Positions 1 through 64,000 of a stretch of DNA of 64,000 nt are shown in pieces. The translations under genes and the position numbers were made by a program. The notes beneath the pieces are model-generated. The model did no database searches. It saw nothing but the letters and a program-made list of their open reading frames with translations, and had not been told where the DNA came from. Each line of letters begins with the position of its first letter. Within the stretch, counting starts at the first letter, position 1. The stretch covers positions 13,774,804-13,838,803 of the forward strand of contig OX235277.1 in NCBI GenBank assembly GCA_944472155.2, given 5' to 3'. The stretch is from Trichobilharzia szidati. Lineage: Eukaryota; Platyhelminthes; Trematoda; Strigeidida; Schistosomatidae.

Positions 1-644
1 TGTATAATCTACTTCACTGGCAGCTTATTTCGAATTAGGCACAACATTCGAAAGATGCATTCAAGTTATGGATTGCAAGCTTATTCGAAATTTGGTAGTA
101 AGTGTCGGTCAACTACTGAATATTGTGGTTTGAATGATCCACAAGGCTTTCATATATAAAGCTGCGCACATCTGATAAAACCTGAGGAAAGTCTAGTTGG
201 AAACAGCATTGTTCGATCATATTTCTTTTTTAATTTTAATCATACGAATATTTAGTAATTACATGAAGCACGCAATTTGAGTTCACTTAGCTCTCCTGAT
301 CTGGTTATTTTTGAGCAGCCTCGATGCTCATAATGCAATAATTTCTCTCTTCCGGTGAAGTTGTTCTCTTTTCACTTGATTCCTTTTGTCAAACGACACG
401 TATTGATGAATATCTTAGTGAAAGACTTCAACGAAAATACTACTGTAACTGCCATTTCACGATGCATATTCCTACACACACAAATATCAAGTATTTCACA
501 CTCGTTAGAATTTTGAAATGAAAGCAAAACATAAAAAGCAGAAATTTGTATTTTTACAGATCGGAATGTAAAAAATTACACAACGTAATATGAATCATTT
601 GGAAATTTTGCAGCGTTAAAGCTAATAGTGAGTCAGCATTCACG

Positions 645-727
645 CTAGGGAATGAGTAGAAAGAAACCTAGCAAATAGCCACACAAACTTAGTATGAGAA
701 TTAGTAGTACATACAAAAACAATGGTT
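645..727 (-). CDS. MEG terminal exon, unit A (TM segment)
   Basis: The acceptor is a T-rich tract ending TTTCAG just upstream (728-730 on the plus strand reads CTG). The exon supplies two bases of a Glu codon, then Pro-Leu-Phe and a helix that includes LYVLLILILSLCGYLLGFF, ending Leu-Leu-Ile-Pro and TAG. Units B (19237-19319) and C (38272-38354) have exons of identical length and phase, and a diverged relative lies at 21830-21984. The mostly hydrophobic run fits a single membrane span with almost no cytosolic tail. No obvious polyadenylation hexamer was found just downstream. Confidence 0.6.
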
Positions 728-3700
728 CTGAAATTAAACAAAATTTCCAATATTACAAGTGAATTGTAATGCATATCAGAGCAGTGACAATGAAGGCCTT
801 AGAATATTTCAATGTTTTATGTATTTATCAATATATATATATCAATTTAGGTCAAGTTGAATTTATATCTCATCATATATCATTCAGTAGGACACGTTAA
901 ACAACGAATGCACATTAGGGGTTCATTATAAAACTGATATAAATAGGAAGGTGACATGAGAACACTTGATCCTCTCCAAACTAGGTTTAGGATAAACTAT
1001 CACTCGAAAAATAAATATTTCTGCCTCGATCACTGCTGTGTTTCCACTGTGATCTTGGTCACAGTTATCTGGAGGGTGTTTGCCTAAGCAGTCTATTCGT
1101 AAACAGTAATTTACACCATTGATGTCAGAAAGAAGTAACTACTGCGCCTACTCATTTCAATGTTGCAATTCTTGTAATATAGCACCTCTTCACATAGTTT
1201 TTCCAGTCAGTGGGCATGTGTTGTTGTAAGTCATGTGAAATTTCATTTTCACTTTATTTCGCCACACTGTCTTCTTTCGATCTGTCTCCAAGTGTTTCAC
1301 GTGATTTTGTCGCTTCCTGACTCGAACATACTTCTTTAGCCAGTCACAAATGTTTAGTGTAATACACTTTCATTATTAGATTACACATCGCAAGAAAGCA
1401 CTTTTCACGAAACTTTTCAGTACGATATTTTTGACAAAAGCATTTATTTTGTAAATACAGTTACTTTGAATTGGTGTGAGTGACACTCTGTTACATGCAT
1501 TTACAGAAGCTGGTGACTTCCTGACAACTGAGACTACTTAATGTGGAATGTGGGTTTTGCAACATGTGTGTAATGAAATCAATCAGGAAACTGTGTTTCT
1601 CCAGTACTTTCACAAAATGAAAGAAGACCAACATGACAGTCAACAGTATTCCTTAAGTTTCTCAAATATTGTCACACTATTTAAGCTAGTCATCTCCTGG
1701 AATGGGTGTCTAGAACCAACCAGGTTTTATTGATGTGTGAAAATAATTTATGGCATTCTTTCCTTAAGTCAGCATTAGGTTCATAGAATTTCACTCAAAA
1801 AATAATTCAGGCCTTACCTAATTTTTCTGAAACGAAAATGAAAGCTTTCTCGATTAAAACATTAACCCACGTACACCATCGTTTATTGCGAAAAGAACTT
1901 CTTGTTTCAAATGTTGTTGTAATTCATCAAGTTTGTTTTTCCCTCAGAGGAAAGATACTATAACTTTGATAAGATAAGGAGACAAAACTGAAGGACGTGA
2001 AGAACGTGTATCAACTCTATTTCTCGTTTAAAATTTGTGTACTTTATATGAACGATTATGAAAACCGTCAATTCTCTTTTGCATTAAAGCTTGATTACAC
2101 ACCGTTTATTTTAGTAAATGTATGGAATTTTCAGCATGTGAAAGCGGTAGCCCAAATTTTGAAGGCCAACCATAGATATCAGGTGTGCGTCGACAGGATA
2201 GTGAACCCCGGACCATGTGCATGGATGGCGAGACATAACAATGGAAAATCGTCATTCATCAAATCCTGAAACTAGGCATCCTAATCCATATATCTCATGT
2301 ATGTGTCAACTTGAAAATCAAAGATACACATCCATTTGCCGTCTCAATGAAGATATCAGACTTAAAATTCAAAGTGATCGAATGCTTTCACAGTTGTACA
2401 TATTTACTACATATGCTACGCCTTTTTAAATGTATATTTTTATTCGATGAACAACAAAACTAACTGTTTTAATATTGCTACTCAGAATTCGAGTAAATAA
2501 CACTTACCGGCATTCCTTTCTGCACAGTTGGTCAACAAAGGCATTTGGAAGGATTTTCGAACACAAGTAAGTCAGTTTAACAATTGATTAGATATACATT
2601 ACTTTTTAATATACAACGTCTTCAACGATTTTTCTAATAATTTGTATTGAGTACACAATATGCCGATTCATTTGTGTGTAAAACAAACATTTTCTCAGAG
2701 GTTCAGCGATTATTTAGCTGTACCTCACAAAATGGATGCAAATATCCCTTTCCTGACTGGGCAAACAAAATTATATTTGCCTAACGATGAAAAACAATGT
2801 TTGCATCCGTAATGATATCGAGGTGATAGATCAATATGAAATTTAGTAGGTGGGGAGATGATTAGCAGAGTGGAATGAATATCTCAACATTTTATGAAAA
2901 TTAAACTCAGGGTGGATTTTTTAGGTGGTATACGTTTGCATATTAAAAAAGTTCATGTTAACTAGGGATGTACCAGTCTCTTCAAACTATTTATTTCTTG
3001 AATATTCTCATTTTCCTGATAACTCATTTGAAATGAGTTTTTTTATTTGTGTTAGTTTTTTATGGAACGTGCTTCACGAATCACTATGGGTTTCTTTTGC
3101 AAATATTTTTATACCCAAGCTTCTTTCAAATTTGACCCCTCAGAAGTACTAATCAACCATAGTTCGAACGCCGGAGTAAATTACAAGGCGACCATTCAGC
3201 CTCTGTGACTTGACTCACTGGTCCATAAGTCTTGCCTTCCACCAGTTCGTGACTTTAGAGTGACCGCCATCCGGTGTCTGCGACTAGTGTTTGTCTGTAC
3301 TCCAAGTCGGGTGAATCCCACTGGATGCGACTTCTCACTAGAAGTCAGGGCATCTTCGTCCTCCAGCCACTCACTAGACAGTATTCGATTTAATGGCTGG
3401 TAGTCACGCCAGAATCACAAATTGGCAGAAATTGGTATTAATGGGTCACTGAGTCGAGTTTCATTGTCTGAATGTTCTCTGAAGACTCCTTGCACCTGGA
3501 ATATCCTGGTTTCAAAATACAGTGAGTGCGTGCTATCAATGAGTTACAAATTGAGAAGAAACGTCTATCTAGTACCCCTTGCTTCTCACACTTGATACGG
3601 ATCAAATCTTTACAAGTGAACTCTTGAAATTATACATAGATTGTCAAATTCCAGCTGACATTGATGTTACGTTGGTGTTTTAACAGAAATAACGAAATTA

Positions 3701-6700
3701 ATTTTGAGGTGAATTTAATTTTAATTGAAAATTATTTCAGTGAAATAACATCTTCGGCATGAGTCTACATAATTTCATCCAAAACAATCTACATTACATC
3801 TTGAGCTTATTTGCATGTGCAACTAACTCCAAGTAGTTTATGGACACTTCTCTCGTATTCAGTTTCAATATGCAAAATTTCAAATTACTGCATTCAATAA
3901 ATAACCTCTAAACATTAACCAAACATTCTCACCACCAACTCCTCGTATTTCCGTATATGCTTAAAATTGTTGTATATTGTAAAAATGTTTATTATTACGT
4001 TTAATTATTATTTATTTCATCATTCATTATTTATTTTTATGATTTACTATTACCTTTCAATGTCATATTTGTATGATTCAAATATTTTCAAACCATCAAA
4101 TCTGAATTCGATAGTGGTTAAGATTTTATTTTGATAAATCACACAGTGTAGTACAGTTATATTAACTGATGACGTTTCGAGCACAAACTATTGCTCATAA
4201 TCATATCAAGTTACTCACACAACTGCTTTCCTTCATTTATATACATGTGTGGAATCGACTAGATATTGGTATAAATAGAAATACCCCAACTTATGAATTA
4301 TCAAAACACTTAGCTTTAATACTATGCCCTATCAGAAATAATTCAAACTCTAGATTAACTAATTCATATGAGATGAAAAGTAAACTAAATGACATTCAAC
4401 TAGCGAATGACGAAACAATGGTCAGTTTTGATATAACTAGTCTTTACACTAATATACCAGTCAATATGGCCTTAGAAGCGGTTAAGAGAGAACTAACTTC
4501 TGATTCCGAACTCAGTCATAGGACAAAGCTACCCATTGAAGAAATTATTTTAGGGATTCAGTTATGCCTCACATCTACTATCTTCAAGTTCCAAGGCAAA
4601 ATATATAGACAAACAGAAGGTGTAGCAATGGGATCACCAATATCCCCTATTGTAGCAGACATCTTTATGGACAGCTGGGAAAATAGTGCTCTCAATACAT
4701 TTAATCCTACGCCAAAAACTTGGTGTAGATATGTAGATGACACATTCACAGTGTTAAAAACAGAGCATATTTCTAGCTTCTTAACACATATAAACTCCCA
4801 AGTAGAAGGAATAAAATTTACATTTGAATCAGAAAATGAACAAGGAGAATTAACCATGTTAGATTGTAAGATAAAACGAATAGAAGGAGGCAAACTACAC
4901 ACTAGTGTTTATAGAAAACCAACGCATTCTTATAGATATTTAGACTTTAATTCGTCTCATCCGTTAACTGTTAAGGCAGGCTTGATTAAGTGTCTGACAA
5001 ACTGAGCCATAGCACTAAGTAGCACAAAAGAGGACCTAAATGACGAAATAAAACAGATAGAAGAAGCGTTGGTGTTGAATAACTATCCTTAAAAATCCAT
5101 TAAGAAGATCAGTAAAGGCCAAAAACAAAATAAAAATAATTTTATAACTAGTAGCAATAACATAAATAAGATAGAATATAAGTCTTCTACTGTTATACCA
5201 TATAAGGAGGGGACATCTGAGGCCCTACGTAGGATTCTCAATAAAGCAGGAATTAGGGTGGCATTCAAACCAACAAACTCACTCAGAGACAAACTTTGTA
5301 GGTTAAAAGACCCGTTGGACCCAATTAAACAAAATAATATAATTTACAAAATACCTTGCAATGACTGTGAAGTTAACTACATAGGTCAAACTAGTAGGTC
5401 AGGGATAGTCAGATTGTCAGAACATAAGAATTTAGCTAAGGGAAAAATGATTGACCCTGAAAAGATAAGTAATTTAGAAAAAAGCTCAGCTATTGCACTT
5501 CACGCAATAACAACAAACAAACGTCGTGACGAAAATGAAACGAAAAGGCACCTGCTTATGGGAAGAATGAAGACCTTCCCAAAGCATCAAAGAAGAACAA
5601 CTTGCAACTATATAACAACTACCACACAACCTAGCTTCTCTCCACTTCAAACAAATATTAGACCATGTCATCCCGTAGAGAATAAAATATCCTTGGATGA
5701 AGGAACAAACTCAACCCTGTGAGTTATAATTCTGAAAAAATTTACAAAATTCACTCAGCAGCAAATGATGATGTAACATATTCAAAAGTTTAAATGTACC
5801 TGTATACTGGAAACGTTTGATTTCCACAGAGGCAAATCTACACATATCTCTTACTTCGTAAATGTGTGACTTTAAACTTACTTAGGTCTTTACCTGCAAA
5901 CATTTTGTTTTGTTACAAAGTAAGTATAAATTGCTGATAGATCTCACGTAAATTGAACAAAATGAATGATATTATCACATCAGCCAACATAATGAGATCA
6001 TGACAGGATATTTTAGATTCCTCTCCTTGAATAGAAATGAATAAATGATTTTGAAAGTCTTACAATTTTTGTATAAATTGATTGATAGTAGTCGGTCATT
6101 TAGGCCGAGTTATTCCAAGAATGTGTGTGTAAATAATTCTTTGACAACCATTTTACACTGGAAGAAAAACGTCGATGCAATGCGATTCCTGAACACTCGC
6201 CGAAATGCGAACTCACCTTACCAATATTATTTTTACCAGTATCACCTGAGTTATATCACATTTTCACATAAGTTGTTTTCTGAAATAAATCACTACCTGC
6301 ATATCAATTATGTGATAACGATTGGACAAGTTTGACCCACTATCTGACAGTTGTTAGATCACTGAATTCGATGCTGTAAACTGATGTCCTCATGTGTTAT
6401 TTACTTTATTAGCATCCTAGTGAAGTTATTCGTCCCAGGACAATCACCTAAGGTGCTCATTTTAGACTATGAAAAGAATATTTATCAAAAATGTACTCTG
6501 ATGTGGAACATAGTGGTTCTTAAAATCTTCTCCATGAATGAATGTAAATAATACTCACTTTTCACTATCATCGTAAATAGGTGCACAGTGACTGTTGTTT
6601 TTACTAATATGTGCAAAGTAATTTCAAAGAACGAAGAGTAATTCATGACAGGCAACATTTTCCTTTTAGAATTAGAGGTGAATACGGAATCTGAAGAGAT

Positions 6701-8692
6701 TTGACAGTCATGGTAAATAGAATTTTTTGGCTTTGATTTAAAGTCCATTCAACAAAAAGATGTGACCTGCAATGCCATACTCATAGAGCTTCCATATTTG
6801 TGGATTTCAGAGTCCGTATTCACGACCTTCCTTCGTAACAGTCACGTTTACTTTAAACTAATTGCATAAACAGAATAAACTAAAAATTTAAAAACTATCT
6901 CAAATGTGTCTTGCTGAATTTAATACTTTCTTTGTGAAGGATGTTCAGTTTAAAAAGTAATGGCCGTGTCATCACCTTAGGAGGATTAGGAATGTCAGAA
7001 ATAATTACAGTGATATAGTACTGATTATAAAAATAATTAGAGGAATTCGGAATATTCAAGTCTTGCAGATATATCTCGTGATTTCATCAGCTACTACTCG
7101 TCAAACGTTTATATCAGTTTCTTATTCATCAAACAAATACTATCATTGGCTGTGACATTAAATTCGAACAATCCACTGAACACAAGTATTTTTGTAGGAA
7201 TAGACATTCGATTCACAAACAGAAACAGTTGTTTTGTAGACGCTTGCTTAGTAATAACATTCAATCCGAGAATGGAATTGAAACATGCGATAGTTCAAAA
7301 CATATTTATGATAGGGTTTATTTGAGTATTCCAATGTCTTGATCAGGTAACTGACATACATCCTGTGATATGGGAAGGCCGCAAAATTCATATCACAAGA
7401 AATCATCCTGAAACTCTTATGCTACGAAGGATAATCTTCAAGTGAGTGACGGAAAAATGCAATCAAACAGTCAATGAAATATGAAGAAACAACCGATTCC
7501 TATCAACATCAAATCTCAGCAACCTGAATGAAACTTACATTGATCTAAATAGAAAGAGAATGAAAAACGAGAAGCTATAGAATTTCTTAACTGGAGTTAA
7601 AATTTCGCTAATCCGACTTAGTGTTTTACTACATCCTCCACAAAAGAAGGTAAGTGACAGAAAGATTTATCTCATAAATATGTTAACATAATGTCGTCTT
7701 CAGCTTACATTTCAGGTTGAATTCAGATATGTGCAACACTTGACGCACATTAGGTGAAAACCTGTAAAGTTAGATTCCTCAGAAACCAAGAACTGCTAAA
7801 AATATGTTTCTAAGGTTTTCTGCCAGTCACCACATGCGCTATCTCATAATATTCTGTCAAATGTAGATATTAAATTAATTATTTGATTTTCAGTAGCTTG
7901 TTTTTTCTGTGAAGAAACAGTTATTGGAAGTATATCGAATCTTCATCATTAGATCTTCGTTAGTCATCAAATATCTAAGAAAACGAACTGCTTCCTAATA
8001 CAACTGAAAGTTTCCACTGGTATTCTAGACAAGATAGATATTAACAGAAATAAACACTTAGTTTCTCCTAGGTGTTCACTATTGTAACACAAGTAGGAGG
8101 CATTCATACCTACCTTAAGGATCTTCTGATTATTTCTGCTTGTTTCATTTTCTGGTGAACGACATGATCATAACCATGACAGATTCCATTTTTGTGCGAA
8201 AAACTAAATGTGCACATACAAACGAAATAACCTATACATATTTACATTTGTACATCTTAGGAAATGTATTTGCCAGCGAAAATAGACTCTTTCCTGAATT
8301 GTGATGTTGATTACTAATTAACTTATTGCTTCATTTACCGAAATCCCCTAGCTCATTGATCATCATGTTCTTATTTTATAATTTTCATGAATTACAATTT
8401 CAATGAAACTTACAAAAACCTGTTATATACAAGGAGAATAAGAGTTGCAGAAATCGCTGAGAAAAAACTGCATCCTAAAAGTTGAAATACTGCAAGAATC
8501 AAGATGGGCCATCTGGTTCATTTGTGGCTCTTAATTTCTAATACGAGCACTTATGTTTATGCGTGATCAAATGATTTAATATTACACTGTTTTCACATTA
8601 TCACAAATGAAAGGCATAAGGAACTCACCCGCATTAGCCATTTTAGAAATCAATGCAATGTTCAGTAAAAACAAAAGACAATGAATGCGCAT
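645..8692 (-). CDS. Micro-exon gene (MEG), unit A: signal peptide, micro-exons, C-terminal TM
   Basis: The proposed exons are 8629-8692 (64 nt, Met-Arg-Ile-His-Cys-Leu-Leu..., hydrophobic, ending near Ala-Asn-Ala|Gly), 8414-8419 (GTTTTT), 7539-7544 (ATCAAT), 6559-6564 (TGAAAA), 6222-6245 (24 nt), 5882-5893 (GTAAAGACCTAA), 2508-2519 (AAAGGAATGCCG), 1818-1826 (AAAAATTAG) and 645-727 (83 nt, stop TAG). Every internal exon has AG/GT borders, is a multiple of 3 and is phase 1, so exons can be skipped without frameshift; this is the hallmark of schistosome MEGs. Joined, they read open for about 73 residues. After the signal peptide come Gly-Phe-Tyr-Gln-Leu-Lys and a hydrophilic linker, then Glu-Lys-Leu-Glu-Pro and a TM helix. 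Two further candidates, 8338-8346 and 8114-8122, are optional; the second contains an in-frame TAA. A PLE sits in the intron at 4.1-5.7 kb. By analogy with MEGs the product is a small secreted or membrane protein of the worm surface or oesophageal gland. The MEG subfamily was not assigned. The 24-nt exon is the least certain. Confidence 0.6.
2067..2238 (-). mobile_element. tRNA-like SINE, A-specific insertion
   Basis: This segment of about 170 bases is absent from the matching places in B (about 20,670) and C (about 39,700). It resembles the better preserved SINE at 45,886-46,052: the phrases TATGGAATTTTCAGCATG and GAACCCCGGAC occur in both. The B-box-like part (about 2,200-2,215) is damaged. 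It sits in the intron between the MEG micro-exons at 1,818 and 2,508. Confidence 0.65.
3250..3595 (+). mobile_element. Decayed Sm-alpha-like SINE pair, unit A
   Basis: Two degraded SINE-like stretches lie here. The second, from about 3,440, parallels the better copy at 58,520-58,700: a GGGTC...CTGAATG A-box region, a CCTGGTTTC B-box relic, GTGCG, then a hammerhead-like tail ending GAAGAAACGTC. Many substitutions have removed the pol III boxes. Unit C has the equivalent at 40,735-41,075. It probably predates the A/C split and is not active. Confidence 0.5.
4112..5722 (+). mobile_element. Penelope-like element 1, internally deleted, in unit A
   Basis: This element interrupts A at the point where C continues without it (41,590-41,640). 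The 5' end carries a terminal sequence (CACACAGTGTAGTACAG, then ATGACGTTTCGAGC) that recurs at about 22,300 and at about 46,690-46,715 in reverse. It is followed directly by reverse transcriptase (RT) coding sequence that starts just before motif A, so the N-terminal RT half is missing. RT and GIY-YIG domains in one frame define PLEs. The 3' boundary is uncertain and may lie a little beyond 5,722. Confidence 0.8.
4169..5722 (+). pseudogene. PLE reverse transcriptase/GIY-YIG endonuclease, broken
   Basis: One frame runs through the segment. The RT part has Pro-Thr-Tyr-Glu-Leu-Ser-Lys, motif A Ser-Phe-Asp-Ile-Thr-Ser-Leu-Tyr-Thr-Asn-Ile-Pro, the Gly-Val-Ala-Met-Gly-Ser-Pro motif B and the catalytic Tyr-Val-Asp-Asp (about 4,729-4,740). 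The thumb has the Val-Tyr-Arg-Lys-Pro-Thr signature. Two in-frame stops follow, TGA at 5003-5005 and TAA near 5,091. Then the same frame gives a GIY-YIG domain: Ile-Pro-Cys-Asn-Asp-Cys, Asn-Tyr-Ile-Gly-Gln-Thr and Leu-Ser-Glu-His-Lys. The first ~25 residues of the ORF come from terminal-repeat sequence and are not RT. The copy is non-autonomous because of the stops and missing N terminus. Confidence 0.85.
5882..5893 (-). CDS. MEG micro-exon (12 nt), unit A
   Basis: On the minus strand GTTTGCAG precedes GTAAAGACCTAA, which is followed by GTAAGTTT. Both splice sites are strong. In phase 1 it reads Gly-Lys-Asp-Leu when joined to the 24-nt exon at 6,222 and to AAAGGAATGCCG at 2,508. Its surroundings resemble those of the C micro-exon at 43,482, which has the same TTTGCAG acceptor. 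It lies only about 170 bases from the PLE edge. Confidence 0.55.
   Translation of the reverse strand, partial: VKT
5900..8100. other. MEG intron sequence, unit A
   Basis: Apart from the micro-exons at 6222-6245, 6559-6564 and 7539-7544, no coding or repeat signal was recognised. Short ORFs here (for example on the minus strand at 6,485-6,748) have no conserved counterpart. From 7,360 upward it recurs inverted in arm D. Confidence 0.5.
8629..8692 (-). CDS. MEG exon 1 (signal peptide), unit A
   Basis: The ATG at 8692-8690 opens 21 codons plus one base, giving a short basic N end, a Leu/Ile-rich core and a small-residue Ala-Asn-Ala|Gly end typical of a signal-peptidase site. The donor is G|GTGAGT. 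The D exon (62396-62459) and the C exon (49455-49518) are also exactly 64 nt and share a Leu-Asn-Ile-(Ala/Val)-(Leu/Phe)-Ile core. This ATG was chosen because all three copies keep it and it lies about 43 nt below a TATA box. Confidence 0.75.
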
Positions 8693-8734
8693 TTGTGTGT
8701 AGTTGTTCACTCAACAGTCAAGGGTATACGCTGA

Positions 8735-8742
8735 CTTATATA
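8735..8742 (-). promoter_or_regulatory. TATA box of the unit A MEG
   Basis: The minus strand reads TATATAAG, inside GAGTATATAAGTCAG. The last base is 43 nt from the A of the start codon; the C copy has the same spacing. A start site about 25-30 nt below would leave a 5' leader of about 15 nt. Confidence 0.55.
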
Positions 8743-8744
8743 CT

Positions 8745-9180
8745 CGAATATCCGAAACCTAGACAAATCGATCGCTATTTTCTAACAGTGAAACCATATC
8801 TTAAGTTAAACTAGTAATCCATGAATGCAGACAGCCACAGAAATAACGACGCTTGCATGTATAAGACAAACTAGATTGTGGCTTAACTGATGATGTCATG
8901 TATACGGCTGTTTGTCTGGGCGCTAAATGTGCTTGTTTTTTGAAGAAATCAAAAATAATCAACAGTCAATAGAAGATTTTGAGAAGTCGAATGTTAACTG
9001 AATTACAGCTATTGGGCAATAATCTTGTGAACGACTCCGATAATATGTCCTGTAATGCTTTTGTTGATACAATTCTTATCACTTTGAATAAACTAACGAC
9101 AAACTTCACCTTTAGTGCTGATAAAACCATGACAAACGCAGAATGACTGAAAATATCTGGTATTTTCATTTGTCATATGT
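8745..9180 (-). promoter_or_regulatory. MEG upstream region shared with C and D
   Basis: Words such as GCAGACAGCCACA are shared with the C locus upstream region (49,650-49,670). The whole stretch recurs inverted in D (about 61,740-62,340). A conserved block upstream of a diverged gene pair is consistent with a promoter. No specific factor site was recognised. A short minus-strand ORF here (8,966-9,169) keeps some similarity in D but is not convincing as a gene. Confidence 0.35.
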
Positions 9181-10500
9181 TGATCACTCATGTTTGCGAT
9201 TCCACTAAAATCAAAAAAAGTTGTGCGTTGAAACATTTATTAGTGCTTCGATGAATGTTGAGCCACTGACTGGTTATTTCAGCAATCATCTACATTAAAC
9301 GAAGTCAAAATTACAGACTGAGCTGAATAACGATTGTTTCGTTACTTATTTGTATTAATTAAATTTACTAATATTCGGACTGAACACATTCGTTTGATTC
9401 ATTCATACATCGGACGATTTGAGAACCATGTAGCATATTTGCAAGATTCTGATGTTCATGACACTTTTCGGCATTTTACTTATTCCAGTGTAGCTATCAA
9501 ACATCACAGTCTCATTAGTGCGTACATATGCACACCTGCTTATTATTCATAGTTATTTGCTCAATTACCTACACCATGAATATATTCATGAGTTGTTTCA
9601 ACATGTCTTCCAGTCAACTAGTCATTATTTTATTATTCACAAATATTCCTCTAAATGTCCCCTGTGATGACAATTCCAAACGGTTAAATTGTATGTGATA
9701 TAATCTGCTAAATTCACTTTTCAGTAATCTTTATTAGGAAATCCTCATACTTTTTGGGAATTTTCAAATCGAACTTGTCGAAATTTGGTGAATTTAACAA
9801 TGATTTTCAGCATAACGGTTGTCAAGGAACTTAACCCTAAGTTCGTATTATTTCAGAAGATATTCGAATCGACAATTATACTGAGGACAATATCGACTTC
9901 CACTTCAAAACACATGGAATGACAAGAAATGGCATTCCCCGACAGTTAAAATCAATAATCTGTACAAAGACTATAAACAAATGTTTTACAAGGAACGTAC
10001 TGTACTCTTATTCGTATTCTTTTGTCTACTTCTATTTTGTACACGACTGAATCATTCACGCCTTCGAATTGACCACCAATGACTACCAAGGCCAATGTTA
10101 AAACGTTCAATGTTCACAATCATTGACAACAATTACATCTTTAATCGAACGAAGCTTAACTACACAAACTAATTCTCAGAGATTTAAAAATGAGAACAAT
10201 CAATCTAGTCATAATGTCCTTTACAATGATAAAAAAATCAGGTTTAATGTATTTTATTGGAAACAGAACATTTGCAGCATATAAAGGTTAATAAAATAAA
10301 TGCCTCAACCTACATTCGGTCACCATTGTTTGAAGACGAACTTCGTTCCAGAAACCTGATCGAAAATTAACCTGTCAACTAAATTTGCATTCGATGTGTA
10401 AAAATTAGAGACCAACGAAAATAAAATGGAAAATAATGAAATGAGGAATGCGAGGAAGAACACCTGAGATGACTTTGACAATTGTAGGTGTAGGATTATG
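9180..10500. other. No gene recognised
   Basis: Unique to A and arm D. Short ORFs only, none conserved as protein between the two copies. No pol III boxes or terminal repeats were seen. Confidence 0.4.
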
Positions 10501-10559
10501 TAATCAATAAACTGTTTTCTTTAAAACAAATGAGAAGATAGCATTTTACAGACGGCTTT

Positions 10560-11805
10560 CGCGTCACTATATTCCAGTGTGGACGCTGACAGTTTTGTAG
10601 ACAGATAATCTTGAAAATAGTCTTCATGTCAATTTTGTAATTTCTATCCATGCGATTTAATAGCTAAAGCCATTTTCAACAGTGTGTCACCGCTGTTAAT
10701 CAACGTTTCACATTCTTCTATCCTCCTTATATGTGTATATCCATAAATATTATTTCCCATTCCATAACCAACCTGTTATGAAAACATGAGGACACATGAT
10801 GTTGTGTGCCCGTGAATTTCAACTAGCTTCAATTTGTACACCAGACAGCTGAACTACAATTTTAATTAATTCATCTGTTCCACAATGTACAGACTTTTCA
10901 CACATGTTATTCATCTTCGAGCAATTAACTTGCAAGCAAATAGGCGAAAGTGTTAGGGCAATCAGTAACAAGTAAATACTGGTTTCTGTGTGATGCAGCA
11001 GTCACTCTTGTTTTGAAATTAATCACTTTAAGATGCAGAAATTATCTAAAAGCTCTAGAAGTCGAGGTTTACAGGTGGTTTGAATTAAATTGAACAAGTA
11101 ATATGGATATGAAATAAACCAACATGATGGTCACTTGACTGGAAAAAAATATCACAGCTTCTATTAGCACTGAACGTCACGCTTTAACAAGTCACTCCTC
11201 ACAATTACCCGTAATCTCCAATGATCAGTCGTATTTTTAAAATTGGAATCAGCTAAAAGTGATACTGAACTTGTTACATTGGATGGATCTTCAGTCAACC
11301 GTGTGATTATTAGGTGTGCATCTTAAAATGACAGAATGATTTATAATGAACTGAACTGCATCTCTACTATCCAGTGATCGGATATGGCAGTCCATGTAAG
11401 GTTGACTGATATAGCCAGGTACTTCATCCCATATTTTTGCATGATCAAGCCTTGTATAAGTTTTGAATAATCTCCGAACAAATGAGCAGCTCAAGTTTAC
11501 CACAATGTATTAATTATTACACGCAGCTTACCAATTAGGGCTGGCATACGAAGCATAAATGCTGCAACAATCGATGAGATGGATTCAGTGATATGTCTTT
11601 CGTTCACTGTCCATTCAATAACTGAATAAAGAATTTCTGAGGGACGTTCGGAATATTGACCACACTGTGTAATATCAGCCGACGACTTTTATCTTTGAAA
11701 ACATATTTATGAACATGATTGTACTGAATTTAATGTTTTGTTTCCATAGATGCACATATGTGTTGTTCAATGCTGTCTAGATCAACTTGTCGAAATCTCA
11801 ATAAA
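10560..11805 (-). pseudogene. Decayed multi-exon host gene, possibly MED12-like, unit A
   Basis: Several exon-like blocks follow in order on the minus strand. The block at about 11,532-11,803 contains Phe-Arg-Gln-Val-Asp and, further on, Val-Ile-Glu-Trp-Thr-Val-Asn-Glu-Arg-His-Ile-Thr. The next, about 11,291-11,515, has Asn-Leu-Ser-Cys-Ser-Phe-Val-Arg-Arg-Leu-Phe and Ser-Leu-Asp-Ser-Arg-Asp-Ala-Val. A block at about 10,783-10,965 includes Lys-Met-Asn-Asn-Met-Cys-Glu-Lys. A last one, about 10,560-10,780, has Gly-Tyr-Thr-His-Ile-Arg-Arg. The same blocks occur in B and D. In A the first block has a TAA and a frame change, and the acceptor before the second reads GG instead of AG. The order of an Ile-Glu-Trp-Thr-Val block, an Ile-Gln-Leu-Phe-Gly-Val block (clearest in B) and a following Glu-Asp-Tyr-Phe block resembles the order in Mediator subunit 12. 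That is a weak inference from memory. Confidence 0.45.
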
Positions 11806-12589
11806 CCAACGGATTTAAGGCGTTCGTACACTCTGGACCATTTTTAGCACTGAATATTCATATTATCAGTTTGCTTATTTATTTCAAACAATCGGTTATT
11901 CATTATATTGGATGTTCTCATCAAACATAACATATGTCACAGCTATTAATCTAATGTTTTTCATGTTCAAATGATTACAATCATAAAATTGTTCATTTCA
12001 TTTCTTGCTGATTAACCACTAAGCATCACGATGGTAGTTTATGAAAACTTGCGTATTACGTGTGTTGTTGGCATGTTTCAGGATACTCTGAATTCGTGTG
12101 GCATTTTCTTTTCATTTGAAGAACGCAGATTTATTCACACAGACGAAAGTTTATCGCCACTGCCCTCTACACTAGATATGAATCCAAGATCACCTGTTAT
12201 CTGTATTTTTGAATACAAAATTGAATTCTAAGTAATGTGTTATAAATAGTGTTTTTGCAGTTATCCTGTGTTTATTTTGATATCATCTTCTTACTGAGCC
12301 TTCTATTCACTCTTTTCAACTTTCACGTTACATATTTTGATATTTGTCTCTATGATCTTTCACTAACACCAAATTCTGTTCACAGATCTTCTGAGTAACG
12401 CAGCATTTAGTTCAAAGGTACTATTATTCTCACAACTTTAGTTCCAGTCTGATTGATTACCAAGTATCGATTTGCAGGGATTTGGTCGGTTGTTCATTTT
12501 ATCATGTGTTGATGTGCATTAAGAAACCACTAGATAAACCTGAGCAGTTAATCTCCTACGACACCAGGCAGTGGGTGTCTTTTACATAA

Positions 12590-12615
12590 ATATATACATA
12601 TATATATATTCATAC
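12590..12615. repeat. AT microsatellite
   Basis: Alternating TA run. D has the longer version at about 59,142-59,162, next to the inverted copy of the same SINE. Confidence 0.8.
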
Positions 12616-12629
12616 ATGCGAAATGGCAA

Positions 12630-12760
12630 ACGTTGGAATTCATTAGCTGTTGGATTGAGTCTCAATGGCCTGATTGTTCCAGATCTCGCTTTGTAGGTGG
12701 AAGGTACTCGATCCGAAAAATAGTGGATGTGAACTACAGAAGAGTCGCAATCTATGACAA
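12630..12760 (+). mobile_element. Sm-alpha-like SINE fragment, unit A
   Basis: This matches the reverse complement of D 58,990-59,130. It contains TGGATTGAGTCTCAATGGCC, a decayed A-box region, and a TCGCTTTGTAGGTGGAAGG spacer like GCCTTGTACTCGGAAGG of the clean copy at 58,560-58,620. The B box has decayed to CTCGATCCG. Confidence 0.5.
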
Positions 12761-13027
12761 ATCAATTCTGTTTGTTTTTTACTTTATGAAGCGTTTTGAT
12801 CATGAAAACAACATCCATCTTATTTGTCATGAATGAGGGAATAAATACATACACACAAGACTAATAATGCATATTTGTGACCTTAAAACCTCTGTGAGTG
12901 AATTCGACGTAAATAGTCTGTTTATGACGACTTCTTGAAGAAGTTGACACTGAACAGACTAGTCGTCTTCGCCGAAGAGGTTATCTTCACTCAGATATTC
13001 TATCCGCCTGCTTCCACTAATGTTTGT

Positions 13028-13236
13028 GGAACAATATCTTTTTTTGAAGCTCACCATTGTTTACATTTAGTGGAAAATTGTACATATAAGACATCGAAAT
13101 TTGATGAGTCACTTCTGAATCTGAGCAAAAACAAAGAAAGCGTAGAGCGTTTGTATAGTTTTCAATTCGAAGCAGTACACTGCCTCTCATTAAAAATGAG
13201 GATCTTTTCTTTGTGTTTTGCGCCTACATTCATGCG
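13028..13236 (+). pseudogene. Frameshifted copy of a conserved short ORF, unit A
   Basis: Homologous to the 87-codon ORF at B 31,077-31,340. It shares Asn-Cys-Thr-Tyr-Lys-Thr-Ser-Lys-Phe-Asp-Glu-Ser, then changes frame. The family was not recognised. Confidence 0.35.
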
Positions 13237-13859
13237 TGTTCCATTTCCATGTTGAAGAAAACTAACCACAACAAGGACAATACAACGTGAATATTCTGAG
13301 TAACTCGAGGATAAAACGCACAATTTAGAACAAGGACTTCACATAAATCGGCCAAATTCAATGTTCGCTTAATACCAGAGTAAGAGGTACTTGGTCTCGA
13401 CTGCTCAGTATGCATTCGCGAAAAGACATGCAGAGCAATTTATAGCTTACTGCTCAAAAAATGATCAGCAGAATATTAGTGAAATCTCAGACATTTCAGT
13501 ACATCAATAAGACTGAACAAAATTTTTCATCAAATATCAACTAGAACTGACGACTCAACTTCATCTGCTTTTGTTGACATTTCAAGAAATGCAGTTGTTA
13601 GTATTGTCATAATACCTTTTATTGGCATATTACCTATTCAATTTCTCCAAATGGCATGATTATCAAATGACATCTTCATAGATAAATATCATTATAGCAT
13701 TCTAGTATTACAGTGTTGCATAAACTACGACCCTTGCTATGAAATATAAAGTCTAATTCGACAAAATCTGATCTGCGTCATCATGGATTGATTCAGCGTC
13801 AACTGACATACCCACCGATGATATTCTCTGCTGCTCGCGCCATATAACGAAATGGCAAG

Positions 13860-14090
13860 TGTTGGAATTCATGTAAAATATTCGTTGGGTTCACAGTGCC
13901 TCGATGGTCTGTGAGATCGTCATTTAACCAGTAGGTTGTGGGTTCGAACCCTGGTGATAGGTGAGTGCTGCTGCATCAGGGTGTCAAAGTAGGCTAACAA
14001 AACAGCTGACCAGTACTCCAAGCTCGCTTTCCAATGGTCCTCTAACCAATGTCAGCTCATCATGATGATATCTTGACAAGCAAATTAACA
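13860..14090 (+). mobile_element. Sm-alpha-like SINE with decayed hammerhead, unit A
   Basis: There is a perfect B box GGTTCGAACCC at 13941-13951 and an A-box region CAGTGCCTCGATGGTC before it. The segment after GTGAGTGCTGCTG is the hammerhead region. The CTGATGA core has become CTGCATCA, stem II is recognisable, and GAAAC has become CAAAAC followed by AGCTG. Orthologues are in B (31,950-32,145) and, inverted, in D (57,270-57,490). Pol III transcription is conceivable but self-cleavage is not expected. Confidence 0.65.
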
Positions 14091-14099
14091 AATACATTT

Positions 14100-17000
14100 T
14101 GATTAAATTTAAACGTGTAAGCCCTTATTTTGCTTAATTGTATACGAAGGCTATTGTGGCTGTTTGTATTCTTGTGTTAAGATATTTCGCAAGAATAACT
14201 GCATAATATCAATATCAAGTCTTAAGTGAAATAAGCTAGTATGATAGAAACGAAATATAAGTCGAACGATGATATAGGTTCGAGGCGCCTCCTCTCCTCC
14301 AAGTGTACCTCTTCCTCTTATCTCTTTTCCTTTCGTTTCATATATTTTTGTCTTTTGTCTTTAACCTAACGGTTTCAATCAGCTTGTTTTATATTCTCTT
14401 CCCTTAATCTTTTGAATACTATGGGGATTCTCATTTACACTCTTCTGACATATTCTTGATGGTATTATCTTTTCCTCATTATATTCCTCCACTCGCTTCA
14501 TTTTTCATATTGGTTATTTCACCATAAACTTATCACTGTAGTCTTTCTATCTCCACTTTACTTCATATTATTTAACAGTAGAAGCTCACTTCACACCTTT
14601 CATAAGGTTGAACTGATTCGTCGGTGATCGTTGCCTACACTGAATGAACCCATTATGACCAATTACCATCACTTTTGTCACTTAATACTACAACAATAAG
14701 GTCTTGAAAGGAATAGGTATTGAATACAAGATAAGACCTCTCAGACTTACAGAAGAAACAATCAAAAGACGAACTTGTAAATATAATTCCACTTGATGAT
14801 TAGATATAAGCATTATTTAACAACAGAATACTAAAAAGAAGCATCATTGTTTTGCGAAATCCTATCTCACTTATTTAATCCTGGTAATCCTATATCTATA
14901 GAAAATTCATTGAAAGTTATGTACAAAATCAGAAGAAGCCTCATTGAAACGGTATATTGATATATTCTGTGCATAGCTAATGCCTTGACCATTAACATGA
15001 AAAACCATGATCTAAATTCATTCATTGCTCATTCAGTTAGATTATAAATGTGAAAATGTGGTTGCATTGGATGAATAAAAAGAATCACATACCTCCGATG
15101 GATAAAATCGCTCATTTCACCTCAAATTTGTCGAAACAATTTCTATGAAATGTCTGAAAACCAGTTTACCCTTTCAAAAGTAAATTTGTTATCAGTGCTT
15201 CCTTGCCCTGGTTACTGAATCTCTTCATTCTATCTCTCGGTAAATAAAACCAAACTTCGGTTGTCTCCTTTTCTATGATTTGAGTTTAGGCAGTACATAG
15301 TAACTCAATTAATTAGTGACTCTTCATCTTACTCACCTCTTGCCTTCATTGCGTAATTTGTTATATACGCTTTTTGATTTTTGTTTAAACCTAAACCCTC
15401 TGTCAAGTTATATCGTGTGAAACTTTCAAGTATATTAAAATTATTTGTGTGCACAAGCTTAGCAATATCTTCAGGCTGTAGGTAGACAATAAGAAGTCAA
15501 CAAAATGAATAATTGTAACATCTTTTCTGTACAAACTACTTTTTTTGCTTAATCTAAAACCCTGATTTATGTTCACAGATGGAACTTTTGAACCTACCCC
15601 TTATACACTGGATATGATTTCGAGCTCAATTGTCGAAAGTATTTTGCTGTAATTGCGCCTTGTTTCTGTACGTTTTGAAGAATTACACTCATTAACATCA
15701 TTTTCGCAACTAAAATTTTGCACACTTTGTTAACCCCTTTCACAAAATACTTTAATACCTATTTCTATACTCTTTCGTGTGACTACTTATTTTTCTAGAT
15801 GTCCGTCCTTTTTTGAGAAACATTGGGTTTGAGCTTAGTAATCTTCACCCCCAAAGTCACGATTTGACTAACAATCACCATTTTGAAATATTCTGGTGAT
15901 GTAAATGTTGTTATAAACAAATAAACACTTATCTTTCTGCCATGTTTTAGAAAAACGGACAAACTCACACATGCGAAAATAACTAAACATGACTGCAGCT
16001 GTACAACTGAGTGAATGAATTCTCCGGAAAAGTGTTTCTTCAATCAACTGTTAGTTTTTATTTCCGTGTCTATATGTTTATTTTGCATTTTATCAGAAAG
16101 TGTAACTGGAACATCTCACCAATGACGATTTAATCAATTAGTATGTGTAACTGACAAAAGCTTCTGCCATTGGTTTTCATAAATATTCCCACCAGCTCAA
16201 GCTCGACATTTTATGTGACTTTGTGGCATTAAGGCGTTTTTCACGTGCATCTCACATCCGAAGCAATAAGCTACATTTTTTTCATAGATGGCTCACTACA
16301 TAAGTGCCCAATGCAAATGACATGTATTCTGAAATATATAAATACTGGTAGCTTTTCTACACACAGGTTTTCAAAATTCTGCGTTCCGAACACTCAAAGA
16401 AAACACAACCAGAATTTGTAGGTGCGCTCTGATGAGACTGAAGTATTTACAATATATAAAGAAATTGCATGGAGACATGCATACATAAAATTATGAATTG
16501 AAACTAGCGGCACTTCCGATTAGTAAACTTCTCTTCCTGTGACAAATCAAGCTTTTGTGATTGGTTTTTGATCAAAGATGACTGTGTTTATTCATATAAT
16601 GAGAGAGCGTCTTATCTTAATTCAACATATCCAAACCATATTTTTGTGAGCCGCAAGAAACACTATGCGAACACTTAAGCCTGTGAAATCACAAAAAAAA
16701 GAAGCGAAACTGACTCATCTGGTGATTCAAACGCCACTCTAATTCATATACTAAATATTGCAAAAATTAAATTTGTGACTCTTTGGCAGCACATAGTGAC
16801 GACTCAGTCCACCAGGGGTCGCAACTAGTATCTTCCATATACGATGCTTACATCGTCAATCTTTCGGCCATTCGACTCGGAAATGAACTCTTATTTTGTT
16901 AATCCAAGACATGCATCCACCACCAACCTTATGTCATTACTGATAATCCACTATCAAAAACCTCTGTGAGAATGTGAATGAAATGTGGAATTTCGAATCA

Positions 17001-18430
17001 CAACATGATGTCATGACTCAGCAATATATGCTATAAAACCTAACAAAATTAGTTATCTTTAACTTTACAAGAGATGATATTGTTTTGTTTTAGGTAGGCA
17101 TTGACTGCTTTATACCAGTGAACACAATTGCATGTTATCTACACATACAAGACTGCTGAGATATGACAAACGTTTTGTTGCCTGCATGTGACTTACAATT
17201 TAATGAATCCATAAGTTCTCTTGTGCTTTAGGCTTTTAACGTGAACATTACTTCGGTTATATATGAACATATAAATATGTATATATTGGTTTGTGTTCAC
17301 TAATAAATTGTGAATGCGGTTTCATCGTATTAGAAGAGAGTGTTTGTGTCAAACTGACGTTCCAACAATATTAAATATTTGTTAACTTATAAAAACTAGA
17401 AGCTTGTATAAAATGAAACCAGAAGAGAATGGGTAGTCACACTGTGGTTAAAACATCTTGAAAACCTGATTAGATAAGCTGAAGCTCCACACAAATCGCT
17501 AGTCTAAAGAATTTCGATGATTATGCAGTCAGATTAGTTAATATCAAAATCCAAATGCGAAGGTAGTGACGCGGCTGATACTACTCACTTTCTCGTTGAA
17601 TGAATATTTTTGTAAGCGTTTGATGATATTAACTTAGGAGAAGCGAAGAAAATTCGATTTCGTTTTGACGCTTGTTATTCTGAACGACAACGCGAAATCA
17701 TCGACGACAAATGATATGTATTCACCATGTGCTTGTTTGTTAATCCTGTGTAGTGGTGTTTGTTACCTGAATAGGATGACAAATAAGAACTATCCTCTTT
17801 TACACAGGAAAATGTTTTATTTCCCATCATAGTTCGGGTTAAATACCTTAGAAAATCCACTCACCTTCAGGTATTTAACAATAAAGTGAAATCCCCTTAG
17901 CTTGTTGGGCGAACACAACTTCTTGGTTCCTAAACAGAGTTTTCTAACTAACCTTCACTTAAAAATAATGGAACAGAAATCGTTGCAGTAATGACATTGC
18001 CCAGTCTAACTTCCTTCCTGTGAATTAGTTTTTCGACTGTAAAATCGTCCATCCTTGTCATCCTGAGATCCATGAAATTGAACTTGAAATGTTCATGCCC
18101 GGGGTTAATTCATTGTAAGTTACATGTGAATAAAATGGTCAATCAGTTACCAAGATTTATCGATGTTATTGTCAACGGCAGGCGTACTATCAGCATATCC
18201 TAAACGACTGGTTTCTATATGGACTCCAGAAATTTGTCCGTTTCTGTTCGAAATAACTTGTGAAGATGTCAACCAGGACAGGACCGAGAAGTGAACCAGT
18301 CGTGTCCTTTTCAGGTTGGTATAAAGCTGGTAATCAGTTTTGAAATGAATGTTTGTCTTTTTATGCTCATTATGGCAAATCTGTTTGTTGACGAATTGGT
18401 TAAGTTGTTCCTACTATCTATATATTTTCT
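14100..18430. other. Duplicated non-coding stretch, unit A
   Basis: It aligns with B 32,150-37,460, and up to about 16,830 with D. Short ORFs differ in frame between copies, so no gene is supported. At about 15,990-16,030 it contains GTACAACTGAGTGAATGAAT, a relic of the PLE terminal sequence seen intact at 25,010-25,035. Poly-pyrimidine tracts occur at 14,280-14,560. Confidence 0.5.
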
Positions 18431-18435
18431 ATTTT

Positions 18436-18520
18436 TATTTTTATTATAGCTTGATTGCACATTGTCTTTCGATGCAACTATGGAATTTTCAGCATGTGAT
18501 ATCGGCATACGTTTAGGTAA
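18436..18520 (-). mobile_element. SINE 3' tail fragment
   Basis: GCTTGATTGCACA and TATGGAATTTTCAGCATG match the tail of the SINE at 45,886-46,052. No tRNA-like head is present. The same fragment ends unit B at about 37,465-37,545, so it predates the duplication. Confidence 0.6.
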
Positions 18521-19236
18521 ACTGGATACAATGGCTTTATTTCATATGTCTATATAATCTACTTCACTGACAGCTTATTTCGAATTGGGCACAAAATTTG
18601 AAAGATGCATTCAAGTTATAGGTTGAAGGTTTATTTGAAATTGTATAGTGAACGTCGGTTAATTGTGGTCTGAATGATCCATAAGGCTTTCATATATAAA
18701 GCTATGTTAATCTGATAAAACCTGAGAAAAGTCTAGTTGGAGACAGCATTGTTCGATCATATAACGTTTTTTTGATTTTAACCATACTAATATTTAGTAT
18801 TTACATGAAGCACGCAATTCGAATTCAATTAGCTCTCCTGATCTGTTAATTTTTGAGCAGCCTCGACGGACATAATGTTTTAATTTCTCTCTTCCGGTGG
18901 AAGTGTTCTTTTTTCACTTGATTCTTTTTGTCAAACGACACGTATTGATGAATATCTTAGCGAAAGACTTCACCAAAAATACCACAGTAACTGCCATTTC
19001 ACGATGCATATTCCCACACACACACACAAATATCAAGTTTTTAACATTCGCTATCATTTCGGGTACTGCATTTATACCAACTAACCAGTTTTCAACAATA
19101 TTATGAATTCCAAATGAAAACAAAACACAAAAGCACAAATTTGTATTTTTAAAGATCGAAATGTCAATTACACAACGTAATATGAATCATTTGGAAATTT
19201 TGCAGCGTTAAAGATAATAGTGAGTCAGCATTCACT

Positions 19237-20957
19237 CTAGGGAATGAGTAGGAAGAAACCTAGCAAATAGCCACACAAACTTAGTATGAGAATTAGTAGT
19301 ACATACAGAAACAATGGTTCTGAAATTAAACAAAATTTCCAATATTACAAGTGAATTGTAATGTATATCAGAGCAGTGAAAATGAAGGCCTTAAAATATT
19401 TCAATGTTTTATGTATTTATCAATACATATATCAATTTAGGTCAAGTTGAATTTATATCTCATCATATATCATTCAGTAGGACACGTTAAACAACGAATG
19501 CGCATTAGGGATGCATTATAAAACTGATATAAATAGGAAGGTGACATGAGACCACTTGCTCCTCTCCAAACTACGTTTAGGATAAACTATTACTCGAAAA
19601 CTAAATATTTCTGCCTAGATCACTGCTGTGTTTTCACTGTGATCTTGGTCACAGCTATCAACAGGGTATACGCCTAAGCAGTCTATTCATAAACAGTAAT
19701 TTATATCATTGATGTCAGAAAGAAGTAACTACTGCGCCTACTCATTTAAAGGTTGAAATTCTTGTAATATAGCACCTCATCACATAGTTTTTCCAGTCAA
19801 TGGGCATGTGTTGTTGTAAGTCATGTGAAATTTCATTTTCACTTTATTTCGCCACACTGTCTTCTTTCGATCTGTCTCCAAGTGTTTCACGTGATTTTGT
19901 CGCTTCCTGACTCGAACATACTTCTTTAGCCAGTCACAAATGTTTAGTGTAATACACTTTCATTATTAGAATACACATCACAAGAAAGCACTTTTCACGA
20001 AACATGTCGGTACGATATTCTTGACAAAGCACTTATTTTGTATATACAGTTACCTTGAATTGAGGTGAGTTACACTGTGTTACAAGCATTTACAGAAGCT
20101 GGCGACTCCCTGACAACTGAGACTACTCAATATGGAATATGGATTTTGTAACATGCGTGTAATTAAAAGTAATCAGAAAACTGTGTTTCTTCAGTACTTT
20201 CACAAAATCTAAGAAGACCAACATGACAGTCAACAGTATTCCTTAAGTTTCTCAAATATTGTCACACTATTTAAGCTAGTGAACTCATGGTAGTGGTGGC
20301 TAGAATCAACCAGGTTTTATCCATGTCTGAAAGTCATTTATGGCATTCTTTGCTTAAGTCAGCATCAGGTTCATAAAATTTCACTCATATAACGAATTCG
20401 GCCTTACCTAATTTTTCTGAGATGAAAATGAAAGCTTTCTCGATTAAAACATTAACCCACATAAACCATCGTTTATTGCGAAAAAAACTTCTTGTTTCAA
20501 ATGCCGTTTTAATTCATCAAAATTGTGTCTCCCTCAGAGGAAGTAGATTCACAAGATACTATAACTTTGATAAGATAAAGAGACAAAAACTGAGACACGT
20601 AAAGAACGTGTATCAACTCTATTTCTCCACTAAGTTTTGTGTAGGTATATGAACGGTTATGAAAATCGCCACATAAAAATGGAAAATCGTCATTCCTCAA
20701 ATCCTGAAACTAGGCATCCTAATCCATATATCTCATGTACGTGTCAACATGAAAATCAAAGATATACACCCATTTGTCGCCTTATTGAAGATATCAGACT
20801 TAAAATGCAAAGTGATCGAATGCTTCTACAGTTGTACATATTTATTACAAATGCTACGCTTTTTTAAATGTATATTTTTATTCGATGAACAACAAAACTA
20901 ACTGTTTTAATATTGCTACTAAAAATTCGAATAAATAACACTTACCGGCATTCATTT
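19237..20957 (-). pseudogene. MEG 3' remnant, unit B
   Basis: Three exons survive with intact splice sites. They are 20946-20957 (AAATGAATGCCG, reading x-Met-Asn-Ala), 20408-20416 (AAAAATTAG, Glu-Lys-Leu) and 19237-19319 (TM exon, same length and stop as A). The signal-peptide exon and upstream micro-exons, which would lie beyond 21,600, are replaced by other sequence, so no complete product is expected unless a new promoter has been recruited. No signal-peptide exon with the family pattern was found in 21,600-28,870. Confidence 0.55.
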
Positions 20958-21829
20958 CTGCACAGTTGGTTAGCAAGAGCATTTAGAAGGATTTCCAAAC
21001 ACAAGTAAGTCAGTTTAACAATTGATTTGATATACATTACTTTTTATTATACACCGTCTTCAACAGTATTTCTAATAATCTGTATTGAGTACACAATATG
21101 CTTATTCATTTGTATGTAAAAGAACTTAGTTTGCATCCGTAGTGATATTGAGTTGATAGATCAATGTGAAATTTAGTAGATGGAGAGATGATTAGCAGAG
21201 TGGAACGAATATCTCAACATTTTATGAAAATTAAACTCAGGGTGGATTTTAAAGTGGTGAACGTTTGCATATTAAAAAACTTCATGTTAACTAGGAATGT
21301 GCCAAACTCTTCAAACTATTCATATCATGAATATTCTAAGTTTCCTGATAACTAATTTCAGAAAGGTTTTTTTGTTTTAGTTTTTCATGGAACGTGCTTC
21401 ACGAATCACTAAAGGCCACTTTTGCAAATATTTTTATGCGCAAACCTCTTTCAAAGCTGACCTTTCAGAAGTACTAATCAATCATAGTTCGAACGCCGGA
21501 GTAAATTACAAGGCGAGCTTATATACCATTCAGCCTCTGTGACTTGACTCACCAGTCCATAAATCCTACCTTCCACCAGTTCGTGACTTTAGAGTGAGCG
21601 TCGTTAATAATCTAAAATTGCTTTCTTGTCATTTAAGTAAGTGATAAGGAATCCGTCTAGCGTATTCCTTGCTTAAATTTTACTACTGCATAGTATGTGA
21701 AAGGATATAAGTGCGCTCTGAGGAACGTTGAATGTATCATGTATTATATAACGTCTTTCGTATTCACTAATTTGAAATATAAATGTGTATATATCTCACT
21801 TGAAATACTGAACATTTTGTTAATTTCAG

Positions 21830-21984
21830 ATACATTGTTTTTATATGTACTACTAATTCTCATACTCAGCTTATGCGTTTATTTGTTAGGCTTTTTTCTA
21901 CTCATTCCTGAATGCCTTTTTCCACCAGCTGTTATCTACAACGTTTTCAAACTTCAAATGATTCCTACTGCGTTCCGTGAATGA
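21830..21984 (+). CDS. Diverged MEG-type TM exon, inverted copy
   Basis: After TTAATTTCAG at 21820-21829 the exon enters in phase 1 and encodes Thr-Leu-Phe-Leu-Tyr-Val-Leu-Leu-Ile-Leu-Ile-Leu-Ser-Leu-Cys, matching the MEG TM exon of A, B and C but on the opposite strand. It lacks the stop after Leu-Ile-Pro and reads 24 more residues to TGA at 21982-21984. The open frame continues upstream to 21,697, probably through intron. It is part of an inverted duplicate of B 18,890-19,400. Whether it is spliced to anything is unknown; no upstream exon was found. Confidence 0.4.
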
Positions 21985-22070
21985 CATTTTGATGCATAAA
22001 AATTTCAATTTCCAATATTTGTGTTTTAGTTTCGATTAGACTTTATATTAATGTTTGTATAATTTTAATA

Positions 22071-22866
22071 AGGCAAAGTTAAACTTTAAGCACCACTAAC
22101 TACCAATCAGCGAATGACCTCGAACGCACTGGTCACCTGAAGAAGGCATTCTCATGTATGAAATACATATATATTTATGAAAAAATTGCAAAAAAACTGT
22201 ATAAAAGTGTTACGGAGGATATCATCCTCTCACATGTGATAAAGATAGCTTTCAGTTTTAGGTTGGAGTATCAACAGAGTAAAATTCCATTGTGGGTAAA
22301 ATTCATTTTGATAAAGTCTCACAGTGTAATACGGTAATATTCACTGAGCAATAAATGGTGCTCGAAACTTCATCTGTAAATATTACTATATGACACCGTG
22401 AGAACTTATCAAAATAAATTTTACTCACAATGGAATTATACGCTACCACAATCATAGTGCACAAGTTCTATTTTTGTGTCAACAGAGAAATTTAATCACA
22501 TTCTATGGGTGTAATTATATAGGTCTCCTACCCCCAACAATAACCCTTATTTTTTCTGAACCTAACCCTAACGGGAAAATATCCCTAATCCTAACTGTAA
22601 TCTAACTAGAACCAACCCTAATATCGCCCTCATTAGGTTAACCTAACCTTGACTTGTCCTTGGTTTAAAACGTTACTTAGTCTTTCCCAAACTTAAGCTG
22701 AAACTTCACAGATATCCCATTTAATTTGCATACCACTTCTTTATTGATGATGACAGCATTATTTGCAAGATTTTACTAACTTGCTGAGCGAGCGTTTCAA
22801 GGTTAGTGGTGCGTGGTGTCACTCCATTGGTAGTTAGTTAATGGTGCTTAAGCTTTAACTTGGCAC
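22071..22866. mobile_element. Fold-back element with terminal inverted repeats and TTAATA duplication
   Basis: The left end GGCAAAGTTAAACTTTAAGC and the right end GCTTAAGCTTTAACTTGGC are near-perfect inverted repeats. They extend inward through CACCACTAACTACCAAT with a small indel. TTAATA flanks both sides (22065-22070 and 22867-22872), which fits a target-site duplication. No transposase was seen inside. It contains the PLE hairpin at about 22,290-22,440 and a CCCTAA-rich tract at about 22,556-22,640. It splits an inverted copy of the unit, which supports it being an insertion. Confidence 0.6.
22290..22440. repeat. PLE terminal-repeat hairpin
   Basis: ATTCCATTGTGGGTAAAATT at the left and AATTTTACTCACAATGGAAT at the right are inverted repeats. 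Between them are GTCTCACAGTGTAATACGG and a reversed GCTCGAAACTTCATC, which correspond to the head of PLE 1 at 4,135-4,180. It looks like two PLE ends joined head to head without coding sequence. Confidence 0.55.
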
Positions 22867-22878
22867 TTAATAGGTAGG

Positions 22879-23060
22879 AAACTGGTATTTGCTATAAATG
22901 TAGTACACAAAACGATAGCGAGTTTTGAATGCCTGATATTTGTGCTCACAGATATGTAGCTCGAAATGGCGATGACAGTGAATGATATTCTGACGACATT
23001 CATCATTAGGGTTTTGCCAATATACGTTGTTTGACAAAACGAAATCACCTGAAGGTGGAA
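22879..23060. repeat. Inverted diverged copy of the unit 5' region
   Basis: The reverse complement of about 18,930-19,110 aligns here. Shared words include GTAC..AAAAYGATAGCGA, CTTGATATTTGTG (as CCTGATATTTGTG) and CGTTGTTTGACAAAA. Together with the TM exon at 21,830 it forms one inverted duplicate, interrupted by the fold-back element. Confidence 0.6.
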
Positions 23061-23233
23061 TATTTAGAGAAGAATAAAATTGAAATAAGAACAAATTAGT
23101 TCAGCGAAGAGTCTCTTTTCGGCGAATTCATTCACTTAGCTGTACAGTCGCAAATATATATACAATTATTTTGTGTGTGTGTGTACATTAGGTTTGTCAA
23201 AATCAAAATAACAGTTAGTGTGGGTTGTTGATT

Positions 23234-23512
23234 ATATCATCAAGATAATGAAGAAGTTAAAATGTGTGATTAATACTCAAAGTTGTAACTAAGTGGGGTG
23301 AAGATTGGTAAGATGTGAGTAGAGTTACATCATCAAAATAATGAAGAAGTTAAAATGTGTGATTAATACTCAAAGCTGTAACTAAGTGGGGTGAAGATTG
23401 GTAAGATGTGAGTAGAGTTACATCATCAAAATAATGAAGAAGTTAAAATGTGTGATTATTACTCAAAGCTGTAACTAAGTGGGGTGAAGATTGGTAAGAT
23501 GTGAGTAGAGTT
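23234..23512. repeat. 93-bp tandem repeat, 3 copies
   Basis: Units start near 23234, 23327 and 23420 and contain TGAAGAAGTTAAAATGTGTG. They differ by only a few bases. Confidence 0.9.
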
Positions 23513-24378
23513 GTCACCCTGCCATCAAATTTACAATCGAAGAAGAAACCAATGAGACAATCTCCTTTCTGGACGTTCGTCTAAGTAAGAAGACCGATGG
23601 TACCTTGAACAGATCAGTACACAGAAAACCTACATGGAACGGTCAATTGACAAACTTCTACAGTTGGGTACCAATAAGTCGCAAGCGAAATTTGATAATA
23701 TCTCTGGCGACTAGAATCCGAAAAATCTGTAGTCCAGAATCAATAGAGGAAGAGATCGCCCTCTTAAGGAAGACACTGCTCGAGAACGGCTACCCACCCC
23801 TTTTTATAGACAAGCACATTTAGCCTAAGACGTACAAAGAACAACCCATTACAGTGCAGAAGAAGATGGTCTACATGAATGTACCCTTCAAAGGTGACCT
23901 TCTGGCTGACACCTTGAAGAAGAGGATATCTACTGCTCTCAGAAGGACATTCTTCGCTGCCACACTACGACTGACATTTTCCTCCCGGCCATTGTTCTTC
24001 AACTACTCTAAAGATAAACTATCGCATTTGACCACTTCCATGTGTATCTACCAATTCACCTGCTCTTGTGGAGCGAGGTATATAGGTCGTTCGATGCGTG
24101 TTTTATCTAAAAGAGTTCAAGAACACTATCCCGCCTGGCTACGGAAAGGTAACAACGGAGCAATAAGGAGCGCCATTATTGAGCATATACTCAACACTGG
24201 TCATTCGATTTGCAAGGAGAAGTCGTTCAAAGTCATCTATAAAGTCAAAAGAAGCCTTCGAAAATCGACAAGCTTTCGTATACTTTGTACTGCTGAAGCC
24301 TTAGCGATTTGGATGGAAAAGCCTGAGTTATGCACACAGAAGAAACTTCTCCACCCCCTCCTACTACCGTGGGTTTAA
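23513..24378 (+). pseudogene. PLE 2 RT C-terminus plus GIY-YIG endonuclease
   Basis: One frame begins right after the left arm with Phe-Thr-Ile-Glu-Glu-Glu and Ile-Ser-Phe-Leu-Asp-Val, the end of a PLE reverse transcriptase. It continues through Val-His-Arg-Lys-Pro-Thr and is cut by a single TAG at 23821-23823. It then reads on in the same frame to a TAA stop at 24376-24378. The GIY-YIG part has Phe-Thr-Cys-Ser-Cys-Gly-Ala-Arg-Tyr-Ile-Gly-Arg and a later Val-Gln-Glu-His. The catalytic RT palm is absent. Codon use is less AT-rich than the surroundings, as expected of a transposon. Confidence 0.85.
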
Positions 24379-24548
24379 TTCCAAGTTTATTTGTCATCAA
24401 CATTTTGTTACCAAATTTTTTGCAATTTTCGTATAACAATTTTTAGTAACTAACCCATTCTATCTTTTCACCTATTATCTAGTTTATTTTCATAATTGTC
24501 TCCAAACTCCCTCACTAGCATCTAATCTTTCTAAACATGTCCATATTA

Positions 24549-24920
24549 CGTAACCCTACTCACATCTTACCAATCTTCACCCCACTTAGTTACAACTTTG
24601 AGTATTAATCACACATTTTAACTTCTTCATTATTTTGATGATGTAACTCTACTCACATCTTACCAATCTTCACCCCACTTAGTTACAGCTTTGAGTATTA
24701 ATCACACATTTTAACTTCTTCATTATTTTGATGATGTAACTCTACTCACATCTTACCAATCTTCACCCCACTTATTTACAGCTTTGAGTATTAATCACAC
24801 GTTTTAACTTCTTCATTATTTTGATGATGTAACTCTACTCACATCTTACCAATCTTCACCCCACTTAGTTACAACTTTGAGTATTAATCACACATTTTAA
24901 CTTCTTCATTATCTTGATGA
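24549..24920. repeat. 93-bp tandem repeat, 4 copies, inverted relative to 23,234
   Basis: Reverse complements of the left-arm unit, containing CACACATTTTAACTTCTTCA. One copy carries CACACG and TTATTTACAGC variants. Confidence 0.9.
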
Positions 24921-25261
24921 TATAATCAACAACCCACACTAACTGTTATTTTGATTTTGACAAACCTAATGTACACACACACACAAAATAATTGTATATA
25001 TATTTGCGACTGTACAGCTAAGTGAATGAATTCGCCGAAAAGAGACTCTTCGCTGAACTAATTTGTTCTTATTTCAATGTCTTAATGGGTGTATTTCGCG
25101 AATTAAGAATAAAATTTCATTAAACCGGACAAATTGATCTTCCTCAGTCTTTGTGTAATTCAGATAAAAATTTTTTGAAAACCTTTTACACCAAAATGTT
25201 AAGCAGTTATTCTATTCCTTGAACACGATCCGAAACAATACTACAATCCATAATTTGAAGC

Positions 25262-26097
25262 TACCTATCGAAATTTAAGCGAACTAAATTTTGTCAGTAT
25301 ATGAAACACGATCCTTGTAATGACTTTACATATAAGTGTATCGTTGGTGCGAAAGACTTACTTAATTTCTCAACAAACGGATCTGCTACGACTAAGAGAA
25401 ACCGATATCGACTGACTACTGCTTCGCTGAGCGAAACATATTCAGTTGATATCTAATGACGAGCCTCATGTCAACTGGTGCACGTCGTATCTCGGTCGAC
25501 AACACTAATTTCTCCAATTCATGAAGAAGCCAGTCATCCTGAATACGCTGATATTAGGTTTGTTGTCTAAAATAACATCACTCACGCTTGTGAATTGATC
25601 GACTGTTTCAACCATACCCTGCCTGGCGGTAAGTAAACCATGAAGAATGTGCATTAGAAAAAGCTCAGTTCCCTAGATCTCAACATGGGAGGGAGAAAGA
25701 ATTGTATATTCAAAAATTCGTCCACCGGAAGGAGACTAAGGTCGAATGATGAATTTACTTCAACAGTTTCTGCTGCACCGTCTTTATGTGAAGATTAGTC
25801 AGAATAATCTGCTTAAGAAGTACGACAACGTGTTCACCCATTATCTGAAAAAAACTGCACTTTATTTATAAATGTCTAAGACAGAATGGATTTTCTAGGA
25901 TATTCAACCTGAAACATAGATATGAAGTCATAGTTCCAACTTTGGAAAATGTGAAGTCTTCATTGGCCTTTTATTCAAAAGAGAAACAGCGTCGCAATGA
26001 ATTAACAGACCACCTGAATCGTGAATACACATCATTTCTCAGCGAAGTCTCCAAGTCTTTCAATCAAAGTTACTACACTTCTCCAAATTTATTATAA
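25262..26097 (+). pseudogene. Decayed intronless coding sequence, family not recognised
   Basis: Successive open stretches in shifting frames read like one protein. From 25,262 comes Lys-Phe-Lys-Arg-Thr-Lys-Phe-Cys-Gln-Tyr-Met, ending at a stop near 25,457. A stretch with Ser-His-Pro-Glu-Tyr-Ala-Asp-Ile-Arg follows at about 25,520. Another has Glu-Lys-Glu-Leu-Tyr-Ile-Gln-Lys-Phe-Val-His-Arg-Lys-Glu-Thr at about 25,695. Then come Leu-Leu-His-Arg-Leu-Tyr-Val-Lys-Ile and Phe-Thr-His-Tyr-Leu-Lys-Lys at about 25,765-25,870. The last stretch runs from about 25,870 to TAA at 26095-26097 and includes Tyr-Glu-Val-Ile-Val-Pro-Thr-Leu-Glu-Asn-Val. There are at least four frameshifts or stops in 840 bases. 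Lack of clear introns suggests a retrocopy. No polyA tail was seen. Codon and residue composition look like a real cytosolic, helix-rich protein. Confidence 0.5.
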
Positions 26098-26099
26098 TC

Positions 26100-27740
26100 A
26101 AGTACTATCCTCTAAACGTATACAGAAAATGAGTAGTATCAATGTCTAAATACTTTATTAATTGCACTTGTGTTCTGATTAAGTTGACGGCATAATCGTT
26201 TACATTTATTTACATAACGATGTAAAGGGAGTTTCATTTCTTCTTCTTAAGTCCTGACAAATTCTCCCCAGATGTGATTACCAACCCTCCCTCGGTTTCG
26301 TCAGTTACGCACTTCTGTTTTTCCTAAGTAATGAAGTAATGAATATTGTCGGAATGTAAATTTGACACATGCACTTAGTTGAAATAAGGCTTGACTGTCT
26401 TCACAGTTGATCGATGAACACAAGCCAGTGTCTACATATGTATAATCAAAGCACTGCTTGCGTTGATGTGCTAATGCATATAAGAACGCGTACGTTCATT
26501 AATTTTGTAAGAAGTTCTCTCGAAGTCGAATTGGTCGCTATTGCAACAATGAAAGAATACTCACCAGACATCCAAGATGACCAAGTTTAGATTTTCTCTG
26601 ATACAGTCCGTTCTTTATCGCTTTCATATTGGTTATGCAAGTCAGCACTTCTCAGTGCTTTGATCTAAATGATAAACCAAGTCAGCTATCATGGATTATC
26701 CATATAGGTTCATCGACTGTGTTAAAATTTAAAATCAAACGAGACTCTGCGTGTTTCTAAAGATAAAGCATTGTTAGCGTTTTTATACAAAATATTTGAC
26801 AAGACGTTTCTGCAACTACCAGACTTGGTGTCTCGCCTTGAGACTTTTGTCTAGACTATCAAATGTATACAAATCTTAAGAACTCGACAGTCTGCTTCGG
26901 AATAAAAACCGTTATACTGTCAATCATGCTTGAACTGACACATAATAAAAATCCTATTATTTCACAACTGATCGAGTTTATGGCATATATCTCTACTGAA
27001 TTATGCATGTGACTTGATTGATAAAACGACTTTTGTGAGATATCTGAAATGGAAATGAAATGAAATATTGGACAATAATGCAATATCTTGACATGATTTC
27101 GACTGGATGCTAGCCAATGAGAGGTCATTTGTTAAGAGAAGCAGTGTGCTTACAGCATTTGTATCACACTTATTCAAGATTTTATTTTTATGGTTCAAAT
27201 TCACTTCTCATCTTTATAATAAAACCGAAACATGATTTCATGCAGCTTACAATGACATAACGTTGCTTACTGAGTATTTTTAGTGTTATCGATTCTGAAA
27301 TAGATAGGCACAACCGTATCACTTGAGGTTATATGAAACAAAATTATTCCGTTATGAATTCAAGCTGTTCTACTGAGCCTTGATTCATTTCTCGCAGCGT
27401 ATTGATCTGTGTGTTCAAGTCACATATAGTGAACAAAACATTCGCCACGTCTCAGAGGCCTACGATGTTCAGATGACATATACTGAGGTTCGCTAATTTT
27501 GAATAGTCAAACCCTTACTCAAACAAAAGAATGTCATGTCTAGTGAGACTGAAGATAACGGATTCTATTAGTAATTTATTGCATAAAATGCTGAATTGTG
27601 GTATCAGAATTCGATAGAGAACTCGGTATTTTATTAACATTTCCGCAGACGTTATTTTAAAGTGGGTGAGAATCGATAACTCAAATTGGTAGTAGATGTA
27701 TATCATCGACTGGAAAAGCCAGAATTCATGAGTCATTTAG
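26100..27740. other. No gene recognised
   Basis: B-specific sequence with short unconserved ORFs on both strands. No splice chain, terminal repeat or pol III box was identified. Confidence 0.4.
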
Positions 27741-27890
27741 TTCCAGGTCAAGTGGCTGAAAGATTGATGAGATCAATACCGTAAACTGAAGGTACCAGGT
27801 TTGACCTCCTGTGAGCAGGGTTATGGGTGTAAATCGATGACAAAGAGTCACGAACCAGGACGAACAGCTCCCTACTACTCTTTCATTTTC
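27740..27890 (+). mobile_element. Decayed Sm-alpha-like SINE
   Basis: An A-box-like AAGTGGCTGAAAGATTG is followed by a B-box relic GGTTTGACCTCC and TGGGTGTAAATC. A hammerhead-like tail follows: GATGAC, GTCACGAACCAGGAC, GAACAGCTCC. The order of parts is the same as at 58,560-58,680. Confidence 0.5.
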
Positions 27891-28506
27891 AATGATTGTC
27901 TAATTATAAAACACAAAATAATCCAGCAAAGAATATTCTTTTCGATAAATTCTTCTTCCGACTCTACAATTATATATATATACATATGTTGATACACAGT
28001 ATATTCTAGATTAGTACTTATTACCAATATCAGTGTGTTTTTTAAATAATATCGATTTGTTAACATCACAGAGGAATTAGAGTCCATTAAAAATGCTTAA
28101 ATTATAATAATATTAAAGATATAGTAGCGAATAGAATATCAACTAAAATTAGGAAAATTCCACAAAAATTCATGATCATTCAAACCTAGATGCCCAAGGT
28201 AATGAAGTGATGAGAGCTGGCTGCTAGCCAAAGTTGGTAGGCAGTAATTGACGTCAATGTTTATGTCCACAAAATATTGATGGTGAGAAAATGAGAACAA
28301 AGGCTTTGCGTAGGCGGATACAGTTAGCATATAGATGATCTGACACAGCCACAAAGAGATGTAAGGTTACTTTCCGTGTTAAACAATCAATCAAAAGACT
28401 GTATTTTCTATTAACAATAATCTACAATAATGTACATTAAAATCTATAAATATGTGTTGATTTTCCTTAATAAACGATCTGTTGCCTGGCCCTTGTCTTT
28501 TGTTGT

Positions 28507-28858
28507 TACAATGATAATGTCTGAACTGACTTCTTTTGGATGCTTAAATTAGGCTTACTAATATGGATCCCCTCAGCCTCAGCAATGTTTAGTAGTCGAA
28601 ATCTTAAGGCAAAATTGAGGTTCGTAGGTATGCGGTATATAACCCTGAAAGCATGGTTAACGTCAATCTTGTGTTTTGTACCCACAAGATGAGACAGAAT
28701 TGCGCTGTGAATAGATTTTGTTTGTCCTTTGCTTAACCACGCAGGGTGTTCGGAAATTCGGCAAGAAACATGCCTAATTGTACAGCCTATGTAACTGGCT
28801 CACTTCACAGGAGCAGTTAAATTGGTACATTGACATTGGATCCTGACGAATACTACAC
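28507..28858 (-). pseudogene. PLE GIY-YIG fragment 3
   Basis: On the minus strand the frame reads Tyr-Ile-Gly-Cys-Thr-Ile-Arg, Arg-Ile-Ser-Glu-His-Pro-Ala-Trp-Leu-Ser-Lys-Gly and Ala-Phe-Arg-Val-Ile-Tyr-Arg. It parallels the PLE 2 endonuclease, which has Glu-His-Tyr-Pro-Ala-Trp-Leu and Phe-Lys-Val-Ile-Tyr-Lys. One TGA interrupts it just before the Tyr-Ile-Gly. It lies at the junction where B resumes homology with A (about 28,870), so it may mark the breakpoint. Confidence 0.75.
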
Positions 28859-28887
28859 TGAAGTTAGTTCTTATCGGTAAAATGCAT

Positions 28888-29922
28888 TCACATGATGTTC
28901 TGTGCCAGTGAATTTCCACTAGCTTCAGTTTCTACACCAAACAGCTGAATTAAAATTATAGTTAATTCATCTGTTTCACTATGTACAGACTTTTCACACA
29001 TGTTATTCATCTTCGAGCAATTAACTCGCCAGCAAATAGGCAAAAGTGTATAGCCGAGCAGTAACAAGTAAAAACGGGTTTCTGTGTGATGCAACAGTCA
29101 CACTTGTCTTCAAAATTAATCACTTAGAGATGCAGAAATTAAATGATGGAGATAACGTGTGTTATGCGTGATGAGAATATCTAAAAGTCATGGTTTACAG
29201 ATGGTTTGAATTAAATTCAACAAGTAATATGGATGTGAAATAAACCACCATGATGATCACTTGACTGGAAAAATTTTTACAGCTTCTATCAACAGTGAAC
29301 TTCACGCTTTAACAAGTCACACTCCCCAATTACCCATAGTCTTGATTGAATACTCGTATTTTTCAAATTGGAATCAGCTTAAAATGATACTGAACTTGTT
29401 ACATTGGATGGATCTTCAGTCAACCATGTGATTATTAGCTGTACATCGTGAAATGACAGCATGATTTATAATGAAGTGAACTGCATCGCTACTATCCAGT
29501 AGTCATATACGTCTTTCCATGTAAGGCTGACTGATATTGCCAGGTACTTCATTCCATATTTCTACCTAATCAAGCTTTGTATAAATTTTGAATAATCTCC
29601 GAAGCAGCTCAAGTCAACCACAATGTATTAGGTATTACACACACAGCTTACCAAGTAGGGCCGGCATACAAAGCATATATGATGCAACAATCGATGGGAT
29701 CGATTGAGTGATATGTCTTTTGTTCACTGTCCATTCGATAACTGAATGAAGAATTTCTGAAGTATGATAAGAATATTGGTCACACTTTGTAATATTAGAC
29801 AATATTGATTGAAGACCTGTTTTTGAAAGCGATTGCACTGAATTCAATGTTTTGTCCATGGATGCACATATTTGTTGTCCAATGATTTCTATATCAACTT
29901 GTCGAAATATCAATAAAACTGA
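28888..29922 (-). pseudogene. Decayed multi-exon host gene, possibly MED12-like, unit B
   Basis: The exon at 29652-29918 is 267 nt, phase 1 on both sides and fully open, with a good acceptor (CTTTCAG) and donor (G|GTAAGC). It encodes Phe-Arg-Gln-Val-Asp-Ile-Glu and Val-Ile-Glu-Trp-Thr-Val-Asn-Lys-Arg-His-Ile-Thr. The next block, about 29,270-29,622, is broken: a deletion near 29,600 shifts the frame and the AG acceptor is lost. The block at 28,888-29,094 is open and includes Lys-Met-Asn-Asn-Met-Cys-Glu-Lys and Ile-Gln-Leu-Phe-Gly-Val. A and D carry the same series. The MED12 assignment is a weak inference from motif order. Confidence 0.45.
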
Positions 29923-31076
29923 AAGATTTAAGGCGTTCGTACATTTTGGACCACTTTTGGCAGTGAAGATTCATAGTATCATTTTGCTTATTTATTTCAA
30001 ACAATCGGTTGATCATGACATTTGGATATTATCATCATGCATAACACATGTCACATCTATTAATCTAATGTTTGTATTTCCAAATGATTACCATCATAAA
30101 ATTGTTCATTTCATTTGTGACTGATTAACGACTAATCATCACGATGTTAATGTATGAAAACTTGTGTATTACGTGTGTTGTTGGATTGTTTCAGCATACT
30201 CTGAATTCGTGTGGCTTTTTCTTTGCATTTGGAGAACTCTGATTTATTCACACAGACGAAACTTTATCGCTACTGGCCTCTACACCAGATATGAATCCAC
30301 GATCACCTGTTATCTGGATTTTTGAATACAAAATTTAAGTCGAAGTTATTCGTTAATAATAGTGCTTTTGCAGTAATCGTGTGTTATTTATTGACCTCAT
30401 ATTCTTACTGAGCTTTCTATTCACTCTATTCGACTTTCATGTTAAATATTTTGATACTTAACTCTGTCCATTTTCATTAACACCAAATTCTTTTCTCAAA
30501 TCTTCTGTGTAACGCAACATTTAGTTTAAAGGTAGCATTATACACTCACTTAGTTCCAATCTGATTGATTATCACGTTGCAGGGATTTGGTTGGTTATTC
30601 ATTGACGTGCGTTGAGAAACCATTAGAAAAACCTCGTTATTCAAGATAGGCAAGAGATGAGTTAACCAACTACAACACAAGACAGCGGCTGCTTTTTACA
30701 TATATTTGTATTTATACATGCGGAAATGGCAAACATTGGAATACATTAGCTATTGGATTGAGTGCCTGATTGTCTCAGATCTCGCAATCTAGGACAAATC
30801 AATTTCGTTTGTTTTTTACTTAATGAAATATTTTGATCATGAAAACAACATTCCAAAGCAATTTATTTCCATCTTTTTGTCATCACTGAGGGAATAAATT
30901 TATACACACAAAACTAATAATGCATATTTGTGACCTAAAAACCTCCATGAGTGAATTCGACGAAATTGGTCCGTTTGTGACTTCTTGATGAAGTTGACAC
31001 TAAACAGATTAGTCGTCTTCGCCAAAGAGGTTATCAGATATTCTATCCACTTGTTTTTACTAATGATTGTAGAAAA

Positions 31077-31340
31077 ATGTCTATTTGTGAAGCTCCCCAG
31101 TGTTCGCATTCAGTGAAAAATTGTACATATAAGACATCGAAATTTGATGAGTCATTTAGGAATCTGAGCAAACGTGAGGGAGAGTTGAACGTTTGTATAG
31201 TTTTCAATTCGGAGCCCACTCTGGCTTGTATCAAAAATGAGGATCTATTCTTTGTATTTTACGCCTACAATAATGAGTGTCACATTTCCATGTTGATGAA
31301 AACTAATCACAACAAGGACAGTACAACGTCGATATTCTGA
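31077..31340 (+). CDS. Conserved short ORF, unit B, family unknown
   Basis: There are 87 codons with ATG at 31077. The protein starts Met-Ser-Ile-Cys-Glu-Ala-Pro-Gln-Cys, then Asn-Cys-Thr-Tyr-Lys-Thr-Ser-Lys-Phe-Asp-Glu, and later Asp-Leu-Phe-Phe-Val-Phe-Tyr-Ala-Tyr. The D copy (58,080-58,345, minus) keeps the same residues but has two stops. The A copy (13,028-13,236) is frameshifted. The family was not recognised; it could be an exon or part of a repeat. No signal peptide or TM is evident. Confidence 0.3.
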   Translation: MSICEAPQCSHSVKNCTYKTSKFDESFRNLSKREGELNVCIVFNSEPTLACIKNEDLFFVFYAYNNECHISMLMKTNHNKDSTTSIF

Positions 31341-31949
31341 GTACCTCAAGGATAAAACGCACAATCCGAATATTAAGACCGAAATACGTATGTGTGTAAC
31401 TCAGAACAAGGATCTCACATAAATCAGAAAACCACAATGTTCGTTTGATACTAGAGTAAGAGGTGCTTAGTCTCGACTGCTTAGTATGCATTCTCGAATA
31501 GATAATCAGCGGAATTTATAGTTTAATACTAAACAAATGATCAGCGGAATATTAGTGAAATCTTCTCAGACATTTCAGTACATTATTTAGACTGAACAAA
31601 ATTAGTAACCAAATATCAACTGCCTCTGACGACACAACTTCATCAACTTTGTTGACATTTCAAAGAAATCAGTTGTTGGTTTTGTCATAATACCTTTTTA
31701 TTGGCATATTACGTATTCAATATCTCCAAATGGCATGATATTCTAATGACGCCTTCATAGATAAATATCATTATAGCATTCTAGTATTACATTGTTTCAT
31801 AAACTGTGACTCTTGCTATGAAATATAAAATCCAATGAGACAAAATCAGATATGCGTCATCACGGATTGATGCAGCGTCAACAGAAATAACCACCAATGA
31901 TGTTCTTTGCTGCTCGCGCCATATAATGAAGTCGCAAAGTAGGAATTCA

Positions 31950-32145
31950 GTAATTATTTGTTGGGTTCACAGGTTGTCATTTAACCAGAATGCTGTGGGT
32001 TCGAACCCTGGTGGTGGGTGAGTACAGCTGAATCAGAGTTTCAAAGTAGGCTAACGAAACAGCTGTCCAGTTCTACAAGCTCGTTTTCCAATGGTCCTGT
32101 AACCGATGTCAGCTCATCATGATGATATCTTGACAAGCGAATTAG
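31950..32145 (+). mobile_element. Sm-alpha-like SINE with decayed hammerhead, unit B
   Basis: A B box GGTTCGAACCC lies at 31998-32008. The A-box part is shortened relative to A and D. The hammerhead tail reads GCTGAATCAGAGTTTCAAAG then CTAACGAAACAGCTGTCCAG. GAAAC and the GTC before the expected cleavage point survive, but CTGATGA does not. Confidence 0.65.
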
Positions 32146-32370
32146 CAAAAACATTTCGTTTAAACTTTACATGTATAGACCTAAATTTCGGTAAACTGTA
32201 TACGAGCGCTTTTGTGGCTGTTTACATGATTGTGTTAAGATCTTTCACAAAAATAACCGCATAATATCAATATCAAGTCTTCGGTGAAATTAGCTAGATG
32301 ATACAAACGAAATGTAAGTCGGACGCTGACACGCTTTTTCAGAGATCAACACATTATCACATTTTATCTC

Positions 32371-32682
32371 TTGAAAACACTATTTACTATTGAAAAATAC
32401 ATTGGCTTTGCTGACGTTTTACCCTCAACAGTACATCAGTGTGTATGCATTTTTATGTATTCATATAATCGAAAACCTAAAGCAACTGTTGACTCAGCAA
32501 ACACTGCATTTCAAGGAATTAATGACTTAACGGGAACGTTTTATTTAAAAAGTACACATCCAAGCGCTGTTCTTACCATGACGATGTTTGAATTAAAATG
32601 CCTCCTCTCCTCCAAGAATAGCTCTTCCTCTTATCTCTTCTTTCGTTTCATATACTTTTGTCTTCTGTTTTCTTTATCCTAA
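32371..32682 (+). other. Short ORF shared with arm D
   Basis: This 103-codon frame has a partly conserved relative on the minus strand of D (within 56,560-56,949). The shared residues are Asp/Glu-Leu-Thr-Gly-Thr, Ser-Ala-Val-Leu-Thr-Met-Thr and Lys-Asn-Ser-Ser-Ser-Ser-Tyr. Most of it is deleted in A near 14,280. It could be an old exon or chance; no family was recognised. Confidence 0.25.
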
Positions 32683-32689
32683 CAGTTTC

Positions 32690-35480
32690 AACCAGATTGT
32701 TCTATATTCTCTTCCGTTAATCTTTTGAATACTATGGGGATTTCCATTTATACTCTTCTGACATATTCCTAATGATATTATCGTTTTCTCAGTATATTCC
32801 TCCACTTACTTCTCTTTTTTTATTGATTATTTCATCGTGAACTTATCACTGTATTCCTACTTTCTCCTAATTACTTCATACTAGTTTAAAGTAACAGATC
32901 ACCTGACACCTTTCATAAGGTTGGACTGATTTGTCAGGTATCCTTGCCTACATTGAATGAACCCATTATGACTATTAACCATCATTTTTGTCACCTTATT
33001 CTACAACAATAAGGTTCTGAAAGGAATGAGTATTTATAACAAGATGGAACCTCTCAGACTTACAGAAAAAACAACCATAAAACCAATTTGTAAATATAAT
33101 TCCTTTTGGTGATTAGATATAAGAAATATTTAAGAACAGAATAGTTAAATGACGCATCATTGTTTTGCGAAATTCTATCTCATATATTTAATCCTGGTAA
33201 TCCGATAACTATGGAAAATTCATTGAAAGTTATGTACAAAATCAGAAGAAACATCCTTGAAACAGTATATTGATATATTCTGTGCATAGCTAAGGCCTTG
33301 ACCATTAACATGAAAAACGATGATCTAAATTCATTCATTCTTCATTCAGCTGGATTTTGAATGTGAAAATGTGTTTACATTGGATGAACAAAAAGAAGGG
33401 CATACCTACGATTTCCAGACCATCAATAGACAAAAATTGCTTATTTCGCCTCAACTTTGTGGAAACAATTTCTATGTATTGTCTGAAAAACAATTTTTTC
33501 AGTAGGAACTTTGTTACCGGTGTTTCTTTGCCCTGGTTACTGATTGTCTTTATTCTATCTGTCATTGAATAAAAAGAAATTTCGATTGTCTCCTGTTTCT
33601 ATGATTTGGATTAAGGCAGTACATAGTTACTCAATTAATTGGTTACCTGTCACCTTACTTACCTCTTGCCTTCATTGCGTAATTTATTATATACGCCTTT
33701 TCATTTTTTTTTAAACCTAAACCCTCTGTCAAGTTACATCATTTGAAACTTTCAAGTGCATTAAATTATTCCTGTGCACAAGCTTAGCAATATTTATAGG
33801 CTGTAGGTAGACAATAAGATGGCGACAAAATGAATAATGGTTACATCTTTTCTGTACAAACTACTTTTTGCTTAATCCAAAACCCTGATTTATGTTCACA
33901 GATGGAAGTTTTGAACCTGCCTCTTATGCACTGGATATGATTACGAGCTCTATTGTGGAAAGTATTTTGCTGTGATTACGCCTTGTTTCTGCACGTTTTG
34001 GAGAATTACACTCATTAACATCATTTTCGCAACTAAACTTTTGTATACCTTCGTTAAACCCTTTCACAAAATATTTTTATACCTGTTTCTATACTCTTTC
34101 CTGTAATAACTAATTTTTCCAGATGTCCGTCCATATTGCAAAACCTCGCGTTTGAGTTTAGTAATCTTCACTTTCAAAGTTACGATTCGACTAACAATGA
34201 CTATTTTGGAATATTCTGGTGATATAACTGTTGTTACAAACAAATATACATTTATCTTTCTGCCATGGTTAAGGAAACGGACATACCCACACCTGCAAAA
34301 ATAACTACACATGAATGCAGCTGTACAGCTGAGTGAAAGAATTCTCCAGAAAAGTGTTTATTGAATGAACCGTTACTTTTCCTTTCCTTGTCTATATGTT
34401 TATTTTGCATTTTATCAGAAATGATAACTGGAACATCTCACCAAAGACGATTTAACCAATTCGTATTTGTTACTGACGAAAGCTTCTGCTACTGAACTTC
34501 ATAACTATTCCCACCAGCTCAAGCAAAAAATTTTATGTGGCTTTGTGGCATGAAGTCGTTTTCAAGTGCATCCTACATCTGAAGCAATAACTCTCATTTT
34601 GTCATAGATGGCTCACTAGATAAATGCTCAATGCAAATGACTTGTATTATGAAAAATGTGAATATTGACAGCTTTTCTACACACAGGTTTTCAAAGTTCT
34701 GCGTTCCGAACACTCAGTGAAATCACAAGTAGAATTTGTGGATGTGCTCTAATGAGACTGAAATATTCACTATAAATAAAGAAATAGCATGGACACACAT
34801 GCATACATAAAATTATGAAATGAAACTAGCGGCACTTCCGATTAGTAAACTTCTGTTACTATCACAAATCAAGCTTTTGTGATCGGCTTTTGATCAAAGA
34901 TGACTGTGTTTATTCAAATAATCAGAGCGCGTCCTATCTTACCTCAACATATCCAAACTATATTTTTTGTGGGCCGCAGGGAACATTATGCGGACCTCGG
35001 AGTCTGTGAAATCACAATAAAATGAAGTGAAACTGACTCATCTGGTGAGTCAAACGCCACCCTAATTTGTACATTACATATTGCACACATTGACAACTCA
35101 ATCCACCAGAGGTCGCAGCTGGTACCTTCCATATACGATGCTTACCTCGTTAATCTTTCTGCCATTCTACTCGGAAATGAACTCTGACTTTGTCAATCCA
35201 AGATAAGCATCCACCACCAACCAGTGTCATTGCTGATAATCTGCTACTGAAAACATCTGTTAGAATGTGAGTGAAATGTCGAATTCCGCATCACAACCTG
35301 ATATCATGACTCAACAAAATATGCTATAAAAACTAACAACATTAGTTATTGTTAACTTCACAAGAGATGATATTGTTTTGTTTTAGGTGGGCTTTGACTG
35401 CTTTATACCAGTAAAAACCGTTGCATGTTATCTACACATGCAAGACTACTGAGATATAACAAACGTTTTGTTGCTTGGAT
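32690..35480. other. Duplicated non-coding stretch, unit B
   Basis: Collinear with A 14,350-17,170. Nothing beyond the shared PLE-terminal relic at about 34,310-34,345 was recognised. Confidence 0.5.
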
Positions 35481-35486
35481 GTGACG

Positions 35487-36256
35487 TGGACACATGAATC
35501 AGTGTCTCATATAACCTTAAGTGATACATTTGTGACTTTTTACTTTAGAATCGATACAACTAAAATATTGAATAAGGAATTTCATGTTACTATGAGCTTT
35601 ATCAAATCAATGTTTCGTTTTATTTAAAAAATGAGAAATGAATTGAAGTCTCTGAGCATAATCTTGATTAAATCTAGTGTATATGCTGTGAGCACACAGT
35701 TTCGGTAAACAAATAATTTCTCATCGTCTTGCATCAAGAAAAACTAAATGGTAATCTGTTCCATTATGGTTCAATATTTCATAATTTTCAATTAAAACAG
35801 CATATATATATCATTGACCAGAGATATATTTTATAAAAAACGGAACGAGATGTGAAACGGTATAATTTTCAAGGTTTGTGAGTAAGAACACTGTTGGCAA
35901 CATAGGTATTTTCGTTCAAAAGCAGACTGTCCCACTTTTAAAGTTTGCATGTAACTTCTGTTCTAAACAAAAAACTTTGTAAAAACTTTCACATCTAGTA
36001 GTTACACAAACATCTCATTGATTATTTTGTTTATGGAAATGAACACTTCCATTTGTAAATATTTTGGGTGCCATCGTTTTCTGGTTATAATATGGTCGAT
36101 GAGTACCTGTAGTTAGTTAACTCATGATGGCGCATTAGGTCTATCAGTTCAACTGGAGTATGGATAAATGTTGAATTGTATAACCTGAACGTCTCACCTG
36201 ACCAGCGAGTATTCTACCAATGTTGTGAAATAAAATTGTTCAATCTTCAGAGAATT
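35487..36256. other. B-specific insertion of about 770 bp
   Basis: A reads straight across (near 17,190) from GCATGTGAC to TTACAATTTAATGAATCC, while B has about 770 extra bases between GGATGTGAC and TACAGTTTAATGAATCC. No ORF of note, terminal inverted repeat or clear target duplication was seen. It could equally be a deletion in A. Confidence 0.55.
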
Positions 36257-37464
36257 ACTTACAGTTTAATGAATCCGTCAGTTCTATTGGGCATCAGGCT
36301 TTTCACGCAAACATCACTTTGGTTATTTATGAACATATATATTGGTTTGTATTCACTAATAAATTGTGAATACGGTTTCATCGTATTAGAAGAGAGTGTT
36401 TGTGTCAGAATGACAATCTAACAATATTAACTATTTGTTAGCTCATAAAAACTAGAAGCCCATTTAAAATGAAATCAGAAGAGGATGGGTAGTCACACTT
36501 TGATTAAAAAATCTTCAAAACCTAATTAGATAAGCTGAAGCTCTGCACGCATCGTTAGTCCAAATAATGTCGATGATTATGCAGTCAGATTAATAAATAA
36601 TATCAAAATACAAATGCGAAGGTAGTAAGCGACTGATACTACTCACTTTCTCGTCGAATAAATATTTTTGAAAGCGTTTGATGATATTAACTAAGGAGAA
36701 GCAAAGTTACTTCGGTTTTGTTTTGACTCTTGTTATTCTGAACAACAACGCGAAATCATCGACGACAAATGATATGTATTCACCATGTGTTTGTTACTTG
36801 AATAAAAAGATAAATAAGGACTTTCCTCTTTTGCACAGGAAAATATTTTATTTCTCATCATAGTTTGAGTAAATACCTTAGGAAATCCACTCTCCTTCAG
36901 GTATTTATCAATAAAGTGAAATCTCAGCTTGTTGGGCGAATACAGCTTCTTGGTTCCTAAACAAAGTATTCTTACTAACCTTTACTTAAAAATAACGAAA
37001 CAGAAATGGTTGCAGTAATGACATTGTCCAGTCTACGTTCTTTCCTGTGGATTAAATTTTCGGCTGTAAAATTGTCCCTCCTTGTCATCGTGAGATCCAT
37101 GAAATTGAACTCGAAACTTTCACCCCCAAGGTAAATTTATTGTTAACTAAGATGTGGTTAAAATGGTCGGTTAATTAACAAGATTGATCGATGTCATTGT
37201 CAACAGCGGACGTACTATCAGCATATCATAAATGACTGGTTTCTTTATGGACTCGAGAACTTTGTCCGTTTCCGTTGGAGATAACCTGTGAAGATGTCAG
37301 CCAGGACAGGTCCAAGAAGTGGACCAGTCGTGTCCGTTTCAGTTTGGCATAAAGCTGGTAATCAGTTGTGAAATGAATGTTTGTCTTTTTATGCTTATCG
37401 TAGCAAATCTGTTTGTTGACGAATTAGGTAAGTCGTTTCCACCATAGATATATTTATTCTTGCA

Positions 37465-37545
37465 TTTTTATTAAAGCTTGATTCCACATCGTCTTTTTGT
37501 GCAACTATGGAATTTTCAGCATGCGATATCGGCATACTTTTCGGT
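37465..37545 (-). mobile_element. SINE 3' tail fragment, end of unit B
   Basis: Same fragment as at 18,436-18,520, with GCTTGATTCCACA and TATGGAATTTTCAGCATG. Confidence 0.6.
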
Positions 37546-37575
37546 AAACTGGTTACAATGGTATTATTTCATATA

Positions 37576-40500
37576 TCTATATAATCTACTTCACTGACAG
37601 CTTATTTCGAATTGGGCACAAAATTTGAAAGATGCATTCAAGTTATAGGTTGAAGGTTTATTTGAAATTGGATAGTAAACGTCGGTTTACCACTGAGTAT
37701 TGTGGTCTGAATGATCCATAAGGGTTTCATATATAAAGCTGCGCACATCTGATAAAACCTGAGGAAAGTCTAGTTGGAGACAGCATTGTTCGATCATATA
37801 ACTTTTTTTGATTTAAACCATACGAATATTTAGTAATTACATGAAGCACGCAATTCGAATTCAATTAGCTCTCCTGATCTGTTAATTTTTGAGCAGCCTC
37901 GATGGACATAATGTTTTAATTTCTCTCTTTCGGTGAAAGTGTTCTCTTTTCACTTGATTCTTTTTGTGAAATGACACGTATTAATAAATATCTCAGTGAA
38001 AGACTTCATCAAAAATATCGCTGTAACCACCATTTCACGATGCATATTGCCACACACACACAAATATCAAGTATTCAACATTCGCTATCATTTCGGGTAC
38101 TATATTTATACCAACTAACCAGTTTCCAACAATATTATGAATTCCAAATGAAAACAAAACACAAAAGGCAGAAATTTGTATTTTTATAGATCGAAATGTC
38201 AATTACACAACGTAATATGAATCATTTGGAAATTTTGCAGCGTTAAAGATAATAGTGAGTCAGCATTCACGCTAGGGAGTGAGTAGAAAGAAACCTAGCA
38301 AATAGCCACACAAACTTAGTATGAGAATTAGTAGTACATACAGAAACAATGGTTCTGAAATTAAACAAAATTTCCAATATTACAAGTGAATTGTAATACA
38401 TATCAGAGCAGTGACAATGAAGGCCTTAAAATATTTCAATGTTTTATGTATTTATCAATACATATATCAATTTAGGTCAAGTTGAATTTATATCTCATCA
38501 TATATCATTCAGTGGGACACGTTAAGCAAGGTATGAACATTGGGGATTCATTATAACTGACGTTATTAGGAAATCGACATTAAACCACTTGCTCCTCTTC
38601 AAACTACGTTTAGGATAAACTATCACTCGAAAAATAAATATTTCTGCCTCGGTCACTGCTGTGTTTTCACTGTGATCTTGGTCACAGCTATCAACAGGGT
38701 ATACGCCTAAGCAGTCTATTCATAAACAGTAATTTATATCATTGATGTCAGAAAGAAGTAACTACTGCGCCTACTCATTTAAAGGTTGAAATTCTTGTAA
38801 TATAGCACCTCATCACATAGTTTTTCCAGTCAATGGGCATGTGTTGTTGTAAGTCATGTGAAATTTCATTTTCACTTTATTTCGCCACACTGTCTTCTTT
38901 CGATCTGTCTCCAAGTGTTTCACGCGATTTTGTCGCTTCCTGACTCGAGCATACTTCCTTAGCCATTCACAAATGTTTAGTGTAATACACTTTCATTATT
39001 AGATTACACATCACAAGAAATCACTTTTCACGAAACTTGTCGGTACGATATTCTTGACAAAGCACTTATTTTGTAAATACAGTTACTTTGAATTGGTGTG
39101 AGTGACACTCTGTTACTTGCATTTACAGAAGCTGGTGACCCCATGACAGTTAGACTACTTAATATGGAATATGGTTTTTGTAACATGTATGCAATTGAAA
39201 GTAATCAGAAAACTGTGTTTCCACAGTAATTTCACAAAGTGAAAGAAGACCAGCATGACAGTCAACAGTATTCCTTAAGTTTCTCAAATATTGTCACACT
39301 ATTTAAGCTAGTGATCTCCTGGTATAGGTGGCTAGAATCAACCAGGTTTTATCGATGTCTGAAAATAATTTATGGCATTCTTTGCTTAAATTAGCATTAG
39401 GTTCATAGAATTTCACTCATAAAATAAATTAGGCCTTACCTAATTTTTCTGAAATGAAAATGAAGGCTTTCTCGATTAAAACATTAACCCACATAAACCA
39501 TCGTTTATTGCGGAAAAAACTTCTTGTTTCAAATGCCGTTTTTATTCATCAAAATTGTGTCTCCCTCAGAGGAAGTAGATTCACAAGATACTATAACTTT
39601 CATAAGATAAAGAGACAAAACTGAGACACGTAAAGAACGTGTATCAACTCTATTTCTCCACTAAGTTTTGTGTAGGTATATGAACGGTTATGAAAATTGC
39701 CACATAAAAATGGAAAATCGTCATTCCTCAAATCCTGAAACTAGGCATCCTAATCCATATATCTCATGTACGTGTCAACATGAAAATCAAAGATATACAC
39801 CCATTTGTCGCCTTATTGAAGATATCAGACTTAAAATGCAAAGTGATCGAATGCTACTAAAGTTGTACATATTTACTACATATGCTACACTTTTTTAAAT
39901 GTATATTTTTATTCGATGAACAACAAAACTAACTGTTTTAATATTGCTACTCAAAATTCGAGTAAATAACACTTACCGGCATTCGTTTCTGCACAGTTGG
40001 TCAACAAATGCATTTGGAAGGATTTTCGAACACAAGTAAGTCAGTTTAACAATTGATTAGATATACATTACTTTTTAATATACACCGTCTCCAACGATTT
40101 TTCTAATAATCTGTATTGAGTACACAATATGCCGATTCATTTGTGTGTAAAAGAAACATTTTCTCTGAGGTTCAGCGATTATTTAGCTGTACCTCACAAA
40201 ATGGATGCAAATATCCCTTTCCTGACTGGGCACACAAAATTATATTTGCCTAACGATGAAAAACAATGTTTGCATCCGTAATGATATCGTGGTGATAGAT
40301 CAATATGAAATTTAGTAGGTGGGAGATGATTAGCAGAGTGGAATGAATATCTCAACATTTTATGAAAATTAAACACAGGGTGGATTTTAAAGTTGTATAC
40401 GTTTGCATATTAAAAAAGTTCATGTTAACTAGGAATGTATCAGTCTCTTCAAACTATTTATATCTTGAATATTCTAATTTTCCTGATAACTAATTTCAAA

Positions 40501-41640
40501 TGAGTTTTTTCATTTGTTTTAGTTTTTATGGAACGTGCTTCGCGAATCACTGAGGGTTACTTTTGCAAATATCTTTATACCCAAACCTCTTTCAAATTTG
40601 ACCCTTCAGAAGTACTAATCAACCATAATTCGAACACAAGAGTAAATTACAAGGCAAGCTCATAGACCATTCAGCCTCTGTGTCTTGACTGACCGGTCCA
40701 TATATCCTGCCTTCCACCAGTTCGTGACTTTATAGCGACCAACATCTGATGTCAGTGGCTAGTATTTTTCGTTACTCCTGATCTCACTGGATGCGACTTC
40801 TCACTAAAAGTCATGGCATCTTCGTCCTCCAGCCACTCACTAGCCAGTATTCGATTAAATGGCTGGTGGTTACTGGAGAATCACAAATCGGCAGAAATTG
40901 ATTTTAATGGGATACTGAGTCGGGTCCTAGTGTCTGAATAGTCTGTGATTACGCTTTGTACTTAAATAGTCCTGTTTTAGAAATCCAGACAGTGCATGGT
41001 ACCAATGAGTTCCAAAGTGGAAAGAAACATCTATTTGGTAGTCCTTGCTTCTCACACTTGATACGGATCAAATTCCTGCAAGCAAACTCTTGAAAATATA
41101 TATATAGATTTTCAAATTCCAGCTGACATTGATTTTACATTGGTGTTATAACAGACATAACGAAAGTCATTTTCCGGTGAATTTAATTTAAATTGAAAAT
41201 TATTTAAGTTGAATAACAACTTCGGTATGAGTCTACATAATTTCATCCAAAACAACCTACATTACATCCTGAGGTTATTTGCATGTGCGATTGACTCTAA
41301 GTTGTTTATCGACACTTCTCTCGTATTCAGTCAAATTTAGGTTTCAATATGCAAAATTTCAATTACTGCATTCAATTTATAACCTCTAAACATTGATCAA
41401 TGTTCTCACCATCAGAATATCGTAATTCCCTATACGCTAATAATTGTTGTATATTGTAAAAATGTTCATTATTATATTTATTAATTATTTATTTCATTAT
41501 TCATTATTTATTTTCATGATTTGCTATTATCTTTTAGTGTCATTTTCGTATGTTTCAAATCTTTTCAAACCATTGAATCTGAACTTGTGTGAGACATGTT
41601 TATTACCAAAATGTTTTGTGAACTAAGTGAACTTGAAATC
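37576..41640. repeat. Segmental duplication, unit C (5' part)
   Basis: Third copy, collinear with A 1-4,110. Where A has the PLE insertion, C runs on into the divergent MEG locus. C lacks the A-specific SINE at 2,067. Past 41,640 only scattered similarity to A remains, around the MEG exons and promoter. Confidence 0.88.
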
Positions 41641-44600
41641 TATTCTAAAACTACTGATTATATAGCCAGTGAAGGTCGAACCATAATACTCCCCCTTCAC
41701 ATGAACTTGTTTCAGTCTTAAAGCAGAAATTGTTTCTCAAAGCCAATAATTCAAATGCTAAAAAGATTCACAAAGACTTAATCCTACAATATTGTGTTTC
41801 ATGAAATATCTCACCATAGCAAAAACTATGACCTTAAATGTACAGAATCCTTTTCTTCCACATAGAATATATCCATACTATGAATAACCAATAAAAAAAT
41901 CACTTCTTAACTAGTTGAATAAACCTGAATTGAGGAAGGAAATATCTTATTCTTAAACAGAAAATAGGTCATTTGAGACAGTATTTCAACATTTGCATAT
42001 GTCATTTTTTCCGAGGAATTCGATCATTGAAATGATCCACCTCCGTGTAATTTTAAGGGAATTCAGTGAAAGTGTTTAGACCAAGGTATTCGACTTTGTT
42101 ATATAAATTCATTGTTCATTTAGGTTACAAATCGTGATACAATAAAATATTGGATAAGAAGGGTAAGTATCAAGATGAATTCATTCACAGACGCTTAATG
42201 CTTCCTACATTGACGTGAAACTATACATTTGCAAATCATACATCGTGTTCAAGAATAAGTACAAGTGACACTCACTCCCCACTTCATCTACAAATAATTT
42301 TAATTAGCAGCATCATTGTGGATATTCACTGATAACTGAAAAGCAATTTACAGCACGAGAGACGACAGCAAACCTGTTGTGATCATGAAAAGGGGTGTTT
42401 TCTGCTTTATGTTTGGTAGTAAACAACAGGGACTGAATGATTTATTGATAAATGATATCAGAAAAGCCAGAAATGAATATCTCATTTCGCTTTGATATAA
42501 ACTGCAATTAAAGCCTTCATTTATGAAAAATGTATGCAAACTCATTAAGATCACTTCTATATATCAACGTATTAATCGTGTCCTGACCAATTTACAAACT
42601 TCTCAGACGAGATGAATTTCGACAGATGGCCGACTGAAAAATGTGTCAGGAAGAAAACATGTAAGAGGATTGAACTCAAATTTGGTACCGCAGGAAACGA
42701 AGAGGTCATCTTATTCAATATTTCAACATTTGTTTATGTATACTAGTTTTTGGTTCTGAGGAAAAAGATATTCAAATACGTTTCACAAAAATAACTAAAA
42801 ACCACGTTCGCGACTGTAGTAAACACTTTACAGCAATATGAATCCTGATGCCTAGTTACCGTACAAGATTATATAACTAGTATGACCCATGAAAGTGTCA
42901 CTCTGTTTCATGAGTCGCTAGATATATCAATCAGCACCCGAAAGCATCTCATATATCCTCATCCCGTGCAACATTTCACCATAAGTATATCTTAGTTTCC
43001 AAATCACCAACAAAATAAACTACTGTCAACATTTACTCCTGTAATAATTTACTAACTTCATATAGAGTTATTTGAGTAAGTTCATTTTGTCAATCATATG
43101 AAGCTGTAATGTTGCATAATACAGTGAGAAGTACTAATGCAAAAGTCAAAAAGTAAGTGGCTTCAGTGTTCATGTCACTATTCATTTGAAGAGTTTGATG
43201 CCTGCACAGTGTTTTTCTGTGTAACTCAATAGTGATTTGTTTCAGATAAATATTAGTGCAAATGTGTGTACCAAGATATCGAAATGTCTTGCATAGTTTC
43301 CATGTTTATTTCGACTTCTGATCAGGAATCCATAAAGACACTAACATTAAAAAGCAGGTATCTCAGTGTACGTATACACTAGCACTATATGATTCCTATG
43401 CAAGTATTTCTCTACATATTTTGATATAGAAAATTGTGCTTCGTAAAACCAATTAAAAGAATAAGTACAAAGTATACTCACCGATTTCTTCTGCAAATGT
43501 TTTAATTAGCTTTGCAGCACCTATTATTTGCTGATATATGCAACATGAACTAAAATACTGAATGGCATTACAACGATAGCAAGTATACTGAGGTTATGGA
43601 AGGGAATATATCCCGCTTCCTAATTAGAAGTAAGCAGAATATATTTAGACTGACCTTAGATGAAGGGGTTTCAGAAAAACTGAAAATTTGTTCCGCTCAT
43701 CGTGTTGTGATGTGAAACATCTTGGACTTTATGCGAAGAATTACTGTGTCCTTAAGTTTGCGAAATGCTTGTGTTCTCATTAAAAAATATTTTCAAATCA
43801 ATCATCTGGAATATTGCGAAAGTTAAACAGTTCTGATAAGAAATGGTTTCAATAGTGGGTTACTTATTCAAAGAAATATTCCGCAAACGCTTCTGAGAAA
43901 AGTTTCTTGTCAAGTAATTTTGGGTGAAAAGGAGGACTTTCAAGTAACAAGATTCCTCACTACTCGTTAACACGTAAATATAAGTTACTAAGATTTCCAT
44001 TATAAGTACCATCCTGCACTCCAAGCAGAGAAATGCCTCAAATAATGTCTATCCCCTGCCACATTTTGATCAGAACTAAATCACAGTTTCTGAGTCACCA
44101 AAGCGATTTAACTGTTGCATCTAGCCTTCGTCAGAAACAACCTGAGAAATGCATATCGATTTAATTCAGTTAGCTGATTTCGTCAATCGTATTTAGCCAT
44201 TCACTTTGCAAACAGTTGAGGGTTCTCATGTTGTGTAAAGCATTGGGAACTAATGAGGTATTTTTGAAAGGATAAAATTAGCTCTTTATACTGCTATTGT
44301 TTGTTGTACGAATTTGATGCTTTAAAATGGTACCTCCTGGCAGAATTAGCTGTAAATGCATTTTAATGAAAATATTCATGCTAGGATACCCAACTTTGTT
44401 ACTCGTGTCGATTGTAAGTTAAGAGCTCATCGAAATGCATATCTGGATATTACACATAGTGCTTTGAAAAATGTTGTTCATGAATACAATTCAAATTATA
44501 CTTACTTGGCACTATTATTGCAAACATTCACAATTAGACACACAACGACTATTATTGAGTGGTATGTACAACGTAAACCACTTTATAGTTAGAAGTTAGT

Positions 44601-47600
44601 GAAAGATTTGACCAGTGTTGACCAGTCAGGTGTAATTAGCTTTGATGTGAATTTCAGTCAAATTTATGTGATCTACAGTAACATGTGATTGAAAACTAAT
44701 GGAACTTCAGGATTATTAGATGTCAAATTCGATTTTCATGACATCATTACCGTGCGTAACCAGAACGAACTATAAATTGAAAACCACTCTACTTGTAAAT
44801 TAAAATATACTCAGTTGAATTTTTTTGATCAGAAGGTATTTCGATTCGAAAACGTGACATGTTTCATCACTTCAGTAGATATAAGAATATAAATAATAGT
44901 TTTATCAGTAATTTGAAATATTCGAACCGTTTATACTGACGCTGTGTAACTCTGAATTACAGTGAGCGTGATACAACTTTCTCACATACGTTTCAACCAA
45001 AAGCATTGTATTAATACCCCTTAGAATAAATTCGAAGCATCCTCTAAACAGTAAGTATCTTTTATGTACAAAACATTTAATTCACAGAATCAAGCTATTC
45101 CTTCTGTGGGCAGCTCCATCAAAACTAAGATATTCGCCAAATGCTAGTACAAATAAATGAAGACTGGCGATTGGTAAACATTGCGAGTGAAGGTCAAGTT
45201 ACTGACAGAAAATATGTGATGTTCGGCTGCATTTGAAAACAAATGGTCTTAATAGCTGTGAAGCATGCCATGAAGATATACGATGTACTGGATTAACGAA
45301 CATGAAAAGCAGTCTGTGTGACACGCGAAAATTTACCCTGAATATGCAACTGAAGCATATTGTAGTAAACTATGAGATAAGAATAGGCAGTTTAGAAACA
45401 TTCCACAGTGAGGATCAGGTAACTGTCATATAATCTGTGGTATGTTAAGATATGTGTAAAATTTGGGCACTGTGTAAGTAATTCCATATTAGTTTGTTTA
45501 TTAGATGTATCACACAGTTAGTGAAACAGTATTATTTATATAGTTTTTTATAGTTTTCTTTGTCCGCTCCTAGTTGTCGCAGGGGTAGGAGAATTTTGCA
45601 GATATCTGGTACAGGTGTCAAATCATTCCTATTACATCTACTTGCAGTTGATTCGATAAACAAAGCTACCGTTATCAATCTCTCCATTCCCCTGTGATAT
45701 TATATTTTAAAACTGTCATCGTATCCCATCCTATTGTGTGGTTAGGTGTAACTGCATGTAGTGCTAAAGCTGAATTATTCTCTGGATTTCTTATCTTATT
45801 CGGGTCAACTAATCTAGATTTTGTTAGGTTTTATGCTCGGCTAGTTTGACTGCCCCTGTTTTATTTTTTTTTATTTTTTATTTACAGCTTGATTCCACAC
45901 CGTATTTTCAGTACAAGTATGGAATTTTCAGCATGGATATCGGTTGCCCAAATTCAGGCATACCATAGATATTGGGTGTGCGCCGGCAGGGGATCGAACC
46001 CCGGACTATGTGCATGGTCGGCGAGAGTCCTAACCACTGTGCCACCGACGCATTTGACCTGACAATCATTGCAGAGTATTAAATAAACTAAATTGTTTTG
46101 TTTTTTAAGCCTCCACAGGATCTTTCAATCGACAAAGCTTGTTTCTAATTGAGTTTGTGAGTTTAAATGCCACTTTTATTCCTGCCATGTTAAGGATTCT
46201 CCGTTAGTTTTCCGAGGCTCCTCCCTTCTATGGAATTACTACTGATGATTTAGATTCATAATTATAAATTATTTAAATTAATCCCAGCGTGTTAAGAAAA
46301 TCAAAACAAGATTTTTCTGAACGTTTCGCTGTGTAAGCCACAGCTTCTTCAGCAGATTTATCGCTCAAATTATTTCAGGAATTTCGTAACACCTACGGCC
46401 TGGAAACCTATAATCTTATTAAAAATCGGATTAAATTATCAAAATTTCATTCAAACTGGTATAATCACCGTATATTCAATTTAGATTCATAATTGTTGGT
46501 GTCCTCAATAATATTATTATTATCACTATCACCACTATCATTATTTATTTTATTTTTACATTTTCCTACATATTTCCTGATTACCCCTACGACAAATAGG
46601 AGAGGACAAGGAAAACTATAAAACTCAAGTTTCGAGGTCGTGTGATTACAATTGATATGCTTATGAACAACAAATTTTGTTCGAAACGTCATCCAATAAA
46701 CAATACGGTTTCACTGTGTGATACATCTAATAAACAAACGTATTCACATCAAAAGAGATGATCCTGGGACATTTTTTAAAACTTGACAATGACAAATGGA
46801 AAAAATAATCTGAATAGGCAATCCATGTGACACAGAATGATTGACCGTTGTCGTCTCACAATTTGCATCAAATCCAGGAGGTATAAAATAAACTTACACT
46901 TGTCTACATTAAGGGAGGATGAAGAATGTCAGTTTAAGGAATCTGCGAACTGTACATAAAATAATACTAATATCGCACAGTGCTTCCCTGCAACCTCCTC
47001 ACAAGAAGATAACTCGAATTAAAATTAACCTCATACACACGATTCCCAACATTTTTATCTTAAAGTACGGCATAACATTTACTGAAATATCACGTTGAAT
47101 ATGACTACGTTTACTTTTTTACGCACAGTCTGTCATTCCACTTTAAATCAGATTGCTTTGAAATTTTTGAGTGCAAGAAATAGTGGGCAGTATCGAATGT
47201 GCTCGTAATTTACACATTATGAATAAGATTTTCAGCCAGTTACACAATGAGGTATCACTTAATATGCTGCAAAATGCGGCTGATAATCTAATTAGTTTAT
47301 TTTGAACATATTTCAGCAGACTCTTTTCCGTCTGGAAATGATTTAACGGAGGGATTTCCAGTCGTCATCAATAGAACTAAGTTAATCGTTGAGTAACTCA
47401 GACAATACCACCGATTCACAATGAAATCTTGGATTTTTATGACATTCTAGTCAAGATGTTGATCGTCCGAAACGATAATTATCAATCTGCAGAATATTTC
47501 AGAGTACAGTGATTAGAATTCTTTGAACAACTTCCCGTTTCTCCTAGATTCTCAGTCTTTTAACGAACCATTCACACCTAAGCTCTTCATCTCAGCATTA

Positions 47601-49518
47601 CAATTTACTTGGCTCATTTTCTAGTAAATGACATAATTTCACGTATTTCAGTATAAATGTGATATAAATATCAGTCGCCATCAAATTATGAGTATTTCCT
47701 TCACTTATATTAAAAGCGTTGCAGCATCTCGCACAAGCACGTTTACATACAGTACAAATATATCATCACCCTTTTAACTGCTAAAAAACGGAAAATACTG
47801 TTGACTACTGATTCCCTTGGTGTTATCACTATCAAACTTCGATTTTCTTCTTCCTCCATCTCTATGAACTTTAGGTCCAAATCGGTGATTATTCTTGAAT
47901 CATAATGTAAATGTAACTCACAAAATCCTGGTATATACAGGAAATATAAGAAGTAAAGAAATCACTGAGCAAACACATTTATAAACTTTACTTTTTAGTT
48001 AAGAGTTCTTGAGTGCATCTACACACATACTTGAAGAAACGTTTAGGTAGAAAACACCTTAGTAGAGTTAATGATGGTTACTAGAGGTCGACCAGACGAA
48101 AACATTGTATTTTGAGTGGACTCCAGTAACAGAATTATTATTTTATTTAGCATGGCATCACCGTGTATTCATACCAATATTGTCGTATCATGCGTTAGTA
48201 GTTCAGCTGTAGAATGCTGTCCAAACACACAGGTATTAAGAAGATTTTCATCTTCTTGAGTTTATTTGCTAACCAGAGGATTTCACAATATAAGTATTAG
48301 ACGCAGAATATTTTCTCAGAGCTGTTTTTGCAAATCTGCCATGCGACTTCTTGGAAATATTCCACATCAGGCTTCAGAGAATCATTATAATATGTGAAAC
48401 ACTCATCTGATACCATATTTTCATCAAGTGGCGCAACATTTTGATGTTGTTTTCAAGTTCACACAGGATAACAACTAATGACATCTTCTGCATTTATGCG
48501 TTCTTCGGTATTACGTTCACTCGAAAAACAACAACGGCCAAAGATACTTCCCTGATTTAATATGTCCAAATCTATTTCACGTTCAACAGTTTGATAAAAT
48601 GAATAGCCATAATTCATTGAAATTTAACACAGAATAATTCCTGGAGTTAATGAGCGCTGAGAATAATTAGTAGGTTTTCACATATCCTGACAACAAGTTA
48701 AGTGGTTACGAAGCTGATCAATAGCCCATTCAACGATAAAAAGCGACTATTAAACGTCTTCGGAATTTTAAAAACAAAGGGGATTGTATTCCAGATAGAA
48801 ATCGACACAATGAAGAAATGCTGCATTCGCTCCAGTAGTTATCTATCTAATGAGTCACTCAGTTTCATGAATTTCGAATTATAGATGAATAAAGCTACAG
48901 TGTTTCAAATATGATGAAGACATATTTTTGTGAATGTAACATTGAAATTTTCAGGTTATTCAGTATACCGAATCAATGTGAAGCTTCTCCATTAAGTGAA
49001 CGGTATAAGGCTAGAAATCGTGATTAATTGATAGCAGACAGGCAGTAGACAGATAGCTGAATGAGCGTGTCAAGTAACGACAGAATCTCACTGACATCCG
49101 TTTCAAATTTTTCTCCATCTCAAAATGCTAACCAAAAGTAAGAAATGCACTACATACAAATCAAAATAATAGTGTCGAAAACATGAATATCATGACGAAA
49201 GTCTCAGATGTCTGCATCACGAAAACTAATCAAAATGGTATTTGGTTCAAAGACAAATAAATGGTTAGATTCATGGCTTTGTCGGTTTATGTTTGTATCA
49301 ACTGATGGCACTTGAAATGGTCAAGGATTTAAAACCAGTCAACTAGCTAATTGGAACATTTGTTTAATTATAGAATGGAATAATCTAATACTACAGTGAT
49401 TTTACATTACAACACATGAGAAATGATACAAATTCACCAAAATATTGTACTCACCCGAATCAGCTGTTTTCGGAATGAAAACGATGTTCAGTAAAAGCAG
49501 AAGATAACTGCCGTGCAT
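38272..49518 (-). CDS. Micro-exon gene (MEG), unit C: complete open chain
   Basis: Exons in order are 49455-49518 (64 nt signal peptide, Met-His-Gly-Ser-Tyr-Leu-Leu...), 47922-47927 (GATTTT), 46898-46903 (ACAAGT), 44506-44511 (TGCCAA), 43482-43490 (AAGAAATCG), 42276-42287 (ATGAAGTGGGGA), 39977-39988 (AAACGAATGCCG), 39440-39448 (AAAAATTAG) and 38272-38354 (83 nt, TM and stop). All internal exons are phase 1, multiples of 3 and bounded by AG/GT. They total 207 nt, about 68 residues, with no stop. After the signal peptide the chain reads Gly-Phe-Tyr-Lys-Leu-Pro-Lys-Glu-Ile-Asp-Glu-Val-Gly, then Lys-Thr-Asn-Ala-Glu-Lys-Leu-Glu-Pro and the TM. The mature ectodomain is only about 22 residues. The A gene has homologous exons and the same Gly-Phe-Tyr start. 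Skipping of any micro-exon keeps frame, so isoforms are likely. A PLE remnant sits in the intron at 45.5-46.7 kb. Confidence 0.7.
40735..41075 (+). mobile_element. Decayed Sm-alpha-like SINE pair, unit C
   Basis: Orthologous to A 3,250-3,595. GGGTCCTAGTGTCTGAATAG resembles the A-box region of 58,560, and the tail GAAAGAAACATC is the GAAAC arm of the hammerhead. The cleavage core is lost. Confidence 0.5.
42276..42287 (-). CDS. MEG micro-exon (12 nt), unit C
   Basis: The minus strand reads ATTTGTAG, ATGAAGTGGGGA, GTGAGTGTC. Flanks resemble those of the micro-exon at 43,482 (AATAAGTACAA below, TTTTAATTAGC above). The two therefore look like products of a roughly 1.2-kb intragenic duplication. 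Confidence 0.65.
43482..43490 (-). CDS. MEG micro-exon (9 nt), unit C
   Basis: The minus strand reads ATTTGCAG, AAGAAATCG, GTGAGTATAC. With phase-1 neighbours it encodes Lys-Glu-Ile. Confidence 0.65.
44512..45490. other. MEG intron, unit C
   Basis: No coding sequence was recognised apart from the adjoining 6-nt exon at 44506-44511. A 66-codon plus-strand ORF at 45,233-45,433 has no support. Confidence 0.45.
45492..46739. mobile_element. Fold-back PLE remnant in a MEG intron
   Basis: The ends are perfect 26-base inverted repeats (45492-45517 and 46714-46739), each containing TTAGATGTATCACACAG. The right end read in reverse gives ATGACGTTTCGAAC and matches the head of PLE 1 at 4,135-4,200. 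The left interior has an inverted relative of the same head (TTTTATAGTTTTC, GTCGCAGGGGTA). The interior holds a SINE and unclassified sequence but no RT domain. It lies between micro-exons 46898 and 44506. Confidence 0.7.
45886..46052 (-). mobile_element. tRNA-derived SINE, well preserved
   Basis: On the minus strand the head reads TGGCACAGTGGTTAGG (A box, 46029-46044) and about 30 bases later GGTTCGATCC (B box, 45991-46000), spacing that fits a tRNA-type pol III promoter. The body includes TGCCGGCGCACACCC and ends in the tail TGTAAATAAAAAATAAAA. Copies of the tail occur at 2,088, 18,440 and 37,470. It is nested inside the fold-back element. It is not a functional tRNA, because the acceptor stem does not close. 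Confidence 0.8.
47930..49450. other. MEG intron 1, unit C
   Basis: No further exon was recognised between exon 1 and the GATTTT micro-exon. Islands similar to A 8,400-8,460 surround the micro-exon. Confidence 0.45.
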
Positions 49519-49560
49519 TTCACTAAATGTGCTGTCTAACTTTTCTTTGATGTTCCTTCG

Positions 49561-49568
49561 CTTATATA
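49561..49568 (-). promoter_or_regulatory. TATA box of the unit C MEG
   Basis: TGTATATAAG on the minus strand, 43 nt above the ATG. This is the same spacing as in A although the surrounding sequence has diverged. Confidence 0.55.
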
Positions 49569-49779
49569 CACCAATAAGTGAAATCCAGGTAAATCCATTC
49601 TTGTTTTATAACAGTTAACAGTAAACGTTGAGTTGAAATGGTAATCCATGAAAGCAGACAGCCACAAAACTACGTTTGTGTGTATACGAATAACACGACT
49701 GTCACTTAAAATGACTATGCAACATGAAAAGCTGTCTGTTTCAGCACAAAGTTGGTCTGGCTTTTCAAAAAACACACGG

Positions 49780-51270
49780 TTTAAGAAAGATTATCAGAAA
49801 GTAAACATTTTCTGAATCTGAGCTACTAGACTTTTGTCTTGCCAATAATACTGATAATAAATACGTTTCTTAATGCATAAGTTCACGCATTTCTGACTAT
49901 CTTAAGGTAAGTAAGATCAGACTTCATCTTTCTCAATGTGCACGTCATGATAAATGCAGAATAATATCATTTTCATAGTTGTAATGAGCAAGCTGTTTCG
50001 GAATTCCCTCCTGAACGATGTATCTATAATTGTTATACTTATTTAAACATTTCAACTAACTCTGTAGTAAGTATATGTATTTCCCGTAAGCTGTATATCC
50101 CTTTTTTGATATCTGCGTATCACTTGTCGATTTTTAACCTCAACTATTTGCCATTGGCCTTGGTTAATCTTTAGTTGTATCACTTCTTTCTAGTTGTGTA
50201 CATTAAAGGTGTATTGCTTATCGGTATGAGTTTTGTTGAGTGAATGAAGGTGATTCTGACCCAGGACTGTCTGGGCGAAGTCTTGATGTGTGATTCTTAT
50301 GGACAGTGCTTTGGATCCCACCTCGTTGAGAATATTCTGTTCTGTTCTCGAGACTCTTATATAGGTGAACTGTGATAGTTATTTCTGCTTTTCACCACCC
50401 GTTTTGTATTCCGAAACATACATTGTTGGTATAGCTGCATCACGTTACTGTCGAGTAAAATTTGAGTTTGATGTTATTATTCTTATTTAATAGAACCGTT
50501 GAAATGCTTCAGAATAATCGTTATTACCCTGCGTTTAGAATATTTTTTTAATAGAGTGTGCCTCGCCTCTACGAAAAACACCTGGAATTTCAAATTAAAC
50601 TGAGTATTGAGGTAGGAATAACTATGTTTCAATACAGTTTCAAATATTACCATTATTAATATGGGTTGAGAGAGAGCATATGGCTTAAGCATCACATCTT
50701 CAGTTCCACATTATTCCAGATGGCATCACTTCATCTCCTCACATCATCTTCTACGCGTCACCCTGTGATCCAAAATACAGTCACTGCCTCCTTTTCGATT
50801 TCCGCTCAAGGACCCAGTGAGTCATATCACTCAACGGTTTCGTTGGTATGTTCAAAACGCCTCAATTCTCATCTCCACTTATGTTAGGCGATAAGCTTTT
50901 AGAAGGCTGGTTGGCGGAGGAGTTTGCTGGCCATGTGATTCAAAGAAGCTCGCTGGAAATGATTCTGATGATGCGACAAGTATCTGAACCATGTAAATCC
51001 ACTAATACAATAATAGCATTGAAGACCTCAATCTTGTTTCTCAAGTTGAGTTCGGCAGATAAATCACTTACCACAATTATTTGCATTTGTGAAACACAAC
51101 AAACTTCGAATTCAACACATCGGGTTCATTCAAGCACACAGTGAATGTTTTTAAATAACGAAGCAACACTATTCTGAAACAATATTTAAGCAACCAAGTG
51201 AAAGAACGTCTCCACAAAAAAGCAAACAGAAGCTTATAAGATGTTGAATATAAGATACTGCTCACTGTCA
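49780..51270. other. No gene recognised
   Basis: Similarity to the A upstream region ends near 49,780. The 50,680-51,150 stretch is less AT-rich and may be part of an unrecognised repeat, but no domain was identified. Confidence 0.35.
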
Positions 51271-51279
51271 AAACATTAT

Positions 51280-52095
51280 TTTTGCATTATTATTATTGTT
51301 CCCTTGGGTTCCTAGTAGAACATAGGACTTCAACTGTACGCCTCCACTTGCTTCTGTCTTCTGCTGCACTTTTCACTTGCATCCATGGTAATCCATACTG
51401 TTTCAACTCCTCTTCACACGATCTCCTCCATGTCACCTTTGGACGTCCCACTCGCCGCTTACCTTTCGGGTTCCATTTTAGGGCCTTATGCGCGGTGTCA
51501 CCCGGCGGCTTCCTCAGCGAGTACCCAATCCACCTCCACTTTGTTTGTTGAGCATATTTGTTGAGCGATTGGTTTTTGTTTTGTTTGCTCCCATAGTTTC
51601 CTGCTGGTGATTCTTTCCGGCGGCCATCTGATCTTCAGTATAGAGCCAGCGAAGACAGTTTTTGATAAAGGTCTGCAACCTGTTGAAAATATTTTTGGTG
51701 ACCCGCCAAGTTTCTGATCCGTAAAGCAAAATTGACATCACGTTTGTATTGAAAATCCGAATTTTGTTGTTGATGGTAAGTGACGAAGATTTCCAGATTG
51801 GTTTCAGGTTGATGAATGTGTTTCTCGCCTTCCCGATTCTCGATTTGACATCCTCGTCCCTCTGTTCCTCCTGTGGTTGGGACAATGCTCCCTAGATAAG
51901 TGAAAGAAGTAACCTCTTTCAAATCTCTCTCGTTGATGGTGATTGGCGCTGGATGTTGCTGTTGCTGTTGTTGTTGTTGGTTGATTATTTTCATAACATC
52001 CGTCTTGTCTATATTCTTCTGGAGTCCTGTCTATGCTGCTTCTTCGACTAGTTTGCCGATTTTCGCTTGTAAGTCTTTGATTTTGTGTGACATCA
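51280..52095 (-). mobile_element. RTE/SR2-type LINE, 5'-truncated 3' end
   Basis: Minus-strand reading frames give the C-terminal region of an RTE-clade reverse transcriptase. A stretch has Glu-Val-Thr-Ser-Phe-Thr-Tyr-Leu-Gly-Ser-Ile-Val. It is followed by Asp-Glu-Asp-Val-Lys-Ser-Arg-Ile-Gly-Lys-Ala-Arg and then Leu-Leu-Tyr-Gly-Ser-Glu-Thr-Trp-Arg. The end has Gly-Lys-Arg-Arg-Val-Gly-Arg-Pro-Lys-Val-Thr-Trp-Arg-Arg. The frame changes at least twice (near 51,885 and 51,600) and a deletion removes the middle. A CAA/CAG tract codes for eight Gln at about 51,955-51,980. The catalytic palm is absent, so the copy is dead. The family name rests on memory of SR2-like elements. Confidence 0.8.
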
Positions 52096-52224
52096 AACAT
52101 AAATATACATTATACAACATAAATATGCAATAATCTTTGTCAATTAAGAGACTACTACTAAGATGCCATTCTTTTAAACTTGTGAAAGCAATGTTCCAAA
52201 TTTCAATACAACGTGAGATCAGGC

Positions 52225-52345
52225 ATGCAATGATTGAAATCAGGAGTCATCGTCAATATGCTCCCACTGGGTATGGAAAACTGCACCTTCCAGTTAAAAA
52301 ACGAGTTCACAGACGATTCAGCAATTAGGACGAAACTCAGTAGCC
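52225..52345 (+). mobile_element. Possible decayed Sm-alpha-like SINE tail
   Basis: CCCACTGGGTATGGAAAAC is followed later by ATTAGGACGAAACTCAGTAG. GGACGAAAC is the 3' half of a hammerhead core. The 5' half is not recognisable. Confidence 0.35.
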
Positions 52346-52349
52346 GATG

Positions 52350-54265
52350 AGACAAATTTCTATCAATTACTGATGTTCCCGCTCCAACCACTCAGTGTCG
52401 TCAGCAACTATTCGTCTTAAAACCCGACAGGATGGAAAGACCAAGGGACCGGAAATTAGTTCAGTGAGAGATATAGGTATAATTTAACTCACTTTGTTGA
52501 TTCCAGTGATATATCTGATTGAAGAACACAATGAAACTATATTTATAAGGAGTATGACTGGAAACGCCGAACAGAGTACTGATGTTGACTTTTTCCGAGC
52601 TGATTAGCACTGTTTGCAAAAAATTGATTACTACAGTTGGAAGTGATATTTACTTTGAGAAAATATAAATGAAATGAAAACAAAATACATCTGATGGGCA
52701 GAAGGAGGGATTTCGACATCAAATCTTGGCACACCCCAAAGAAATTTCATTTGAAAAGTACAAAGTTCCTTGGCAGTACTAATATAATAACAATCGCATT
52801 ATTCTGAACGTGTGTTTATATATAATGTACTGAAATTTCAGCAAAGTTTAATGCACCAAATTTTCTTTCCATCCGGGATCTTCAAATAAAACATCAGTTC
52901 ACGGGAGATCGTTGGACACAGTGTTGTGTGACCTGAAGCTCAAACAGTTCCATAACGATGTCTTCTCTCTGTCCCAGAAGTGAATGACATTCGGCGTCAT
53001 TTCGATCATAAATTGTCCATGACTACATCTTGAGAAACACGATAACAGTTGAGAAACATGTATCTCATGTATCGGGATACTTTATCATCAAGGATGATGT
53101 TTTCGCTCCACTCTATTTTTTCATAAAAGAATGTATGTATTTGATGTACTTTTAGGTAATATGATGTTGCTCATTCTGTAGTTTTAGAAGTATCGCTTCT
53201 CAGTTGAATAGATACAACTGTCTCAATTGAGATCACATGAAAAAATACGGTTGCATTATAGATTCCTGCTGTACTTTTGGGCCCTACTTCAACTTTCTTG
53301 CCATTCTGACCTGCGGTATCGAATGATATTTAGTGAACGGATCGTACATTACACATCACCAACCTGCCAGTTTTTAATTTCATACCTACACTCATCGAGG
53401 TTTACCGATAGAGAACAGTCAAACCCCTTATCAATCTTGTTCGAATAAAGAGCAGGAAATTTTATCACCTTTTATGGCAGGTGATGTTCGGTTATGAGAA
53501 TTAGAAAGTGATATGCAACCCGATATTTCATATACATTTTCTTAGATAACTTTGAGGGTGGATACTCACCGATGTTTATGGTTGGTGAATGAGCCATACC
53601 ACAAACTGACGACCCATTGAATTCTGGTTCATGTAGCCGCATTGTCATTGACTTCGGCAGCGTAGCATGAAGCTATTAGGTTTGACCGTTGTAAAATTGT
53701 TTCACACTCATGTGTGTGAATGCATAGGCTGCAACTGTAGCGGGTAATCGTATAATGAGTCATTTATCAAGACAATTTGTGGCTTAACGCTTGGATTTAA
53801 ATACAACATTCAGAACGACAGCATTTCATTTGTTACCCTCAGCAGTCAGTTACTTTCTCTGAGATGAGATGTTACACTTGAAATCTTGGATAATGTGCGG
53901 AATAATATCATGTACACTGGGAAACAAGAAAAGAAGCAGTTCAACGAAGAGACCATTTTCAGCAAATCCACTCACTTAGCTGTAAAAATGTGTTATTTGA
54001 TCGATGAATAGAGTGGGTTAAAGGTTATTTAAGTAAATGATGTTAATAAACATTACGCAGAAACTTCAAGAACGTGAACATTGTTAGCTTAGTGATTGGA
54101 AAAGCATAATATTTTTAAAAATTTTGTACACTTTAAAATAGATAAAATAATAAAAATTATTGTTCAGTGGTTGTTTTTGCACATTAAGATGGATGACATT
54201 TCAAGCCTTTGAGATGTCTGTGTCTCCACGTTACCTTATTTGTTTAATTATAGGAAAGAAAATGT
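52350..54265. other. No gene recognised; one PLE-terminal relic
   Basis: Unique spacer between C and the inverted arm. About 53,935-53,990 resembles the outer end of the PLE 2 arms (TTCAACGAAGAGACC and CACTCACTTAGCTGTA). Confidence 0.45.
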
Positions 54266-57200
54266 GGGTATATGGAAGTAACTAGTTGCGACCCCTGGTG
54301 GATTGAGTCATCAATATGTGCTGCCGAAGAGTCTCAGATTTAATTTTTGCAATATGCAGTGCACAAATTAGGGGGACGTTTGACTCACCAGATAAGTGAA
54401 TTTCACTTCATTTTACTGTTATTTCACAGGCTTAGCGGTTCGCATAGTGTTTCTTGTGGCCCACGAAAATAAAGTTTGAATTTGCTGAAGTAAGATAAGA
54501 CGCGCTCTGATTATATGAACAAACACAGTCATCTTTGATCAAAAACAGATCACAAAAGCTTGATTTGTAATAGGAACAGAAGTTTACTAATTGGAGGTAC
54601 CACTAGTTTCATTTCATAACTTTTATGTATGCATGTATCCATGCTATTTCTTTAAACTTGGTGAATATTTGAGTCTCATAAGAGCGCATCCACAAATTCT
54701 AGTTGTTTTTGCTGAGTGTTTGAAACGCAGAATTTTGAAAACCTGTGTGTAGAAAAGCTACCAGTATTCTTATTTTTCAGAATACATGTCATTTGCATTG
54801 AGCATTCATGTAGTGAGTCATCTATTAAAAAATTATTGCTTATCACTTCACATTTAGGATGCACCTGAAAAACGCCTCTTTGGCACAAAGCCGCATAAAA
54901 TGTTGAGCTTGAGCTGGTGGGAAAAGTTATGAATTTCAGTAGCAGAAATGACAGAAGCTTCTGTCAGCTATACATACTAATTGGTTAAATCGTCGTTGGT
55001 GAAATGTTCCAGTTATAATTTCTGATAAAATGCAAAATAAACATATAGAAATGGAAATAAAAACTAACAGCTCATTAAAGAAGCACTTTTTTCGGAGAAT
55101 TCATTCACTCAGCTGTACAGCTGTAGTCATGTATAGTTATTTTCGCATGTGTAGGTATGTCCGCTTCCTAAAACATGGCAGAAAGATAAAGTGTATTTGG
55201 TTATAACAACAGTTACATCACGAGAATATTTCAAAATAGTGATTGTTAGTGGAATCGTAACTTTGGGTGTGGTGATTACTAAGCTCAAGCGGGAGGATTC
55301 GCAATGAGGACGGACATCTTGAAAAATTTGGTGTTACAGGAAAGAGTATAGAAACAGGTATAAAAGTATTTTGTGAAAAAGGGTTAACCAAAGTGTACAA
55401 AGGTTTAGTTGCGAAAATGATGTTAATGAGTGTAATTCTGCAAAACGTACAGAAAGAAGGCGTAATCACAGCAAAATACTTTCGACAATTGAACTTGGAA
55501 TCATATCCAGTGTACAAGGAGTAAGTTCAAAGGTTCCGTTTGTAAACAAAATTCAGGGTTTTTGATTGACCATAAAAAAGTAGTTTGTACATAAAAGATT
55601 TTATCATTATTCATTTGTTGAATTCTTATTGTCCACCTACAGCCTGGAGATTTGCAAAGCCTGTGCACAGAAACAATTTTAATACACTTGGAAGTTTCAT
55701 ACGATGTAACTTAACAGAGGGTTTAGGTTTAAACAAAAATCAAAAGGCATATATAATTAATTACACAATGAAGGCAAGAGGCGGGTAAGATGAAGAACAA
55801 ATAATAAATTGAGTAACTTTGTGCTCCCTAAACGCAAATCATAGAAACAGGAGACAACCGAAATTTATTTCTTTTAATAAGAGAAAGAATACAGACGTTG
55901 AGTAACCAGGGAAAGGAAACATTGGTGACAAATTTTCCCCTGAAAGAGTAAACTAGTTTTCAGACATTGCAGAGAAATTGTTTCGAAAAAGTTGAGGCGA
56001 AATGAACAATTGTGTCTATTGATGGTGAAGAAATGTAACCACATTTTCACATTCAAAATCCAGCTGAATGAAGAATGAATGAATTTAGATCAGGGTTTTT
56101 CATGTTAATGATCAAGGCCTCAGCTAAGCACAGATTAAATCAGTATACTGTTTCCAGGAGAGTTCTTCTGAATTTGTACATAGCTTTCAATGAATTTTCC
56201 AAAAATATTTGATTACCTGGATTAAATATATGAGATAGGATTTCTCAAAACAACGATGCTTCATTTAACTATTCTGTTGTTAAATAATCCTCATGTCTAA
56301 TCACCAGGTACGATTCTATTTACAAATTGGTCTTATACTTGTTTGTTCCATACATCTGAGAGGTCCCATCTTGTAATAAAATACTCATTCGTTTCATAGC
56401 CTTATAGTTGTAGTATTAAGTGACAAAAGTGATGGTGATTAGTTATATGGAGTTCATTCACTGTAGGCTAGGATAACTGACAAATCAGTCCAACCTCATG
56501 AAAAGTGTCAAGTGAGCTGTTACTGTAAACTAGTATGAAGTAAAGAGGAGATAATGGGACTACAGTGATAAGTTCATGATGAAATAACCAATATAGTAGA
56601 GGAATATAATGAGAAAAATAATAAAATCTTCAAGAATGTCAGAAGAGTGTAAACGGAAATCCCGAGAGTATTCAAAATATTGAGGGAAGGAAATAAAGAA
56701 CAATCTGGTTAAAACCATCAGGATAAAGACAACAGAAGACGAAAATATATGAAACGAAAAAAAATAAGAGGAAGAGCTATTCTTGCATAGGAAGAGGCAT
56801 TGCAATTCAAATATCGTCATGGTAAGAACAGCGCTTGCATGTCTACTTTTCAGATACAACGTTCCTGTTAATTCCTTGAAAAGCAGTGTTTGCTGAGTGA
56901 ACAGTTGCTTTAGGTTTTCGATTATTTGAATGCACAAAGATGCAAACAAACTGATGTACTGTTGAGAGTAAAAAACGACAGCGCAACCAAATTATTTTTC
57001 ATTAGTAAATAGTGTTTTAAAGAGATGAAATGTGATAATGTGTTGCTCTCTGAAAACCTATGTCAGCCTCCGACTTATATTTCGTTTGTATCATATTAGC
57101 TTATTTCACCTAAGACTTGATATTGATTTCATGCGGCTATTATTGTGAAATATCTTAACACACGCAAGCAAACAGCCACAACAGCGTTCGTATACACTTT

Positions 57201-57269
57201 AGCGGAATAAGGGTTTAAACATGTAAAGTTCAAACAAAATGTATTTGCTAATTCGCTTGTCAAGATATC

Positions 57270-57490
57270 ATCATGATGAGCTGACATCAGTTAGAGGACG
57301 ATTTGAGAACGAGCTTGTAGAACTGGACAGCTGTTTCGTTAGCCTACTTTGAAGCTTTGATTCAACGGTACTCACCCATCACCGAATTTCGAACCCACAA
57401 CCTTCTGGTTAAATGATGACCTCTTAGACCGTTAGGCACTGTGAACCCAACCAATGTTCAATGAATTCCAACTCTTGCCATTTCATTATG
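57270..57490 (-). mobile_element. Sm-alpha-like SINE with decayed hammerhead, arm D
   Basis: Inverted orthologue of A 13,860. On the minus strand the B box is GGGTTCGAAATTC (57384-57396, damaged), and the tail reads CTAACGAAACAGCTGTCCAG. Confidence 0.6.
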
Positions 57491-58079
57491 CGGCGCGAGC
57501 AGCCAAGAATATCATTGTTACGTATCTCAGTTGACGCTGCATCAATCCGTGATGACGCAAATCAGGTTTTGTCTAATTTGATTTTATATTTCATAGCAAG
57601 AGTGGCAGTTTATGCAGGACTGTAGAACAAGAATGCTCTAATGATATTTATCTATGAAGACGTCATTAGAAAATCATGCCATTAGGAGATATTGAATACA
57701 TAATATGCCAGTAAAAAGTTTTATGACAATAGTAACAACTGCATTTATTGAAATGTCAACAGAAGTTGATGAAGTTGAGTCGTCAGTTCTATTTGAAATT
57801 TGGTTACTGATTTTATTCAGTCTTAATAATGAACTGAAATGTCTGAGGAGATTTCACTAATATTCTGCTGATATTTTAATGAGTAGTAAGCTATAAATTC
57901 CGCTGACTGTCTATTCACGAATGCAAACTGAGCAGTCGAGACTAAGCACTTCTTAATCAAGTATCAAACGAATATTGTGGTTGCCTGATTTATGTGAGAT
58001 CCTTGTTCTAAGTTACACACATATGTATTTCCCTCTTAATATTCGGATTGTGCGTTTTATCCTCGAGTTACTCAGAATA

Positions 58080-58345
58080 TTAACATTGTATTGTCCTTGT
58101 TGTGATTAGTTTTCATCATCATGGAAATGTGACACTCATGAATATATAGGCGTAAAATACAAAGAAGTGATCCTCATTTTTTTGAGAGGCAATGTACTGC
58201 TCCAAAATGAAAACTATACAAACGTTCTACTCCTCCTCAATTATGCTCAGATTCCTAAATAGCTCATCAGATTTCTATGTCTTATATGTACAATATTTCA
58301 CTGAACGTAAACACTGGTGAGCTTCAAAAATAGACATTGCTCCAT
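58080..58345 (-). pseudogene. Conserved short ORF copy, arm D
   Basis: It starts Met-Ser-Ile-Phe-Glu-Ala-His-Gln-Cys on the minus strand and keeps Cys-Thr-Tyr-Lys-Thr and Glu-Asp-His-Phe-Phe-Val-Phe-Tyr-Ala-Tyr. TAG after Lys-Thr and another TAG later interrupt it. B has the open version. Confidence 0.35.
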
Positions 58346-58519
58346 AAGCATTAGTGGAAACAAACTATAGAAAATTATTCTGATGCTCGCTAGTGACTTG
58401 CTACAGGTTGTAGCTTCCTGCAGTTCTAGTGAGAAGTCGTGACCAGTGAGGTCCAATTAGAAGTCACGTGTGGATGGATTTCCACCAACGACAATAGTTG
58501 GAGTCACGCTAAAATCACG

Positions 58520-58700
58520 AATTGGTAGAAGTTAGAATTCATGAGCCATTGAATCGGGTCCCAGTGGCTGAATGGTATACGAGCTCGCCTTGTACTCGGA
58601 AGGTCCTGGGTTCGAATCCCAGTGGGTGCGTACTGCCGATGATTCCCAAACTAGGATGAAACAGCAGCTGTCCATTACTCCCTGGTTTTCAATGGTTCTC
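58520..58700 (+). mobile_element. Sm-alpha-like SINE, best copy
   Basis: The A-box-like GTGGCTGAATGG lies at 58564-58575 and a perfect B box GGTTCGAATCC at 58609-58619. The head is tRNA-like and is followed by a hammerhead-shaped tail at about 58633-58673. It is the only copy in the window with both boxes and most of the ribozyme core recognisable. A and B carry no copy at the matching place, so it is probably a D-specific insertion. Confidence 0.75.
58633..58673 (+). ncRNA. Hammerhead ribozyme relic in the SINE
   Basis: The order CCGATGA, TTCC-CAAACTA-GGAT (stem II with a mismatch), GAAAC, then AGCAGCTGTC fits a type I hammerhead. The core position that should be U4 in CUGAUGA is C, which should abolish or strongly reduce cleavage. 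The palindromic CAGCTG stem III is short, as in hammerheads thought to act as dimers. Function is not claimed. Confidence 0.5.
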
Positions 58701-58989
58701 TAACTGATATCAGTCCGTGATCAACTCGTAAAAGTGGATAGAATATCTGAGTGAAGATAACCTGTCCAGCTTAGACGACTAGCCTGTTTAGTGACAACTT
58801 CTTCAAGAAGTCGTTACAAATGGACCATTTTCGTCGAGTTCACTCACGGCGGCTTTTAGGCCACAATTATGCATTATCAGTTTTGTGTGTATATGTTTAT
58901 TCTCTCAGTGATGACAAAAAAGATGGAAATAAATTGCTTTGTGATGTTGTTTTCATGGTCGAAACATTTCATAAAGTAAAAACAAATAG

Positions 58990-59130
58990 AATTGATTTGT
59001 CCTAGATTGAGACTATCCTCTAGTTCACATCCACTGGACTTCAGACAGAGTACCTTTCACCCACAAAGCGGGCTCTTAAACAATCAGGTCACTGGGCTCG
59101 AATCCAACAGCTATTTAATTCGAACTCACG
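58990..59130 (-). mobile_element. Sm-alpha-like SINE fragment, arm D
   Basis: Inverted orthologue of A 12,630. The minus strand shows GAGCCCAGTGACCTGATTG, CCGCTTTGTGGGTGAAAGG and GTCCAGTGGATGTG. A TA repeat follows at 59,142-59,162. Confidence 0.5.
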
Positions 59131-59870
59131 CCACTTCTCGACATATATATATATATATATATGTATACTGCAGCGCTGTCTTGTGTTGTAGGCGAGTAAC
59201 TGATAAGTTATCCCTTCTTGAAAAACCATGATTTTACTACGGTTCTGCAAGTAATAATCAATCTGACCGGAACCAAAACTGGGGGGATTTTACTTGCTTT
59301 TGAACTAAATGTTGCGTCGCACAGAAGATTCGTTAGAAAATTTAGGTGTTACATGACAGTTGAACAGAGAGAGAACAAGGCTGGTCAAGAAGATTATATC
59401 ATCACATAATACACGAAAACTGCAAAAACCTCATTTATAACAGAACACTTGGAATTAAATTTTGTACTCAAAAATACTGATAACTGGTGATCTTCGAATC
59501 TGACGTAATTTCGATGGCAGCGGTGGTGAAGTATTTGCTGTGTGCATAAATCAGAATTTTACACATATACAGTAAAGTCCGACAAATTCAGAGTATGCTG
59601 AAACATGCCAACACCGCACTTAAACACAAGTTTCCACAAATTAACATCGTGATGATTAGTCGTTAATCAGCAAAAAATGAAATGAACAATTTTATGACAG
59701 TAATCATTTGAAAAAAAAACATAAGATCAATAGATGTGACATATGTTATGTGTGATGAGAACATCCAAATGACATGATTAACCGATTGTTTAAATTAAAT
59801 AAGCCACATGACATGATACTGTGAATCTTCACTGCTAAAAGTGATCCAAAATACACAATGGCCATGAATT

Positions 59871-61150
59871 CGTTGGCTTATTGAAATTTCGACAAGTTGA
59901 TATAGACAACCTCGGACAACACATATGTGCATCTAAGGATAAAACAGAACAATTGTTTTTAATAGGAGGTTTTCAAAGATTATTGTCTTATATTACACAG
60001 TGTGACCACAATTCCCACCGTCCCTCAGAAAATCTTCATTCAATTATTGAATGGACAGTGAACAAAAGACATATTACTCAATCCATCTCATCGACTGTTG
60101 CAGCATGTATGCTTTGTATGCCGGCCTTACTTCGTAAGCTGTGTGTAATAACTAATACATTGTAGTAAACTTGAGCTGCTTATTTGTTTGGAGATTATTC
60201 AAAATTTATACAGGGCTTGATAATGTAGAAATATTGAATGAAGTACCTGTCTATATCAGTCAACCTTAAATGGAATGCCATATACGATCACTGGATAGTA
60301 GAGATGCAGTTCATTTCATTATAAATCATGCTGTCATTTCCAGATGTACAGCTAATTATCACACGTTGACTGAATATCCATTCAACGTAACAAGTTCAGT
60401 ATCGTTTTTGCCTGATTCCTACCTTAAAAATACGAGTGTTGATTCAAGATTATGGGTAAATGTGGGGAGTTACTTCTTAAAGCGTGAAGTTCAGTGTTGA
60501 TAGAAGCTGTGATATTTTCCAGTCAAGTGATCATCATGGTGGTTTATTTCATATCCATTTTACTTGTCTAATTTAACTCAAACCATCTGTAAACCACGAC
60601 AGTTAGATATTCTCATCATGCATAACACATCTTATCTCTATCATTTAGTTTCTGCATCTCTAAGTGATTAACCTCAAGACAAGTGTGACTGTTGCATCGT
60701 ACAGAAGCCAGTATTTACTTATTACTGATTGCCTTTACACTTCTGCCCATTTACTTGCGAGTTAATTATTCGAAGATGAATAATATGTGTGAAAATTTTG
60801 TACACTGTGTAACAGATGAATTAATCATAATTGTAATTTAGCTGTTTGGTGTACAAACTGAAGCTAGTGGAAATTCACGGGCACAAAACATCATGTGTCC
60901 TCCTGTTATCATATCAGGTTGGTTATGGAATGGAAATTAATATGCATGGATATACACATATAAGGAGGATAGGAGAATGTGAAACGTTGATAAACACGGG
61001 TGGTACACTGTTGAAAACGACTTTAGCTAAAACAGCATGGATGTAATTTATAAAATTGACATGGAGACTGTTTTCAAGATTATCCATCTACACACAACTG
61101 TCAGCGTCCACACTGGAATATCGTGACATGACAGCCATCTCTAAAATGCT
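59871..61150 (+). pseudogene. Decayed multi-exon host gene, possibly MED12-like, arm D
   Basis: The first exon-like block runs to 60133 and is open: Phe-Arg-Gln-Val-Asp-Ile-Asp and Ile-Ile-Glu-Trp-Thr-Val-Asn-Lys-Arg-His-Ile-Thr. A 32-base intron (60134-60165, GTAAGC to TGTAG) restores the frame into Leu-Asn-Leu-Ser-Cys-Leu-Phe-Val. A TAA interrupts near 60,268 (TAC in A). The frame then runs to 60,500 with Ser-Leu-Asp-Ser-Arg-Asp-Ala-Val-His. The block at about 60,700-60,930 has Lys-Met-Asn-Asn-Met-Cys-Glu, with an in-frame TAG. The last block, about 60,920-61,045, has Gly-Tyr-Thr-His-Ile-Arg-Arg. Introns of 30-40 bases are common in schistosome genes. No upstream exons with a start were found. 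Confidence 0.45.
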
Positions 61151-62345
61151 ATATTCTTATTTGTTGTAAGAAAAATGGTTTATTGATAACATCATCCTAC
61201 ACTTTCAAATGTCAAATTCGTCTCAGATGTTCTTCCACTCAATCGTAATTTTATTATCTTCAAGCTTGTTTTCGTTGGTCTCTCATTTTTACACATCTCA
61301 TACAAATTACATTGACAGGTTGATTTTCGATCGGGTTTCTGGAACGAAGTTCGTCTTCAGATAACGGTGACCAAATGCACGTTGAGGCGTTTAGTTTATT
61401 CGCCTTATATGCTGCAAATGTTCTGTTTCGAAAAAAAAACATGATTCTCAAATCTTTTGACGCATTGATGAATCAAGCGAATGTGTTCAGTACAAATATT
61501 AGTGTATTTAATAAATGCAAATAAGTCAAGAAATCATCGTTATTCAGCCTAATCTGGAATTTTGGCTTCGTTTCATTTAGTGGATAGTTGAAATAATCAG
61601 TCAGCGGCTTGACGTTTATCGCAGCACTAATAAATGTTTCAACGCACCACTTTTATTTGATTTTTAATGGAATTGCAAACAGGAGTGACTAAAATTTGAT
61701 AAAGGAAATACCAGAAATTTTCGTCATTCTGTGTTTGTCATGGTTTCCTCACCACTAAAGGTGAAGTTAGACATCAGTGCATTTAAAGTGATAAAAACTG
61801 TGTCAACATAAGCAATATCGGAAATCACTGCTATCAGAGTCATTCACACGATTATTGCCCAAAGGCTGTAATTCAGTTAACATTCGACTTCTCAAAATCT
61901 TTTATCAGCTAACGTCATGCCAACCCCTGTCTGCTTTCTAACTTACAATTAGTCATCACTTCTTACACCTTACATTATGTTATACAATTTTCCAAGGACG
62001 AAATTTACCAGTATCTCATTGGTCTAAAGATTTCTTTGTTAATTATAATTACGATTGTATATCTCATGAAAATGAATCGTTGAAAAGAAAATTTTCTTCG
62101 CTGTTTGTGCCTTTTTCTTTTATCAACTGTTGATCATTTTTGATTTATTCAAAAACCAAGCACATTTAGCGCCTAGACAAACAGCCTTTTATATGACATC
62201 ATCAGTCAAGCCACAATCTAGTTTGTCTTATACATGCAAGCGTAGTTTTGTGGCTGTCTGCATTCATGGATTACTAGTTTAACTTAAAATGTGGTTTCAC
62301 TGTTAGAAAATAGCAGTTGATTTGTCTAGGTTTCGGATATTGGAG

Positions 62346-62351
62346 TATAAG
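62346..62351 (+). promoter_or_regulatory. TATA-like box of the arm D MEG
   Basis: TATAAG within GAGTATAAGAACC, 45 nt above the ATG. It is two bases shorter than the A version (TATATAAG). Confidence 0.45.
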
Positions 62352-62395
62352 AACCAGTGTATACCCTCGAATGTTCAGTGAACAACTACAGAGAA

Positions 62396-63825
62396 ATGAG
62401 CATTCATTGTCTTTTGTTTTTTCTGAACATTGCATTTATTTCCAAAACGGCTATTGCGGGTGAGTTCCTTCTGCTTTCCATTTGTGATAACGTGTAATAT
62501 TAAATCATTTGATCACGCATAAACATAAGTGGTTGAATTAGAAATTAAGAAACTCAAACTAAGCAGATGACCCGTCGTGATTCTTCCAGTTATTTACCAC
62601 CAACTAAAGCACAAAGTATTCCACTTTTTAGGATGCGCATTTTTCTCAGTGATTTCTGCAACTCTTATTCGCCTTGTATATTCCAGGTTTTTGTAAGTTT
62701 CATTGAAATTGTTTTTCATGCAAATTATTAAATTAGAATATGATGCTTAATGAGCTAGGAGAATTTGGTAAATCAAAGATAATTAGTGATCAAAAACATC
62801 AAAATTCAGCAAAGAATCTGTTTTCCCCGGAAAATTCATTTCTATTGATGTACAATTGTAAATAAATACAGGTTATTTCGTATTTGCACATTCAGTTTAT
62901 CGCACAAAAATGGAATCGGTTATGGTTACTTTAACTGAACAAGTGAGAATTTGCCTTTATTAATGCCTAAATGGGAATTATTTTTCAATCATAACGTCTT
63001 GTAAATCATCATCACGTCTTGTAAAAGTAATAAGGATATTTCTTTTTTACTTGAAAATGTCTTAATAAAATGCTGCATCTCCTTTTAATATAATTAAAGA
63101 AAATATGCATAATTTGACAATAACTATTATTTACATGAGGAATTTGCTGAAATTCGTGAGATCAAGTTGTTCACCTGAAAATGAAACAAGTGAAAATAAT
63201 CTTCAGATCCTTTAGGTAGGTATGAACGCTTCCTACTTGTGTGACAAAAGTGAAGACCTAGAAGAAACTAAGTGTTTATTTCTGATAATATCTATCGTGT
63301 TTATAATACCAATGGAAACTTCCATTTGTATTAAGATGCAGTTCGTTTTCTTAGATGTTTGATGACTAACGAAGATCTATTGATGAAGATTCCATATACT
63401 CCCAAAAACTGTTTCTTAAGACAAAAGGCAGTCGACTGAATATCAATAAATTAATTTAATATCTACATTTGACGGAATATTATGAGATGACGTATGTCGT
63501 GACTGAGTGAAAACCCTAGAAAAATCATCCAATTTATAACCATATTCGATTTTCAGTCGTATTTTTCGCAGTACTTGGTTTCTGAGCAATCTAAGTTTAC
63601 AGGTGTTGACTTTATGTGTGTAAAGTGTTGCACATATTTGAATTCCACTTGAACTGTTATCTGAAGTAGACATTGTGTGAACACATTTACGAGATTAATC
63701 TTAATATCACTTACCTTCTTTTATGGAAGATGCAGTAAAACAGTACTTTGGATGAGCATAATTTTAACTGCAGGTAAGAAATTCTATAGCTTCCCGTTTT
63801 TCATTCTCTTTCTATATAGATCAAT
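62396..63825 (+). CDS. Micro-exon gene (MEG), arm D, 5' part
   Basis: Exon 1 is 62396-62459 (64 nt; Met-Ser-Ile-His-Cys-Leu-Leu-Phe-Phe-Leu-Asn..., ending Ala-Ile-Ala|Gly; donor G|GTGAGT). Micro-exons follow at 62687-62692 (GTTTTT), 63207-63215 (ATCCTTTAG) and 63820-63825 (ATCAAT), with a less certain 30-nt exon at 63744-63773. All join in phase 1 and stay open: Gly-Phe-Tyr-Pro-Leu, then (optionally) Val-Leu-Trp-Met-Ser-Ile-Ile-Leu-Thr-Ala, then Asp-Gln. The gene continues past the window, where the remaining micro-exons and TM exon should lie. Relative to A, the 9-nt exon is functional (TTA instead of TAA). The candidate at 62751-62759 would give a stop and is presumably skipped. Confidence 0.55.
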
Positions 63826-64000
63826 GTAAGTTTCATTCAGGTTGCTCAGATTTGATGTTGAAAGAGAACGGTCGTTTCTACATATTTTGCTGACTGCTTT
63901 ATCACATTTTACCGTCACTCACTTCTAGATTATTCTTGGTAGCAAAAAGAGTTTCAGGATGACTACCTCTGATGTGAATTTTCGACCTTCCCATATCACA

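Follow-up and report, generated by a model that had tools for sequence, protein, structure and literature searches.

Schistosome micro-exon genes (MEGs) are described as having a 5′ exon encoding a signal peptide, mostly symmetric central micro-exons (<36 bp), long introns and a small product, and as lying in tandem clusters (PMC10526429, PMC4671649, PMC4350168). In MEG-26 to 32, 26 of 33 micro-exons are symmetric (PMC4671649). The products of MEG-14, 29, 32.1 and 32.2 are reported to be anchored by a transmembrane helix; they are predicted to be O-glycosylated and are compared to cell-associated mucins (PMC4671649). For other MEGs whose products carry hydrophobic or amphipathic segments, a membrane-active or aggregating role has been proposed. 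MEG transcripts are reported from Trichobilharzia, 10 in T. szidati and 4 in T. regenti, some of them unlike S. mansoni MEGs (PMC6362228); T. regenti has counterparts of MEG-4, MEG-8/9 and MEG-26 (PMC5825161). MEGs are further characterised by a long, partly non-coding 3′ flanking exon and by transcripts that are often alternatively spliced. The shortness of their exons makes them hard to annotate.

The window (the whole stretch of T. szidati DNA analysed, 64 kb) contains an array of paralogues (copies B, C, D and E) around one gene, gene A. Gene A is very probably a schistosome-type MEG belonging to an apparently unannotated tandem family, with a product proposed to consist of a signal peptide, an ectodomain and an anchor. 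It has nine exons on the minus strand (49518-38272), joined in a single frame. The seven internal exons, which form the central coding part, are 6, 6, 6, 9, 12, 12 and 9 nt long; the spliced join is 207 nt (68 codons and a stop). Every junction is in phase 1, and each of the seven micro-exons, its length being a multiple of three, is symmetric. The eight introns begin with GTRAGT (seven) or GTAAGG (one) and end with AG; their length (528-2386 nt) falls in every case within the range given for MEG introns (about 0.1-5 kb). By inspection, the putative signal peptide comes mostly or wholly from the 5′ exon; exon 1 of A, B and D encodes a hydrophobic core and an A-x-S/A site. The micro-exons encode a 22-residue ectodomain (Kyte-Doolittle mean -0.99). 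The C-terminal segment (23 residues, mean 2.68) is hydrophobic throughout; in A, B and C it stops two residues short of the C-terminus, leaving no cytoplasmic segment. A length of 23 hydrophobic residues is sufficient to span a membrane, and a transmembrane helix is predicted for the product of gene A on hydropathy alone. The first-pass annotation had claimed nine exons, seven of them 6-12 nt, in one frame with AG/GT borders and no stop over 11 kb, and an ectodomain of about 22 residues built from micro-exons and followed by a hydrophobic C-terminal exon. Every exon is present, the exon chain is confirmed as real, and the ectodomain and hydrophobic exon are as it described them. The strand of gene A and the surrounding paralogous array are absent from that annotation.

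Table. Features of gene A and of its paralogues in the window, sorted by copy and by exon order.
Feature	Position	Strand	Remarks
A, TATA-box-like element	49563..49568	-	50 nt upstream of ATG; TATAWA equally distant in B
A, exon 1 (signal peptide, 64 nt from ATG)	49455..49518	-	Ends in phase 1; B and D homologues agree in start, frame, length and donor (GTGAGT)
A, exon 2 (6 nt, GATTTT)	47922..47927	-	Conserved islands A-B and A-D; GTTTTT in B and D
A, exon 3 (6 nt, ACAAGT)	46898..46903	-	Aligned with ATCAAT exon of B and D; order same
A, exon 4 (6 nt, TGCCAA)	44506..44511	-	Conserved island A-B; TGAAAA in B
A, exon 5 (9 nt, AAGAAATCG)	43482..43490	-	Found in A only; region resembles exon 6 region
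A, exon 6 (12 nt, ATGAAGTGGGGA)	42276..42287	-	A only (splice-rule scan, BLAST); apparent duplicate of exon 5 region
A, exon 7 (12 nt, AAACGAATGCCG)	39977..39988	-	Also in B and C; splice sites intact; one substitution per pair
A, exon 8 (9 nt, AAAAATTAG)	39440..39448	-	Same letters in A, B and C; splice sites intact
A, terminal exon (hydrophobic anchor, TAG stop)	38272..38354	-	97.5% identity among A, B and C; purifying selection versus E
B, exon 1 (signal exon)	8629..8692	-	Homology to A exon 1
B, exon 2 (GTTTTT)	8414..8419	-	Splice-rule scan, alignment
B, exon 3 (ATCAAT)	7539..7544	-	Splice-rule scan, alignment
B, exon 4 (TGAAAA)	6559..6564	-	Splice-rule scan, alignment
B, exon 7 homologue	2508..2519	-	BLAST, splice-rule scan
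B, exon 8 homologue	1818..1826	-	Splice-rule scan
B, terminal exon	645..727	-	Homology to A terminal exon
C, exon 7 homologue	20946..20957	-	Splice-rule scan
C, exon 8 homologue	20408..20416	-	Splice-rule scan
C, terminal exon	19237..19319	-	Homology to A terminal exon
D, exon 1 (signal exon)	62396..62459	+	Inverted gene, leaves window at its end
D, exon 2 (GTTTTT)	62687..62692	+	Splice-rule scan
D, exon 3 (ATCAAT)	63820..63825	+	Splice-rule scan, alignment; last exon before window end
E, lone inverted terminal exon	21830..21984	+	Open frame 24 residues beyond A/B/C stop position

In gene A, TATAWA occurs again at -92; D carries TATAAG at the aligned place and no TATAWA match. The terminal exon of gene A has an 83-nt coding part, and the first AATAAA/ATTAAA candidate lies at 37920. 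Copy B follows the order of gene A, with the signal exon, then micro-exons 2, 3, 4, 7 and 8, then the terminal exon; splice sites and frame are kept piece by piece in the exons found. In copy C, neither exons 2-6 nor a signal exon (BLASTN, TBLASTN) were found in the window. No counterpart of exons 5 and 6 was found in B, C or D, either by the splice rule or by BLAST of their regions. In gene A these two regions share 78% identity over 58 nt and appear to be an internal duplication; a motif search matched exon 6 only and, through a one-base length difference, missed exon 5 itself, and so carries little weight. One intron of copy B holds a Penelope-like element. The best matches of its retroelement ORF come at 95% from T. 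regenti, with 45% of the query covered, and at 77% from Heterobilharzia americana, with 61% covered. The best named matches are from schistosomatids, in line with a Trichobilharzia-like bird schistosome as the probable host. Neither a tRNA scan nor Rfam (gathering scores) found anything in the window.

Conservation between copies was compared separately for the two ends of the gene. In the diverged 5′ half, three of the five A-B BLAST islands lie on exons 1, 2 and 4, and two of the three A-D islands on exons 1 and 2. The exon 2 island has 76% identity over 85 nt (A-B) and over 78 nt (A-D), and the exon 4 island 75% over 71 nt (A-B); exon 3 fell below the BLAST cut-off (1e-3). One A-B and one A-D island have no findable exon, and another A-B island is a repeat. 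The island A 45444-45400 / B 7372-7328 was rejected as an extra exon, its splice sites not being conserved. Between A and B, the first two split codons differ only silently (Gly, Tyr), and three codon changes inside micro-exons (exons 3, 4 and 7) alter the amino acid. The signal exons give no clear purifying selection (dN and dS: A-B 0.34 and 0.55; A-D 0.36 and 0.81; B-D 0.11 and 0.08). At the 3′ end, the windows of exons 7 and 8 are unremarkable (43 and 46 of 294 block windows score higher), and among A, B and C the terminal exon and its flanks are conserved to about the same degree. The comparison with copy E shows that the terminal exon is under purifying selection in the predicted frame: A and E differ at 14 of 78 nt and at three amino acids (dN 0.054, dS 0.93), and the B-E and C-E comparisons agree. 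The frame under selection is that set by the ATG, every micro-exon preserving it.

It is hardly credible that splice-like sites formed this chain by chance. The splice rule admits spacings of 6, 9, 12 or 15 nt from AG to GTRAGT, with at least seven pyrimidines in the 15 upstream bases. It was fixed post hoc, the candidates having already been seen, and its widening to GTRAG[TG] came after sight of exon 8. Under the GTRAGT rule, gene A has six sites versus 0.44 in dinucleotide shuffles, and none of 500 shuffles reaches six. Under the GTRAG[TG] rule, it has seven sites, which are exactly the seven micro-exons, versus 0.66; B has five versus 0.51 and D two versus 0.07, and for each of the three no shuffle in 500 reaches the count. 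Such sites do arise by chance, about 0.4-1.3 times per 11 kb depending on the strictness of the rule, and the excess is weaker once the pyrimidine demand is dropped: gene A then has six GTRAGT sites versus 1.12, or nine GTRAG sites versus 3.43, the count being reached in each case by 1 of 500 shuffles. In the whole window (both strands), the GTRAG[TG] rule finds 23 sites. Sixteen are micro-exons (A, 7; B, 5; C, 2; D, 2); the other seven fall elsewhere, one of them within exon 1. Eight non-symmetric lengths (4-14 nt) give 11 sites in the window. The rule is specific at 6-15 nt only, since 25 of 41 sites fall elsewhere once all symmetric lengths from 3 to 36 are permitted. The paralogues already disfavour the chance reading, as the same exons recur in the same order in diverged copies.

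From this structure, we infer the transcription, splicing, membrane location and role of gene A as follows. A TATA promoter would give a short transcript. Exon 1 would encode a cleavable signal peptide, with a likely cleavage site at its end (A-x-S in A; A-x-A in B and D); the seven symmetric phase-1 micro-exons would encode a charged 22-residue ectodomain, and the last exon the 23-residue hydrophobic segment, reaching nearly to the C-terminus. The product is likely to be a type I membrane protein of very small size, displayed by a gland or tegument membrane or by secretory vesicles. Duplication of exons, divergence between paralogues and skipping of exons may vary the short ectodomain, with the anchor staying constant.

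Other fates of the same product, and of the gene, were weighed. The tail could be a GPI-attachment signal, the mature product then being a lipid-anchored peptide of about 13-17 residues; in its favour are a signal peptide, a hydrophobic tail that ends two residues from the C-terminus in A, B and C alike, and, by inspection, small residues (G, N, A) lying 6-10 residues upstream of the tail in A. This is a possible reading, though not a probable one. The tail is, however, very hydrophobic, usual GPI signals being less so than a mean of 2.68 over 23 residues, and the near-identical anchor of copy E continues for 24 more residues, although E may be decaying. Release of the product as a membrane-active or aggregating peptide, its hydrophobic end being no anchor, is unlikely: hydrophobic C-termini occur in MEG-8 and 15 and amphipathic helices in MEG-9, 12, 26, 27 and 28 (PMC4671649, PMC5825161), but the segment of gene A is hydrophobic across all 23 residues, a membrane-spanning length. 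It is very unlikely that the array is an old, mostly decayed one in which A is no longer transcribed. The missing 5′ exons of C, the lone terminal exon E and the Penelope-like element inside B would suit such decay; yet gene A has its start, stop, every splice site and frame intact, the exons found in B retain theirs, and most substitutions between A and E in the anchor exon leave the amino acid unchanged.

With the anchored MEG product as the preferred reading, a broader and rather doubtful proposal is that the array is a modular source of variable surface peptides of minimal size. Recombination would homogenise the 3′ module (exons 7, 8 and anchor), while the 5′ module (signal, exons 2-6) would diverge and duplicate exons, so that ectodomains of about 15-22 residues would differ from copy to copy but share one constant anchor. 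Exon 4 would act as a splice switch, its skipping giving a secreted anchorless fragment; skipping it alone in silico creates a stop at the new junction.

Both protein searches require shared exact 5-residue words. With the product of gene A as a single-sequence query, no candidate had three such words; with an alignment of the pieces as query, none of 234 candidates reached an E value of 10 or better. These searches may miss MEGs, because exact words are required and MEGs evolve fast. There were no matches in Pfam or in PDB, none of three 10-12-residue strings of the product occurs in the literature text searched, and no annotated homologue was found, although the protein database searched includes T. 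regenti proteins. The earlier assignment of gene A to the schistosome MEGs is supported: gene architecture and junction phase fit, the exons recur in paralogues, and the last exon is under purifying selection. The further suggestion of a possible undescribed subfamily with a terminal transmembrane segment is consistent with these searches, in which no similar protein appeared; the terminal anchor alone is not new, since transmembrane anchors are on record for other MEGs (MEG-14, 29, 32.1, 32.2). The kind of gene is known, and the family looks new in a comparison made with Trichobilharzia MEG transcripts by description only.

As in this array, 6-nt exons can be recovered without RNA by comparing paralogues within one genome. 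If expressed, a family with a near-minimal ectodomain joins the host-interface repertoire of bird schistosomes, and the array is a simple case for the recognition of 6-nt exons and for MEG evolution by duplication and partial homogenisation.

The Trichobilharzia MEGs belong to the same probable host group as gene A, to which they are likened here by description. MEG-14, 29 and 32 share with it a transmembrane helix (predicted by hydropathy in gene A), but their Ser/Thr-rich ectodomain, predicted to be O-glycosylated, contrasts with the 22 residues of gene A, which include one Thr and no Ser. Gene A differs from the schistosome MEG class in that no similarity to any annotated protein was detected, and its micro-exons are all 6-12 nt versus mostly 15 bp in S. 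mansoni (PMC10526429). It is like that class in its 5′ signal exon, symmetric micro-exons, long introns, small product and tandem cluster.

The first-pass annotation had claimed a chain of nine exons, seven of them of 6-12 nt, joined in one frame over 38272-49518, and this chain (gene A) was recovered by reading the minus strand and scanning for AG, a short exon and GTRAG. Exons 1 (signal exon) to 9 (terminal or anchor exon, encoding the hydrophobic C-terminal segment) measure 64, 6, 6, 6, 9, 12, 12, 9 and 83 nt (stop included in the last), giving 207 nt or 68 codons when joined. Introns span 528-2386 nt; the donor is GTRAGT in 7 of 8 cases and GTAAGG in the other. Gene A is a sound and well-supported predicted gene. 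By inspection, residues 1-21 of its product are a predicted signal peptide and residues 22-43 a charged ectodomain; a hydrophobic stretch (mean 2.68) covers residues 44-66, stopping two residues short of the C-terminus. The end of exon 1 reads A-D-S in A, A-N-A in copy B and A-I-A in copy D. Among the 128 exon-skipping combinations, 92 remain open and 36 hit a stop; among the seven single-exon skips, a stop arises solely when exon 4 is skipped.

Features of the array and its surroundings. Starts only are given for signal and terminal exons.
Feature	Copy	Position	Strand	Source or remark
Signal exon	A	49518	minus	small-piece search
Signal exon	B	8692	minus	small-piece search
Signal exon	D	62396	plus	small-piece search
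Terminal exon	A	38354	minus	small-piece search
Terminal exon	B	727	minus	small-piece search
Terminal exon	C	19319	minus	small-piece search
Terminal exon	E	21830	plus	small-piece search
6-nt exons GTTTTT, ATCAAT, TGAAAA	B			splice-site scan; order as in A
6-nt exons GTTTTT, ATCAAT	D			splice-site scan; order as in A
12-nt and 9-nt exons	B, C			splice-site scan; order as in A
Reverse-transcriptase ORF	B	4166-5005		Pfam RVT_1
Retroelement, intronic	B	4166-5722		
Second retroelement fragment	C	23079-25078		
Non-LTR-like ORFs		51293-52030		
Interspersed repeat		45862-46026, 2084-2233, 18423-18505		
15-nt splice-like site		39083-39097; also 1461, 20050	plus	antisense to gene A
Most conserved stretch	A	38815-38954		intron 8
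Open frame, 59 codons	A	38992-38813	minus	overlaps most conserved stretch

A strict rule (AG, then 6, 9, 12 or 15 nt, then GTRAGT, with at least 7 pyrimidines among the 15 upstream bases) finds 6 sites in the gene A region against 0.44 in 500 dinucleotide shuffles (0/500 attain 6), this and the following shuffle figures being descriptive because the rule was tuned once the candidates were known. Seven other strand-regions of equal length hold 0 or 1 site each. When the pyrimidine demand is dropped, GTRAGT gives 6 sites against 1.12 and GTRAG 9 against 3.43, each number being attained by 1/500 shuffles. When GTRAG[TG] is accepted as the donor, gene A has 7 sites (0.66 in shuffles), B 5 (0.51) and D 2 (0.07), none attained in 500 shuffles. 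On both strands of the entire window this rule yields 23 sites, 16 of which are array micro-exons; when lengths of 3-36 are allowed, 25 of 41 lie elsewhere. The 15-nt antisense site occurs in all three 3′ blocks, probably by common descent.

Self-comparison shows that the window is largely made of duplicated blocks: 10793-21597 / 28889-40738 (pieces 81-91% identical), 3-4106 / 37580-41583 (88%) and, inverted, 54268-64000 / 7364-16842 (pieces 78-83%). Terminal exons are spaced at about 19.0 kb (A to C) and 18.6 kb (C to B); one copy is inverted, and block pieces are 78-94% identical. Most intron sequence of the 5′ half no longer aligns between A and B. Five BLAST islands (E 1e-3) are left there: three on exons 1, 2 and 4, one off-diagonal repeat and one (45444-45400) without explanation. 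Exon 3 is alignable with B and D, yet falls short of this cut-off. Two of the three A-D islands lie on exons 1 and 2; a search of the third (47604-47727 in intron 2 of A; D 63070-63194, 72%) gave no recognisable exon.

Of 78 positions, the anchor exons of A and E differ at 14, including 9 third codon positions, and 3 residues are replaced (dN 0.054, dS 0.93); the B-E (dN 0.035, dS 0.81) and C-E (dN 0.036, dS 1.14) comparisons agree. Low dN relative to dS against E supports translation of the anchor exon in the very frame set by the exon 1 ATG. Its 97.5% identity among A, B and C carries little information alone, because the flanks are nearly equally alike (95-98%). Signal exons are without clear constraint (A-B dN 0.34, dS 0.55; B-D dN 0.11, dS 0.08). 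The 7 differing positions of the micro-exons common to A and B make two silent split-codon changes and three residue-replacing codons.

The retroelement in copy B, which we take to be Penelope-like, carries the reverse-transcriptase ORF, which has 83 matching proteins (best named matches: Heterobilharzia americana with 77% across 61% of the query and the schistosomatid Trichobilharzia regenti with up to 95% across 45%), then a second ORF without Pfam match that by eye resembles a GIY-YIG nuclease. The matches of this single mobile element suggest that the host is a Trichobilharzia-like bird schistosome. The second Penelope-like fragment lies between inverted repeats (99%) that contain 93-bp tandem units; its ORFs have no Pfam match. 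The non-LTR-like ORFs resemble a retroelement remnant by eye, and one matches Pfam DUF6451. The interspersed repeat looks tRNA-derived by eye; ARAGORN found no tRNA gene in the window and Rfam no family at gathering score, the repeat included.

When A is profiled in 250-nt steps, its matches to B and C stand at 82-98% over 37.5-41.6 kb (C up to 40.75 kb); beyond 41.6 kb A matches them just in short pieces, mostly at 71-78%, except for one interspersed repeat and a few 24-30 nt matches. Since introns of one equal-age gene should not diverge so unequally, the simplest inference is that recombination or gene conversion kept the 3′ half alike, the exact boundary being masked by the insertion in B. 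In the most conserved stretch, 80-column windows are 98-100% identical among A, B and C (median 91%); a Pfam search with 53 of the 59 codons of the overlapping open frame gave no match.

Single-sequence and alignment-of-pieces searches found no protein similar to this family, and its product strings were absent from the literature searched. The array is likely a new family of the known class of schistosome micro-exon genes (MEGs), its newness being judged solely by these product-similarity and product-string searches. In the excerpts of PMC10526429, PMC4350168, PMC4671649, PMC5825161, PMC10399815 and PMC6362228, taken collectively, MEGs are described as having a signal exon, micro-exons that are for the most part symmetric, and small products that are either secreted or anchored; tandem clusters, species-specific duplications and MEGs of Trichobilharzia that do not resemble the S. 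mansoni ones are on record there.
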